Below are positions 1 through 43,119 of a stretch of 43,119 nt of DNA, piece by piece. How positions within the stretch are numbered: the first letter of the stretch is position 1; each line of letters starts with the position of its first letter. The notes beneath the pieces were generated by a model. It was not told the origin of the DNA and did no database searches. It saw only the letters and a list, made by a program, of their open reading frames with translations. Both the position numbers and the translations under genes were made by a program. The DNA is from Erysipelotrichia bacterium (GTDB taxonomy: Bacteria > Muiribacteriota > Ozemobacteria > Ozemobacterales > Ozemobacteraceae): positions 1 to 43,119 of the forward strand of contig SABV01000003.1 in the NCBI GenBank assembly GCA_009928855.1, given 5' to 3'.

Positions 1-1074
1 CATGCAACAGAAGCATGAAATACAGCGATTCCGGTCAAATTTCGCCCCGCTGTCGGTAATTTCTATCGCCTCAGCGGGGCATATTTCTTTGCACCGCCCG
101 CATTTTATACATGTATCAGGCAGCAATGCAGGCCCGGCCCAAAGAAGCCTGCGGCCGAGGTTGAGAATGAATTCTGGTATCAGGTCGTAAGGAGAGACGC
201 GCGGTATGCAAAAGTCTTTAATGACAATGTTTTCGGCCGGTTCACCCAGCCATTCTATCTCGTCAATGTTTTTGGGACCCCAGTTCAATTCATGGCATCG
301 TCTCAGCATGTGCACTTCTGAAGGCTTAACATTGATAAGGGTGCAGAAAGCTGTGTCTATAGCTACTGGTGACGCCGATGCCAGCAAAACTCCCGTTTTG
401 ACCACGCGCCCGCCGGCCGGACCCTGGCCATCCATGCCTTCTATGCCATCCATTATGTTCAAAGTTACCGGTAACTGATGTGCAAAATCTGAGATGAAAT
501 TCGAGAATTCAGCTGCTCGTGGAAATATTTTATGCCATTGCGCCTTTGAAAAGCCGGGTATCAGGCCGAAAAGATTCTTAATTGCTCCGGTGATTCTGGT
601 AAGGTTGTGAGTTTTAAGCTTTGGCAGGTTAATAACGGCATCGACCATGAAGAAAGTTTTAACTATATGGGCGGTGACATCACGCTTGTTGGTTTTGAAG
701 CTTATCGGGGCTTTGGGCTCATTCTCGAAGCAGATGAGCCTGGCGCCGGAGTCTTTGGCCGCCTGGGCGAATCCGGTTGTTTCCCAGAATTGTTCGGTGC
801 GCCCGAATATGGCGGGGGGACTGTCGCCGATGATCACTTCGGCGCCGGCGTTTACACATGCCGTGGCAACCGCCGAGATCAGTGCGGGATGAGTGGTTGC
901 GGCTCTCTCAGGGGTTTTGCAGGTTAGCATGTTGGGCTTTATCAACACTCTAAAACCTGGTTTGATGAAGGCTTCTATTCCCCCCAGTGGCTTTAAAAGG
1001 TTTTTTATCGCCTCTGAAAGTTCTTCGGGGTTGTAAGAAAGGCATTTTTGTGCAGAAAGAGGTGTTTTTTTCAT
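1..1074 (-). CDS. DUF362 domain protein with C-terminal 4Fe-4S ferredoxin motifs (3' end cut by window edge)
   Basis: This ORF is missing from the supplied track because it runs off the left edge without a stop. Reading the minus strand from the ATG at 1074 gives an open frame of 358 residues. It starts MKKTPLSAQKCLSYNPEELS and contains the DUF362 hallmarks VLIKPNM (near residue 43), a GAEVIIGDSP stretch and VINLPKLKTHN. Near residues 321-332 is a ferredoxin-type CxxCxxCxxxCP motif (CIKCGRCKEICP), and a second cluster, CISCFCCM, begins as the sequence ends. DUF362 proteins are cytoplasmic iron-sulphur proteins of mostly unproven function, so I assign no reaction. The start lies 7 nt after the stop of the upstream gene and has only a weak ribosome site, which suggests coupled translation as the last visible gene of the 3874-to-1 operon. 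The three plus-strand ORFs listed here are shadows. Confidence 0.9.
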   Translation of the reverse strand, partial: MKKTPLSAQKCLSYNPEELSEAIKNLLKPLGGIEAFIKPGFRVLIKPNMLTCKTPERAATTHPALISAVATACVNAGAEVIIGDSPPAIFGRTEQFWETTGFAQAAKDSGARLICFENEPKAPISFKTNKRDVTAHIVKTFFMVDAVINLPKLKTHNLTRITGAIKNLFGLIPGFSKAQWHKIFPRAAEFSNFISDFAHQLPVTLNIMDGIEGMDGQGPAGGRVVKTGVLLASASPVAIDTAFCTLINVKPSEVHMLRRCHELNWGPKNIDEIEWLGEPAENIVIKDFCIPRVSPYDLIPEFILNLGRRLLWAGPALLPDTCIKCGRCKEICPAEAIEITDSGAKFDRNRCISCFCCM

Positions 1075-1081
1075 GTTTCGC

Positions 1082-2083
1082 TTAATAATCCTGAGCCGGC
1101 TGCTGAACTACCGGGTGATTTAGCAGATGTTCCCAGATTATTGGGGGCGGCATCGGGCCTGACCCTTCTTGTGGCTCAGAGGGAGCAGCCTTGAGTGCCG
1201 GGAAATCTGCATAGGGGCGATGCTGAAGAATCTGGCGCGGCCATGGCGTTATTTCGATGCCTTCTTCGCGTTCGATTATAATGCACTGGTTCAGATACAC
1301 TATTTTGACGAGCATCTGCGCAAATGTCAGATTGCGAAATGAGGCATATACCGGAAAATGCAGATCGCGCGGAAATTGTATCGGCACTTTTCCGCCCAGC
1401 GAAATTTTGCGCAGTATGAACTGAATGTCGTCGCCGCGCGAGAGAATTATGCCGGGTTTATCAAGCCCCCGGTAACGTATGGCAAGTCTTTCGGGCACGC
1501 ACAGTTTCATACGGCCAATAACTTCTGTCCACGCTTCTCCTGATGGATAAACCGGCAGCACCGTTACCATGTTTTTGTCGGTGGTGAAGCGGTGATGAGG
1601 CGGTATGACTTTTTGCAGCAGTTTTGACAGGCTGTGCCCGTGATCGCCTGGAACAACGGCTCCGCCAGCCTGAAAGTGCATGATGGCCTGATATTCAAAA
1701 GCTCCGGCAAGCAGTTCGAGGGCTTCCCAGAGGGCAATCGGGTGCCCGTAAAAAGAGGCGTCGCGATGAAAACGTGCTTTTTGCGGCGTTTTAAGACTGA
1801 GCTCGACGAAGCTGTGGGTGGAAGTGCGTTTGAATAGAATGCTTTCGCGTTTTATTTCTTTGACGTACCATTCATCGTCCAGGCGTGTCTGATCACTGGC
1901 GACAAAACGCTGTTCGTCGTGATAAATAAGTGCTCTGGCATTGTCTTTGCGATAAAGAATGGCTCTAATGCGAGGTTCTCTGATGTCTGGTTCCAGGTAT
2001 TGAGCCATTGATGGCGCAATAGATGCTAATGTCAGCAGTAATGCCGCCAGGGCGGATTTTTTAAGAAGCCTTGAGAAGAGCAT
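1082..2083 (-). CDS. Secreted protein with GspC/PilP-like and secretin-N (STN)-like segments, no secretin pore
   Basis: The 333-residue product begins with a typical signal peptide (charged start, hydrophobic core ALAALLLTLASIA, cleavage near SMAQ), so it should act in the periplasm. Residues about 30-95 (RIRAILYRKDNARALIYHDE...) resemble the small beta domain of GspC/PilP inner-membrane proteins. Two later stretches, about 105-170 and 215-275, have the helix-strand pattern of secretin N0/STN domains; the second (DIQFILRKISLGGKVPIQF) is the more convincing. No secretin pore domain follows; the C-terminus is proline-rich. The start overlaps the end of asd by 23 nt, so the two are probably co-translated. 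The fold calls are visual only. It might be a pilus or secretion accessory factor acting with the Pil proteins encoded further along, but that is inference. Confidence 0.6.
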   Translation of the reverse strand: MLFSRLLKKSALAALLLTLASIAPSMAQYLEPDIREPRIRAILYRKDNARALIYHDEQRFVASDQTRLDDEWYVKEIKRESILFKRTSTHSFVELSLKTPQKARFHRDASFYGHPIALWEALELLAGAFEYQAIMHFQAGGAVVPGDHGHSLSKLLQKVIPPHHRFTTDKNMVTVLPVYPSGEAWTEVIGRMKLCVPERLAIRYRGLDKPGIILSRGDDIQFILRKISLGGKVPIQFPRDLHFPVYASFRNLTFAQMLVKIVYLNQCIIIEREEGIEITPWPRQILQHRPYADFPALKAAPSEPQEGSGPMPPPIIWEHLLNHPVVQQPAQDY

Positions 2084-3080
2084 TCCTGGCCATCTCCGTG
2101 TAAATTTTTACGGCATTGGTAGCCGCGCCGCGCCGCAGATTATCAGCTACTATCCACATATTGAAACCACATGGCAGTGTGGGGTCATTGCGCAGACGAC
2201 CGACAAAAACTTCATCGCGATCCTGGCAACTCAAGGGAGTGGGGTAGACAGAATTGGCGGGATCATCCATCATGATGACATCCTCGGCTTCTGACAGTAT
2301 TTTTCTAATTTGTTCAAGAGTCATCTGGTTGGTAAGCTCGATGTTTACCGATTCGCTGTGGCAATACATGACCGGTACTCTTACGGTTGTCGGGCAGACC
2401 TTGATCGCCGATTCTAGAATTTTGCAGGTTTCTTTGACCATTTTGTCTTCTTCGCGATAAAGACCTGAATTCAGCAGAATATCTATCTGCGGAATAAGAT
2501 TGAAGGCGATTGGGTGCGGATAAACGCCCGATGGTGGTTCGCGGTTATCAAGAATAGCCTGACTCTGCTTTTTGAGTATGTCTATCGCTTCGAGCCCTGT
2601 GCCTGAAACTGATTGATAAGTGGCAACGACAATGCGTTTTATCGGATTTAATTTGTGAATAGGGCCAAGAGCCACAATCATCTGAATGGTAGAGCAGTTG
2701 GGGTTAGCGATCAGGCCTTTGTGCCCTTTCAATGCATGAAAATTGACTTCCGGCACTATCAGAGGAACCTCCGGGTTCATGCGGTGCGCGTTTGTGTTGT
2801 CGATTACTGTGGCTCCAGCTTTAACCGCTTCCGGGCAATATTTAAGACTGATTTCGGTGCCCGCTGAGAAAAAAACCACGTCCAGCCCTGAAAAATCGCT
2901 TTTAGCAAGATCTTCTACCTGGATCTGGTCGTTTCTGAAATTTATCTTCTGCCCTGCGCTGCGTTCTGAAGCGAAAAGTCTTAGATTTTTTATGTTTTTT
3001 ACCCGTTCATCGAGCACCTGAAGAATTTTCAGGCCTACGGCGCCTGTAGCTCCTACTATTCCTATTGAATGACCGTTCAT
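2061..3080 (-). CDS. asd: Aspartate-semialdehyde dehydrogenase
   Basis: This cytoplasmic enzyme makes L-aspartate 4-semialdehyde from aspartyl phosphate with NADPH, the branch point to lysine/diaminopimelate, threonine and methionine. The 339-residue length is normal. The N-terminal nucleotide-binding motif is GIVGATGAVG (about residues 7-16). The catalytic cysteine lies in NPNCSTIQM (Cys129), and the substrate-binding and base region is RVPVMYCHSESVNIE (His about 241). The usual DNSSAFRM stretch appears here as DNTNAHRM, a modest divergence. The ATG overlaps the stop of the upstream gene as ATGA, and the 3' end overlaps the next gene by 23 nt, so it sits in an operon with three envelope or unknown proteins. 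Diaminopimelate supply for peptidoglycan may explain the company, though this is inference. Confidence 0.96.
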   Translation of the reverse strand: MNGHSIGIVGATGAVGLKILQVLDERVKNIKNLRLFASERSAGQKINFRNDQIQVEDLAKSDFSGLDVVFFSAGTEISLKYCPEAVKAGATVIDNTNAHRMNPEVPLIVPEVNFHALKGHKGLIANPNCSTIQMIVALGPIHKLNPIKRIVVATYQSVSGTGLEAIDILKKQSQAILDNREPPSGVYPHPIAFNLIPQIDILLNSGLYREEDKMVKETCKILESAIKVCPTTVRVPVMYCHSESVNIELTNQMTLEQIRKILSEAEDVIMMDDPANSVYPTPLSCQDRDEVFVGRLRNDPTLPCGFNMWIVADNLRRGAATNAVKIYTEMARNALLKAS

Positions 3081-3874
3081 TCTTCGTCTTCCTCCTCGTT
3101 TGCGTGTTGCATCTGCTGCTGTTCTCTGTAAAAAGATTTTATGCGGCCGGGGCGGTAGGTTCTGGCCCTGCGTAGCTCTTCATCCGATGGTTCCTGTTCA
3201 TTAAATGCGACCGATGTTGTCTGTGGTGCTTTTGCAGGTGCTTTAATTTCACGTGATTTTGCCGGTTGCTTTATGATTTGCGGAAACAAGACCTGTTGCA
3301 GCTGTTTGACTCTATTGAATTGGTCAGCGGTTAAACTGGCTATTGCCGGCGTATTGCCAGCCTGATCAAGGTTATTGCCGAGAAGAGTGAGTAGTTCTTC
3401 GGTCAGCGAAATTTTTTGTCCCAGTTCGCCTGTTTCTTTCAATAGCAGGCGGCGTTCTGCTTCGCCCGGATTTGCAGATAAAAGAGTCTCGAGATTATTT
3501 TTTTGTTTTCTGAGCTCTTCAATATTTTGCAACGAAGCGCTGTAAGATTCTTCAAGTTGTCCGTTGGCATTCATTTTCTGTTCTGTCTTCAGCTTCAGTG
3601 CTTTCTCACGCAGTTTGCTGAAGTCAGGCAATATTGGTTTGTGAAAGGTGCTGCCGGCCGTGTTTTTTAAAGAAGAAATTTGCCCTGTTTCAGGGTCGAT
3701 TGGTCCATGGGGGGCGGCAAGCGCCTGACTGGTGTTATTGTTGCTTTTGAACTGAACTTCATCCATCCAGCCGGGAAACCTGCTCTGGGCAATTGCCGGG
3801 GCGTCGGCAACAAAAATCAGAGTTGTCAGCATGAGCAGCCTACAAAATATATGACGAAGAATCGAGTTTTTCAT
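3077..3874 (-). CDS. Secreted coiled-coil protein of unknown function
   Basis: I do not recognise a family. The 265-residue product has a signal peptide (CRLLMLTTLIFVADAPAIAQS), so it is exported. Residues about 85-200 are rich in Glu, Lys, Leu and Gln with a long predicted helix or coiled coil (LREKALKLKTEQKMN..., EAERRLLLKETGELGQKI). The C-terminus is basic and then strongly acidic, ending NEEEDEE. It is the first gene of the leftward operon with asd, with which it shares a 4-nt ATGA overlap. No good Shine-Dalgarno precedes the ATG at 3874. The downstream STN-like protein suggests a shared envelope role, but nothing in the sequence proves it. Confidence 0.75.
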   Translation of the reverse strand: MKNSILRHIFCRLLMLTTLIFVADAPAIAQSRFPGWMDEVQFKSNNNTSQALAAPHGPIDPETGQISSLKNTAGSTFHKPILPDFSKLREKALKLKTEQKMNANGQLEESYSASLQNIEELRKQKNNLETLLSANPGEAERRLLLKETGELGQKISLTEELLTLLGNNLDQAGNTPAIASLTADQFNRVKQLQQVLFPQIIKQPAKSREIKAPAKAPQTTSVAFNEQEPSDEELRRARTYRPGRIKSFYREQQQMQHANEEEDEE

Positions 3875-3940
3875 AAGCAGAGTTGTACCATAAACATAGA
3901 TGCGAATGCAAAAGCAATTCTGCTGGTAAATGTGGTAAAC

Positions 3941-3968
3941 TTGCGAAAATCAGTTAAAAGATTATGCT
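3941..3968 (+). promoter_or_regulatory. Possible sigma70-type promoter for the RsbW-like gene
   Basis: TTGCGA, 16 nt, then TATGCT lies just upstream of the ATG at 3984. Transcription would start about 9 nt before the start codon, giving a very short leader, so the match may be chance. Confidence 0.35.
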
Positions 3969-3983
3969 TATATCGGGGCCGAG

Positions 3984-4433
3984 ATGAAAAACAGCAAAAA
4001 ACCGCGTCGGGTTTTTTTTGAATTCAAGAACCCGCGCTATCTACGGATTGTCAGAGACAACGCAGAGGTGATCGCACGCCGGATGGGCTTTGAAGAAGAT
4101 CAGGTTTTTGAACTTGCCATGGTCGTAGACGAGGCCTATGCCAATGCTGTCGAACACAGCGGTAGACTTGTCGAGCTGTCATCTCTTGAAGTTGAGTTTC
4201 TGATTTATTCAAATCGTCTCGAAGTCTGTGTTAAAGACACTGGCTGCGGGTTTGATTCTACCCACCTTAAAATCCCCAGAAATCTCAGAAGTCTCGAATC
4301 CACCCGTGGGCGCGGGCTTGGGCTCATTAAGATGCTTTCCGACAGCTTTGAGCTTAGTTCCACGCCTGGTAGCGGCACAATTATCAGAATAATTAAATAC
4401 CTGAGCGGCCAACAGCGCATAAAAGTAGCCTAA
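3984..4433 (+). CDS. RsbW/SpoIIAB-like anti-sigma factor, HATPase_c domain
   Basis: The 149-residue cytoplasmic protein is a single GHKL ATPase domain of the serine-kinase anti-sigma type. The N-box is VVDEAYANAVEHS (Glu50, Asn54, His58), the G1 box is VKDTGCGFD (about 83-91) and the G2 box is RGRGLGLIKML (about 108-118). Members of this family bind and inhibit a sigma factor and/or phosphorylate a STAS anti-anti-sigma partner in a partner-switching module. Neither a STAS protein, a PP2C phosphatase nor a sigma factor is encoded beside it, so its partners must be elsewhere. It is a single-gene unit on the plus strand, convergent with the AAA+ gene (17 nt between stops) and divergent from the coiled-coil gene at 3874. 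Membership of the family is clear; the regulon is unknown. Confidence 0.88.
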   Translation: MKNSKKPRRVFFEFKNPRYLRIVRDNAEVIARRMGFEEDQVFELAMVVDEAYANAVEHSGRLVELSSLEVEFLIYSNRLEVCVKDTGCGFDSTHLKIPRNLRSLESTRGRGLGLIKMLSDSFELSSTPGSGTIIRIIKYLSGQQRIKVA

Positions 4434-4450
4434 AGGTGTTTTTTGCTTTG

Positions 4451-6250
4451 TTATTCGCTTATTTCAAGCTTTAGTTCATCAAGTCGTTTTTTAACTTCAT
4501 CAATATTGAGTTCTGCAAATTTTTCTGGCAGAAACCTCTTGTCGGTGCATTCTATTACTGCCGCCAGATCCATGAATTCGAGTCTTGCCGAATGGGCCAT
4601 CGGGCGATATGATTTTAATGCTTCTCTGATATAATGCCCTACCGGCAGGCGATTTTCCGTGTTTTCATCCTGCAATTCATACATACGCGATGCCATGATC
4701 AGAACGCCTTCCATCTCGTTGCCACCAAAGTCCATTGCATCCGGAAAATCTGGCAAGTCTTCGTCGTTCAGTTGAACTTTGTTCTTTTTGGCAAGGGCTT
4801 TGAACAGGTCTTGTTTGTCGCCCTCTGTTTGAGGTGCAAACAGAGGAATGTGAACATCAAGACGTCCGACGCGTTTCAGGTCAACTTCGAGCAGATCTGG
4901 TCTGGATGTGGCAAATATCCAGAATATGCGTCCGCGATTGCGGGTGTCAGCCATTTCTCTTGCCAGCATAGCGTAGATGCGTCCTGATACGCCGGAGTCT
5001 CCTGAATTGCCATCGCGTTTGCCGGCAACCTGGTCAGCTTCGTCAATAAAAACGATGACCTGACCCATGGCGTGAAGAATTTTAAAAATAGCTTCGAGAT
5101 TGCCTTCTGTTGCGCCGACCCACTTGTCTCTGAAATTTTTAAGTTCGACGCAGGGCACTCCGGCTTCGCCGGCAAAGCACTCAACAAGATACGTTTTTCC
5201 CGTACCGATACGGCCGGTTATGAGATAACCCATTGGCAGGGCTTTAAGCTTGCCTCTTTTCATGAGAGAAGCATCCTGGCGTAACCACGCCTTGGCTTCT
5301 GAATGTGCAGCTACGTCATCGAGAGTACGCGTTGACTCGACAAACACTATTCTGCCGCTGGCAGATTTTTCGATCATTTCTTTTTTGACTTCACGCAGAT
5401 ATTCCATGGTGATGCGGCGCTGGTTTTTTATGGCCCGCTCTATGAGGTTTTGAACATCAATGCATGAGAGCCCCTCAAGCTTTTGGGCCAAAGATAAGCG
5501 GTCTACGTCGCATATTGTCGAAAAATCGGTGGTAGAGGCTGTTATTGCGTGAACAAAATTCAATACCTCTTCTGAATTCGGCAGTCCGATCTGAATTTTG
5601 GCAGAGCGCGGGTTTTCGACCAGCTGCCTGTTTACGTCATTCAAGTTCTCGGCAATCAGACAGGTGCTGACATAAGCATTGTTGATGTTCGGGTCGCCAG
5701 CCCAGTCTAAAATTCTGATGAGTGTTTCAACCGATTCGGCGCTGGTATAGGCTATTTCGGCCCTCGGCAGCAGATACTGGGCGTATTCAATCATTACGGC
5801 AATGCGCATTGGGTTAGAAGACGGTTTGCCGTCTTTGTCCCTTGTAGTGCGCGTTAATCCGTGTCTTATAAAACGATCAATCAGTGCCAGCGCCCTTTTG
5901 GGGTCTTTGGGCAATGCGTTACCTGAATCCATAGAGATCTCAGCATCGGTAACGCCGCTGCTATAGGCGGTTCTGTGAAAACTGTCAAAAGCTTTCAAAA
6001 AGTTAAAAAACAATTCTCCGCCTTTTGTGGCGCGAATTCCGTGGCCACGGTCGTAGGTGATTACCACTTCAAATGGGGCAAACATTATATTGGTGAGAAA
6101 GTCTTTTAAAGAAAGGCATTGAAGCTGATTCTTTTCTTCTGACTTAAACGTAACCCAGTCGTCGATGTTGCCGTAGAGAACAAACTGACTTATTGAGCCG
6201 CTTTTAAATATTTCGGCCATTTCACTGGCCCATCCTGGGTAGTTTGTCAT
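4451..6250 (-). CDS. AAA+ ATPase with degenerate N-terminal ATPase-like domain (Ycf46-like layout)
   Basis: The 599-residue cytoplasmic protein has two halves. Residues about 1-260 look like an ATPase-type fold (FVLYGNIDDW, FEVVITYDRGHGI, MRIAVMIEYAQYLL, NAYVSTCLIAENLND) but lack a Walker A motif. Residues about 300-520 are an intact AAA+ module: Walker A GRIGTGKT (346-353), Walker B VIVFIDEADQ (398-407), and a second-region-of-homology stretch SRPDLLEVDLKRVGRLD containing the arginine finger. A dead first domain followed by an active AAA domain is the layout of Ycf46-type proteins. It is the last gene of the SBP-OmpA/PspA/ABC operon, 12 nt after the coiled-coil membrane protein, with AGGA 9 nt before the ATG. 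A remodelling role on PspA or the membrane partner is inferred by analogy with AAA+ partners of PspA-family proteins; no substrate is shown. Confidence 0.85.
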   Translation of the reverse strand: MTNYPGWASEMAEIFKSGSISQFVLYGNIDDWVTFKSEEKNQLQCLSLKDFLTNIMFAPFEVVITYDRGHGIRATKGGELFFNFLKAFDSFHRTAYSSGVTDAEISMDSGNALPKDPKRALALIDRFIRHGLTRTTRDKDGKPSSNPMRIAVMIEYAQYLLPRAEIAYTSAESVETLIRILDWAGDPNINNAYVSTCLIAENLNDVNRQLVENPRSAKIQIGLPNSEEVLNFVHAITASTTDFSTICDVDRLSLAQKLEGLSCIDVQNLIERAIKNQRRITMEYLREVKKEMIEKSASGRIVFVESTRTLDDVAAHSEAKAWLRQDASLMKRGKLKALPMGYLITGRIGTGKTYLVECFAGEAGVPCVELKNFRDKWVGATEGNLEAIFKILHAMGQVIVFIDEADQVAGKRDGNSGDSGVSGRIYAMLAREMADTRNRGRIFWIFATSRPDLLEVDLKRVGRLDVHIPLFAPQTEGDKQDLFKALAKKNKVQLNDEDLPDFPDAMDFGGNEMEGVLIMASRMYELQDENTENRLPVGHYIREALKSYRPMAHSARLEFMDLAAVIECTDKRFLPEKFAELNIDEVKKRLDELKLEISE

Positions 6251-6262
6251 GTCAGTAATCCT

Positions 6263-7147
6263 TTATTCTATTTCTCTTCTGGTGGGAACCACAGGTTCGC
6301 TGGTTGCGACAAAATCAGAGGTTTCCAATGGTGGTCCGCTGAGCTTGCGCAAAAAGTCAGAGTGGGTATTAATCCAATCCTGTGTTTCGCCGAGGGTGTT
6401 GTTGATTTTGTCTATATTAGAGCTGAGTCCTTCGGGACTGCTGTCGAGTGCTATTTCTTCTCTCACGAGCTGCAGTTGACTTTCAATGCGCTGTAGCTCC
6501 ATTTCTACAAGCATTTCGTTCTCTTTCGCAGAACTGAGGTTGCCAAGGCGCTTTTTATGTATTTCAATGTTTCCCTGCAATGATTTGGTAAGCGCCGGGC
6601 TAAGCTCGCCAGAATTGAGTTTCTGTTCGAGTTTGCGGATTTCACTCGTGATTTCGTTCTCTTTTGTTGAGTGAAGGCTTTCTTGTATAAGCTGTTTTGT
6701 TTTAAGCAGTTTCAGAAAAATTGATGGCAGCTGATTAAGTGTTTCTTCGCGGCTCTGATTAAGAAAACCTGAGCCTTCGTCGGTGTTCCAGCTCATCAGC
6801 TTATTTATTTCGGCTAGTTGTGCGCTTAGGCGCATAAGGCGCGAGTGATTCTCGTGACTCAGGCTCGATACCAGCTCATTCATTTTTTGCGATCTTGATT
6901 CCTTTATTTCTGAAAGCTGTTTTGCCTGAACATAATTCTGAAATCGCGGATTGGACGATAAGAACCAGAGATAGACAAATTCAAGTGCCATGCCAAGAAA
7001 CCAGAAGCCTGGGTTGCTGAAACCGAGAATGAAAGAACCAAGTATGAAGAGTTTGTTGACAGGGATGTCACCCATGCCTTTAATGATAAGCCCAGCATTA
7101 AAAGCTTCGCTCAAGTAGTCCGAAAAACCCGGTTTTTTAGGGCGCAT
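6263..7147 (-). CDS. Membrane-anchored coiled-coil protein
   Basis: No family recognised. Of 294 residues, about 28-65 are hydrophobic (KLFILGSFILGFSNPGFWFLGMALEFVYLWFL), enough for one or two membrane helices split by an NPG turn. The remainder (about 70-275) is charged and helical, with heptad-like runs such as EIRKLEQKLNSGEL and MELQRIESQLQLVREEI. The likely topology is a short membrane hairpin and a long cytoplasmic coiled coil, which would suit contact with PspA or the AAA+ ATPase encoded either side. It begins 3 nt after the ABC ATPase stop (TAA-ATT-ATG) with no separate Shine-Dalgarno, so translation is probably coupled. Its fixed place between transporter and AAA+ genes suggests an adaptor; this is inference. 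Confidence 0.75.
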   Translation of the reverse strand: MRPKKPGFSDYLSEAFNAGLIIKGMGDIPVNKLFILGSFILGFSNPGFWFLGMALEFVYLWFLSSNPRFQNYVQAKQLSEIKESRSQKMNELVSSLSHENHSRLMRLSAQLAEINKLMSWNTDEGSGFLNQSREETLNQLPSIFLKLLKTKQLIQESLHSTKENEITSEIRKLEQKLNSGELSPALTKSLQGNIEIHKKRLGNLSSAKENEMLVEMELQRIESQLQLVREEIALDSSPEGLSSNIDKINNTLGETQDWINTHSDFLRKLSGPPLETSDFVATSEPVVPTRREIE

Positions 7148-7150
7148 AAT

Positions 7151-8359
7151 TTAGTCAGAACCACCAATCCTTAAGAATTCGTCAGTAATTCCTTTTAGAA
7201 ACTGATTGAATTTGCTGCTTTCTTGAACTTCAAGAGGTGACATACCATCGTATTTTCCGATCTGTTCGCGTGTTATACCAATCTGCCTGACCAGACGACC
7301 GGGGTTTGCCTGAAACATAAAAATTCGATCGCTTAGAAAAACCGCCTCAGCAAGTGAATGGGTAACAATAAAGACTGTGGCTTCCACTTCATGCCACAGG
7401 CTGGTGATGAGTTCCTGCATTTCTATTCTGGTGGGCTCATCAAGAGCCGAAAAAGGTTCATCCATGAGAATAATTCGCGGTTTCAAAACCAGTGTTCTGG
7501 CGATGGCGACTCTTTGCTGCTGTCCGCCAGAAAGTTGATAGGGGTATTTATCTTCATGTCCCTTCATTCCGACTTTTGCAATCATGTCTCGCGCCAGTTT
7601 TTCCATGACTTGATCAGAATAGCCGAGCGATTCTCTGTTAAGCTGTAATCCGAACATTACATTGTGTAAAACGCTCAAATGCGGAAAAGAGCTGTATTTT
7701 TGAAAAATCATCCCGCGGTCGCGACCAGGGCCTGTTACGGGCTTATTACGAACAAGAACTTCACCGCAGGTTGGCGGGCCCACTTCCTGAAAACCCTGGA
7801 TCAGGTTCAATACAGTAGATTTGCCGCATCCAGAGGGCCCGACCAGAGCTATGAATTCGCCGATATCGGGCAAGTCTTCTATTTCAAATGATATGTTTTT
7901 CAGAGCTGTGAATTCATTTGGTGTTCCCGGGTTGAAGACTTTGCTGACATTGCGGAATGTGACGATTGATGGATATCGAGGTTTTTCGGCAGCTTCGTGC
8001 AGATTTTGCATGTCAGCAACCGGGGCGGAAACAATGTTTTCTGTGTCGGGTGCTGCCGCATCGATGGGTTTTTCTGTGGTTGTCTGAGATTTCTCAGGTG
8101 ATCGTGGCAAATCCTTCTGAGAGTGAATTACGGCGGATTCTTGAGTTGGCTGGGTTAAGCTGGCTGGCAAGGGTTCTGTTGCTGCTTCTTCTTTTTGGTC
8201 ATGAGAAGCTTTAACCTCTGGGTGAGCCACGGTTACCGCCATTTTTTGTGAACGTGAACGATCTTTTATCTGTAGTCTGGGGTTAGCGTCGTCAAAACGG
8301 TAAAAAAGCCCCATTATTTTTCGAAAAAAAGATGCCGGTTTGTGCGGTTGTTCAGTCAT
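7151..8359 (-). CDS. NitT/TauT-family ABC transporter ATP-binding protein with long N-terminal extension
   Basis: Residues about 130-400 form an ABC ATPase of the nitrate/sulfonate/taurine class. Visible motifs are Walker A GPSGCGKST (174-182), Q-loop MIFQKYSSFPHL, signature LSGGQQQRVAIARTL (276-290), Walker B IILMDEPFSALD (296-307) and the switch histidine in VTHSLAEAV. The protein is 402 residues, whereas family members are usually near 260. The excess is a 130-residue N-terminal region rich in Pro, Ser, Thr, Glu and Lys with no visible fold, possibly a flexible tether. The start overlaps the permease stop as ATGA. It should energise the permease encoded upstream. The substrate cannot be read from the ATPase; taurine, sulfonate, nitrate and thiamine-precursor importers all share this type. 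Confidence 0.93.
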   Translation of the reverse strand: MTEQPHKPASFFRKIMGLFYRFDDANPRLQIKDRSRSQKMAVTVAHPEVKASHDQKEEAATEPLPASLTQPTQESAVIHSQKDLPRSPEKSQTTTEKPIDAAAPDTENIVSAPVADMQNLHEAAEKPRYPSIVTFRNVSKVFNPGTPNEFTALKNISFEIEDLPDIGEFIALVGPSGCGKSTVLNLIQGFQEVGPPTCGEVLVRNKPVTGPGRDRGMIFQKYSSFPHLSVLHNVMFGLQLNRESLGYSDQVMEKLARDMIAKVGMKGHEDKYPYQLSGGQQQRVAIARTLVLKPRIILMDEPFSALDEPTRIEMQELITSLWHEVEATVFIVTHSLAEAVFLSDRIFMFQANPGRLVRQIGITREQIGKYDGMSPLEVQESSKFNQFLKGITDEFLRIGGSD

Positions 8360-9639
8360 CTTTCCTGGCTCCTGTATGGGAAAAGCTTTTTACCGACCTT
8401 GTCCCATATTTTGTCGGTGATAAATGCCATGACTACTATGGCAATCAGTACCAGATAAATATCTTCGCGCGGACCTCGTCTCTGACTCGTTAAAATTAGT
8501 GTGCCAACGCCATGACTGCCCATATCTACCATCTCTGCAAGGATAATATAACCCCAGCCAATGCCAAAGCCCAGTCGCATGGCGTCATATATGTTGGGAA
8601 GCGCCATCGGCAACAGAATTTTGTTGAGCATCTGAAACTTGCTTGCACCAAGTGTGTAGCCTGTCTGCAGATATACATTGTCTATTTCTTCAAGTGCTTT
8701 AACAAACAGGGGCATGAGGTAGATCGCAAAACCAATCGCGAGAAACATTATTTTCTGCTGTTCTGTTGTTCCAAAAAGACACATTGTCAGCGGTACAAGT
8801 GCCGGGATCGGCAGATAGCCTCCAAACAGCATCAAGGGTGAAAAAAGGGCCTTTACCTTGCTGAATGTTCCCATGAGAAGCGATAGCGGGAATACGATCA
8901 TAAACGCCACAATAAAACCGGCTCCTACTCTGAGAAAGCTGTAAAGAACATTCAGCGGCAGTTTTCGGTCTGACCACAATGACGGCAATGACCGGTATAC
9001 TTCAGCTGGGCTTGGTAAAATAAGTGGGCTAATGATGCGGGTTTCAACAATTTCATAATGATATGCAAATTTCAGCAGGGAAGGGGTTTTTGTGTTTGCC
9101 GGTTTTTTTTCTATGCGGGCGAGAGTAGTATTTATCAGTTCGCCGGTTTCTGTAACTCTCTGTTCGTCTTCGCTTTTTACTGCCAGTTCTGCAGCCGGTT
9201 TTTCGCGCCCGACAATTTTGCCGGCAGGAAGACTCAAACGTACGCCATTGCCAAAATCGCGTGCGGGAATTCTGCCCAGCGAGAAGGTTGCAGAAGCCTT
9301 TAGTAATAAGGTTTCATCTTCTTCAGAGCTTATAGATAAATGTTTGAGCGAGCAGTTCTCTATGGTAAGTCTTATTTTGTCACTAAAAACAGTGCCATCG
9401 GGTGGGGGCGATTTTTCCCATCCCTCAAAAATTCCTTCCGGGAGGTTTATTGTTTTTTTATGCCCGGAAGTTGTGAATACCCAGAGAAGAAAAATCAGAA
9501 AAATAGGGATAATGCCGAGTAATACCTGATCTGCCAGTTTTACCGGAGTTCTTATGCCAAGAAAATTTTCGTGAAGACTAAGTTTCATCTGCGTTTCCAG
9601 TTGGCCAGGTGAGACAATGCTCACCTGGCCAGTTTGCAT
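8356..9639 (-). CDS. NitT/TauT-family ABC transporter permease with periplasmic insert
   Basis: The track begins at a TTG (9642), but the ATG at 9639 overlaps the SBP stop as TGATG and is the better start, giving 427 residues. One membrane helix (LLGIIPIFLIFLLWVFTTSG, about 39-58) is followed by about 165 residues of predicted periplasmic sequence. The multi-helix importer permease core lies from about 220 to the end. The EAA loop that contacts the ATPase is visible as QTGYTLGASKFQMLNKILLPMALPNIYDAMRLG. Family permeases are typically about 250-280 residues, so the N-terminal helix and periplasmic domain are extra and could dock the wall-bound SBP-OmpA proteins. A perfect 12-bp hairpin lies within the first 13 codons (see separate entry). 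The gene overlaps the ATPase by 4 nt. Confidence 0.92.
   Translation of the reverse strand: MQTGQVSIVSPGQLETQMKLSLHENFLGIRTPVKLADQVLLGIIPIFLIFLLWVFTTSGHKKTINLPEGIFEGWEKSPPPDGTVFSDKIRLTIENCSLKHLSISSEEDETLLLKASATFSLGRIPARDFGNGVRLSLPAGKIVGREKPAAELAVKSEDEQRVTETGELINTTLARIEKKPANTKTPSLLKFAYHYEIVETRIISPLILPSPAEVYRSLPSLWSDRKLPLNVLYSFLRVGAGFIVAFMIVFPLSLLMGTFSKVKALFSPLMLFGGYLPIPALVPLTMCLFGTTEQQKIMFLAIGFAIYLMPLFVKALEEIDNVYLQTGYTLGASKFQMLNKILLPMALPNIYDAMRLGFGIGWGYIILAEMVDMGSHGVGTLILTSQRRGPREDIYLVLIAIVVMAFITDKIWDKVGKKLFPYRSQER
9602..9631 (-). promoter_or_regulatory. Perfect 12-bp inverted repeat at the 5' end of the permease gene
   Basis: TGGCCAGGTGAG and its exact complement CTCACCTGGCCA flank a 6-nt loop. 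On the mRNA the hairpin starts 5 nt after the permease ATG and 7 nt after the SBP stop. Such a GC-rich stem could lower permease translation or protect the upstream SBP mRNA from 3' decay, as intercistronic hairpins do in other ABC operons. The sequence also encodes permease residues, so it is constrained by coding as well. Confidence 0.6.
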
Positions 9640-11288
9640 CAATTACTTTCTGGTGGGAAAACAGAGATTTCAACGCGGCGATTCAAGGCCTGATTCATCG
9701 GATTGTCAGAATCGGCGGGTTTGTCCCAGCCATCGCCTTCGACCACAAACTTTTTGGGATCGAATTTGAATTTATCTACCAGGGCTTTTTTAACGGCTTC
9801 AGCACGGTTAAGACTAAGGTCTTTAACTATTTTGTCTGGAATTTTGCCTTTCATAGAACTGTCTGTATGCCCGACAATGGCTACAACTGCTCGATCATAA
9901 GCACCAACCAGGCGTGCAACCTTTTCCATGGTAGCATCGATGTTGGGGTCATAGAGGGTGTTGATAATCGGCAGACCGGTAATATCATGAGCAGGTTCAT
10001 AGATGTTGGCAGAATTCGGGTAAAAATTGATTCTTACTGTCTGGGTAATAATCGGCGCTTCTGCGTTAACCTTTTTGTAGGTTGTTGGCACGAATTTGCT
10101 TATGTAGTTGTCCTGGTGATGCTTGAAAAGACCGGTTTTTTCAAAGTCGCTGATAATAGAGAAGTCCATTACCTGGTTAAATGCGATTGTTTCTTTGATT
10201 AGCCCTGCCTGCTGGTAAACATAGGCTATGCTTTTCCAGGTTCTTTCGAAGTTGGTCGGATTGTTGGCATTGAGGAAAAATTCGCGGTTTTCAGCGAAGT
10301 TGGTCGGGTGTGAATCTGCTTCCATGGCGGTTACATCTTCGACCTTCATACCATAGCCATCTGCCATCCACTGAAATGCCTGAGCCTTGGTGGTCGGATT
10401 CGCAAGCATGTCCATGCCTTCGAAGATACCTGCAACCAGACCTCTTACTATTTCTGGTTTATCGCGGGCGAAGTCGGCCCTGATGGCCCATACGTCTGCA
10501 ATCAATTTATTGGCTTCTGCCGTGGTTGTAAGAATGCGTGTTCCGGCGACTTTTTCGGGGATGGTGTAGATGTCAGGTGCCCAGCTGACGCATGCGTCTA
10601 TCTGAGGATCTGATACAAAGGCTGTTGCAGCTTCAAACGCAGTCGATGTGTATTTATGGGTTACTTCGTCAAGTCCAACGCCGGCGTTTATAAGAAGATT
10701 GCTGATGAAATATTGCGAAGGGCTGTTTTGGGCATAAACAATGGTTTTGCCCTTGAGATCGCCGATTGATCTGATTTTTGTGCGGGCTACAATACCGTCT
10801 CCGCCGCATGACCAGTCGATTTGCTGAAAAATGCGCGGTGCAGTGCGACTGTCTTTCATAAGTTCGGGGGCAAAAAGAACCATCATGTCGAGTGTGCCCC
10901 ACAAAACGTGACTGTTGCCTGATGCATAGGCATCTCTGGCGGCTACGGGGTCATCGATCAGTTTCAGGTTTACCTTAAAACCGTATTTTTTAAAAAACAC
11001 GCTCTCTTCGTTTGGCGCAAAACCGTTATTTGCAGCGATAATTGGCAACCACCCGGCCCAAACGTTGATCGGGAAGACGACGATTTTTTCTTTTTCATCC
11101 CATTGATACGCAGATGTGCCCTGCACCGGAGGCAGTGTTTCGCGCGGGACGAACTTATACTCTTTGACTGTTGTGATTGATTCTGTGTCTGGGGCTTCTA
11201 CTGCTGCTTCCTGGGCTTGAACAGTATTGAAACAAAGCGCCATGAGAGCAAAAAGGATCGTAAAAATTCTAAGCCTGAGTTTCATCAT
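9639..11288 (-). CDS. Secreted ABC substrate-binding protein fused to OmpA-like peptidoglycan-binding domain (copy 2)
   Basis: The 549-residue product has a cleavable signal peptide (FTILFALMALCFNTVQAQ). Residues about 65-380 are an NMT1/SsuA-type periplasmic binding protein (VFPINVWAGWLPIIAANNG; KGKTIVYAQNSPSQYF; ACVSWAPDIY). Residues about 420-545 are an OmpA/MotB domain with GHTDSSMKGK, the LSLNRAEAVKKAL helix and NRRVEI, which include the Asp and Arg normally binding diaminopimelate of peptidoglycan. The protein should therefore be a solute receptor tethered to the cell wall. It is a close paralog of the 12083-13837 product, sharing long identical blocks, but differs in having a signal peptide rather than a membrane anchor. 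A strong AGAGGAG site precedes the ATG; there is a second in-frame ATG immediately after. The ligand is unknown. Confidence 0.93.
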   Translation of the reverse strand: MMKLRLRIFTILFALMALCFNTVQAQEAAVEAPDTESITTVKEYKFVPRETLPPVQGTSAYQWDEKEKIVVFPINVWAGWLPIIAANNGFAPNEESVFFKKYGFKVNLKLIDDPVAARDAYASGNSHVLWGTLDMMVLFAPELMKDSRTAPRIFQQIDWSCGGDGIVARTKIRSIGDLKGKTIVYAQNSPSQYFISNLLINAGVGLDEVTHKYTSTAFEAATAFVSDPQIDACVSWAPDIYTIPEKVAGTRILTTTAEANKLIADVWAIRADFARDKPEIVRGLVAGIFEGMDMLANPTTKAQAFQWMADGYGMKVEDVTAMEADSHPTNFAENREFFLNANNPTNFERTWKSIAYVYQQAGLIKETIAFNQVMDFSIISDFEKTGLFKHHQDNYISKFVPTTYKKVNAEAPIITQTVRINFYPNSANIYEPAHDITGLPIINTLYDPNIDATMEKVARLVGAYDRAVVAIVGHTDSSMKGKIPDKIVKDLSLNRAEAVKKALVDKFKFDPKKFVVEGDGWDKPADSDNPMNQALNRRVEISVFPPESN

Positions 11289-11304
11289 TTTCTCCTCTAT
11301 ATTT

Positions 11305-12060
11305 TCAGTTTTTCTGCATGGGACCCATGCCTCTTTGTGGAACCTCTCCTGTTGATTCTCCCTCGGTTGTTGGCGTGCCTGAGATTGCGATGCCGTTCAT
11401 TGCCGCGAATTCGGCAAGAGCCGCATCTCCGAGAGCTTCCATTTCGGCTTCTTTCATGGTGACCTGTGAGCTGTCGTAAGAACCTGTAGCAACTCTTGCT
11501 CTGCCGACCGCTTTATCGCGTCTTTCTTCGAGCATTTCAGTGACACGGTTTATTGTGTCGCCGCTTGAGCCGATACCTGCTACCATGCCTTTGGCCATTT
11601 CCTGGAGTTCGGCCTGTGCTTCGTGCATCTGGGTTTCACTTACTAGGTTCTGCAATTTTTCAATTTTCAACTGGGCTTCTCTGACGGCGACATCTCTTGA
11701 TTTCTCAAGATCTTTGAATGTTTTGTCAGCGATTTCAAGTTGGGACTGATTTTCTTCAAGCTGCTGTCGAACAGTTTGCAACTGCAAAGCGAGCTGACCT
11801 GCAACTTTATTGTTGCCAGCTTTGAGGTTTGCCGTGATTTTGGCAGTCAGTTCTTTATCTTTTGCCGAAAGAGTCTTAACCTGTCGCATCAGTCTTTCGG
11901 TAAAGGCTGCATGGTTTGCCAGACTTTCATTGAAGCGGGAAATCTGAGTTCTCAGGTTTTCCTTTTCGTTTTCAATGAGAGCTTCAGGGTTGCTTGCCTC
12001 GAGCCCTTTGATAAAGAGACTGAAGAAACCTCGAATAATATTCATCAAACGTTTGAACAT
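11305..12060 (-). CDS. pspA: PspA/IM30-family membrane-stress protein
   Basis: The 251-residue protein is almost entirely helical coiled coil and starts MFKRLMNIIRGFFSLFIKGLEASNPEALIE, the amphipathic first helix and following segment typical of PspA/IM30/Vipp1. Other family features are IEKLQNLVSETQMHEAQAELQEMAKG and a flexible Gly-rich tail of about 30 residues. Proteins of this ESCRT-III-like family assemble on the cytoplasmic face of the inner membrane to maintain it under stress. Here the gene sits between two SBP-OmpA paralogs, 22 nt after the first and 16 nt before the second, with an excellent AAAGGAG ribosome site. No pspB, pspC or pspF gene is visible; the operon instead supplies a different AAA+ ATPase. 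The family call is firm, and its link to the transporter rests on operon structure. Confidence 0.9.
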   Translation of the reverse strand: MFKRLMNIIRGFFSLFIKGLEASNPEALIENEKENLRTQISRFNESLANHAAFTERLMRQVKTLSAKDKELTAKITANLKAGNNKVAGQLALQLQTVRQQLEENQSQLEIADKTFKDLEKSRDVAVREAQLKIEKLQNLVSETQMHEAQAELQEMAKGMVAGIGSSGDTINRVTEMLEERRDKAVGRARVATGSYDSSQVTMKEAEMEALGDAALAEFAAMNGIAISGTPTTEGESTGEVPQRGMGPMQKN

Positions 12061-12082
12061 TTTCCAACTCCTTTAGAGAGAA

Positions 12083-13837
12083 TTATTTCTCAGGTGTAAA
12101 AACTTGAATTTCGACGCGTCTGTTCAGGGCCTGGTTCATCGGGTCTGTCGGGTCAGCTGGCTCATTCCAGCCTTTTCCTTCTGCGATGAATTTTTCTCTG
12201 GGAAATTTATATTTACGCACGAGAGCACTGCGAACAGAACTGGCTCGGTCGCTTGAAAGGTCTTTGACTGCCTTTTCTGGCACCTTGCCCTTCATAGAAC
12301 TGTCGGTATGACCGATAATGGCAACCTGAGCCCTATCATACTGGCCAACCATGCGAGCTATTTTTTCGAGAGTAGCATCTACGGTAGGGTCGTAAAGAGT
12401 ATTGGCAATGGACTGGCCGAACTCGTCATGTTCTGGTTCATAGATATTGTCTGAGTTTGGGTAAAAATTGATTCTTACCGTCTGTGTCAGCACAGGTGCT
12501 TCGGCAGAGACTTTTTTGTAGCTTGTCGAAACAAAGCGGCTTACCTGAACATCTTTTTGGTCGGCAAACATGCCTTTGGCGAGGAACTTTTTGACGATTG
12601 AAAAATCGACGACTTCGTCAAATCTCACCGGGGTGCCTATTTGACCCAGTTCTCTATATACATAGATAATGTTTTTCCAGGTTCTTTCGAAGTTTGTCGG
12701 GCTGTTTTTGTTCAAAAAGAAATTCTGGTTTTCGGCAAAATTGGTGATGTAGGCGTCCTGCTCCATAGACTTAATGTCTTCAAGCTTCATTCCATAACCT
12801 TCGGCCATGTGGTTGAAGGCTTTGGTTTTGGTTGTGTCGTTTTTGAGCATACTCATGCCTTCAAAAATGCCTGCAACAAGACCCTCTATTATGTCGGGGT
12901 GATCCTTGGCAAAATCGGCGCGTGCCGCCCATACGTCAGTGATAAGACGGTTGGCGTCAGCAGTGGTGGTTAAAATTCGTGTGCCTGCTATTTTTTCGGG
13001 GATAGTGTAAATGTCTGGTGCCCAGCTGACACATGCATGAATGCTCTTGTCGGCAACAAAGGCCGCAGCAGCTTCAAATGCGGTTGAAGTGTATTTGTGG
13101 GTTACCTTGTTGAGCGGAATGCCGGCGTTTATGAGCAGGTTGGTAATAAAATACTGCGAGGGACTATTCTGGGCGTAAACAATGGTCTTGCCTGCCAGGT
13201 CTTTTACCGACCTGATATTGCCTCTGACCACTATACCATCTCCGCCGTTAGACCAGTCGACCTGTTGAAAAACTCTCGGTGCAGTGCGGCTGTCTTTCAT
13301 CAGACCCGGGGCGAAAAGGGCTATCATGTCGAGTGTGCCCCAGAGAATGTGTGATTCGCCAGATGCAAAAGCATCACGTGCGGTGATCGGGTCATCGATC
13401 AGTTTGAGATTGACCTTGAAACCATATTTTTTAAAGAAGATGCTATCTTCGTTGGGGGCGAAACCATTGTTGGCTGCAATGATTGGCAGCCAGCCAAACC
13501 ATACGTTGATCGGAAAAACAACAGTTTTGTCAGTTTCATCCCATTTGTAGCCTGATACACCGCTGACTGGCGGCAGGGCTTCGTTTGGCTTATATGTGTA
13601 TTCCTGAACAGTTGTTACGCCAGCGGTATCAGGAGCTTCTACTTTCATTGTCTGGGGTGTGGTCGGTTGTTTAACGTCTGTGCCGGCTGCCTGCCCTGGT
13701 GTTGCAGTCTCATCAGAGGGAAAAAGACGGCCTTTTAGTTCTGGTGAAAACGAGATGGCCGCACCAAAAATGCAGGCGATAACAAACATGAACATAACGA
13801 ATTTTCCCAGCGGGGTGGGGCCGATATCGTCGCTCAT
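12083..13837 (-). CDS. Membrane-anchored ABC substrate-binding protein fused to OmpA-like domain (copy 1)
   Basis: First gene of the operon, 584 residues. Residues about 11-32 (KFVMFMFVIACIFGAAISF) form an N-terminal membrane anchor with no clear cleavage site. A low-complexity linker (about 40-75) follows, then an NMT1/SsuA-like binding domain (about 85-400; VFPINVWFGWLPIIAANNG, ACVSWAPDIY) and an OmpA domain (about 450-580; GHTDSSMKGK, LSSDRASSVRSAL, NRRVEI). With an inner-membrane anchor at one end and a peptidoglycan-binding domain at the other, it could physically bridge membrane and wall with a solute sensor in between. Its similarity to copy 2 is high along both domains, indicating duplication of the whole fusion. 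It has an AGGAGG ribosome site and a clear promoter (13903-13930). The ligand is unknown. Confidence 0.93.
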   Translation of the reverse strand: MSDDIGPTPLGKFVMFMFVIACIFGAAISFSPELKGRLFPSDETATPGQAAGTDVKQPTTPQTMKVEAPDTAGVTTVQEYTYKPNEALPPVSGVSGYKWDETDKTVVFPINVWFGWLPIIAANNGFAPNEDSIFFKKYGFKVNLKLIDDPITARDAFASGESHILWGTLDMIALFAPGLMKDSRTAPRVFQQVDWSNGGDGIVVRGNIRSVKDLAGKTIVYAQNSPSQYFITNLLINAGIPLNKVTHKYTSTAFEAAAAFVADKSIHACVSWAPDIYTIPEKIAGTRILTTTADANRLITDVWAARADFAKDHPDIIEGLVAGIFEGMSMLKNDTTKTKAFNHMAEGYGMKLEDIKSMEQDAYITNFAENQNFFLNKNSPTNFERTWKNIIYVYRELGQIGTPVRFDEVVDFSIVKKFLAKGMFADQKDVQVSRFVSTSYKKVSAEAPVLTQTVRINFYPNSDNIYEPEHDEFGQSIANTLYDPTVDATLEKIARMVGQYDRAQVAIIGHTDSSMKGKVPEKAVKDLSSDRASSVRSALVRKYKFPREKFIAEGKGWNEPADPTDPMNQALNRRVEIQVFTPEK

Positions 13838-13902
13838 TCAATCCTCCTGTGACTGATCTGTGAATAACATTGTTGAAGAAAAAGTGTTTCAAATCAGAAC
13901 TT

Positions 13903-13930
13903 AATATAATAACGATATTTAGCAGGTCAA
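13903..13930 (-). promoter_or_regulatory. Sigma70-type promoter of the SBP-OmpA/PspA/ABC operon
   Basis: On the minus strand TTGACC, 16 nt, TATATT lies about 66 nt upstream of the operon's first ATG (13837), which itself has a full AGGAGG site 5 nt away. No other comparable promoter was seen inside the seven-gene run, so it probably drives the whole set. Confidence 0.7.
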
Positions 13931-13986
13931 AGCAACCTTTTTAAGAGCGTGGTTTTTTGTAATTCACTTGCTGAAAAAAGAGAGCG

Positions 13987-14583
13987 ATGGTGTCGATAAT
14001 GGCTGACATGAATATGAGAAAAACAATCTATTTTCTTGTGCTGTCTTTTACCTTGATTGCGGTTCAGGGTTATTGTTTGAGCGGTCCAACACTGCTCATG
14101 GACTCAAAAGCCGACACCTCTGAGTTCGTTGGCGGTATTGGTCCGCTTGTAAAGTATAAGCGGGTGTCTGCTCCATCTGATTTTGGCGGAGATATGACCG
14201 TCTGGGGAATCAGAGCCTTCGGGGGCAAATTGAATGACCCGGAGATTGGTTTTATTTATTCATCGGGCTCGCTTAGCGGTACAAGTCTAAAATTCAAGCT
14301 TGATATGGCCGGGCTGACTCTCGAAGATTCTTTTCGTGAAGATTCAAGAGTTAAATGGAGGGCTTCGTTTGGAGTCGGTCAGTATAGTTTGCAGAGCCGG
14401 GCTTCTGGTCTGGTTATGAACAAGGGATCTTTTGCTTTTTTAGAGCCTATGCTTGTCGGAGTTTTGCCCATGAGCCGACATATAGTTCTAGAATTTGGGG
14501 TCGGCTATACTTTCGCCGGAGCCACCGGAGTCAGGGTAGAGGGACTTGCGATAAATGCAGAACTGCTGATGGGTAAATTTTAA
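13987..14583 (+). CDS. Small secreted beta-rich protein, possible outer-membrane barrel
   Basis: No family recognised. The 198-residue product has an N-terminal hydrophobic export signal (TIYFLVLSFTLIAVQGYCLSG). The rest alternates short amphipathic stretches of strand character (AFLEPMLVGVLPM, IVLEFGVGYTFAGATG, LAINAELLMGKF), the pattern of a small outer-membrane beta barrel, and ends in Phe as many barrel proteins do. AAAGAGAG lies just before the ATG; in-frame ATGs at codons 5, 8 and 10 are alternative starts. It is transcribed divergently from the SBP-OmpA operon across a 149-nt spacer and could be functionally linked to it. Its 3' end overlaps the TPR gene tail-to-tail through a shared TTAA. 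Confidence 0.7.
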   Translation: MVSIMADMNMRKTIYFLVLSFTLIAVQGYCLSGPTLLMDSKADTSEFVGGIGPLVKYKRVSAPSDFGGDMTVWGIRAFGGKLNDPEIGFIYSSGSLSGTSLKFKLDMAGLTLEDSFREDSRVKWRASFGVGQYSLQSRASGLVMNKGSFAFLEPMLVGVLPMSRHIVLEFGVGYTFAGATGVRVEGLAINAELLMGKF

Positions 14584-17500
14584 CTCTTCTGGCGGGTATA
14601 AATTTTGTCAGAACGATCGAACGCATCTTTGTAGTTAATGTCAACATTGCAGATCATATCGTAAATTTTCAAAGCCTCGGTATATTTTTTTTCTGTTTCC
14701 AATGCTACGCCCGTTCTGTAAAGAACGTCCTTGATGTTTTCGCCCATGATTTCGGGGTCAAAATCAAGGGTTTCGATGATTTCCATGGCCATTCCGGCTT
14801 TGCCTTTTTGTAGCCAGGCATCAGCCAGCAGCAGCCCGGTGTCTTTGTTTCTCTCTGACGCAAATTCGGGGCTGAGAAGTCCAATTACTTCATCCCATTT
14901 CTTTTTTGCCGCTTTTTCACGGGCTGCAGATAATTGACTTGGAGCGGTGACACGATCAGTTCCATTGATGTGATTCTGAGGTGTTGGCGGTGCAATTGGG
15001 GGGATTTCTGTCAGCAGATCATCTTCGGTAACCATATTCTGGGTTGCAAAATTGCCAATTGACAGATCTTCTGCCTTGTTTCCGCCGAGTTCTTCCGGGA
15101 GATCGCCAACAAAATCGTCAAATATTGTATCTGAATCATCAAACGGGTTGAGAGTCGGCAGATTGATCGCGGAGGCTGGAAGAGGCACGTCAGGTGCTGG
15201 TGTGGGTTGCTCGTAGTTGAAGGCGTATTCGTCATTTTTTAGAAAATCCGGCAATGGAATATTCTGGCCATTGTCATCTTCAAACCCTTTGGGCGGCGGT
15301 TCTACGAAACTATCGATGTCGAGCCCATCGTTATCGTAACTGCCCGGCTCTGGAAGATCCGGCATTGGCAGTTCATCGGGAATATCCGATAAAATGCTCT
15401 CTTCTGTTTCGGATGAAAAACCGGTGGCGTCTTTTTTGAGCCCGGCTATGATTTCCATCAGCTGCGGGTTGCCTGGGTAATGCCGCATAAAGTCTTCATA
15501 CTGAGCGATAGCCTCATTAACCATTTTTAACTTTTTCATGGACGAGGTGTATACAACATGGATGCCCATGTTATTGATGTTTTCATTGAGAACTTTTATG
15601 CATTCTCTTGCAGCGTCTGCGTATTGCCCGGCTTTGGCAAAATTGCGTGCCAGAAGCTCTCTGAATTCGATTTTATCTTTGATTTTGAGGGCATCTTCAA
15701 GAACAGTGATAACCTCTTTGCCCATAGAGCGGTTTTGCACATAGCCTTCGGCAAGAGCGATGATGACAGGGGGTTCTTTGCTGCCGTTCTGGTAGTAAGT
15801 AAAAAGCACTCCCATGGCTTCGACTGTTTTGTTTTTGGTTTCAGCGTAGTGTTTTGCTAATACTGGCAAATACTCAGTTTTGTGAGGGTTTTCTGTGTAA
15901 ATGGCTTCATACATGGTGATTGCTTCATTAGAGGTGTCGTGGCTGGCCATGGATGCCTTGGCCAAATACCCCCAGGCAGTGGTATTGCCAGGAAACTTTT
16001 CGAGAATGATTCTGGCATTTTCCTGGCATCGAACGAAATTTTTCAGCTCGAAATGTGCTTTGGTAAGTATTTCAAGAAGTTCTCGTTCGATTTGCACGGG
16101 TTGCTTTTTGGTAAGAGCCTTTTCAGCCAGAGAGATTGCTCTGTCAAATCTTGCCTTTTCAAAGGCTTTTTTGGCACTTGCTACAGGGTCTGACAAAGAA
16201 AAAGTCAGTGCCGGCATCAGCCTTAACAGAAATACAGTTAAAAACATCAGAGCAAAGATGCCAAACCCGATGTTTACCCATGTTTTGTTTATCTCATACC
16301 AGAGACCATAGCGTAGCTGGTTAAAATTAACCTGATTTCTGGTGAAAGATTCTTCGTTTTTCATGAAATTCTGGAAAATGCTGTCTGCGTCTTCATAACG
16401 ACGCGTTCCGTAGAGAATTTCCAGTTTTGTCCATTCAATGTCGCGCCTGAAAAGCGGGTCGGTGTCTTTGTCTTCAAGAACTATGGCGAGATATTTCAGC
16501 GCATTGTCGTAATCTGGTTCCGGGCGTAACAGATATGATTTCCCTATAAGAAAAGCGGCCTCTTTAAAGCGTATGGGTTCTTCTTTATAGGCTTCTTCCA
16601 GAGTTGGAATCGCCTGGTCATATTTTTCTGCTTCAAAAAGTTCTTTTGCTTTTTTATAACGTTTGAAAAGATCAAATTTTGTGTCGAGTTGGGATCTTAT
16701 CTCGTCTTTGCCAGGCAGGCCAGGGTAAAGCTCTACTGCTTTTTTCCAGTTGTTATCGGCGTCATCGTAACGACGGTTTTCTATTTGTTTGGCTGCTTGA
16801 TTAAGCCAGTATTCGGCTTTTTTTATTTTTTCTTTTTCGGGGTCTTCTGCCGGGTTTTCGACTTCGGTTTCTGTGGCAACACCTACGGGAAGGGGTCTTT
16901 CGATTTCTGTGCCGTCAACGGGTTCTGGCAATTGTGTATCAGGCAGTTCTGAGATCTCTGTTCCGGGGTCATCGGGCAGATTGTTCTGCTCTGTTTCATC
17001 TGGAAGCGGTGAATCGTCATCATTGCCATCGTTGATTTGTGCAGATTCTATTGGCTGCGGCTGGTTTGTGTTCTGGGTTTGCGTGGGTGCCGTTACTATA
17101 GTCGGGTCATTTTCAAACGGACTTTCCGGGGCTTCCGGTATTTCTGCTGCGCCTGCAACCGGCGTTGAACGTTTCAGAAAATTTGTGTTTCTGCATATTT
17201 TGCGGGCGGTGGCTACGCCATAACTTTTGCATGAATAAAGAAACTGAAAATCTTCAAAAACAACGGGCGAATCCGGCATGCTTTCCAATACGGTGCCCAT
17301 CTGGTCAAAGGCCTGAGTTAAATTACCTTTGCGAAAAAGTATTTTGGCAAAAACGTAGTTAGCTACTGGTCCCGATTTATTTTCGAGGGCCTTTGAGATG
17401 TTGGCAGAGGCTTCTTCGAGCTTGCCCTGATGAAAATTGATATCAGCCAGGATGGTAAAAATAGCCGGATCATCCGGGTTGATACGTGCCTGCTTGTTCA

Positions 17501-17714
17501 GTCGCTCTTTGGTGCGTTCAAGAAGATCTATTCTGAGTTTCTCAAGTTTGGGGTCGAATTCGTCTTTGCTGAGCTCCTGACGAAGAAGCTCCATGTATGC
17601 TTCCCCATACATTCTGGCGCTGAGGAACTTGCGCAGTGATACGTAGTCTTCGGAGGCGGCAGACAAAGCAACCGTTTTGCCCGCAAAAATAATTGCAAAA
17701 AGCAGGAGCAGCAA
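14580..17714 (-). CDS. Large bitopic TPR-repeat membrane protein (acidic linker)
   Basis: About 1044 residues. An N-terminal hydrophobic signal or anchor is followed by TPRs (about 60-160), an acidic Pro/Asn/Glu-rich linker (about 195-300), more TPRs, and a membrane helix (VNIGFGIFALMFLTVFLLRLMP, about 486-507). More TPRs (about 525-760), a second Pro/Asp/Glu-rich linker and a last TPR set follow. The probable topology is one TPR block outside and one inside the cytoplasm. The track start at 17714 is a TTG inside the signal's hydrophobic core. The frame stays open upstream and reads HSKKSFF before that core, so the true start is probably further up. AAGGA, overlapping the previous gene's stop, sits 7 nt before an in-frame CTG at 17771. 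No binding partner can be read; a pilus scaffold role is suggested by the operon only. Confidence 0.82.
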   Translation of the reverse strand: MLLLLFAIIFAGKTVALSAASEDYVSLRKFLSARMYGEAYMELLRQELSKDEFDPKLEKLRIDLLERTKERLNKQARINPDDPAIFTILADINFHQGKLEEASANISKALENKSGPVANYVFAKILFRKGNLTQAFDQMGTVLESMPDSPVVFEDFQFLYSCKSYGVATARKICRNTNFLKRSTPVAGAAEIPEAPESPFENDPTIVTAPTQTQNTNQPQPIESAQINDGNDDDSPLPDETEQNNLPDDPGTEISELPDTQLPEPVDGTEIERPLPVGVATETEVENPAEDPEKEKIKKAEYWLNQAAKQIENRRYDDADNNWKKAVELYPGLPGKDEIRSQLDTKFDLFKRYKKAKELFEAEKYDQAIPTLEEAYKEEPIRFKEAAFLIGKSYLLRPEPDYDNALKYLAIVLEDKDTDPLFRRDIEWTKLEILYGTRRYEDADSIFQNFMKNEESFTRNQVNFNQLRYGLWYEINKTWVNIGFGIFALMFLTVFLLRLMPALTFSLSDPVASAKKAFEKARFDRAISLAEKALTKKQPVQIERELLEILTKAHFELKNFVRCQENARIILEKFPGNTTAWGYLAKASMASHDTSNEAITMYEAIYTENPHKTEYLPVLAKHYAETKNKTVEAMGVLFTYYQNGSKEPPVIIALAEGYVQNRSMGKEVITVLEDALKIKDKIEFRELLARNFAKAGQYADAARECIKVLNENINNMGIHVVYTSSMKKLKMVNEAIAQYEDFMRHYPGNPQLMEIIAGLKKDATGFSSETEESILSDIPDELPMPDLPEPGSYDNDGLDIDSFVEPPPKGFEDDNGQNIPLPDFLKNDEYAFNYEQPTPAPDVPLPASAINLPTLNPFDDSDTIFDDFVGDLPEELGGNKAEDLSIGNFATQNMVTEDDLLTEIPPIAPPTPQNHINGTDRVTAPSQLSAAREKAAKKKWDEVIGLLSPEFASERNKDTGLLLADAWLQKGKAGMAMEIIETLDFDPEIMGENIKDVLYRTGVALETEKKYTEALKIYDMICNVDINYKDAFDRSDKIYTRQKS

Positions 17715-17781
17715 AAAAAACGATTTTTTGCTGTGAATAGTGCTGTTCTGTGTGAAATCTATTGGTTTCAGGGATTGTTCC

Positions 17782-20358
17782 TTAGCAGAGATTTTTGCCG
17801 CAATATTGGCAACAATAGTCTTTAGATGAATTCAACTGATTGCAGTGTGGGCAGACGGCCTGACCCGATGCTGATTGCTGTTCGTCGGGCTGCGAAGCCG
17901 AAGGGCCACGCCTGTTTTCTTCGTTTAAAACGAGTTTTTGGGTTTCTTTCAGGCCGTTCTGAAATGCAACGTTATATGGATTGTTCTTAAGAAAATTAGC
18001 ATATATTTCGAGCAGGTCATTAAGGCGTTGCTGCTTATGGTAGGCTTCTCTAAGAACAGAGTGAACAAGTTCGTTGTTGACATCAGAGTTTATGACCTGC
18101 TCGCAGAGTTGCAGACAACTGTCAAACTGCCGTAATTTGAGGTGTATGCGGGCAACTCCAAGCAAAAATTCGGCTTCAGGAGAGCCAAGTTCCATCATTT
18201 TCTGGAATACTTTCATAGCTTTGTCATCGCTGCGAAGCTTTTTGAGATAATACCGACCAAGAGGCTTGAGAACATCGGGATTATTCGGATCCAGGTTGAG
18301 CCACTGTTCCAATATTTTGACGCCATCTTCGGAAAGGGTTTTTTGTTGTGTGTAATGCGAGCCCAGTAAGGATACCAGGGCAATGTTACGCGGATCTTTC
18401 TGATAAAGGCTGAGAAGTTCAGGAAGACTTTCCGGGGATAGCATGCGCCTGCCCAGATATGCGTAACCCAGCCATAAATGAGCGTCTTCGTCTTTCGGGT
18501 TAATAGAAATAAGGTGCTTACACTCACCGATTGCCTTGTCATAAATGCCACGCTTCAGATAAGCCTGACCCAGAATGCGTGATATCAGGGCGCCGTCAAA
18601 ATATGTCAGGTTCGGCAGGCGCCTGATTTTCATCAGTTCTTCGATGCATTCTTCAAGCATTTCTTTTTTCAGAAAAGTTTGTGCTTTGCGGATCGACGAA
18701 TTTTTACTGTATTCAGGTAGATATTTATACAGGGCATAGGCAATCCATAAAAGCAGTGCCAATACAATGACCGGAAAGATTTTTTTCCACTTGGCAGTGC
18801 TCGAAGCCAGCAACTTGTCGTTTATTTCAGGATAATCAGGATCAGAGTCGTAAATTTCCTTGAAATATTTGAATGCCATGTCTTTTTCGTCTTTTTTGAG
18901 AAGAATCGAGGCAATGACGAACTTGGCACGATTGTTTTCTTTTTGGATTGTAAGCTGATAGCGTGCTTCTTCGAGAGCTTTGTCTTCGTTGCCTGTTTTC
19001 CAGTAGGCTTCAGCCAGATAACTGGGCAGCTGAACATCGAAGTTCTTAGGCAATTGCGACAGGTATTTGAGTGAATCCTCGTATTCATAGGCGTTTCTGG
19101 CGTCGAGAGCTTTTTTCCAGAGAGTTGCGTGATCATCTGATGTTTTTATTTTTGCAATTTCTGATTCAAACTGTTGCCTGAAGCGGTTTTGTGCCGTGTC
19201 CAGTTCTATGATTGCCATGCCCCTGTTAAAACATGTTGCGGCATCTTTCTCGTTTCCTGCTTCATTGAATTGCTTGCCGCGCCGCAAAAATCCTTCTATT
19301 AAAGCTGATCTGCCTTCTTGGTCTCTAGGCAGCCTGTCTGGCCGGCCAAGAAGTTTGAGAAGGCTGTCTTCCTTTTTTGAGGCTTCTTCTAGTAACTTCT
19401 GCGCTTCAGCATTTTCTGGCTCTACAGACACAACGTATTCGAGCATATCTCGGGCCTCAAGCCAGCTGCCATTTTTTACCATTTTTTGGGCTTCAGTCAT
19501 GCTTTGTTTGGCATCTCTAGACTGGGTTAGCTTGTCGAGAGCCGCTTGCGCCGACTCATTACCCGGAGACAGCTCTTCTGCACGCTTTAATATTTCTATG
19601 GCTGCTTCATTATTGCCGGCTTCTTTTTCGGTCTGGGCCTGTTTTACCAGCTCTTGCACTGCCTGCGACTGTTTTTCTTTTATCGTGTTCAAAAGCTGTT
19701 TTATCGAATCCGGATTTTTCAGTGAATATTTGGAAGCGTTATCTGCGTGGATTCTGGCTGTATTCAGATTGTTTTTTTGCAATTCGATGGTTGCCATAGT
19801 GAAAAAGAGCTGACCCATCTCTTCAGAATCATAACGGGTTCGCAAAGACGGATTTTGAGCGATTAGTTTCTCGCCCATGGCAAGTGCTTTTTCCTGATGG
19901 TTAGCTGCAATAAGCCGATCGATTATTTTAAGCCCGATTCCGATTTCGCTGGGGTTTACCTGTACAATTTCGTTCAGAATCTGTTCTAATGCCGTTGTAT
20001 CTTTTGATTTTTCAATAGCGGGCAGGCTCTCTTTGAGCACCTTGGCGTAAGCCTCAGCGTAATTTGTGTTTTCTGGCTCAAGACCCTGCGCTTTTTTGAG
20101 CATTTTGACCATTTCATCGCGTTTATTGCGCAATTTTAGCAATTTCGCCGCGTTAAAATAGGGTTCGGCCCAGGCCGGTTCGAGTTGCATTGCCTGCTTC
20201 AAATGCAGGATTGCTTCTTGATGATGCCCGCTGTCGATTGCCAGAAGGCCCTTGCGATTCAGTTCTCTGGCTGCTTCTGATTGTGCAAAAACAGAGATAC
20301 TGGAAATAAAAAACACTGCTAAGATGCAGACAGCAAAAAAAATCTTAAAGCGGTTCAT
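17782..20358 (-). CDS. Bitopic TPR-repeat protein with C-terminal zinc ribbon
   Basis: The track's first 27 residues are spurious. The ATG at 20358 (MNRFKIFFAVCILAVFFISS) has GAGGAAG just before it and begins a signal or anchor sequence. The 858-residue product then has many TPRs (about 30-530; for example AWAEPYFNAAKLLKLRNKRDE), a membrane helix (IFPVIVLALLLWIAYALYKYL, about 550) and a second TPR block (about 580-800). It ends in a zinc-ribbon-like motif with CPHC and CQYCGKNLC. If the N-terminal block is periplasmic, the ribbon is cytoplasmic. Architecture and order match the neighbouring 1044-residue protein, suggesting a paired complex. The gene lies 38 nt after the HEAT gene in the pilus gene run. 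Function unknown. Confidence 0.87.
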   Translation of the reverse strand: MNRFKIFFAVCILAVFFISSISVFAQSEAARELNRKGLLAIDSGHHQEAILHLKQAMQLEPAWAEPYFNAAKLLKLRNKRDEMVKMLKKAQGLEPENTNYAEAYAKVLKESLPAIEKSKDTTALEQILNEIVQVNPSEIGIGLKIIDRLIAANHQEKALAMGEKLIAQNPSLRTRYDSEEMGQLFFTMATIELQKNNLNTARIHADNASKYSLKNPDSIKQLLNTIKEKQSQAVQELVKQAQTEKEAGNNEAAIEILKRAEELSPGNESAQAALDKLTQSRDAKQSMTEAQKMVKNGSWLEARDMLEYVVSVEPENAEAQKLLEEASKKEDSLLKLLGRPDRLPRDQEGRSALIEGFLRRGKQFNEAGNEKDAATCFNRGMAIIELDTAQNRFRQQFESEIAKIKTSDDHATLWKKALDARNAYEYEDSLKYLSQLPKNFDVQLPSYLAEAYWKTGNEDKALEEARYQLTIQKENNRAKFVIASILLKKDEKDMAFKYFKEIYDSDPDYPEINDKLLASSTAKWKKIFPVIVLALLLWIAYALYKYLPEYSKNSSIRKAQTFLKKEMLEECIEELMKIRRLPNLTYFDGALISRILGQAYLKRGIYDKAIGECKHLISINPKDEDAHLWLGYAYLGRRMLSPESLPELLSLYQKDPRNIALVSLLGSHYTQQKTLSEDGVKILEQWLNLDPNNPDVLKPLGRYYLKKLRSDDKAMKVFQKMMELGSPEAEFLLGVARIHLKLRQFDSCLQLCEQVINSDVNNELVHSVLREAYHKQQRLNDLLEIYANFLKNNPYNVAFQNGLKETQKLVLNEENRRGPSASQPDEQQSASGQAVCPHCNQLNSSKDYCCQYCGKNLC

Positions 20359-20396
20359 GACTTCCTCATTTTTCTCAAGTATGACCGCTTGACAGT

Positions 20397-21713
20397 CTAA
20401 GTTATTTTTGAAAGTTTTGCCAGTGCTTTTAGTGCGCATCTTCTGACGTCGGGGTCAGAGTCTCCGGTCAGGTCCTGTAAAACATCGCCAAACTGAAGAG
20501 CGCCAATTTCGCCAAGTGCCCAGGCTGCTGACGACCGCATCTGTTTATGCGAAGACCTGAGCATTTGTTTAAGAGTCAGGATTGCGCCAGTTCCGCCAAG
20601 TTTCCAGAGTGCTGTTGCCGCATTGCTTCTAACACGGTTATGAGAGTCACTAAGCATCGGGAATAACAGTTCGGAATACTGTGAATCTTTGAGCATTCCT
20701 ATTGATTCAACACTGTTGGCACGCACGCGGCCGTCGGTGTCTCGAAGAGCCTTGGCGAGCAAAACCACTGTTCTTGGATCTTCAGATTTTCCGATGCTTT
20801 TGATCATTGTGGCACGCAGTCTGGAATTTTCTTCGCGGCTGTATTTTTCGGTTAGACGGGCAAGGGCAAGATCAGCGCTTAATTTTAGCGCGACTTTGAT
20901 AATTGTATCTCTTATTCCAGGTTCTTCTTCTTTTGCAAAAGCTTCTATGAGGTTGGCAATAACTTTTCCTGAACCTATTTTACCGATACTTAATACGGCG
21001 CGATTTCTCACTGTGGGCGAGATATCGCTCAAAAGACCGATAAGGAGATCTATAGAACGCTCTTCTTGTATTTCGCCCAGAATATAAGCGACCGAAGCTC
21101 TTTTGCGTGTGTTAGGCGATCTGAGTTCTTCCGGTAGTGTGTTAAGGCCGAAGCGAATGCCTTTCATCCAGAGTGCCTTAAGAGCATTAGCTCTGACGCG
21201 GTTGTTGCGGTCTGCTACGAGCACTTTCAGAACTTCAACGATTTCTGGAATATCAATGTCGCCGAGCGCTTCTACAGCGTTAGCTCTTACTCGTTCATCG
21301 GCATAATTAAGAAAAGCCTTCAAAAGCGGCACAAATTCGGCAGACTTGAGAGCGCCGAGTACTTTTATTCCCGTGGCAACCAGCGCCGGGTCTTCTTCTC
21401 GCTTTAAAAAATCACATATGGCAGCCTTTACTTCAGGCTGGTGGCGATTTTGAAGCGCATACAGCGATTCTCCGCGCAAAACACTGTTCGGGGATTCGAG
21501 ATAAGTGATGATCATTCCGATGATTTCAGGGTCAGAAGTCTTTTTTGAGGCTTTCATTGCGGCACACACCACTTCGGGGCGGCCATCGCGAAGGCCTTCA
21601 AGAACGAATTCATCCATGTCTTCAATCGGGTTTCGCAACAGACCCTTCAGGCAGAACAGCCTTACGCTTTTATCCCTATCCTGGAAAAGTTTCTTCAGGG
21701 TTTTATAATCCAT
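20397..21713 (-). CDS. HEAT-repeat protein
   Basis: The 438-residue soluble protein consists almost wholly of about 30-residue HEAT/PBS-lyase-type repeats, recognisable by recurring DPxxxVRxxAxxALG units (VRANAVEALGDIDIPE, VRNRAVLSIGKIGSG, VRANSVESIGMLKDS, MRSSAAWALGEIGAL). There is no signal peptide or membrane helix, so it is cytoplasmic. Such solenoids are protein-binding scaffolds with no catalysis of their own. It follows the pilP-like gene by 12 nt with TAAGGA serving both as stop and ribosome site, and precedes two TPR membrane proteins. The linkage suggests a cytoplasmic scaffold of the pilus/secretion base. Two other HEAT genes occur in this window at pilT and before apt. Confidence 0.9.
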   Translation of the reverse strand: MDYKTLKKLFQDRDKSVRLFCLKGLLRNPIEDMDEFVLEGLRDGRPEVVCAAMKASKKTSDPEIIGMIITYLESPNSVLRGESLYALQNRHQPEVKAAICDFLKREEDPALVATGIKVLGALKSAEFVPLLKAFLNYADERVRANAVEALGDIDIPEIVEVLKVLVADRNNRVRANALKALWMKGIRFGLNTLPEELRSPNTRKRASVAYILGEIQEERSIDLLIGLLSDISPTVRNRAVLSIGKIGSGKVIANLIEAFAKEEEPGIRDTIIKVALKLSADLALARLTEKYSREENSRLRATMIKSIGKSEDPRTVVLLAKALRDTDGRVRANSVESIGMLKDSQYSELLFPMLSDSHNRVRSNAATALWKLGGTGAILTLKQMLRSSHKQMRSSAAWALGEIGALQFGDVLQDLTGDSDPDVRRCALKALAKLSKIT

Positions 21714-21725
21714 CGCTGTTGGTCC

Positions 21726-22349
21726 TTAGTTGTGGTCTGAGAGAGAAATCTCAAATTCTCGAATAGTTTCTGATTCATCTGAAATAACTATTTTTTCAGG
21801 CAGAACTGATCTAAGTGAAAATGGAGTGCTCTTCAGCGTGGCTCCAACTTTAGTAAGCAGTACTTCGTTGGCATATTTCAAAATTGCAACCCGGTCGTTA
21901 CCGAGCGTAAAAAAGCCATGATAAGAGATTTCAGGTCTCACGTATCCGGCCTGGTCAGGAAGAAATTCAGAGATCAACATTTTGCCATCGCCTGCTCTGT
22001 TGAATATATTTCGGCCACTATCATAAGGGTATACGCTGGTTGCAGCAAACCTGGTATCGATAGTGGCAGAGAGAGTCGGATAAGAAGGCGGCGATATAGG
22101 GTCAGGCATCTTGAGTGGCTGTTTTTGGGTTTCAGCTACTGTGGCTTTCGTTGCCGCAGCCGGTTGAGTTGCTGCTTGAGTTGCTGCCTGAGTTGTAGCG
22201 GCAACGCCGCCCTTGGCTTCAAGTTCTTTGGCAAGACGGGCTGGCTTTAAAACAAACCAGTCGACCATAAGCAGACCCAGAATAAAAGGAACGCCAATTG
22301 CCACAGCTTTGTTGTTTCTAAGATATTGCTGAAATTCCTGTCTGGTCAT
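21726..22349 (-). CDS. pilP: PilP/GspC-like inner-membrane assembly protein
   Basis: The 207-residue product has one membrane helix near the N-terminus (AVAIGVPFILGLLMVDWFVL, about 15-34), then an Ala/Thr/Gln-rich linker with an AATTQAATQAATQP repeat. A small beta domain follows at about 125-205 (ISYHGFFTLGNDRVAILKYANEVLLTKVGATLKS...), the layout of GspC homology-region and PilP domains. In type IV pili PilP joins PilN/PilO to the secretin PilQ. Position directly after pilM, pilN and pilO supports the call. Unlike typical PilP it lacks a lipobox and is membrane-anchored, which is closer to GspC. It is separated from pilO by 24 nt. Symbol assigned by context and domain shape, not by strong sequence identity. 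Confidence 0.68.
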   Translation of the reverse strand: MTRQEFQQYLRNNKAVAIGVPFILGLLMVDWFVLKPARLAKELEAKGGVAATTQAATQAATQPAAATKATVAETQKQPLKMPDPISPPSYPTLSATIDTRFAATSVYPYDSGRNIFNRAGDGKMLISEFLPDQAGYVRPEISYHGFFTLGNDRVAILKYANEVLLTKVGATLKSTPFSLRSVLPEKIVISDESETIREFEISLSDHN

Positions 22350-22373
22350 CTGTTTCGTGTTTACCTTTGTTGG

Positions 22374-22955
22374 TCAGGGGAGAAAGAATGTAGAAAGGGT
22401 TATCTTCAGTGACATGTTGCCTTCTGCATTGGTTATGGGCGGAACAATTTCGAGCTGAGAAACTTTAACAAGTCTTCCAAGGGCGTTTTCGAGTTCCCAT
22501 AGGAACTGTTTCACTTTGTTGTATGAACCATGGACTTTTAAATCAAATTTAAACTCGAGGTAGCTTGATCCTGCTCCGGCTACCGGCATTGGAGCTTTGT
22601 AGGTAGAGTCAAGAATCTGCACATCAAGAGCTTTGGCTTTACGTTGCACCTGTTCGATGAACAGCGTGTAGTTGGCAGATTTTTCAAGAAGTTTTTCAAA
22701 CTTTTCTTTTACTTCCTGGCGCTTGAGGCGAAGTTGCTCGGTAATTTCTGTGACCTGTTGCTGCCGCCTGGCTAATTCAACTTTAGAATCTTCCAGTTTT
22801 TTCTTGAGGCCCGCAATTTCGGTGTTTTTGTTGAGTATCGTCTGCCTCTGGGTTTGATTCACAGAGCCGAGAAAATACAGCAAAGAGACTATAGCGGCGG
22901 CTATAAGTCCGTAGGTTATCGCTCTTTCTAAATTTGATCGAAGTCTGGTCTTCAC
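22374..22955 (-). CDS. pilO: Type IV pilus assembly protein PilO
   Basis: The 193-residue protein has a short cytoplasmic N-terminus, one membrane helix (AITYGLIAAAIVSLLYFLG, about 12-30), a coiled coil (about 40-95) and a C-terminal ferredoxin-like domain (about 105-190). The domain includes the PilO-typical stretch FKFDLKVHGSYNKVKQFLWELENALGRLVKVSQLEI. PilO pairs with PilN in the inner membrane and links the cytoplasmic PilM ring to PilP. The start is GTG at 22955 with AAGGAAG 5 nt upstream. It lies 15 nt after pilN in a canonical M-N-O-P order. Confidence 0.88.
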   Translation of the reverse strand: MKTRLRSNLERAITYGLIAAAIVSLLYFLGSVNQTQRQTILNKNTEIAGLKKKLEDSKVELARRQQQVTEITEQLRLKRQEVKEKFEKLLEKSANYTLFIEQVQRKAKALDVQILDSTYKAPMPVAGAGSSYLEFKFDLKVHGSYNKVKQFLWELENALGRLVKVSQLEIVPPITNAEGNMSLKITLSTFFLP

Positions 22956-22970
22956 AAAACTTCCTTAAAT

Positions 22971-23537
22971 TTATTTTCGCCCCGGGGCGATATAAGAAAA
23001 CTCTATAATGAACTTCTGTATAGATCCATTGGCTCCCGATACTTCAGTGTTGCTTTTCAACATTGATTTGAACTTGCCGCTTTGTTTGAGTCTCTTTTCA
23101 AACTCCAGAGCGTCAAATATCGAAGAGGCTTCTCCGTTCAGCGTAAAATTAACGTCCATGTTGTTGAAATTTTTGGGACTCAAATCTGTTATCAGAACCC
23201 TTTCAGGGACTGCGGCCTCAAGTGTGGCAAGAAAATCAACCCAGCTGGTGCCAGGGGTGTCGAGATTGCGGTTAATAAAATCTATACTGCTCTTTAATGA
23301 AGTGATCTCACTGATCGGAGGCTGTATTTTTCCCGTTTTATCAATTACTTCGCGCAATTCGGTTTCAACTGAGTCAAAGGTCTTTTGAGCAGCCACCAGT
23401 TCTCCGCGATTTTTAAAAGACATACTACCAACCGCAGAGAGAGTCGTCAAAATAGCGATAAAAGCTATCGCCATGCTTATTATATCTCTGGGCAGGCTCT
23501 TATATTCTTTTGGCAGTAAATCAAATTGAAATTTCAT
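22971..23537 (-). CDS. pilN: Type IV pilus assembly protein PilN
   Basis: The 188-residue protein begins MKFQFDLLPKEYKSLP, the short cytoplasmic tail that in PilN carries the PilM-binding INLLP-like motif (here FDLLP). One membrane helix follows (IISMAIAFIAILTTLSAVGS, about 19-38), then a coiled coil and a C-terminal alpha/beta domain (about 100-185; VLITDLSPKNFNNMDVNFTLNGEA). It has a GGGAG ribosome site and starts 1 nt after the pilM stop. PilN bridges the PilM ring and PilO in the inner-membrane platform. Confidence 0.88.
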   Translation of the reverse strand: MKFQFDLLPKEYKSLPRDIISMAIAFIAILTTLSAVGSMSFKNRGELVAAQKTFDSVETELREVIDKTGKIQPPISEITSLKSSIDFINRNLDTPGTSWVDFLATLEAAVPERVLITDLSPKNFNNMDVNFTLNGEASSIFDALEFEKRLKQSGKFKSMLKSNTEVSGANGSIQKFIIEFSYIAPGRK

Positions 23538-23538
23538 A

Positions 23539-24606
23539 TTACTCCCTTAAGAAACAGCCGCTGGCTGCAGCAAGAGCGTTGCGTTCAGATGCATCTACAG
23601 CGCTGCCGTTGACATAAAGCTGATAAAGTTCTGAAATACACCTGACCTTGGTATTCAGGTTCGTGGCAAGAACTACTTGAATATTTTCATAATTGGCACC
23701 GCCGCCAGAAATTATGATTTCGTGAATGCTGAACTCTCTGAATTTTGTTAAATAGGCTTCGATAGAATTAAAAATTTCGCGACACAGAATTGCAAAAACG
23801 TTTTTGATTACCGTGAAGTTGTATTGAATATCCTGTTCTGGCGAGGCTTCTGGCAGAAAGAAGATTTCGTTGCGTTTAAACTGGTCAGCATCAGGTTCTG
23901 AAACATGAAAGTGCCGGCTCAACTGTTTAGTAAAATCATATGCACCAATTGGACGGTTGTTTATAGCCCTGATCAGGCCATCTTTAAAAACCGCTACTGA
24001 GGTAGATTCGTGTCCAAGGTGTATCAGGCAGATATTTTTACCTTTATTTTCGTCGCTCGTGAGGTAATGCTCAATCAGATTGGCGACGTTGAGAATATTC
24101 ACGTCGATGACAACAGGGTTCAAACCGGCCTGCTGGACAATGCCACCGGCTTCGAGCATATTGTTTTTTATGATCGCCATGGTCAGTATGATTTCGTCTT
24201 CTTCCCAGTTGCCAATATTCTGGTGAACTGTGTACCAGTGATCATACGGAAGCGGCATGATTGGTTCAAAGTCTTCTTTTATCGCCTCATCCATTTCTTT
24301 GCGGGAATAACGTGGCGGCGTTATCAGCATATTTACCAGAGCTGAATGATCAGGGATCATCATAATAGTATTCTCGTAGGGAAGCTTGGCTTCTTTAATG
24401 AGAGATACCGCAGCTTTTTGTATTGGCTCAGGGTCCATAATCGGATATTCGATAAAAGTTGAGGCCACGAAATTTTTAGGCGTATTGGTTGACAGGCATT
24501 TTTTCAGGCGAATTTCACCCGGTGCGGCTGAATCCAGGACCAGCAGACGCATTTCATAGGTCCCAAGCTCCATGACGGTTGTTATTTTCTGACCTGAACT
24601 GATCAT
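23539..24606 (-). CDS. pilM: Type IV pilus assembly protein PilM (actin-like ATPase)
   Basis: The 355-residue cytoplasmic protein has the FtsA/PilM actin-like fold: phosphate-1-like TVMELGTYEMRLLVLD (about 10-25), phosphate-2-like NICLIHLGHESTSVAVFKDG, and an adenosine motif EIIISGGGANYENIQ. PilM rings bind ATP and the N-terminal tail of PilN at the pilus base. It follows pilB by 2 nt and precedes pilN by 1 nt. The length matches the family (about 350). One deviation is the phosphate-1 loop ELGTYEMRLLVLD, which differs from the usual DIGSSSIKxVEL, so ATP binding may be altered. Confidence 0.9.
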   Translation of the reverse strand: MISSGQKITTVMELGTYEMRLLVLDSAAPGEIRLKKCLSTNTPKNFVASTFIEYPIMDPEPIQKAAVSLIKEAKLPYENTIMMIPDHSALVNMLITPPRYSRKEMDEAIKEDFEPIMPLPYDHWYTVHQNIGNWEEDEIILTMAIIKNNMLEAGGIVQQAGLNPVVIDVNILNVANLIEHYLTSDENKGKNICLIHLGHESTSVAVFKDGLIRAINNRPIGAYDFTKQLSRHFHVSEPDADQFKRNEIFFLPEASPEQDIQYNFTVIKNVFAILCREIFNSIEAYLTKFREFSIHEIIISGGGANYENIQVVLATNLNTKVRCISELYQLYVNGSAVDASERNALAAASGCFLRE

Positions 24607-24608
24607 TG

Positions 24609-26378
24609 TTAACTTCCCATGTTGATCATGATAAATTCCTCGACCGGTACTTCGCCTTCTAATACTTTTGCAAGACAGCAGTCAGCGAGAGTTTTAACAT
24701 TATGGTTGCGCAAAAACTGAACAAGTTCGCTGTTACTGCGTCTTTGACCAATCATGTCTTTTAATTCCGGCCCGATTTCGACTACTTCATAGAGGCCGGT
24801 TCTGTCTCTGAAACCACTGTTATTACATTGTTTGCAGCCCATGCCACGATAAAGGGTGTGCCCTGAAAGTGTGTCCATGGAGATTCCGAGGGAGGCAGCA
24901 ATGTAAGGAGAGGGATCGACTTCGGTTTTACAGCTTGGACATATTTTTCTGACGAGTCGTTGACCAACCAGAAGACAGAGGGCTGATGCGTAAAGATATG
25001 GGTCGATACCCAGGTTTTCAAGGCGGCTGATGGTTTCTATGGCCGTGTTGGCGTGAATGGTTGAGAAAACCATGTGACCGGTAAGAGCGGCTTTGATTGT
25101 TATTTCTGCTGTTTCGTAATCGCGGATTTCGCCGACCAGAATAATGTCAGGGTCAAGTCGCAGGATTGAACGCAGACCACGTGAAAAAGTCAGGGAGCGA
25201 TTTGCGTCATTTTTGTTTTCTTGAACCTGCATCTGATGAACGCCAGGAATTTTGAATTCCACGGGGTCTTCAACGGTGATGATTTTTTTCTGACGGCTGT
25301 TGATAAGCGAAAGAGCTGAATAAAGCGTAGTTGTTTTGCCTGATCCTGTGGGGCCGGCGAGCAGACACAAGCCCCATGGGCGGCTGATGTTGTGCTCAAA
25401 GACCTGCAGGTCTTCTTCGCGGAAGCCCAGACCTTTGAGGTCAAGATTTACACGCCCTGCATCAAGAACGCGGATTGTGCAGTTCTGTCCATAAATAGAT
25501 GGAAGAATGGCCACGCGGAACTCAATCTGTTGGTTCTTGACGCGAAGTTTGAAGTTGCCGTCCTGTGGCATAAAACGTTCGGTTATGTCAAGATTTGACA
25601 TGATCTTGATGCGCGAAATAATGGCCTGCTGTGCCGCTCTTTCGATTGGCATAATATCGTAAAGAATACCGTCAATTCTGTATCTGACCTGAATTATCTT
25701 TTCAAAAGCTTCGATGTGAATGTCTGATGCTCGCATTTTTACGGCATCAAGAATGATTTTATGTACCAGGGTTACAATCGAGGTCTGGTCTGATTCGCGT
25801 TTGAGTTCTTCGAGGTTGAAGTCACTTTGCGCGGCACCCGAAAAGGTGTCTGTAAGCTGATTTTCTTCTTTACTGAATTCCAATTTAACGTCTTTGAGCA
25901 GATCATCTATGGGGACGTTGTCAAGAACATTCTGAGGCCTGTAAAGGACATCGTTGATAATATAAAGAATCTGGGTTTTAGTTGCCAGAACCCACTTGAT
26001 AAACATATAACCGGTGGCCATCTTGATGCTGTCAAACATTTTAGTGTTTGTCGGGTCAAACACCGCGATGGTCAGAGATTTTGGTTCTTTTCGGATTGGC
26101 AGAAACTTATATGTCTTGATGAGACTTTCGGGTATCTGTCTTATCAGGTCGGTGTTCAGATCTGTGTTATTGAGATTTACAAACTCTATTCCGTGCTGAA
26201 GCGACAAGCCCCTGAAGAGTACTTCTTCTGAAAGAACTTTGTTTTCAATGAGAATTTCACCAATCATTTTGCGTGCCGATGATTGGCGCTTCAGTGCGAC
26301 CTCAAGCTGAGCAGAGGTTATCGCCTGCATTTCGATGAGGATTTCACCGATTCTTTTGCGTTTTAAAAAATCAGCCAT
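24609..26378 (-). CDS. pilB: Type IV pilus/type II secretion extension ATPase PilB/GspE
   Basis: The 589-residue protein has an N-terminal GspE-type regulatory domain (about 1-150, with the repeated GEILIE motif) and a hexameric ATPase core. The core shows Walker A GPTGSGKT (342-349), the aspartate box VEDPVEF, Walker B-like DIILVGEIRD, and the histidine box STIHANTA. A zinc-binding pair of CxxC motifs is split across CPSC (480-483) and CKQC (515-518). It powers pilus or pseudopilus assembly from the cytoplasmic face. Zinc-binding motifs and length are usual for PilB. A 78-nt spacer separates it from the upstream pilin and AGGAAGGA lies 12 nt before the ATG. Confidence 0.95.
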   Translation of the reverse strand: MADFLKRKRIGEILIEMQAITSAQLEVALKRQSSARKMIGEILIENKVLSEEVLFRGLSLQHGIEFVNLNNTDLNTDLIRQIPESLIKTYKFLPIRKEPKSLTIAVFDPTNTKMFDSIKMATGYMFIKWVLATKTQILYIINDVLYRPQNVLDNVPIDDLLKDVKLEFSKEENQLTDTFSGAAQSDFNLEELKRESDQTSIVTLVHKIILDAVKMRASDIHIEAFEKIIQVRYRIDGILYDIMPIERAAQQAIISRIKIMSNLDITERFMPQDGNFKLRVKNQQIEFRVAILPSIYGQNCTIRVLDAGRVNLDLKGLGFREEDLQVFEHNISRPWGLCLLAGPTGSGKTTTLYSALSLINSRQKKIITVEDPVEFKIPGVHQMQVQENKNDANRSLTFSRGLRSILRLDPDIILVGEIRDYETAEITIKAALTGHMVFSTIHANTAIETISRLENLGIDPYLYASALCLLVGQRLVRKICPSCKTEVDPSPYIAASLGISMDTLSGHTLYRGMGCKQCNNSGFRDRTGLYEVVEIGPELKDMIGQRRSNSELVQFLRNHNVKTLADCCLAKVLEGEVPVEEFIMINMGS

Positions 26379-26420
26379 GAATAAAGTTTGTCCTTCCTCA
26401 TAAATATCGGCACATCATAT

Positions 26421-26448
26421 TTTATAATTAGTTCATTTTTAAGCATAA
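26421..26448 (-). promoter_or_regulatory. Weak promoter candidate before pilB
   Basis: TTATGC, 16 nt, TATAAA on the minus strand in the AT-rich spacer between pilin and pilB. It could give extra transcription of pilB-M-N-O-P; the -35 match is poor and AT-richness makes chance matches likely. Confidence 0.28.
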
Positions 26449-26456
26449 GAACAGAG

Positions 26457-27104
26457 TCAATATTCTACGCCGTCGCCGCCGGTGATCGTTATGGTAGTGT
26501 AATCAAGCGGGAGTACACTGCCAGTTTTTGCCGTGTCATAAAAAAGAATGGTATCAAAATTTGCTTCGTATGTCCTGTTATTATTTCCATCTATGAATGC
26601 AAATTCAGTGTCATTTGTTATATCTGAGTCGCTGTCATGGTTAAAATCAAAACGACCGTTGGCTACCCTGTCATAAAAAAAGGCTGAAGCGCCACCTGTG
26701 GCAATCTGAGCCGCCGAAAAAGCCGCACCGGTATTTGGATCAAGAAAAGCGGGAAAAGAAGGTAAATATTTGATATTTGAGCGCCTGGTTACGGTTTTGG
26801 TTCCGTCTAAATCGATTACCTGAATCGGGCCGGCAACCAGTTCTGAGGCGTCAGCAGCTCCCGAAAGAGGGTTCTGATGTATGATCGTGCCGCCACTGGC
26901 CACGTCTACGCCAAATGGCCCACGCAGATTGTCGCCTCTGAATTGATTTATCACGTTGCGATAAGTCGACAAATTTTGTTTGAGCAATGAAAGGCGTGAA
27001 TCGTAAATATAATCATTGTAGTAAGGTACAGCTATTCCGACAAGAATGCCAATAATGGCAATAACGATCAGAAGCTCTATTATAGTAAAGCCTTTTTTGT
27101 TCAT
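26457..27104 (-). CDS. Type IV pilin/pseudopilin (FTIIE)
   Basis: The 215-residue prepilin has the class III leader MNKKG, cut before F, then FTIIELLIVIAIIGILVGIAVPYY with Glu at +5, required for N-methylation and assembly. The C-terminal domain contains DxxxD-like acidic patches (DFNHDSDSDITND) and an Asn/Asp-rich loop, compatible with calcium binding as in GspG-type pseudopilins. It is the last of three consecutive prepilin genes and lies directly before pilB. AGGAA is 9 nt upstream of the ATG. Whether it is the major subunit cannot be decided from sequence alone. Confidence 0.92.
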   Translation of the reverse strand: MNKKGFTIIELLIVIAIIGILVGIAVPYYNDYIYDSRLSLLKQNLSTYRNVINQFRGDNLRGPFGVDVASGGTIIHQNPLSGAADASELVAGPIQVIDLDGTKTVTRRSNIKYLPSFPAFLDPNTGAAFSAAQIATGGASAFFYDRVANGRFDFNHDSDSDITNDTEFAFIDGNNNRTYEANFDTILFYDTAKTGSVLPLDYTTITITGGDGVEY

Positions 27105-27116
27105 ATTGCGAAGTTC

Positions 27117-27674
27117 CTACCAATCTTTATAGTAGGTTCCGTCTATGGCCTGAACGAAACCTCTTCGTTTTGTCGTGTCTGTTGCGCATGATACATCAAA
27201 AATACCAACATGACCAGCCGGTATATTTGTTACTGAGTTTTCGAATAAAGCCATCTGTGTGCCCGAGGCAAAGTGAACAACCCACATTGCTGGCCCGACA
27301 AATGGATCTTCGGGGATTTTATTCAAATAGGGCTTTGGGTAGAACTCGGCAACAATGTTGTTGTCTTTATCTCTTATATCGTATTTATTTTCGGGGTGTG
27401 CCAGAGCCTCGAGCGTCGCGGGGTAAAGCTGGCTGTCTGGAAGTTCATAAAGATTGTCGATGCCTATCTGAAGAGCGACGGCATTGCGACAATCTCGCTT
27501 CCAGAGCTGAATTGCCTGGCGAATACTGCTTAAGTTATTTTCCAGTTCGCCTTCTTTGCCTTTGATAAAGGCTAATTCTGCGACCGGAACTGAGGCAATG
27601 GCAAGAATACCCATAATCGCGACCACGATGAGCATTTCCATCAGTGAAAAACCGGATTTTGGTTTACCAGGCAT
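27117..27674 (-). CDS. Pseudopilin, GspG-like (FSLME)
   Basis: The track's first 48 residues overlap the previous gene and are spurious. The ATG at 27674 has GGGAG 8 nt upstream and gives 185 residues: MPGKPKSG, then FSLMEMLIVVAIMGILAIASVP with Glu +5 after the prepilin-peptidase site. The domain has the GspG-like YLNKIPEDPF segment after the helix. This start overlaps the upstream prepilin by 11 nt, consistent with coupled translation. Prepilin peptidase is not encoded in the window. Confidence 0.9.
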   Translation of the reverse strand: MPGKPKSGFSLMEMLIVVAIMGILAIASVPVAELAFIKGKEGELENNLSSIRQAIQLWKRDCRNAVALQIGIDNLYELPDSQLYPATLEALAHPENKYDIRDKDNNIVAEFYPKPYLNKIPEDPFVGPAMWVVHFASGTQMALFENSVTNIPAGHVGIFDVSCATDTTKRRGFVQAIDGTYYKDW

Positions 27675-28344
27675 CGGTATTACTCCCATCCAGTGATATT
27701 CCGGCGCCCCGCGAAACAATGTCGGCGACTCCTGTGGCAGTATTGCTGTTCCATGAGGCAGAAGCCAATGATGTGAGACCTGTCGTTGTCGTTGCCGGTT
27801 TGAATTCCCAGTGTGCATTTGGATACCAGTTTTGGAAGGGGTGCGGTGGAATTACTCTAAGGTAGCGTCGGTCGACCGGTATGGTGACATAATCGCCGGC
27901 GGTGGTCGGGACCGTTGCGGTAGCTACCGTTACATAATAGGTGGTATTAGCCACAAGGTGCGATGGGGTGAGGGGATACCCAAGACCGTGGGTTGTCAGA
28001 TTATCGACAAAATTAGAAATAGCCACAGCTTCTGTTTCTTCCATGCCATAGCCTGAATGAGCTGCTTCGATCAGGGCGATCCCTCTAACGCGCAAGTGAG
28101 TCCGGTAGCCCTCGGTAAAAGAAAGAGAAGATTGTTGCGATTTGCTGCCGAAAATGGCTGCTCTTACATCTGTCAGGATTTTTTTGAGGCGTCTTTCTTT
28201 GTCTCGTTGCTGTATGACTTTATAAACAGGAAAGGCAAGCGCCGCCATTAAGGCCATTACAACAGAAACAACAAGAATTTCAACCAGGGTTACCCCTGAT
28301 CTGTGCTTGTTGTTTCTATTGGTAATAATAGGCCTTAATGACAT
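27664..28344 (-). CDS. Pseudopilin (VTLVE)
   Basis: The 226-residue prepilin has a long 16-residue leader (MSLRPIITNRNNKHRSG) before VTLVEILVVSVVMALMAALAFPVY, with Glu +5. A Val at +1 in place of Phe is accepted in several minor pilins. The C-terminal part includes RYLRVIPPHPFQNWYPNAHW, reminiscent of the GspG region, and a Thr/Ala-rich strand segment. The Shine-Dalgarno is weak and the gene begins 13 nt after ctpA, so it is probably expressed with the protease gene. Likely a minor or tip subunit, by inference. Confidence 0.88.
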   Translation of the reverse strand: MSLRPIITNRNNKHRSGVTLVEILVVSVVMALMAALAFPVYKVIQQRDKERRLKKILTDVRAAIFGSKSQQSSLSFTEGYRTHLRVRGIALIEAAHSGYGMEETEAVAISNFVDNLTTHGLGYPLTPSHLVANTTYYVTVATATVPTTAGDYVTIPVDRRYLRVIPPHPFQNWYPNAHWEFKPATTTTGLTSLASASWNSNTATGVADIVSRGAGISLDGSNTDAW

Positions 28345-28357
28345 TTGGATTCTGTCG

Positions 28358-29773
28358 TTATTTTTCGTTCATGAGTGGCAAAAACACCTGGGTTGATTTA
28401 AGAATGTCTATGGCTCTTTGTAACTGCGTGTCGTAAGGGTTGAGCACGTAGTGTTCAAGCTTTCCGTGGGTAAAGCTGTCGGGTGTTTCGAGAAAGCCGC
28501 TTAGTTTATGGGTTTCTGAGGCTCCGCCGGCATTGTGTATTATTATTGCCCCTGAGGCCAGTTCGGCTTTATAGCTTCCTGTGGCCAGTTCTGCCGTTTT
28601 GGTTGCATTGCTGAGCTTTTGCAGATATTGCTGGTCAATTTCTATGGCTTTACGTATTTCTTCCTGCTGCTTTTCGTCAAGCTTTGGCAGGTCTACTTCA
28701 ACATCTGGCATGATCCCGGATTTGTGAATGTTTACTCCGGATGGCGTGTAATAAAGTGCTGTAGTCAGGGCCATTGCTGAGCCATCATTCAGAGAAATGA
28801 CTGTCTGAACAGAGCCTTTGCCGAAAGATTTTTTGCCGACCAGCAGGCCGCGCTTATTGTCTTTTACGGCACCGGCGACAATTTCTGCGGCCGAGGCAGA
28901 CCCTTCATTTATCAGAACAATAAGAGGCAGAATCGGGTGGTATTTGAAAAACGAACTGTAGGTGTTTTGTTCGCCATCACGGCCTTTGATTGAAACGATG
29001 TCACCCTTGGGGATAAATTTGCGACCAACTTCTACTGCAGAGGTCAAAAGTCCGCCGGGATTGTTGCGCAGGTCGAGTATTATCGATTTGACTCCGTTCT
29101 TTTCGAGGTCGATCATTGCTTTCTCAAGGTCTTCTGACGAAGTCTGGATGAACTGGGTGAGGCGGATATACCCTATTGTTGGGTCTATAACCCAGTATTT
29201 AACGCTTGGAAGTTTTATGACTTCGCGCTCAAGCTCGACGTCACGGGTTTCCTTCTCGCCTTCGCGAAGTATGGAAACGATAACTTTGCTGCCGACCGGC
29301 CCTCTGAGCAGTTTTACCGCATCATGAAGAGCGATGTCGATTACGTCTTTGCCATCGATTTTTACGATCATGTCGCCGGCCATGATTCCGGCGCGGGCTG
29401 CAGGGGTGTCGTCTATGGGCGAAATAACTGTCAGCATACGATCTTTGATTGAAATTACAATGCCGAGTCCGCCGAACTCACCCTGCGTTTCGACCTGCAT
29501 TTCCTTAAAACTTTTGGGTTCCATAAATCTTGTGTATGGATCGTCAAGCTTTTTAAGCATGCCTTCAATGGCGCCATAGATCAATTTTTGCTCATCTATG
29601 TTTTCTTCTACATAGTCTGATTTTACAAGTTCAAGAACCTTTCTTATGAGATCAAGCGATTTGAAATACGTCAGGTTTGTCGATGACGCAGAGGCGGTTT
29701 GCCCTGAAATAACGCATACAAACCCGAGGATCAGACACAACAGGATGGTGCTGCGGAAAAGATTCTTGAACAT
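28358..29773 (-). CDS. ctpA: C-terminal processing protease, S41 family
   Basis: The 471-residue protein has a signal peptide (STILLCLILGFVCVISGQTASA), a PDZ domain (about 95-180; GGLGIVISIKDRMLTVISP, GIMAGDMIVKIDGKDV) and an S41 catalytic domain. The serine/lysine dyad is seen in GSASAAEIVAGA (Ser about 294) and SFGKGSVQ (Lys about 319). Such periplasmic Tsp/Ctp proteases trim or degrade proteins from their C-termini and often control murein hydrolases or envelope stress. It heads the long pilus gene run with AAGGAG 6 nt before the ATG, and the next gene, a prepilin, starts 13 nt downstream. It could process pilus or wall proteins; neighbouring envC suggests the latter. Confidence 0.95.
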   Translation of the reverse strand: MFKNLFRSTILLCLILGFVCVISGQTASASSTNLTYFKSLDLIRKVLELVKSDYVEENIDEQKLIYGAIEGMLKKLDDPYTRFMEPKSFKEMQVETQGEFGGLGIVISIKDRMLTVISPIDDTPAARAGIMAGDMIVKIDGKDVIDIALHDAVKLLRGPVGSKVIVSILREGEKETRDVELEREVIKLPSVKYWVIDPTIGYIRLTQFIQTSSEDLEKAMIDLEKNGVKSIILDLRNNPGGLLTSAVEVGRKFIPKGDIVSIKGRDGEQNTYSSFFKYHPILPLIVLINEGSASAAEIVAGAVKDNKRGLLVGKKSFGKGSVQTVISLNDGSAMALTTALYYTPSGVNIHKSGIMPDVEVDLPKLDEKQQEEIRKAIEIDQQYLQKLSNATKTAELATGSYKAELASGAIIIHNAGGASETHKLSGFLETPDSFTHGKLEHYVLNPYDTQLQRAIDILKSTQVFLPLMNEK

Positions 29774-29812
29774 TTAAGTCTCCTTCAGACTCTGAGGAAG
29801 TTACGGTGACAG

Positions 29813-29818
29813 AGTATA
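29813..29818 (-). promoter_or_regulatory. Possible -10 element for ctpA
   Basis: TATACT on the minus strand in the AT-rich 93-nt gap upstream of ctpA, about 40 nt before the ATG. No convincing -35 accompanies it. A near-identical TAATAT lies a few bases upstream of it. Confidence 0.3.
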
Positions 29819-29866
29819 CTATATTAGCATAAAATTTTTTCGTGTTGGAGAAAAGCAGATATTTTT

Positions 29867-31066
29867 TTATTCCGGAAGATAATTCAGTGGCTTCTGTTTT
29901 TTGCCGGCAAATCTTATTTCAAAATGCAGAGCCCGATTTCGACCAGCTGATATTTTACCTATTGTTTCACCCTTTTCAACAATCTGGCTCAATCCTACCC
30001 AGATGTCGTCGAGACGGGCATATACAGAGGAAAAGCCTCGCTGATGTCCTAGTATGATGACGTTTCCAAGCCCTCCTATTGTGCCTTTATACAAGATTTT
30101 TCCTTTGGCTGCTGCTATGATTTCGGCTTCGTTATTTACAGCAATTTGTAGAGCTGTTGAGCTTTCGGTGCCGGTCTGTTCAACAGATTTTCGGTCTTTT
30201 TCCAAGACCGGCCAGGCGAACTGCATTATTTTGGCCGCATCTGAAGCAGAGTTTGGAAGGGATGGCGGTTGCGAGGGCGTTTTTTCTTTTCTGATTACTG
30301 TCAGTTCGTTTTCAAAATTTACGCTCTTCCTTGAATCCTCTGTTTTGCTGATTTCTGTTTCAAGCTGGCTTCTGGCCGACTCGAGCGATTTTTCCTTCTC
30401 GAGAAACAGCTTTTTTTCGAGAAGTATAGTTGTCAGCATGCCTTTCAGGGCTGAGTTTTCGTTATCAAGTTTTTTGCGTTTTTTATCTAGTTCAATCTTG
30501 TCGGTTTCAAGCAACTGTTGTTTACTCTGAAGTTCAGCGGTTAGTTTTCGTTGAAGCATGTTTTGTTTTTTTAGTTCGTGAATCAGTTCTTTATCGCTTT
30601 TGAGCAGGTATTTAACCATGTGGTAACGATTCAGAAATGAATTAAGGTCACGTGCCGAAAACACTGAGCTCAGCAATGTGCCCTGTCTGATTTTATGCAG
30701 CTGAACAAGTCGGGCCCTGTATCTTTCAAGCAGGGACTGAATATTTTTTTTGCTCGTAAGGGTATCTTGTTCCAGCCTGTTTATTTGCTCAAGTGTTTCG
30801 GTCTGCCTGTTGCCAAGCTGCTCTATTTGCAGTTGCAGTTCAGATATTTCTGTCTTTTTGTCTTTAATTCTGTTTTCTAGTTTTCTTGTTTTTTTTTGGC
30901 TGTCGCTTACCTTGAGTTTGAGGTAGTCCAGTTGAAGGTTGATAGACTCTATCTCGTTTTGCAGATTGTCATTGTCAGTGGCTTTTATCGGGGTTAAGGA
31001 AGTTAAATTGAGCAAAACGGCAAGGGCCATTATTGCTGTTAATGGTGATTTAAGGCAAGGGCTCAT
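29867..31066 (-). CDS. envC: EnvC-like amidase activator: coiled coil plus degenerate M23 (LytM) domain
   Basis: The 399-residue protein has a signal peptide (TAIMALAVLLNLTSLTPIKA), a long periplasmic coiled coil (about 32-245) and a C-terminal M23 domain (about 300-399; GGLGNVIILGHQRGFSSVYARL, ALHFEIR). Active M23 enzymes need His in the YAHL position and an HLH motif. Here these read YARL and ALH, and the first His/Asp ligands are also missing, so the domain should not hydrolyse peptidoglycan. This matches EnvC, whose dead LytM domain activates amidases when FtsEX cycles ATP. The gene is 1 nt after ftsX with GGAAGGGG as ribosome site, completing an ftsE-ftsX-envC operon. No amidase gene is in the window. 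Confidence 0.9.
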   Translation of the reverse strand: MSPCLKSPLTAIMALAVLLNLTSLTPIKATDNDNLQNEIESINLQLDYLKLKVSDSQKKTRKLENRIKDKKTEISELQLQIEQLGNRQTETLEQINRLEQDTLTSKKNIQSLLERYRARLVQLHKIRQGTLLSSVFSARDLNSFLNRYHMVKYLLKSDKELIHELKKQNMLQRKLTAELQSKQQLLETDKIELDKKRKKLDNENSALKGMLTTILLEKKLFLEKEKSLESARSQLETEISKTEDSRKSVNFENELTVIRKEKTPSQPPSLPNSASDAAKIMQFAWPVLEKDRKSVEQTGTESSTALQIAVNNEAEIIAAAKGKILYKGTIGGLGNVIILGHQRGFSSVYARLDDIWVGLSQIVEKGETIGKISAGRNRALHFEIRFAGKKQKPLNYLPE

Positions 31067-31067
31067 G

Positions 31068-31982
31068 TTAAACCCCTTCCGGGGCCGACTTGCTGAATTT
31101 ACTTATGTCGCGCAGCGAAAGAAGGCTTCCGGAAATCCCGAGAACCAAGCCCATCATCAAAAGCTTTGTTGAAAGTTTAAAAAGCTGTTCGATGCCGATA
31201 CTGGTTGAAAAAAATGGAATCAGAGTTCCAAGTTTGGCGAGCGCAAATTTATAGGTAGAAAAGAGTATGACAATTGCCAGAAGTGAGCCAGCCAGGCCCT
31301 GTATGAAGCCTTCGACAATAAAAGGGCCTCTGACGAACCAGTTTGTTGCGCCAACGAGTTTCATTATGACTATTTCTTCGCGTCTCATGAATAATGTCAG
31401 TCTGACCGTGTTGTAAACGATAAAAAGAGAGGCCAGCCCGAGCATTATTACAATTATCAGACTCGACAGCCACAGCAGGTTAGAAAGCCCCTGAAATTGT
31501 TGAAACAGATCTTCGCCATAGCTGAAATTGTCTATCATAGGTTCATTTTTAATTTTGTCGAGCAATGGCTGAAGTTGGCTACCTGACTTGATTTTCATTC
31601 TTAAGGTTGTCGGGAGCGGGTTTGAGTCAGGGGTTACACCGATCAGAAGAAGTTGCTGGTCATCAGGGTTGGCGAAAAGTTCTTTGGCAGCCTGTTCTGG
31701 GGTTACCACCTGAATATCCTCTATCTCTTCAAGGCTGGTGAGCCTCAAGCTGAGAGTTTTTGCGTCGGATATCGAAACCTCTGTCTTGAGATAGGCTGTT
31801 ACAAGGGCCTCTGACTGCATCTGCTGAAGAAATGATTCCATGTTCATTGTGGCCAGCAAAAATGCGCCCATCATTATCAAAGCGATAGCAATCGTTGAAA
31901 CCGTTATGAAAGACATCATTCCAGAGCGCTTCAAATTGGTCGAGGCTTCGCTCATGAAAAACGAAAAATTTGCTAACGACAT
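31068..31982 (-). CDS. ftsX: Cell division ABC-like permease FtsX
   Basis: Four membrane helices (about 25-45, 170-195, 225-250, 270-290 in the track numbering) and a periplasmic domain between the first and second mark FtsX, with RREEIVIMKLVGATNWFVRGPFIVEG as the conserved cytoplasmic segment. Track start is 31997, but the ATG at 31982 (MSLANFSFFMSEA) has GGAG 9 nt upstream while the first ATG has none, so I prefer the shorter 304-residue form. FtsX with FtsE transmits ATP-driven conformational change to EnvC-type regulators of septal wall hydrolysis. ftsE lies upstream and envC immediately downstream. Confidence 0.92.
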   Translation of the reverse strand: MSLANFSFFMSEASTNLKRSGMMSFITVSTIAIALIMMGAFLLATMNMESFLQQMQSEALVTAYLKTEVSISDAKTLSLRLTSLEEIEDIQVVTPEQAAKELFANPDDQQLLLIGVTPDSNPLPTTLRMKIKSGSQLQPLLDKIKNEPMIDNFSYGEDLFQQFQGLSNLLWLSSLIIVIMLGLASLFIVYNTVRLTLFMRREEIVIMKLVGATNWFVRGPFIVEGFIQGLAGSLLAIVILFSTYKFALAKLGTLIPFFSTSIGIEQLFKLSTKLLMMGLVLGISGSLLSLRDISKFSKSAPEGV

Positions 31983-32006
31983 CGGCAGAGGCTCCATTTA
32001 TTGTTT

Positions 32007-32690
32007 TTATTCGTATGCGTAAGTGCCACAGGCTTCGTCTTTAATAATCTGGCCATCGACCAACGCCAGTACTCTTTTTCGGAGCTTGTTTACCAGGTTG
32101 TGGTTGTGAGTTGCCATTATTACCGTGGTGCCTCGAGAATTTATTTCGAGAAAAAGCTGCATGATTTCTTGTGAAATCATGGGGTCAAGATTGCCTGTAG
32201 GTTCGTCTGTGATAAGTATCAGCGGATTGTTGACAATTGCTCTGGCAATACAGACTCTTTGTTGTTCCCCGCCAGAAAGCTCAGAGGGGAACATTCTGCG
32301 TTTATGTGAAAGACCAACCTGTTCGAGTGCTTCCTGCACGCGATTGTTGATAACCGATGCCGAGGCACCTATTACTCGCAGGCCAAAAGCAACATTCTCG
32401 GCGACAGTGCGCCTTTTTAACAGTTGAAAATCCTGCAGAACTATGCCAAGGTTGCGGCGCAAATAAGGAACACGACTCTCAGGCATTGCGGTGATATCCT
32501 TGCCATCGACGAGAATTTTCCCTTCGGTTGGCGTATCTTCGCGAAAAAGCATGCGAAGAAAAGTGCTTTTGCCTGCCCCTGATGGGCCTACAAGAAAAAC
32601 AAAATCACCGGGATTTATGGTCAGATTGATATTGTTGAGAGCCCTGACACCATTCGGAAATATCTTTGTTACGCTTTGTAATTCTATCAT
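32007..32690 (-). CDS. ftsE: Cell division ATP-binding protein FtsE
   Basis: The 227-residue ABC ATPase has Walker A GPSGAGKST, Q-loop IVLQDFQLL, signature LSGGEQQRVCIARA, Walker B LILITDEPTGNLD and switch histidine in MATHNHNLV. Length and sequence fit FtsE and the closely related LolD/MacB branch. The adjacent ftsX and envC decide for FtsE. It is preceded by a near-consensus promoter (32735-32763) and is the first gene of the operon. The start ATG at 32690 has a weak ribosome site. Confidence 0.95.
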   Translation of the reverse strand: MIELQSVTKIFPNGVRALNNINLTINPGDFVFLVGPSGAGKSTFLRMLFREDTPTEGKILVDGKDITAMPESRVPYLRRNLGIVLQDFQLLKRRTVAENVAFGLRVIGASASVINNRVQEALEQVGLSHKRRMFPSELSGGEQQRVCIARAIVNNPLILITDEPTGNLDPMISQEIMQLFLEINSRGTTVIMATHNHNLVNKLRKRVLALVDGQIIKDEACGTYAYE

Positions 32691-32734
32691 GATCAGCTTT
32701 AAGATTAGTTTGCCTGTTAAATTTTGTCAGTTGG

Positions 32735-32763
32735 ATTATAGCAGGTGCACGCAAGAATCGCAA
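32735..32763 (-). promoter_or_regulatory. Sigma70 promoter of ftsE-ftsX-envC
   Basis: TTGCGA, 17 nt, TATAAT on the minus strand, with a perfect -10. It lies about 45 nt upstream of the ftsE ATG, in the 182-nt divergent gap between ftsE and the first pilT gene. No equally good promoter was found for the plus-strand side. Confidence 0.75.
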
Positions 32764-32872
32764 AAATGAATTTTTCGGGCAAAAAAACTTTGATTCTGAT
32801 AACATACTCTGGTCGATATCTGTAATGATATGCCTGACAAGAGGCAGTAAATGCTCAGAGGCTGGAGGAGTC

Positions 32873-33949
32873 ATGATTTTTGAGCTGATGAATCTTTGTA
32901 TGGAAAAGGGCGCGTCTGATCTGCACTTTAAAGTGGGTTATTCGCCAGTTTTGCGGATTGACGGGGCGATGCGGCCTGTTAAAGAGATGCCGCTAATATC
33001 AACCAGCGATTACGAGGCCATGCTGGAATCCATTCTGGACGATCTGCAACTGGTTAATTTTATTAAACATCGCAAGCTGGATCTTGGGTACAGCTTTCAA
33101 AACGCTCGTTTCAGAGTTAACCTTTTTAATGATCTGCACGGTGGAAATGCCGTGTTCAGGGTTATTCCATTTCAGCATCTGGCATTCAGTGATATTGGTC
33201 TGCCGCAGTCCGGGCGAAAGCTGGGCGACAAACAAAAGGGGATGATTCTGGTGACCGGTGCGACCGGTGCAGGTAAATCCACTACACTCTCTGCCTTTAT
33301 TACGCACATCAACACAAACTACTGCAAGTCTGTAGTGACTGTTGAAGATCCTATAGAATATCTTTTTGAAGACGAAATGAGTCTGATTAGTCAGCGGCAG
33401 GTTGGAGTAGACTGCCTTTCTTTTGAGGACGGCATCAGGGGCGCATTAAAAATGGATTGCGATGTGTTGATGGTCGGAGAGCTTCGCAATGCCGATGCTG
33501 TCGAGATGTCTCTGTTAGCCGCAGAATCAGGGAAACTTGTTTTCGCTACCCTGCATAGCAATACTGCGATTCAGGCAATCGATCGTTTCGTAAATCTTTT
33601 TCCGCAGAATCTCCATTCGCAGGTGCTTGGCCGTCTCTCTTCGCATCTGCAGGGTGTTGTAACTCAGACTCTTGTGCCTAAAAAACTTGCGCGTGGTCGA
33701 GTCGCAGCATTTGAAATTTTGATAAATACTCCTGCGGTCAGAGGGTTGATCAATGAAAATCGCGTGCATCTCATTTCTTCCTACCTTGAATCTGGGGCAA
33801 CCAGCGGTATGGTGTCTCTCGACAATTCTCTTGTAGACCTTGTTCTTGAGAATAAGGTCGATAAGACTGAGGCCCTGCTGAGGGCTAATAATAAAAGCTA
33901 TGTAAAACGAAAAATAGAAGAGCGCGACGGTTCCGGAGGTGCAGAATGA
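32873..33949 (+). CDS. pilT: PilT-family retraction ATPase
   Basis: The track start (32825) is too early. ATG 32873 has GGAGG about 5 nt upstream and gives 358 residues starting MIFELMNLCMEKGASDLHFK, the PilT N-terminal form. Walker A GATGAGKST (129-137), aspartate box VEDPIEYL (157-164), Walker B MVGELR (200-205) and histidine box ATLHSNTA (225-232) are all intact. The conserved C-terminal AIRNLIREGK-like stretch reads TPAVRGLINENR. In type IV pili PilT disassembles pilins to retract the fibre. It is first of a three-gene set with ATGA overlaps to the next two, and lies divergent from ftsE. Confidence 0.93.
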   Translation: MIFELMNLCMEKGASDLHFKVGYSPVLRIDGAMRPVKEMPLISTSDYEAMLESILDDLQLVNFIKHRKLDLGYSFQNARFRVNLFNDLHGGNAVFRVIPFQHLAFSDIGLPQSGRKLGDKQKGMILVTGATGAGKSTTLSAFITHINTNYCKSVVTVEDPIEYLFEDEMSLISQRQVGVDCLSFEDGIRGALKMDCDVLMVGELRNADAVEMSLLAAESGKLVFATLHSNTAIQAIDRFVNLFPQNLHSQVLGRLSSHLQGVVTQTLVPKKLARGRVAAFEILINTPAVRGLINENRVHLISSYLESGATSGMVSLDNSLVDLVLENKVDKTEALLRANNKSYVKRKIEERDGSGGAE

Positions 33950-34989
33950 GACCGGAAGTATTTGAATATTTTGAAAGAGCCATGGAAATGGGGGCCAGTG
34001 ATCTGATTTTGAAGCCGGGTTCGCCGCCGTCTTTCAGGGTAAACAGGCATTTGCTTGTGTCTGAAGACGAAGCGTTGGCCCCACAGCAGATGTATGACCT
34101 CTTTTTGCCGATTGTCAGCGCTTCCCAGCAAGAAGAGCTGCGCACCAGATTTTATGTTAATTCAATTTTTTCTTATCGTCATCAGACGCGTGTCAGATTT
34201 TATATTTTTCAGCAACGCGAGGGTCTGGCTGGTTCTTTTAGATTTATTCCGCCAAAAGTTCCTACGATAAGAGAGTTGGGGCTTCCTGAATCATTGATCA
34301 GTATAGCAGCCAGTCCGCGTGGGCTTTTTCTGATCGCAGGGCCGGCGTGTTCTGGCAAGACTATGACTATTGCTGCAATGGCAGATGCTATCAACAAAAG
34401 GTTTGCGCGCCATATTATAACTATGGAAAGCCCGGTAGAGGTTATTTATACGCCCAGCCAGGCCGTTTTTACACAGGTGGAAATAGGAAAAGTTATTGGC
34501 TCTTATTCTGAAGCTCTCACAAACTCACTGCGCGAGGATCCCGATGTAATAATTCTGGGTGAACTGAGTGACCGCGCTACGGTTGAGCAGGCTTTGATGG
34601 CTGCAGAAACCGGGCATTTTGTTCTTTCTTCATTGCCTACAATGGGTGCCGGGCAGACTATTGAGCATATCGTCAGTATGTATCCTCCGGGCAAACAGGA
34701 AGAAGCTCGTTCGCAGCTGAGCCTTAGTCTGATCGGCATCTTTTCGCAGATGCTGGTTCCGAGCGTGAATCCTTTTCAGGCGCCGGGAGTTGCGTATGAA
34801 TTGATGCTGGTTAATCCTGCAATCAAAAACCTGATTCGCGATAAAAGATACAATCAGATGAACACTGCAATGATAATGGCTAAGAGAGAGGGTTGTGTCA
34901 CTTTCAAGGAATCGCTTGAAAAACTGATAAGAAACGAAGGCGTCAATCAGGACATTGTTAGAAGTTTGCTGCAGGAGTTAGAAGAATGA
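33946..34989 (+). CDS. Second PilT-family ATPase, with altered motifs
   Basis: The 347-residue protein is a paralog of PilT, starting with EYFERAMEMGASDLILKPGSPPSF (ASDLHLxxGxPP family signature). The Walker A is complete (GPACSGKT, 132-139) and the Walker B reads DPDVIILGEL. The aspartate box is MESPVE in place of EDPIE, the arginine after Walker B is lost (GELSDR), and the histidine box reads LSSLPTMGA so its catalytic-sensor His is replaced by Pro. NPAIKNLIRDKR, near the C-terminus, is well kept. The changes suggest a nucleotide-binding subunit with low or no hydrolysis, comparable to PilU-type partners, but the homology does not prove it. Its ATG overlaps the pilT stop. Confidence 0.88.
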   Translation: MRPEVFEYFERAMEMGASDLILKPGSPPSFRVNRHLLVSEDEALAPQQMYDLFLPIVSASQQEELRTRFYVNSIFSYRHQTRVRFYIFQQREGLAGSFRFIPPKVPTIRELGLPESLISIAASPRGLFLIAGPACSGKTMTIAAMADAINKRFARHIITMESPVEVIYTPSQAVFTQVEIGKVIGSYSEALTNSLREDPDVIILGELSDRATVEQALMAAETGHFVLSSLPTMGAGQTIEHIVSMYPPGKQEEARSQLSLSLIGIFSQMLVPSVNPFQAPGVAYELMLVNPAIKNLIRDKRYNQMNTAMIMAKREGCVTFKESLEKLIRNEGVNQDIVRSLLQELEE

Positions 34990-37310
34990 ACGAATTAGCT
35001 CAAAAACGTATCCGGGAAATCAGGGAAAAAGTTGCTGCTGCAGTCAATAAACATCTGACAATGGACCTTTCAGAGGCTGCCAGGGGCAAGCTTTTTATGA
35101 CGCTTGCCGGCACAGCTCTTGAGAGCTCTAAGGGAGCCATCTTCAATTATTTGCAGACCAGGCCGGAAAGAGAAGAAGCCATTATTGCCGCCAGCAAGTT
35201 TGACTGCGAGTCGATCGAGACTTTTTTGCTGGAACAGCTTAAAAAACCTCACGCATTGTATCGTGAAGTTATCATTGAACAGCTTGGGCTTAAAAAACGT
35301 GAAGCGCTGGTATCTCTTCTGAAGCCTTTTTTGGCTGATCCAGACAGGCATGTTCGCTTTCAGACAATTCACAGCCTTTTTAATATTGGCGGCAGAGAAG
35401 CGGCTCTTGCAATGTGCGAATTTATTTCTGATCCTGACGAATGGATCTCAATGACTATTCTGCGCTTGTTGTGCATTATGCGCGAGCTTGATTCAATTCC
35501 CATTCTTGCCGAAAAATACTATCAGGATGACGATTTAAGGCGCAAAGCTTTGATGATATCGTTTCTTGCAAGGTTCAGAAGTGTAACTTTGCTTGGTATT
35601 TTTGATCAGGGAATTCAGGCCCGTGATGCGCGCCTGCGAGCGAACTCTATCGAGGCGGTCGGCAACCTTAATTTGCCGGCAGCAGAAATAAGATCTCGAA
35701 TTGAGCCTTCTTTGCGTGATCCAAACAATCGTATCAGAGCGAACTCTATTTTAGCGCTTGCCAGGCTAGATCCTGAAAAAATCAAGCCTGAAATCGCCGA
35801 GATGGTTAATTCAAACGATGTTCAATTGAGGCGTAGCGCCGCTTTTATTCTGGGCATGATTCCTTCTGACGACTATCATGATCTGGCCGCTATTCTGGTT
35901 GTAGACCAGAATGATGCCGTCAGAAAAAGAATGATCCAGTCGCTTCGCAATTTTTCTTCAGAGTTTGTTTGCAATCAGCTCGAAAAGGCGCTCGGTGACG
36001 CGGACAAATGGATTCGCAAACACGCAGTGGATATGGCAGCGCGTGTATCCAATTTTCCGCATAAGAAAGTTCTTACTCTCCTTAAGACCGAGAGAGCCGC
36101 GCCGAATCTGGCTGCCTGCATGAACTTTTTTGCTGCGCATCCGGTTGAAGAAGCACTTGGACCAATAAAAATGCATGTTAAAGATCGACGCTTACCCGTT
36201 GTTAAAGCGTTTTTAAATGCAATGGCTTCTATCGGCGGCATGGAAGGTGTCAAATCTGTTGCGCCTCGATTAGAACAGAAAGACCCGTCTGTGACTCAAG
36301 CCTTGAGCGAGGTTCTTATCAAAGCCGGTGGAGGTAAGACTCTTGATGATCTTGTTGAAAAATTTGCTCAGGCTCGCAACGAAAATCAGGTGATCACTCT
36401 TGTGCCTTCCCTGCTCAGTTCGCTTGAAATTCTAGGCCAGGGCGATAATATGCCTGAACCTTTGCTCAGAAGTCTTGAGTCTGTAGCAGTCGAAATTGTT
36501 GCCGAGCCCCCAGAGTCGCCAGTTATAACGTCAGAGTCGCTTGCTGAATTTTCTGGTGCTGATACAGCCGGACTCGTAGAGATTCAGGGCGAAGAACCAG
36601 AGCTTACTCTCGATTTTTCTTCTAACTTACCTGATCTTTCAACACTCGGGTCTGCAGCAGTAAACGAAAAAATGCCCACCGAAGACTCAGAAGCAGACGC
36701 TGACAAAACAGATGCCGAAAAACATTCAATACATTATCGTCAGGGTCTTAAAGCCTACAATATTGGCAAGTATAAAAAGGCTATAACTGAATTTAACAGA
36801 GTTCTTGAAACCGATGAGCACCCTCCGAAAAACGTCTTTTTATACATGGGCATCATTTACAGCGACCAGGAAAATTATGAACAGGCCAGAGATTACCTGC
36901 AAACCTTTCTTCAGAAGGCCCCTGATCACGAAAAGGCCCTTTTTCTGCTCGGAAAAATTTATAAACAGTTGAAAAACTGGGATGGCATGATCAAGATTTA
37001 TTCTCGCTTTGTTGGCGGCGAACTTAAGATTTCACCAAAAATGAAAATGCGTGTTTATCATGACCTTGGCATTGCTCAGATCCTTATCGGAAAATATCAA
37101 GAGGGTTTAAAGCTCCTTTCGGCTCTTCTCAAAAAAAAGCCGGAAGATGCAGAAGTCGCCTATTATGCGGCACTCGCGCAGTTCCATCTCGAAAATTTAC
37201 CGGCGGCGGCCACAATATTGCAGTCTGCAGTAAAAAATGCGGTTGGTAATAAAAGAATTGCACGCCTGATCGATGCTCTTGCCAAAAAAATTCGTGGCGA
37301 AGAAAACTGA
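34986..37310 (+). CDS. HEAT-TPR scaffold protein linked to PilT ATPases
   Basis: The 774-residue cytoplasmic protein has HEAT-type repeats from about 50 to 480 (VRFQTIHSLFNIGGREAA, LRANSIEAVGNLNLPA, IRANSILALARLDPEKI, LRRSAAFILGMIPSD), an acidic linker (about 500-575) and TPRs (about 580-774; HYRQGLKAYNIGKYKKAITEFNRVLETDEHPP). No signal peptide or membrane helix is seen. Its start overlaps the second PilT gene by 4 nt (ATGA), giving tight co-expression. A scaffold role for the retraction motors is inferred from operon structure. Confidence 0.9.
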   Translation: MNELAQKRIREIREKVAAAVNKHLTMDLSEAARGKLFMTLAGTALESSKGAIFNYLQTRPEREEAIIAASKFDCESIETFLLEQLKKPHALYREVIIEQLGLKKREALVSLLKPFLADPDRHVRFQTIHSLFNIGGREAALAMCEFISDPDEWISMTILRLLCIMRELDSIPILAEKYYQDDDLRRKALMISFLARFRSVTLLGIFDQGIQARDARLRANSIEAVGNLNLPAAEIRSRIEPSLRDPNNRIRANSILALARLDPEKIKPEIAEMVNSNDVQLRRSAAFILGMIPSDDYHDLAAILVVDQNDAVRKRMIQSLRNFSSEFVCNQLEKALGDADKWIRKHAVDMAARVSNFPHKKVLTLLKTERAAPNLAACMNFFAAHPVEEALGPIKMHVKDRRLPVVKAFLNAMASIGGMEGVKSVAPRLEQKDPSVTQALSEVLIKAGGGKTLDDLVEKFAQARNENQVITLVPSLLSSLEILGQGDNMPEPLLRSLESVAVEIVAEPPESPVITSESLAEFSGADTAGLVEIQGEEPELTLDFSSNLPDLSTLGSAAVNEKMPTEDSEADADKTDAEKHSIHYRQGLKAYNIGKYKKAITEFNRVLETDEHPPKNVFLYMGIIYSDQENYEQARDYLQTFLQKAPDHEKALFLLGKIYKQLKNWDGMIKIYSRFVGGELKISPKMKMRVYHDLGIAQILIGKYQEGLKLLSALLKKKPEDAEVAYYAALAQFHLENLPAAATILQSAVKNAVGNKRIARLIDALAKKIRGEEN

Positions 37311-37339
37311 CCGGCCAGTTTGCTGAAGTTTCTGGTTAC

Positions 37340-37384
37340 AGCGCTTAAAAGTGTAGATTGTGTTTAATCAAGCTTTTAAGCGCT
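37340..37384 (+). repeat. Perfect 12-bp inverted repeat downstream of the HEAT-TPR gene
   Basis: AGCGCTTAAAAG and CTTTTAAGCGCT flank 21 nt, about 30 nt after the HEAT-TPR stop and 160 nt before proS. No T-run follows, so it is not a classical terminator; it may still act as a hairpin or a dimeric-regulator site. The rest of this 233-nt gap holds only a possible -10 (TATGAT, 37450-37455) for proS. Confidence 0.5.
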
Positions 37385-37543
37385 TTACTTACATGGCAAC
37401 TTTGTCATTGCCGTCGAGAATACAGCTTTTAGTGATTTTTCGCCGAATTTATGATAGATTTGTCGATGCAAAAAACAGGTTAAAAATAACAGGGGCTCGC
37501 ACAAGGAGCTTCGATGCTTATTACCAAATGAAAGGCTCAACTG

Positions 37544-38998
37544 ATGAACAAACCTGACTCTCAGAACACTAACAAGAAGCTGGACGCTATCACGCCTAAA
37601 TCCGAAGATATTTCGCGCTGGTATACCGATGTGGTGCTCAAGGCGAAAATGGCTGATTATTCACCCGTTAAGGGTTGCATGGTGATCAGACCATACGGTT
37701 ATGCTCTCTGGGAAAACATACAGAAGCTTCTTGATGTTGAATTCAAGCGACTTGGCCATCAAAACGCATATTTTCCGCTCTTGATTCCGGAAAGTTTTCT
37801 GACCAAGGAAGCTGAGCATGTCGAAGGTTTTGCGCCCGAAGTTGCGTGGGTAACTCACGGTGGTCATGAAGAACTTGAAGAGCGTCTTGCCATAAGACCA
37901 ACTTCAGAAGCTATTATTGGCCACATGTATTCAAAGTGGATCGAAAGTTATCGTGATTTGCCGGTTCTTATTAACCAGTGGGCCAACGTTTTAAGATGGG
38001 AAAAGGTTACCCGCCCATTTTTGCGGACAACCGAATTCTTGTGGCAGGAAGGCCATACCGCGCATCGTACACATGAAGAAGCCCAGCAGGAAGTCATGCA
38101 GATGCTCAAGGTTTATAAGGACTTTGTTGAAGGGGATCTGGCTATTCCTCTGGTGACTGGCGAAAAGAGCCAGAAGGAAAAATTTGCCGGAGCTCTTAAT
38201 ACTTACACTATTGAGGCGCTGATGCCTGATGGGCAGGCTCTCCAGTCAGGAACCTCACATGATCTCGGGCAGAATTTTGCCAAAGCGTTCAATATTAACT
38301 TTCTCGATTCTGACGGCCAGCGCAAGTTTGCCTGGACAACATCATGGGGCATGTCGACCAGAATTATCGGTGCGGCAATTATGGTTCACGGCGATGATCG
38401 CGGGTTGAGATTGCCTCCTAGAGTTGCTCCGATGCAGGCTGTTGTGATTCCTATCGTTTATAAAGATTCTCAAGATGTTATTGTTAAGGCTAAAGAACTT
38501 ACCAAACGACTTCTTGCTGCAGATGTCAGAGTGCATCTCGATGATCGCGAAGGTTTCAAGCCGGGCTGGAAATATTCTGAATATGAAATGATGGGTGTTC
38601 CGCTGCGTGTTGAAATCGGGCAGAAGGATCTTGAGAAAAATCAGGTTTGTCTCGTCAGGCGTGATACTCTCGAAAAAATGTTTGTTCCTGATGTCGAACT
38701 TGAAGAAACTGTCGCACGCCTCATGAAAGAGATTCAGCAGAACCTTTTTAATCAGGCCTCTGAAATTTTGAAGAACAAAACATTTAAGGCCGCTTCTTTT
38801 GAAGAATTTGTATCAGTCATCAGAGAAAAGCATGGCATGGCAGATCTGGTCTGGTGCGGATCGACTGAGTGCGAAGCCCGCTTTAAGGCCGAGGGTGGGG
38901 CTACGATACGATGTTTTAATGATGGCGAAATAGATGGCCCATGCGCAGTCTGCGGAAAAGAAGGCACAAAAAGGGTGTTTGTCGCCAGAGCTTATTGA
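37544..38998 (+). CDS. proS: Prolyl-tRNA synthetase, archaeal/eukaryotic-type (class III)
   Basis: The 484-residue class II synthetase charges tRNA-Pro. It starts with the archaeal-type region KLDAITPKSEDISRWYTDVV and has motif 2-like RWEKVTRPFLRTTEFLWQEGHTAH. The TSWGMSTRIIGAAIMVHGDDRGLRLPP segment is the family's motif 3. The C-terminal zinc-type domain shows CGSTEC and CAVCGK and ends ...RVFVARAY, as in this branch. The bacterial-type editing insertion is absent. This form is common in some bacteria, so it is not evidence of recent transfer by itself. An AAAGG lies about 7 nt before the ATG; a strong terminator follows. Confidence 0.95.
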   Translation: MNKPDSQNTNKKLDAITPKSEDISRWYTDVVLKAKMADYSPVKGCMVIRPYGYALWENIQKLLDVEFKRLGHQNAYFPLLIPESFLTKEAEHVEGFAPEVAWVTHGGHEELEERLAIRPTSEAIIGHMYSKWIESYRDLPVLINQWANVLRWEKVTRPFLRTTEFLWQEGHTAHRTHEEAQQEVMQMLKVYKDFVEGDLAIPLVTGEKSQKEKFAGALNTYTIEALMPDGQALQSGTSHDLGQNFAKAFNINFLDSDGQRKFAWTTSWGMSTRIIGAAIMVHGDDRGLRLPPRVAPMQAVVIPIVYKDSQDVIVKAKELTKRLLAADVRVHLDDREGFKPGWKYSEYEMMGVPLRVEIGQKDLEKNQVCLVRRDTLEKMFVPDVELEETVARLMKEIQQNLFNQASEILKNKTFKAASFEEFVSVIREKHGMADLVWCGSTECEARFKAEGGATIRCFNDGEIDGPCAVCGKEGTKRVFVARAY

Positions 38999-39014
38999 TA
39001 AAGCACAACAAGCG

Positions 39015-39053
39015 GCACCGGTTCAAATAATCGAACTGGTGCTGTTTTTTTTT
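39015..39053 (+). terminator. Rho-independent terminator after proS
   Basis: GCACCGGTTC pairs with GAACTGGTGC across an 8-nt loop (one G-U pair), followed by TGTTTTTTTTT. It lies 16 nt after the proS stop, so proS is separated from the HEAT gene. Confidence 0.88.
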
Positions 39054-39099
39054 ATTCTGATTATGATAAAATAAACGAAACTCAGATGGTCGGGAAGTT

Positions 39100-40608
39100 A
39101 TGAAAATGGATATTAAAGTAAAAAGACTCCTCAAAGATCTGACAAACTCAGATGATGATCTGCGGGCACTCTCGGCAATGACTCTTATGAAACTTGATTT
39201 TCCTGATAATGTTGCCCGCGAAGAAGTTTTGCAAAGCCTTGTTAAGGCAACCCAGGATAAAAGCGTTTCGGTCAGATTCTTTGCGCGCAAAGCAATAGAT
39301 AAAATAAAAAAAACCGAGAAGCTTTTAAAAACGGGCATAAGCGAGTCATCTGTCGGGCTTGACGAAACTCTCGTTGCAGATGACTACAAAGAGCGTTTGG
39401 CGGCTGTAATGGAGATAAGCTCAACCGGTAATGCAGAATACAAGCAAAAATTGCTTAAAATGCTTGAAACTGAGGATCATGCATTTGTCAGGGCTGCTCT
39501 TATAAGCTGTCTTAAATTATTTATGGACAAGGCCGAGGCCTCTGTCTTAAGTCCCTTTCTTTCTGATGCTGATAATCGCGTCAGGTCCAATACTATAGAA
39601 GCATTAGAATATCTTAAGGCTGAAGAGGTCATTCCGGCTCTTTTTTCTGCTTTGTCTGACCCGGATAACCGCATCAGAGCTGTTGCAGCTAAGGCATTGC
39701 AGTCTTTTGGCGAGGAAAAAGTATTTGCTGAATTAAAAAAAATGCTTGAGTCCCCTGAAGAATGGATGAAAAGCAGCGCCATTTACGCACTGTCGCATAT
39801 TCAGGCCGGTGAAGCCATAGAATTGCTGCTTGAAGCTGCCAGACTTGCCACAAGTGCAGAAATAAGAATCAGAGCAATTGTTGCGCTCGCCAATTATTAT
39901 GACTCAACTACATATGGCTTTTTGAAGGCTCTCGCCACCAGTGGTGAAGGTATCTTCAAAGAAACGGCGAACAAGGCTCTCAGACTCCTGGAAGAAAAAC
40001 ACGGGGCCGAGCCGCCTGTTGCGACCATAGTAGCTGTGCATGCCGAGTCTGTTGAAACACCGTCACTCGAAAAACCGGTTTCAGACGGTGGGCGTGCCGA
40101 TGATATCACTTCTGCCGTTTCAAAGCTTTTTCGCAAAGGAAAAGAAGAAGCGATTGGTCTTTCAAACCGTGCTGCGATAAATTTTGCCGTTACCGACATC
40201 AAAAAAGAGCTGGATGAACTATGCAAAGAAGTCGGACGCACTGCTTTCGACATTTACCAGTCGGGCGAAATTGAGTTGTCGGCTTTGTTAACTCAGGGGC
40301 ATGAGATTCTCAGAATGAATTTCTTTATTCAAAAATACGCAGAACAAGAAGAAAAAGCGGCCAGTAAAAAGCCGACAGGTTTTCTGGAACAACTCAAAAG
40401 CCTTTTCTCAAAAACTGCAGAGCAGAAGCAGTCTGCTTCTCAGGCAGAAAAATTTACCAAAAAGCGTGATGAGCTTTTATGTAAGTTCGGGTTGCTTGCC
40501 CTGAAAAAATACGAAACAGAAGAATTTAGGCATAAACAGATAGATGCTTATTTTGTAACCTACCAGCGTCTTTTAAAAAAGCTCGACGCTGAGCAGAAAA
40601 AAATCTAA
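39100..40608 (+). CDS. HEAT-repeat protein with helical C-terminal domain
   Basis: The 502-residue soluble protein has HEAT repeats from about 5 to 300 (VRANTIEALEYL-type units: VRSNTIEALEYLKAEEVI, IRAVAAKALQSFGEEKV, MKSSAIYALSHIQAGEA). A Pro/Glu/Ser linker and a helical, lysine-rich C-terminal half (about 330-500) with no recognised family follow. Start may be 39100 or the in-frame ATG at 39106; GGGAAG suits the second slightly better. It is first of a possible set with apt (14 nt downstream). TATGAT at 39062-39067, just after the proS terminator, may be its -10. No function can be assigned. Confidence 0.87.
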   Translation: MKMDIKVKRLLKDLTNSDDDLRALSAMTLMKLDFPDNVAREEVLQSLVKATQDKSVSVRFFARKAIDKIKKTEKLLKTGISESSVGLDETLVADDYKERLAAVMEISSTGNAEYKQKLLKMLETEDHAFVRAALISCLKLFMDKAEASVLSPFLSDADNRVRSNTIEALEYLKAEEVIPALFSALSDPDNRIRAVAAKALQSFGEEKVFAELKKMLESPEEWMKSSAIYALSHIQAGEAIELLLEAARLATSAEIRIRAIVALANYYDSTTYGFLKALATSGEGIFKETANKALRLLEEKHGAEPPVATIVAVHAESVETPSLEKPVSDGGRADDITSAVSKLFRKGKEEAIGLSNRAAINFAVTDIKKELDELCKEVGRTAFDIYQSGEIELSALLTQGHEILRMNFFIQKYAEQEEKAASKKPTGFLEQLKSLFSKTAEQKQSASQAEKFTKKRDELLCKFGLLALKKYETEEFRHKQIDAYFVTYQRLLKKLDAEQKKI

Positions 40609-40622
40609 TTAACGAGGCAGCA

Positions 40623-41135
40623 ATGGATCTGAAGAAATTTATCAGAGATGTCCCTGACTTTCCCAAACCCGGAATCATATTCAAGGATATAACCCCCCTT
40701 CTTGCGGATAAGAGCGCTTTTGCTGCAATGATTGATGTTTTTGCCGATAAATACCGCGAAGCTGGCATCAGCAAAATATGCGGCATTGAATCACGCGGCT
40801 TTATAATCGGTGCTGCTCTGGCTTTGCGTATGAATGTTGGTTTTGTGCCCATTCGCAAAGCTGGCAAATTACCGTGTAAATCTGTTCGTAGAGAATATAG
40901 TCTAGAATACGGCAAAGATGCCATCGAGATTCATGCTGATGCTCTTAAAAAGGGCGAACGTGTGCTGCTGGTGGATGATCTTATCGCAACAGGTGGTACA
41001 GCTCTGGCTGCATTAGCGTTGCTCGAAGACATTGGCGCAGACGTGGTCGGCGTAACTTTTGTGGTTGAACTAGAATTTCTCAAGGGAATCGAAAAGTTTG
41101 ACCGGGCAAAAGTTTTCTCGCTGCTCAAATATTGA
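40623..41135 (+). CDS. apt: Adenine phosphoribosyltransferase
   Basis: The 170-residue cytoplasmic enzyme makes AMP from adenine and PRPP in purine salvage. Family features are FPKPGIIFKDITPLL (15-27), GIESRGFIIGAAL (54-66), and the PRPP-binding motif RVLLVDDLIATGGTA (113-127). Length is standard (170-180). GAGG lies 6 nt before the ATG. The stop at 41135 is 4 nt before the next gene's GTG. Confidence 0.97.
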   Translation: MDLKKFIRDVPDFPKPGIIFKDITPLLADKSAFAAMIDVFADKYREAGISKICGIESRGFIIGAALALRMNVGFVPIRKAGKLPCKSVRREYSLEYGKDAIEIHADALKKGERVLLVDDLIATGGTALAALALLEDIGADVVGVTFVVELEFLKGIEKFDRAKVFSLLKY

Positions 41136-41139
41136 TTCT

Positions 41140-41856
41140 GTGATAAATCGGTCTGTATGGGCAATTATACCGGTCAGGGGTGGTTCAAAGCGTCTGGAGC
41201 GCAAAAATATCATGCCTTTTGCCGGTATCTCTCTGACCCGGCGGGTCGTTGAAACTGCCCGGCGATGTGGCCGTTTCTGTCGAGTGCTTGTGACCACCGA
41301 TGATCAAGAGATTGCAGAAGAAGCAAAATCGGCAGGCGCCGAAGTGCCCTTTCTCAGGCCTGCCAGTCTAGCTACTGATACAGCATCTTCGCTTGATACC
41401 CTGCTTCATGCCTTTGAATATATGCTTGGCGCATTTCCTGAAGACAAGCCAGAAGCCGTTGGTCTTTTGCAGGCAACTTCTCCATTGCTGCAGGCCAGAC
41501 ATCTTAATGAGGCAGTTGACGTTTTTTTTAACGGTGATTTTAACAGTCTTTCATCTATGAAAAGGGTGACGCAGCACCCTGAGTGGATGTTTTATCTTGA
41601 CACGGTAACCCGTCAGGCTACCCCTGAAAGTCGCTCTGGTATAGTGTCGTCAGCAGCAGAGCTCAAAAAACGCTTCATTGAAAACGGTGCCGTTTATCTG
41701 GTAAAAACCTCATGGCTGGCAGAATCGAAGAGTATTTATGATTTTGACCGGCATGGTTGTTACGAAATGTCTGCCGAAGACTCGATAGATATAGACACCC
41801 GCCCAGACTGGGATTATGCAGAATTTATGTTTGAAAAACGTCAGAAGTCAGGTTGA
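41140..41856 (+). CDS. neuA: CMP-sugar synthetase (acylneuraminate cytidylyltransferase family)
   Basis: This enzyme family activates nonulosonic acids (sialic, pseudaminic or legionaminic) with CTP for surface glycans. The signature AIIPVRGGSKRLERKNIMPFAG is at the N-terminus, and VTTDDQEIAEEA, LLQATSPLLQARH and the C-terminal DSIDIDTRPDWDYAE are all typical. The track's TTG start (41098) lies inside apt. The in-frame GTG at 41140 gives 238 residues beginning VINRSVWAIIPVRGG, the expected length. No nonulosonate synthase or transferase gene is in the window, so the sugar is unknown. The 3' end overlaps the convergent GGDEF gene by 9 nt. Confidence 0.88.
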   Translation: MINRSVWAIIPVRGGSKRLERKNIMPFAGISLTRRVVETARRCGRFCRVLVTTDDQEIAEEAKSAGAEVPFLRPASLATDTASSLDTLLHAFEYMLGAFPEDKPEAVGLLQATSPLLQARHLNEAVDVFFNGDFNSLSSMKRVTQHPEWMFYLDTVTRQATPESRSGIVSSAAELKKRFIENGAVYLVKTSWLAESKSIYDFDRHGCYEMSAEDSIDIDTRPDWDYAEFMFEKRQKSG

Positions 41857-43119
41857 ATGTTTGTCTCGGCGTTCCATGATAGGGTTATACAGGGTTGCCC
41901 TATTTCTACCGTTGTTTTTTGAATAATAAAGTGCAAAATCAGCCTTCTGAATAATCTCTGTTTTAGATCTGGCCTGGTCTGGGTAGCAGGCAACACCAAG
42001 AGAAACGGTAAGCGGTATGCGTTCTCCGTTGACTCTGAAATCATAGCTTTCTATTGCCGTTCTAATACGCTCTGCCGGGGCTAAAGAACCTTCGCCATTT
42101 TTTTCAGGACAGATTACCACAAATTCTTCGCCACCGTAGCGTGCCGCAATATCAATTTCTCTAACGCTTTTTTCGATGAGTCTGGCAACTATTTTGAGCA
42201 CTCTGTCACCCTCTGGATGCCCGTAGTTATCGTTAAAGCTTTTGAAGTGATCGACGTCGAGTATTATCAACGAAATATGGTTTTCGTAACGGTCGGCGCG
42301 TTGCAGTTCTTCGTCAAGGCGTTGCTGAAAATACCTGTGGTTGTAAAGTTTTGTCATTTCATCTGTGACTGCATACCGATAAAGTCTGGCGTTATCAATG
42401 GCTATGGCGGCCTGATTAGCCAGATTTGTAAAAAGCTCAAAGTCTTTGTCCGAAAAGCTTTCAGGCACAGAACGCGATATGTTGAGAGTTCCGAGGAGCT
42501 TGTCCTTGGCCGACAATGGGACACACATAAGAGTTCCGGTTCTGATATATTTCTTTTTTATTTTTAAAAAAGTCGGGTCGGTTTCTGCATTTTTCACAAA
42601 CAGGGGCGTTCGGTTTTTTACGACCCAGCCGGCGACCGACTCCCCGATTTCAAGGCGCGTATTATTTGTTATTTCTTCGCTCAGACCGACTGCAACACCT
42701 ATGGTCAGAGTCTTCTCGCTGTCGTCGAGCAGCATTAGAGAGCCTTTCTCTGCTTTGATAACCTTAACGACAATTTCGAGTATCATGTTCTGAAGTTTTC
42801 TAAAGTCGAGTTCAGAGCTGATGGCTTTTCCGACCTCGTAAAGCGTTGACAGCTGGAGAATTCTATAATCGAGATCTATTTTGGTGTTTCGCAGATTGAT
42901 GCGCATTTCGTCAAAAATCTCGGTTAGGCTGCCAATTTCGTCGGTTGAAACTGGAACAATCTGCTGATTGAAGTCGCCTTTGCTGATAAATCTGGCGCCA
43001 TCTATCAGGTTTGCCAGAGGGGCGGTAAAACCGTATGCCAGTAATATTGCCAGAAAAATCGATATGACGGCTGTCAGCGTAAGTATTCTGATTATGCGTT
43101 CTTTGAATTTGTAGGCGGC
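41848..43119 (-). CDS. HAMP-GAF-GGDEF diguanylate cyclase (5' end cut by window edge)
   Basis: The track starts at 42906, but the frame is open through the right edge and adds a hydrophobic helix (ILTLTAVISIFLAILLAYGF) and a HAMP domain (PLANLIDGARFISKGDFNQQI...TDEIGSL) upstream. Then come a GAF domain (QLSTLYEVGKAI..., SLMLLDDSEKTL) and a GGDEF domain with RYGGEEFVVICP as active site. It makes cyclic di-GMP from two GTP. An intact inhibitory I-site RxxD (REID) lies five residues before GGEEF, so product feedback is likely. A periplasmic sensor domain probably precedes HAMP outside the window. In a pilus-rich region it could influence twitching or attachment, but that is inference. Confidence 0.92.
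   Translation of the reverse strand, partial: AAYKFKERIIRILTLTAVISIFLAILLAYGFTAPLANLIDGARFISKGDFNQQIVPVSTDEIGSLTEIFDEMRINLRNTKIDLDYRILQLSTLYEVGKAISSELDFRKLQNMILEIVVKVIKAEKGSLMLLDDSEKTLTIGVAVGLSEEITNNTRLEIGESVAGWVVKNRTPLFVKNAETDPTFLKIKKKYIRTGTLMCVPLSAKDKLLGTLNISRSVPESFSDKDFELFTNLANQAAIAIDNARLYRYAVTDEMTKLYNHRYFQQRLDEELQRADRYENHISLIILDVDHFKSFNDNYGHPEGDRVLKIVARLIEKSVREIDIAARYGGEEFVVICPEKNGEGSLAPAERIRTAIESYDFRVNGERIPLTVSLGVACYPDQARSKTEIIQKADFALYYSKNNGRNRATLYNPIMERRDKHST

Follow-up and report, generated by a model that had tools for sequence, protein, structure and literature searches.

A predicted split-site pilus motor in Ozemobacteraceae: two PilT paralogues with reciprocal active-site losses, encoded together with a HEAT-TPR protein

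Two PilT-family ATPases are encoded in tandem in a Riflebacteria genome, and their genes overlap each other and the gene of a HEAT-TPR protein. Neither ATPase carries a complete Walker A/B, Asp box and His box, which raises the question of what the two could do, alone or together. The window, that is, the whole stretch of 43,119 nucleotides analysed here, belongs to a MAG of 4.47 Mb (Ozemobacteraceae; contig C571), whose close relatives bear the names Candidatus Riflebacteria, Rifleibacterium and Ozemobacter. The reading that we favour, with a probability of roughly 0.6, is that PilT1 and PilT2 assemble obligatorily into a mixed hexamer, (PilT1-PilT2)3, in which the two subunits alternate and three of the six ATP sites are live, the other three being non-catalytic; the HEAT-TPR protein probably holds this ring. 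The features of the locus are the following:

32873..33949, + strand: pilT1 (T1A), 358 aa; cis catalytic set kept (T133, K137, D161, E164, E205, H230), trans set lost (R195K, T221S, H223K)
33946..34989, + strand: pilT2 (T2A), 347 aa; trans set (R195, T221, H223) and Walker A K137/E164 kept, cis set lost (T133A, D161S, H230P; R207S)
34986..37310, + strand: HEAT-TPR scaffold candidate (HTP), 774 aa; HEAT solenoid at about 2-498, disordered linker 500-577, TPR 582-769
33946..33949, + strand: ATGA overlap of pilT1 and pilT2; the spacing is -4 in the majority of genomes with locus A and -1 in two
34986..34989, + strand: ATGA overlap of pilT2 and the HEAT-TPR gene; nearly all A and B loci have -4 or -1
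33449..33451, + strand: PilT1 codon at the R195 position, K (inter-chain arginine gone)
33527..33535, + strand: PilT1 stretch that opens the HIS box, with S for T221 and K for H223
34345..34347, + strand: PilT2 T133 position (A), Walker A loop
34429..34431, + strand: PilT2 Asp-box D161 position (S)
34636..34638, + strand: PilT2 codon at the HIS-box H230 position, P; 19/19 orthologues have P
39100..40608, + strand: second HEAT-repeat protein, 502 aa, 3' of proS; its position is conserved in many genomes with locus A, and it is a possible further member

The first-pass annotation had described three tightly overlapped reading frames, the third encoding 774 residues with HEAT and TPR parts, and this gene structure was confirmed, both junctions being 4-nt ATGA overlaps. 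A Shine-Dalgarno-like sequence lies ahead of each gene, and the pilT1 start at 32873 corresponds to the same start residue in the orthologues. The trio (locus A) is divergent from ftsE-ftsX, beyond which pilins, pilB and pilM are found on the minus strand; proS and then the second HEAT protein follow on its 3' side. Directly behind the pilB-pilM region, the minus strand also encodes a HEAT-only protein of 438 aa (20397-21713) and two large TPR-like proteins (14580-20439). Another minus-strand cluster (4451-13837) comprises an AAA ATPase, an ABC transporter ATPase and permease, and two NMT1-type binding proteins fused to OmpA domains, with a PspA/IM30 protein inside it, and may represent a system resembling those for uptake, coupled to a protein of the envelope-stress type.

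Active-site residues are numbered according to Geobacter metallireducens PilT (6OJX chain, 20-residue offset), and the transferred labels T133, K137, D161, E164, R195, T221 and H230 coincide exactly with the published residues. The comparison set included 32 canonical PilT/PilU proteins from Riflebacteria, Acinetobacter, Neisseria, Aeromonas, Geoalkalibacter and others. In these, 42 positions are near-invariant, and T133, D161, R195, T221, H223 and H230 are kept in all; the three PilU references have lost none of these site residues. Against this background, 19 PilT2 and 17 PilT1 orthologues of locus A were compared. T133, D161 and H230 are lost in all 19 PilT2 proteins, which keep R195, T221, H223 and K137 (19/19) and E164 (18/19). 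E205 is lost in four of them, all from genus g11 (L060-L063; 4/4 genomes), in which E205Q removes the catalytic Glu too. PilT1, for its part, presents T133, K137, D161, E164, E205, R207 and H230 in 17/17 proteins; R195 and H223 (K) are gone from all 17, and T221 from 13/17. The R195 position is R in 32/32 canonical proteins versus K or Q in 17/17 PilT1; in the window the canonical LREDPD reads LKMDCD. Among the other PilT1 changes, T221S is conservative and E178Q falls outside the trans pattern. The N-terminal-domain arginines R81/R83/R98, Walker A and the catalytic Glu are kept, as in PilT/PilU. The TIGR01420 profile (cut-off 319.1 bits) scores PilT1 at 365.4 and PilT2 at 317.6, slightly under the cut-off.

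These counts refine what had been proposed for PilT2. Its Walker motifs are indeed kept (Walker A K137 and catalytic E205 are present) and its histidine box is lost, the P of LSSLP standing at H230. The claimed loss of the aspartate-box acid (MESPVE) is right for D161, which is S, but E160 and the Mg ligand E164 are retained. What had been missed is that PilT1 is also altered, at the opposite places (R195, H223, T221). Chance or assembly error can be excluded, because the pattern is kept in 19 PilT2 and 17 PilT1 proteins while the 32 canonical ones keep all the residues.

The meaning of the two sets comes from PilT structures, in which the contacts between packing units are H230-T221, T221-T133, R195-D161 and R195-T133 (PMC6858323). 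The gamma-phosphate is coordinated by H230, and T221 is supplied by the adjacent chain (PMC5424180); the arrangement of CTD-N to CTD-N+1 is given in PMC13142100. These contacts place T133, D161 and H230 on the nucleotide side and R195 and T221, with H223 beside them, on the neighbour side, H223 having been put there from PilB, where the side chain adjoins T411, and not from a listed PilT contact. When the four contact pairs were scored genome by genome, a PilT1 site with a PilT2 neighbour had 4.0/4 pairs intact in 17/17 locus A genomes, and the reverse composite, a PilT2 site with a PilT1 neighbour, had 0/4 in the same 17/17. The homomeric interfaces kept on average 0.47 (PilT1-PilT1) and 0 (PilT2-PilT2) of the four pairs. 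With T and S scored as equal, the values were 4.0 for the composite, 0.35 for the reverse, 1.88 for PilT1-PilT1 and 0.71 for PilT2-PilT2. According to these scores, interfaces are intact only if PilT1 and PilT2 alternate. A perfect polarity would be expected by chance in about 1/32 of cases, if six losses were randomly assigned to two proteins; since the residues tested number five or six and a single lineage is represented, the shared site is a strong prediction and not a proof. A comparison of the genomes by eye gave no clear coupling between the replacements at PilT1 R195 and those at PilT2 D161.

PilT1 has lost exactly the trans residues that PilT2 keeps, and so PilT2 would appear to provide an indispensable second half of the active site. 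In the mechanism that we propose, the two proteins would be co-translated as subunits of a (PilT1-PilT2)3 ring belonging to the family of type IV pilus retraction motors. PilT1 would give Walker A, the Mg ligand, the catalytic Glu and the gamma-phosphate His, and the neighbouring PilT2 would give R195, T221 and H223 in trans, completing and closing the PilT1 site. At the three interfaces of a PilT2 site with a PilT1 neighbour, ATP would be bound, K137 and E164 being kept, and would not be hydrolysed, as in F1-ATPase. The ring would then have three live sites and three structural sites. Its probable scaffold or adaptor is the HEAT-TPR protein, which would be translated from the same message through the overlapping genes and dock on the ring. 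Retraction would be the expected output. For the fuller version, in which the alternating ring with its cis/trans split site and three non-catalytic sites works as a pilus motor carried by the co-translated HEAT-TPR scaffold, we see about an even chance. The first-pass annotation had suggested that PilT2 may be a regulatory hetero-subunit; a hetero-subunit is strongly suggested by the data, but regulatory is too weak a word, given that the trans losses of PilT1 match what PilT2 keeps.

The same two proteins could instead form separate, stacked homohexamers, with PilT2 as a non-hydrolysing regulatory or coupling ring. There is precedent for this, as PilT and PilU of Vibrio cholerae are interacting homohexamers (PMC6821130), and for PilT/PilU stacked hexamers have been modelled and it is reported that they form no mixed hexamers (PMC12607626). 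We consider this arrangement unlikely here, because a PilT1 homohexamer would be without R195 and H223 at every interface, with 0.47/4 pairs intact, and because the three PilU references retain all these residues.

The ancestry of the pair was considered together with two paralogous trios, B and A', described below. All PilT1 proteins, whether from A, A' or B, group in a single clade, and all PilT2 proteins from these loci in a second, each with support of 100/100, and so the pair appears to have been duplicated as a pair. The three PilU references, in which the Acinetobacter assignment was checked against PDB 9N32, form a separate monophyletic clade (100/100), and PilT2 is placed outside it. 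The grouping of PilT2 within PilU, which would have contradicted the first-pass annotation, was therefore not found, and the identification of PilT2 as PilU was rejected. AU tests rejected neither a sister relation of PilT2 and PilU (p=0.30), a result that agrees with stacked homohexamers, nor one of PilT1 and PilT2 (p=0.21). A recent origin of pilT2 by tandem duplication of pilT1 was also rejected, the AU test giving p=4e-75 for a PilT1A+PilT2A clade.

The trio is under strong purifying selection. Most close pairs give PilT2 a dN/dS of 0.014-0.06, and one gives 0.137. These values, which are matched by those of PilT1, FtsE and FtsX, rule out a pseudogene. The lost motifs and the TIGR01420 score could also have suggested that PilT2 is a decaying PilT1 duplicate with no fixed role. 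The present data refute this idea, to which we give practically no credit: dN/dS is about 0.02 in most pairs, P230 is found in 19/19 proteins, synteny is kept across genera, and the split from PilT1 is ancient.

Among the 40 genomes of the phylum that were searched, PilT2 of locus A or B was found in 21/24 genomes of the family and in 0/16 others. Locus A occurs in 18-19 of the 24 family genomes, including the genome of the window, and most copies adjoin ftsE. In every locus A or B that is long enough, HTP directly follows the pair, so that a lack of conservation next to PilT2, the other finding that would have counted against the earlier proposal, was not observed. The overlap is 4 or 1 nt in nearly all; departures come from alternative start calls, and in L091 a frame call hides the junction. 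Contamination of the MAG (8.8%) is rejected as an explanation, since the relatives show the same synteny.

Locus B, a paralogous trio present in 19 genomes including our own (C338), resembles locus A in the order of its first three genes, in the HEAT-then-TPR layout of its third protein, and in its PilT1 and PilT2 clades. It differs in that its sites are nearly complete, only H223K (PilT1B) and T133A (PilT2B) being changed, and in two extra PilT-like proteins behind the trio. Its two losses have the same polarity and would represent an earlier step. Where the contig extends far enough, the order is pilT1-pilT2-HEAT-TPR-pilT3-pilT4, five genes with four PilT-like proteins around a single HEAT-TPR gene; in L092 no pilT3/pilT4 was recovered. 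PilT3B and PilT4B (L074-L091, e.g. L079:1007-3114) are conserved in 15 genomes and have lost catalytic residues: E205 to S, H230 to E/D and D161 to N in PilT3B; Walker A K137 to I and E205 to D in PilT4B.

The third trio, A', was found in two genomes (L071, L072; G018, G022), and in L072 its HEAT-TPR protein has 1040 aa. Both of its ATPases are without H230 and D161, and the pair is apparently non-hydrolysing; since both subunits seem dead, hydrolysis may be dispensable for some rings. If the split-ring reading is true, Riflebacteria would present a graded series of a near-complete pair (B), a split pair (A) and a dead pair (A'). The existence of A' and of PilT3/PilT4 without catalytic residues in both members also invites a different reading of locus A, namely that neither subunit now hydrolyses ATP well, or at all, and that together they serve at the pilus base as a brake or as a structural platform that binds nucleotide, with retraction performed by canonical PilTs elsewhere in the genome. 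Candidates for that work exist, as besides the two PilT1/PilT2 pairs five PilT-family proteins of the same genome exceed the family cut-off. Even so, this reading seems slightly less probable than stacked homohexamers, because the full cis set of PilT1A (17/17) would be needless in a dead protein and the trans set of PilT2A is kept in 19/19. Two PilT proteins of this genome, C714 (L097) and C187 (L099), carry N-terminal cyclic-nucleotide-binding and MshEN (c-di-GMP type) domains, which suggests nucleotide-controlled retraction motors.

Returning to the alternating ring, the role of its putative scaffold was approached by structure prediction. The HTP model (pLDDT 82) comprises the HEAT solenoid (2-498), the disordered linker (500-577) and the TPR domain (582-769), and the HEAT part is better conserved than the rest. 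A fold search with this model returned only generic solenoids (alphaRep, the PP2A A subunit, importins) and no functional lead. The AlphaFold model of PilT2, from a 7-sequence alignment, had a mean pLDDT of 41.9 and was unusable. A single-chain HEAT-PilT fusion of about 900 aa is encoded in the same genome (C753, L096), and such fusions extend to other genera and to a second family of the phylum (L130-L133, L136). They support a contact between HEAT domains and PilT rings, and lend indirect support to the first-pass suggestion that the 774-residue protein may hold the motor as a scaffold.

In pilus motors, the firing order of the six sites (C2, C3 or C6) is unresolved, partly since all six are identical. 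A ring in which evolution had fixed the firing interfaces would settle which conformations are productive, and three live sites are compatible with the alternating OCOCOC form. In addition, the heterohexamer hypothesis for these ATPases would become testable at the bench with two small soluble proteins, and HEAT-repeat proteins are suggested as an unnoticed class of partners of PilT motors. No paper in the open-access literature searched dealt with PilT of Riflebacteria or linked PilT to HEAT proteins; as far as that literature shows, this would be, if true, the first split-site alternating ring in the PilT/VirB11 family.

PilT1 and PilT2 share with PilT/PilU (TIGR01420) the family, the length and the tandem gene pair. 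On the other hand, PilT and PilU each have a complete site set and are described as homohexamers, whereas in the Riflebacteria pair the set is split between two proteins; the absence of complete motifs in either subunit sets it apart from an ordinary PilT/PilU pair. In the alpha3beta3 ring of F1-ATPase, catalytic and non-catalytic sites alternate, and the non-catalytic subunit gives residues in trans. The site alternation predicted for PilT1/PilT2 is alike, as a working analogy with a different ATPase family for which no homology is claimed. A similar idea is the hypothesis that duplicated protomers of TFF-superfamily ATPases pass through mixed hexamers (PMC6711533), which was proposed without an example, and for which PilT1/PilT2 offers a sequence signature predicting one.
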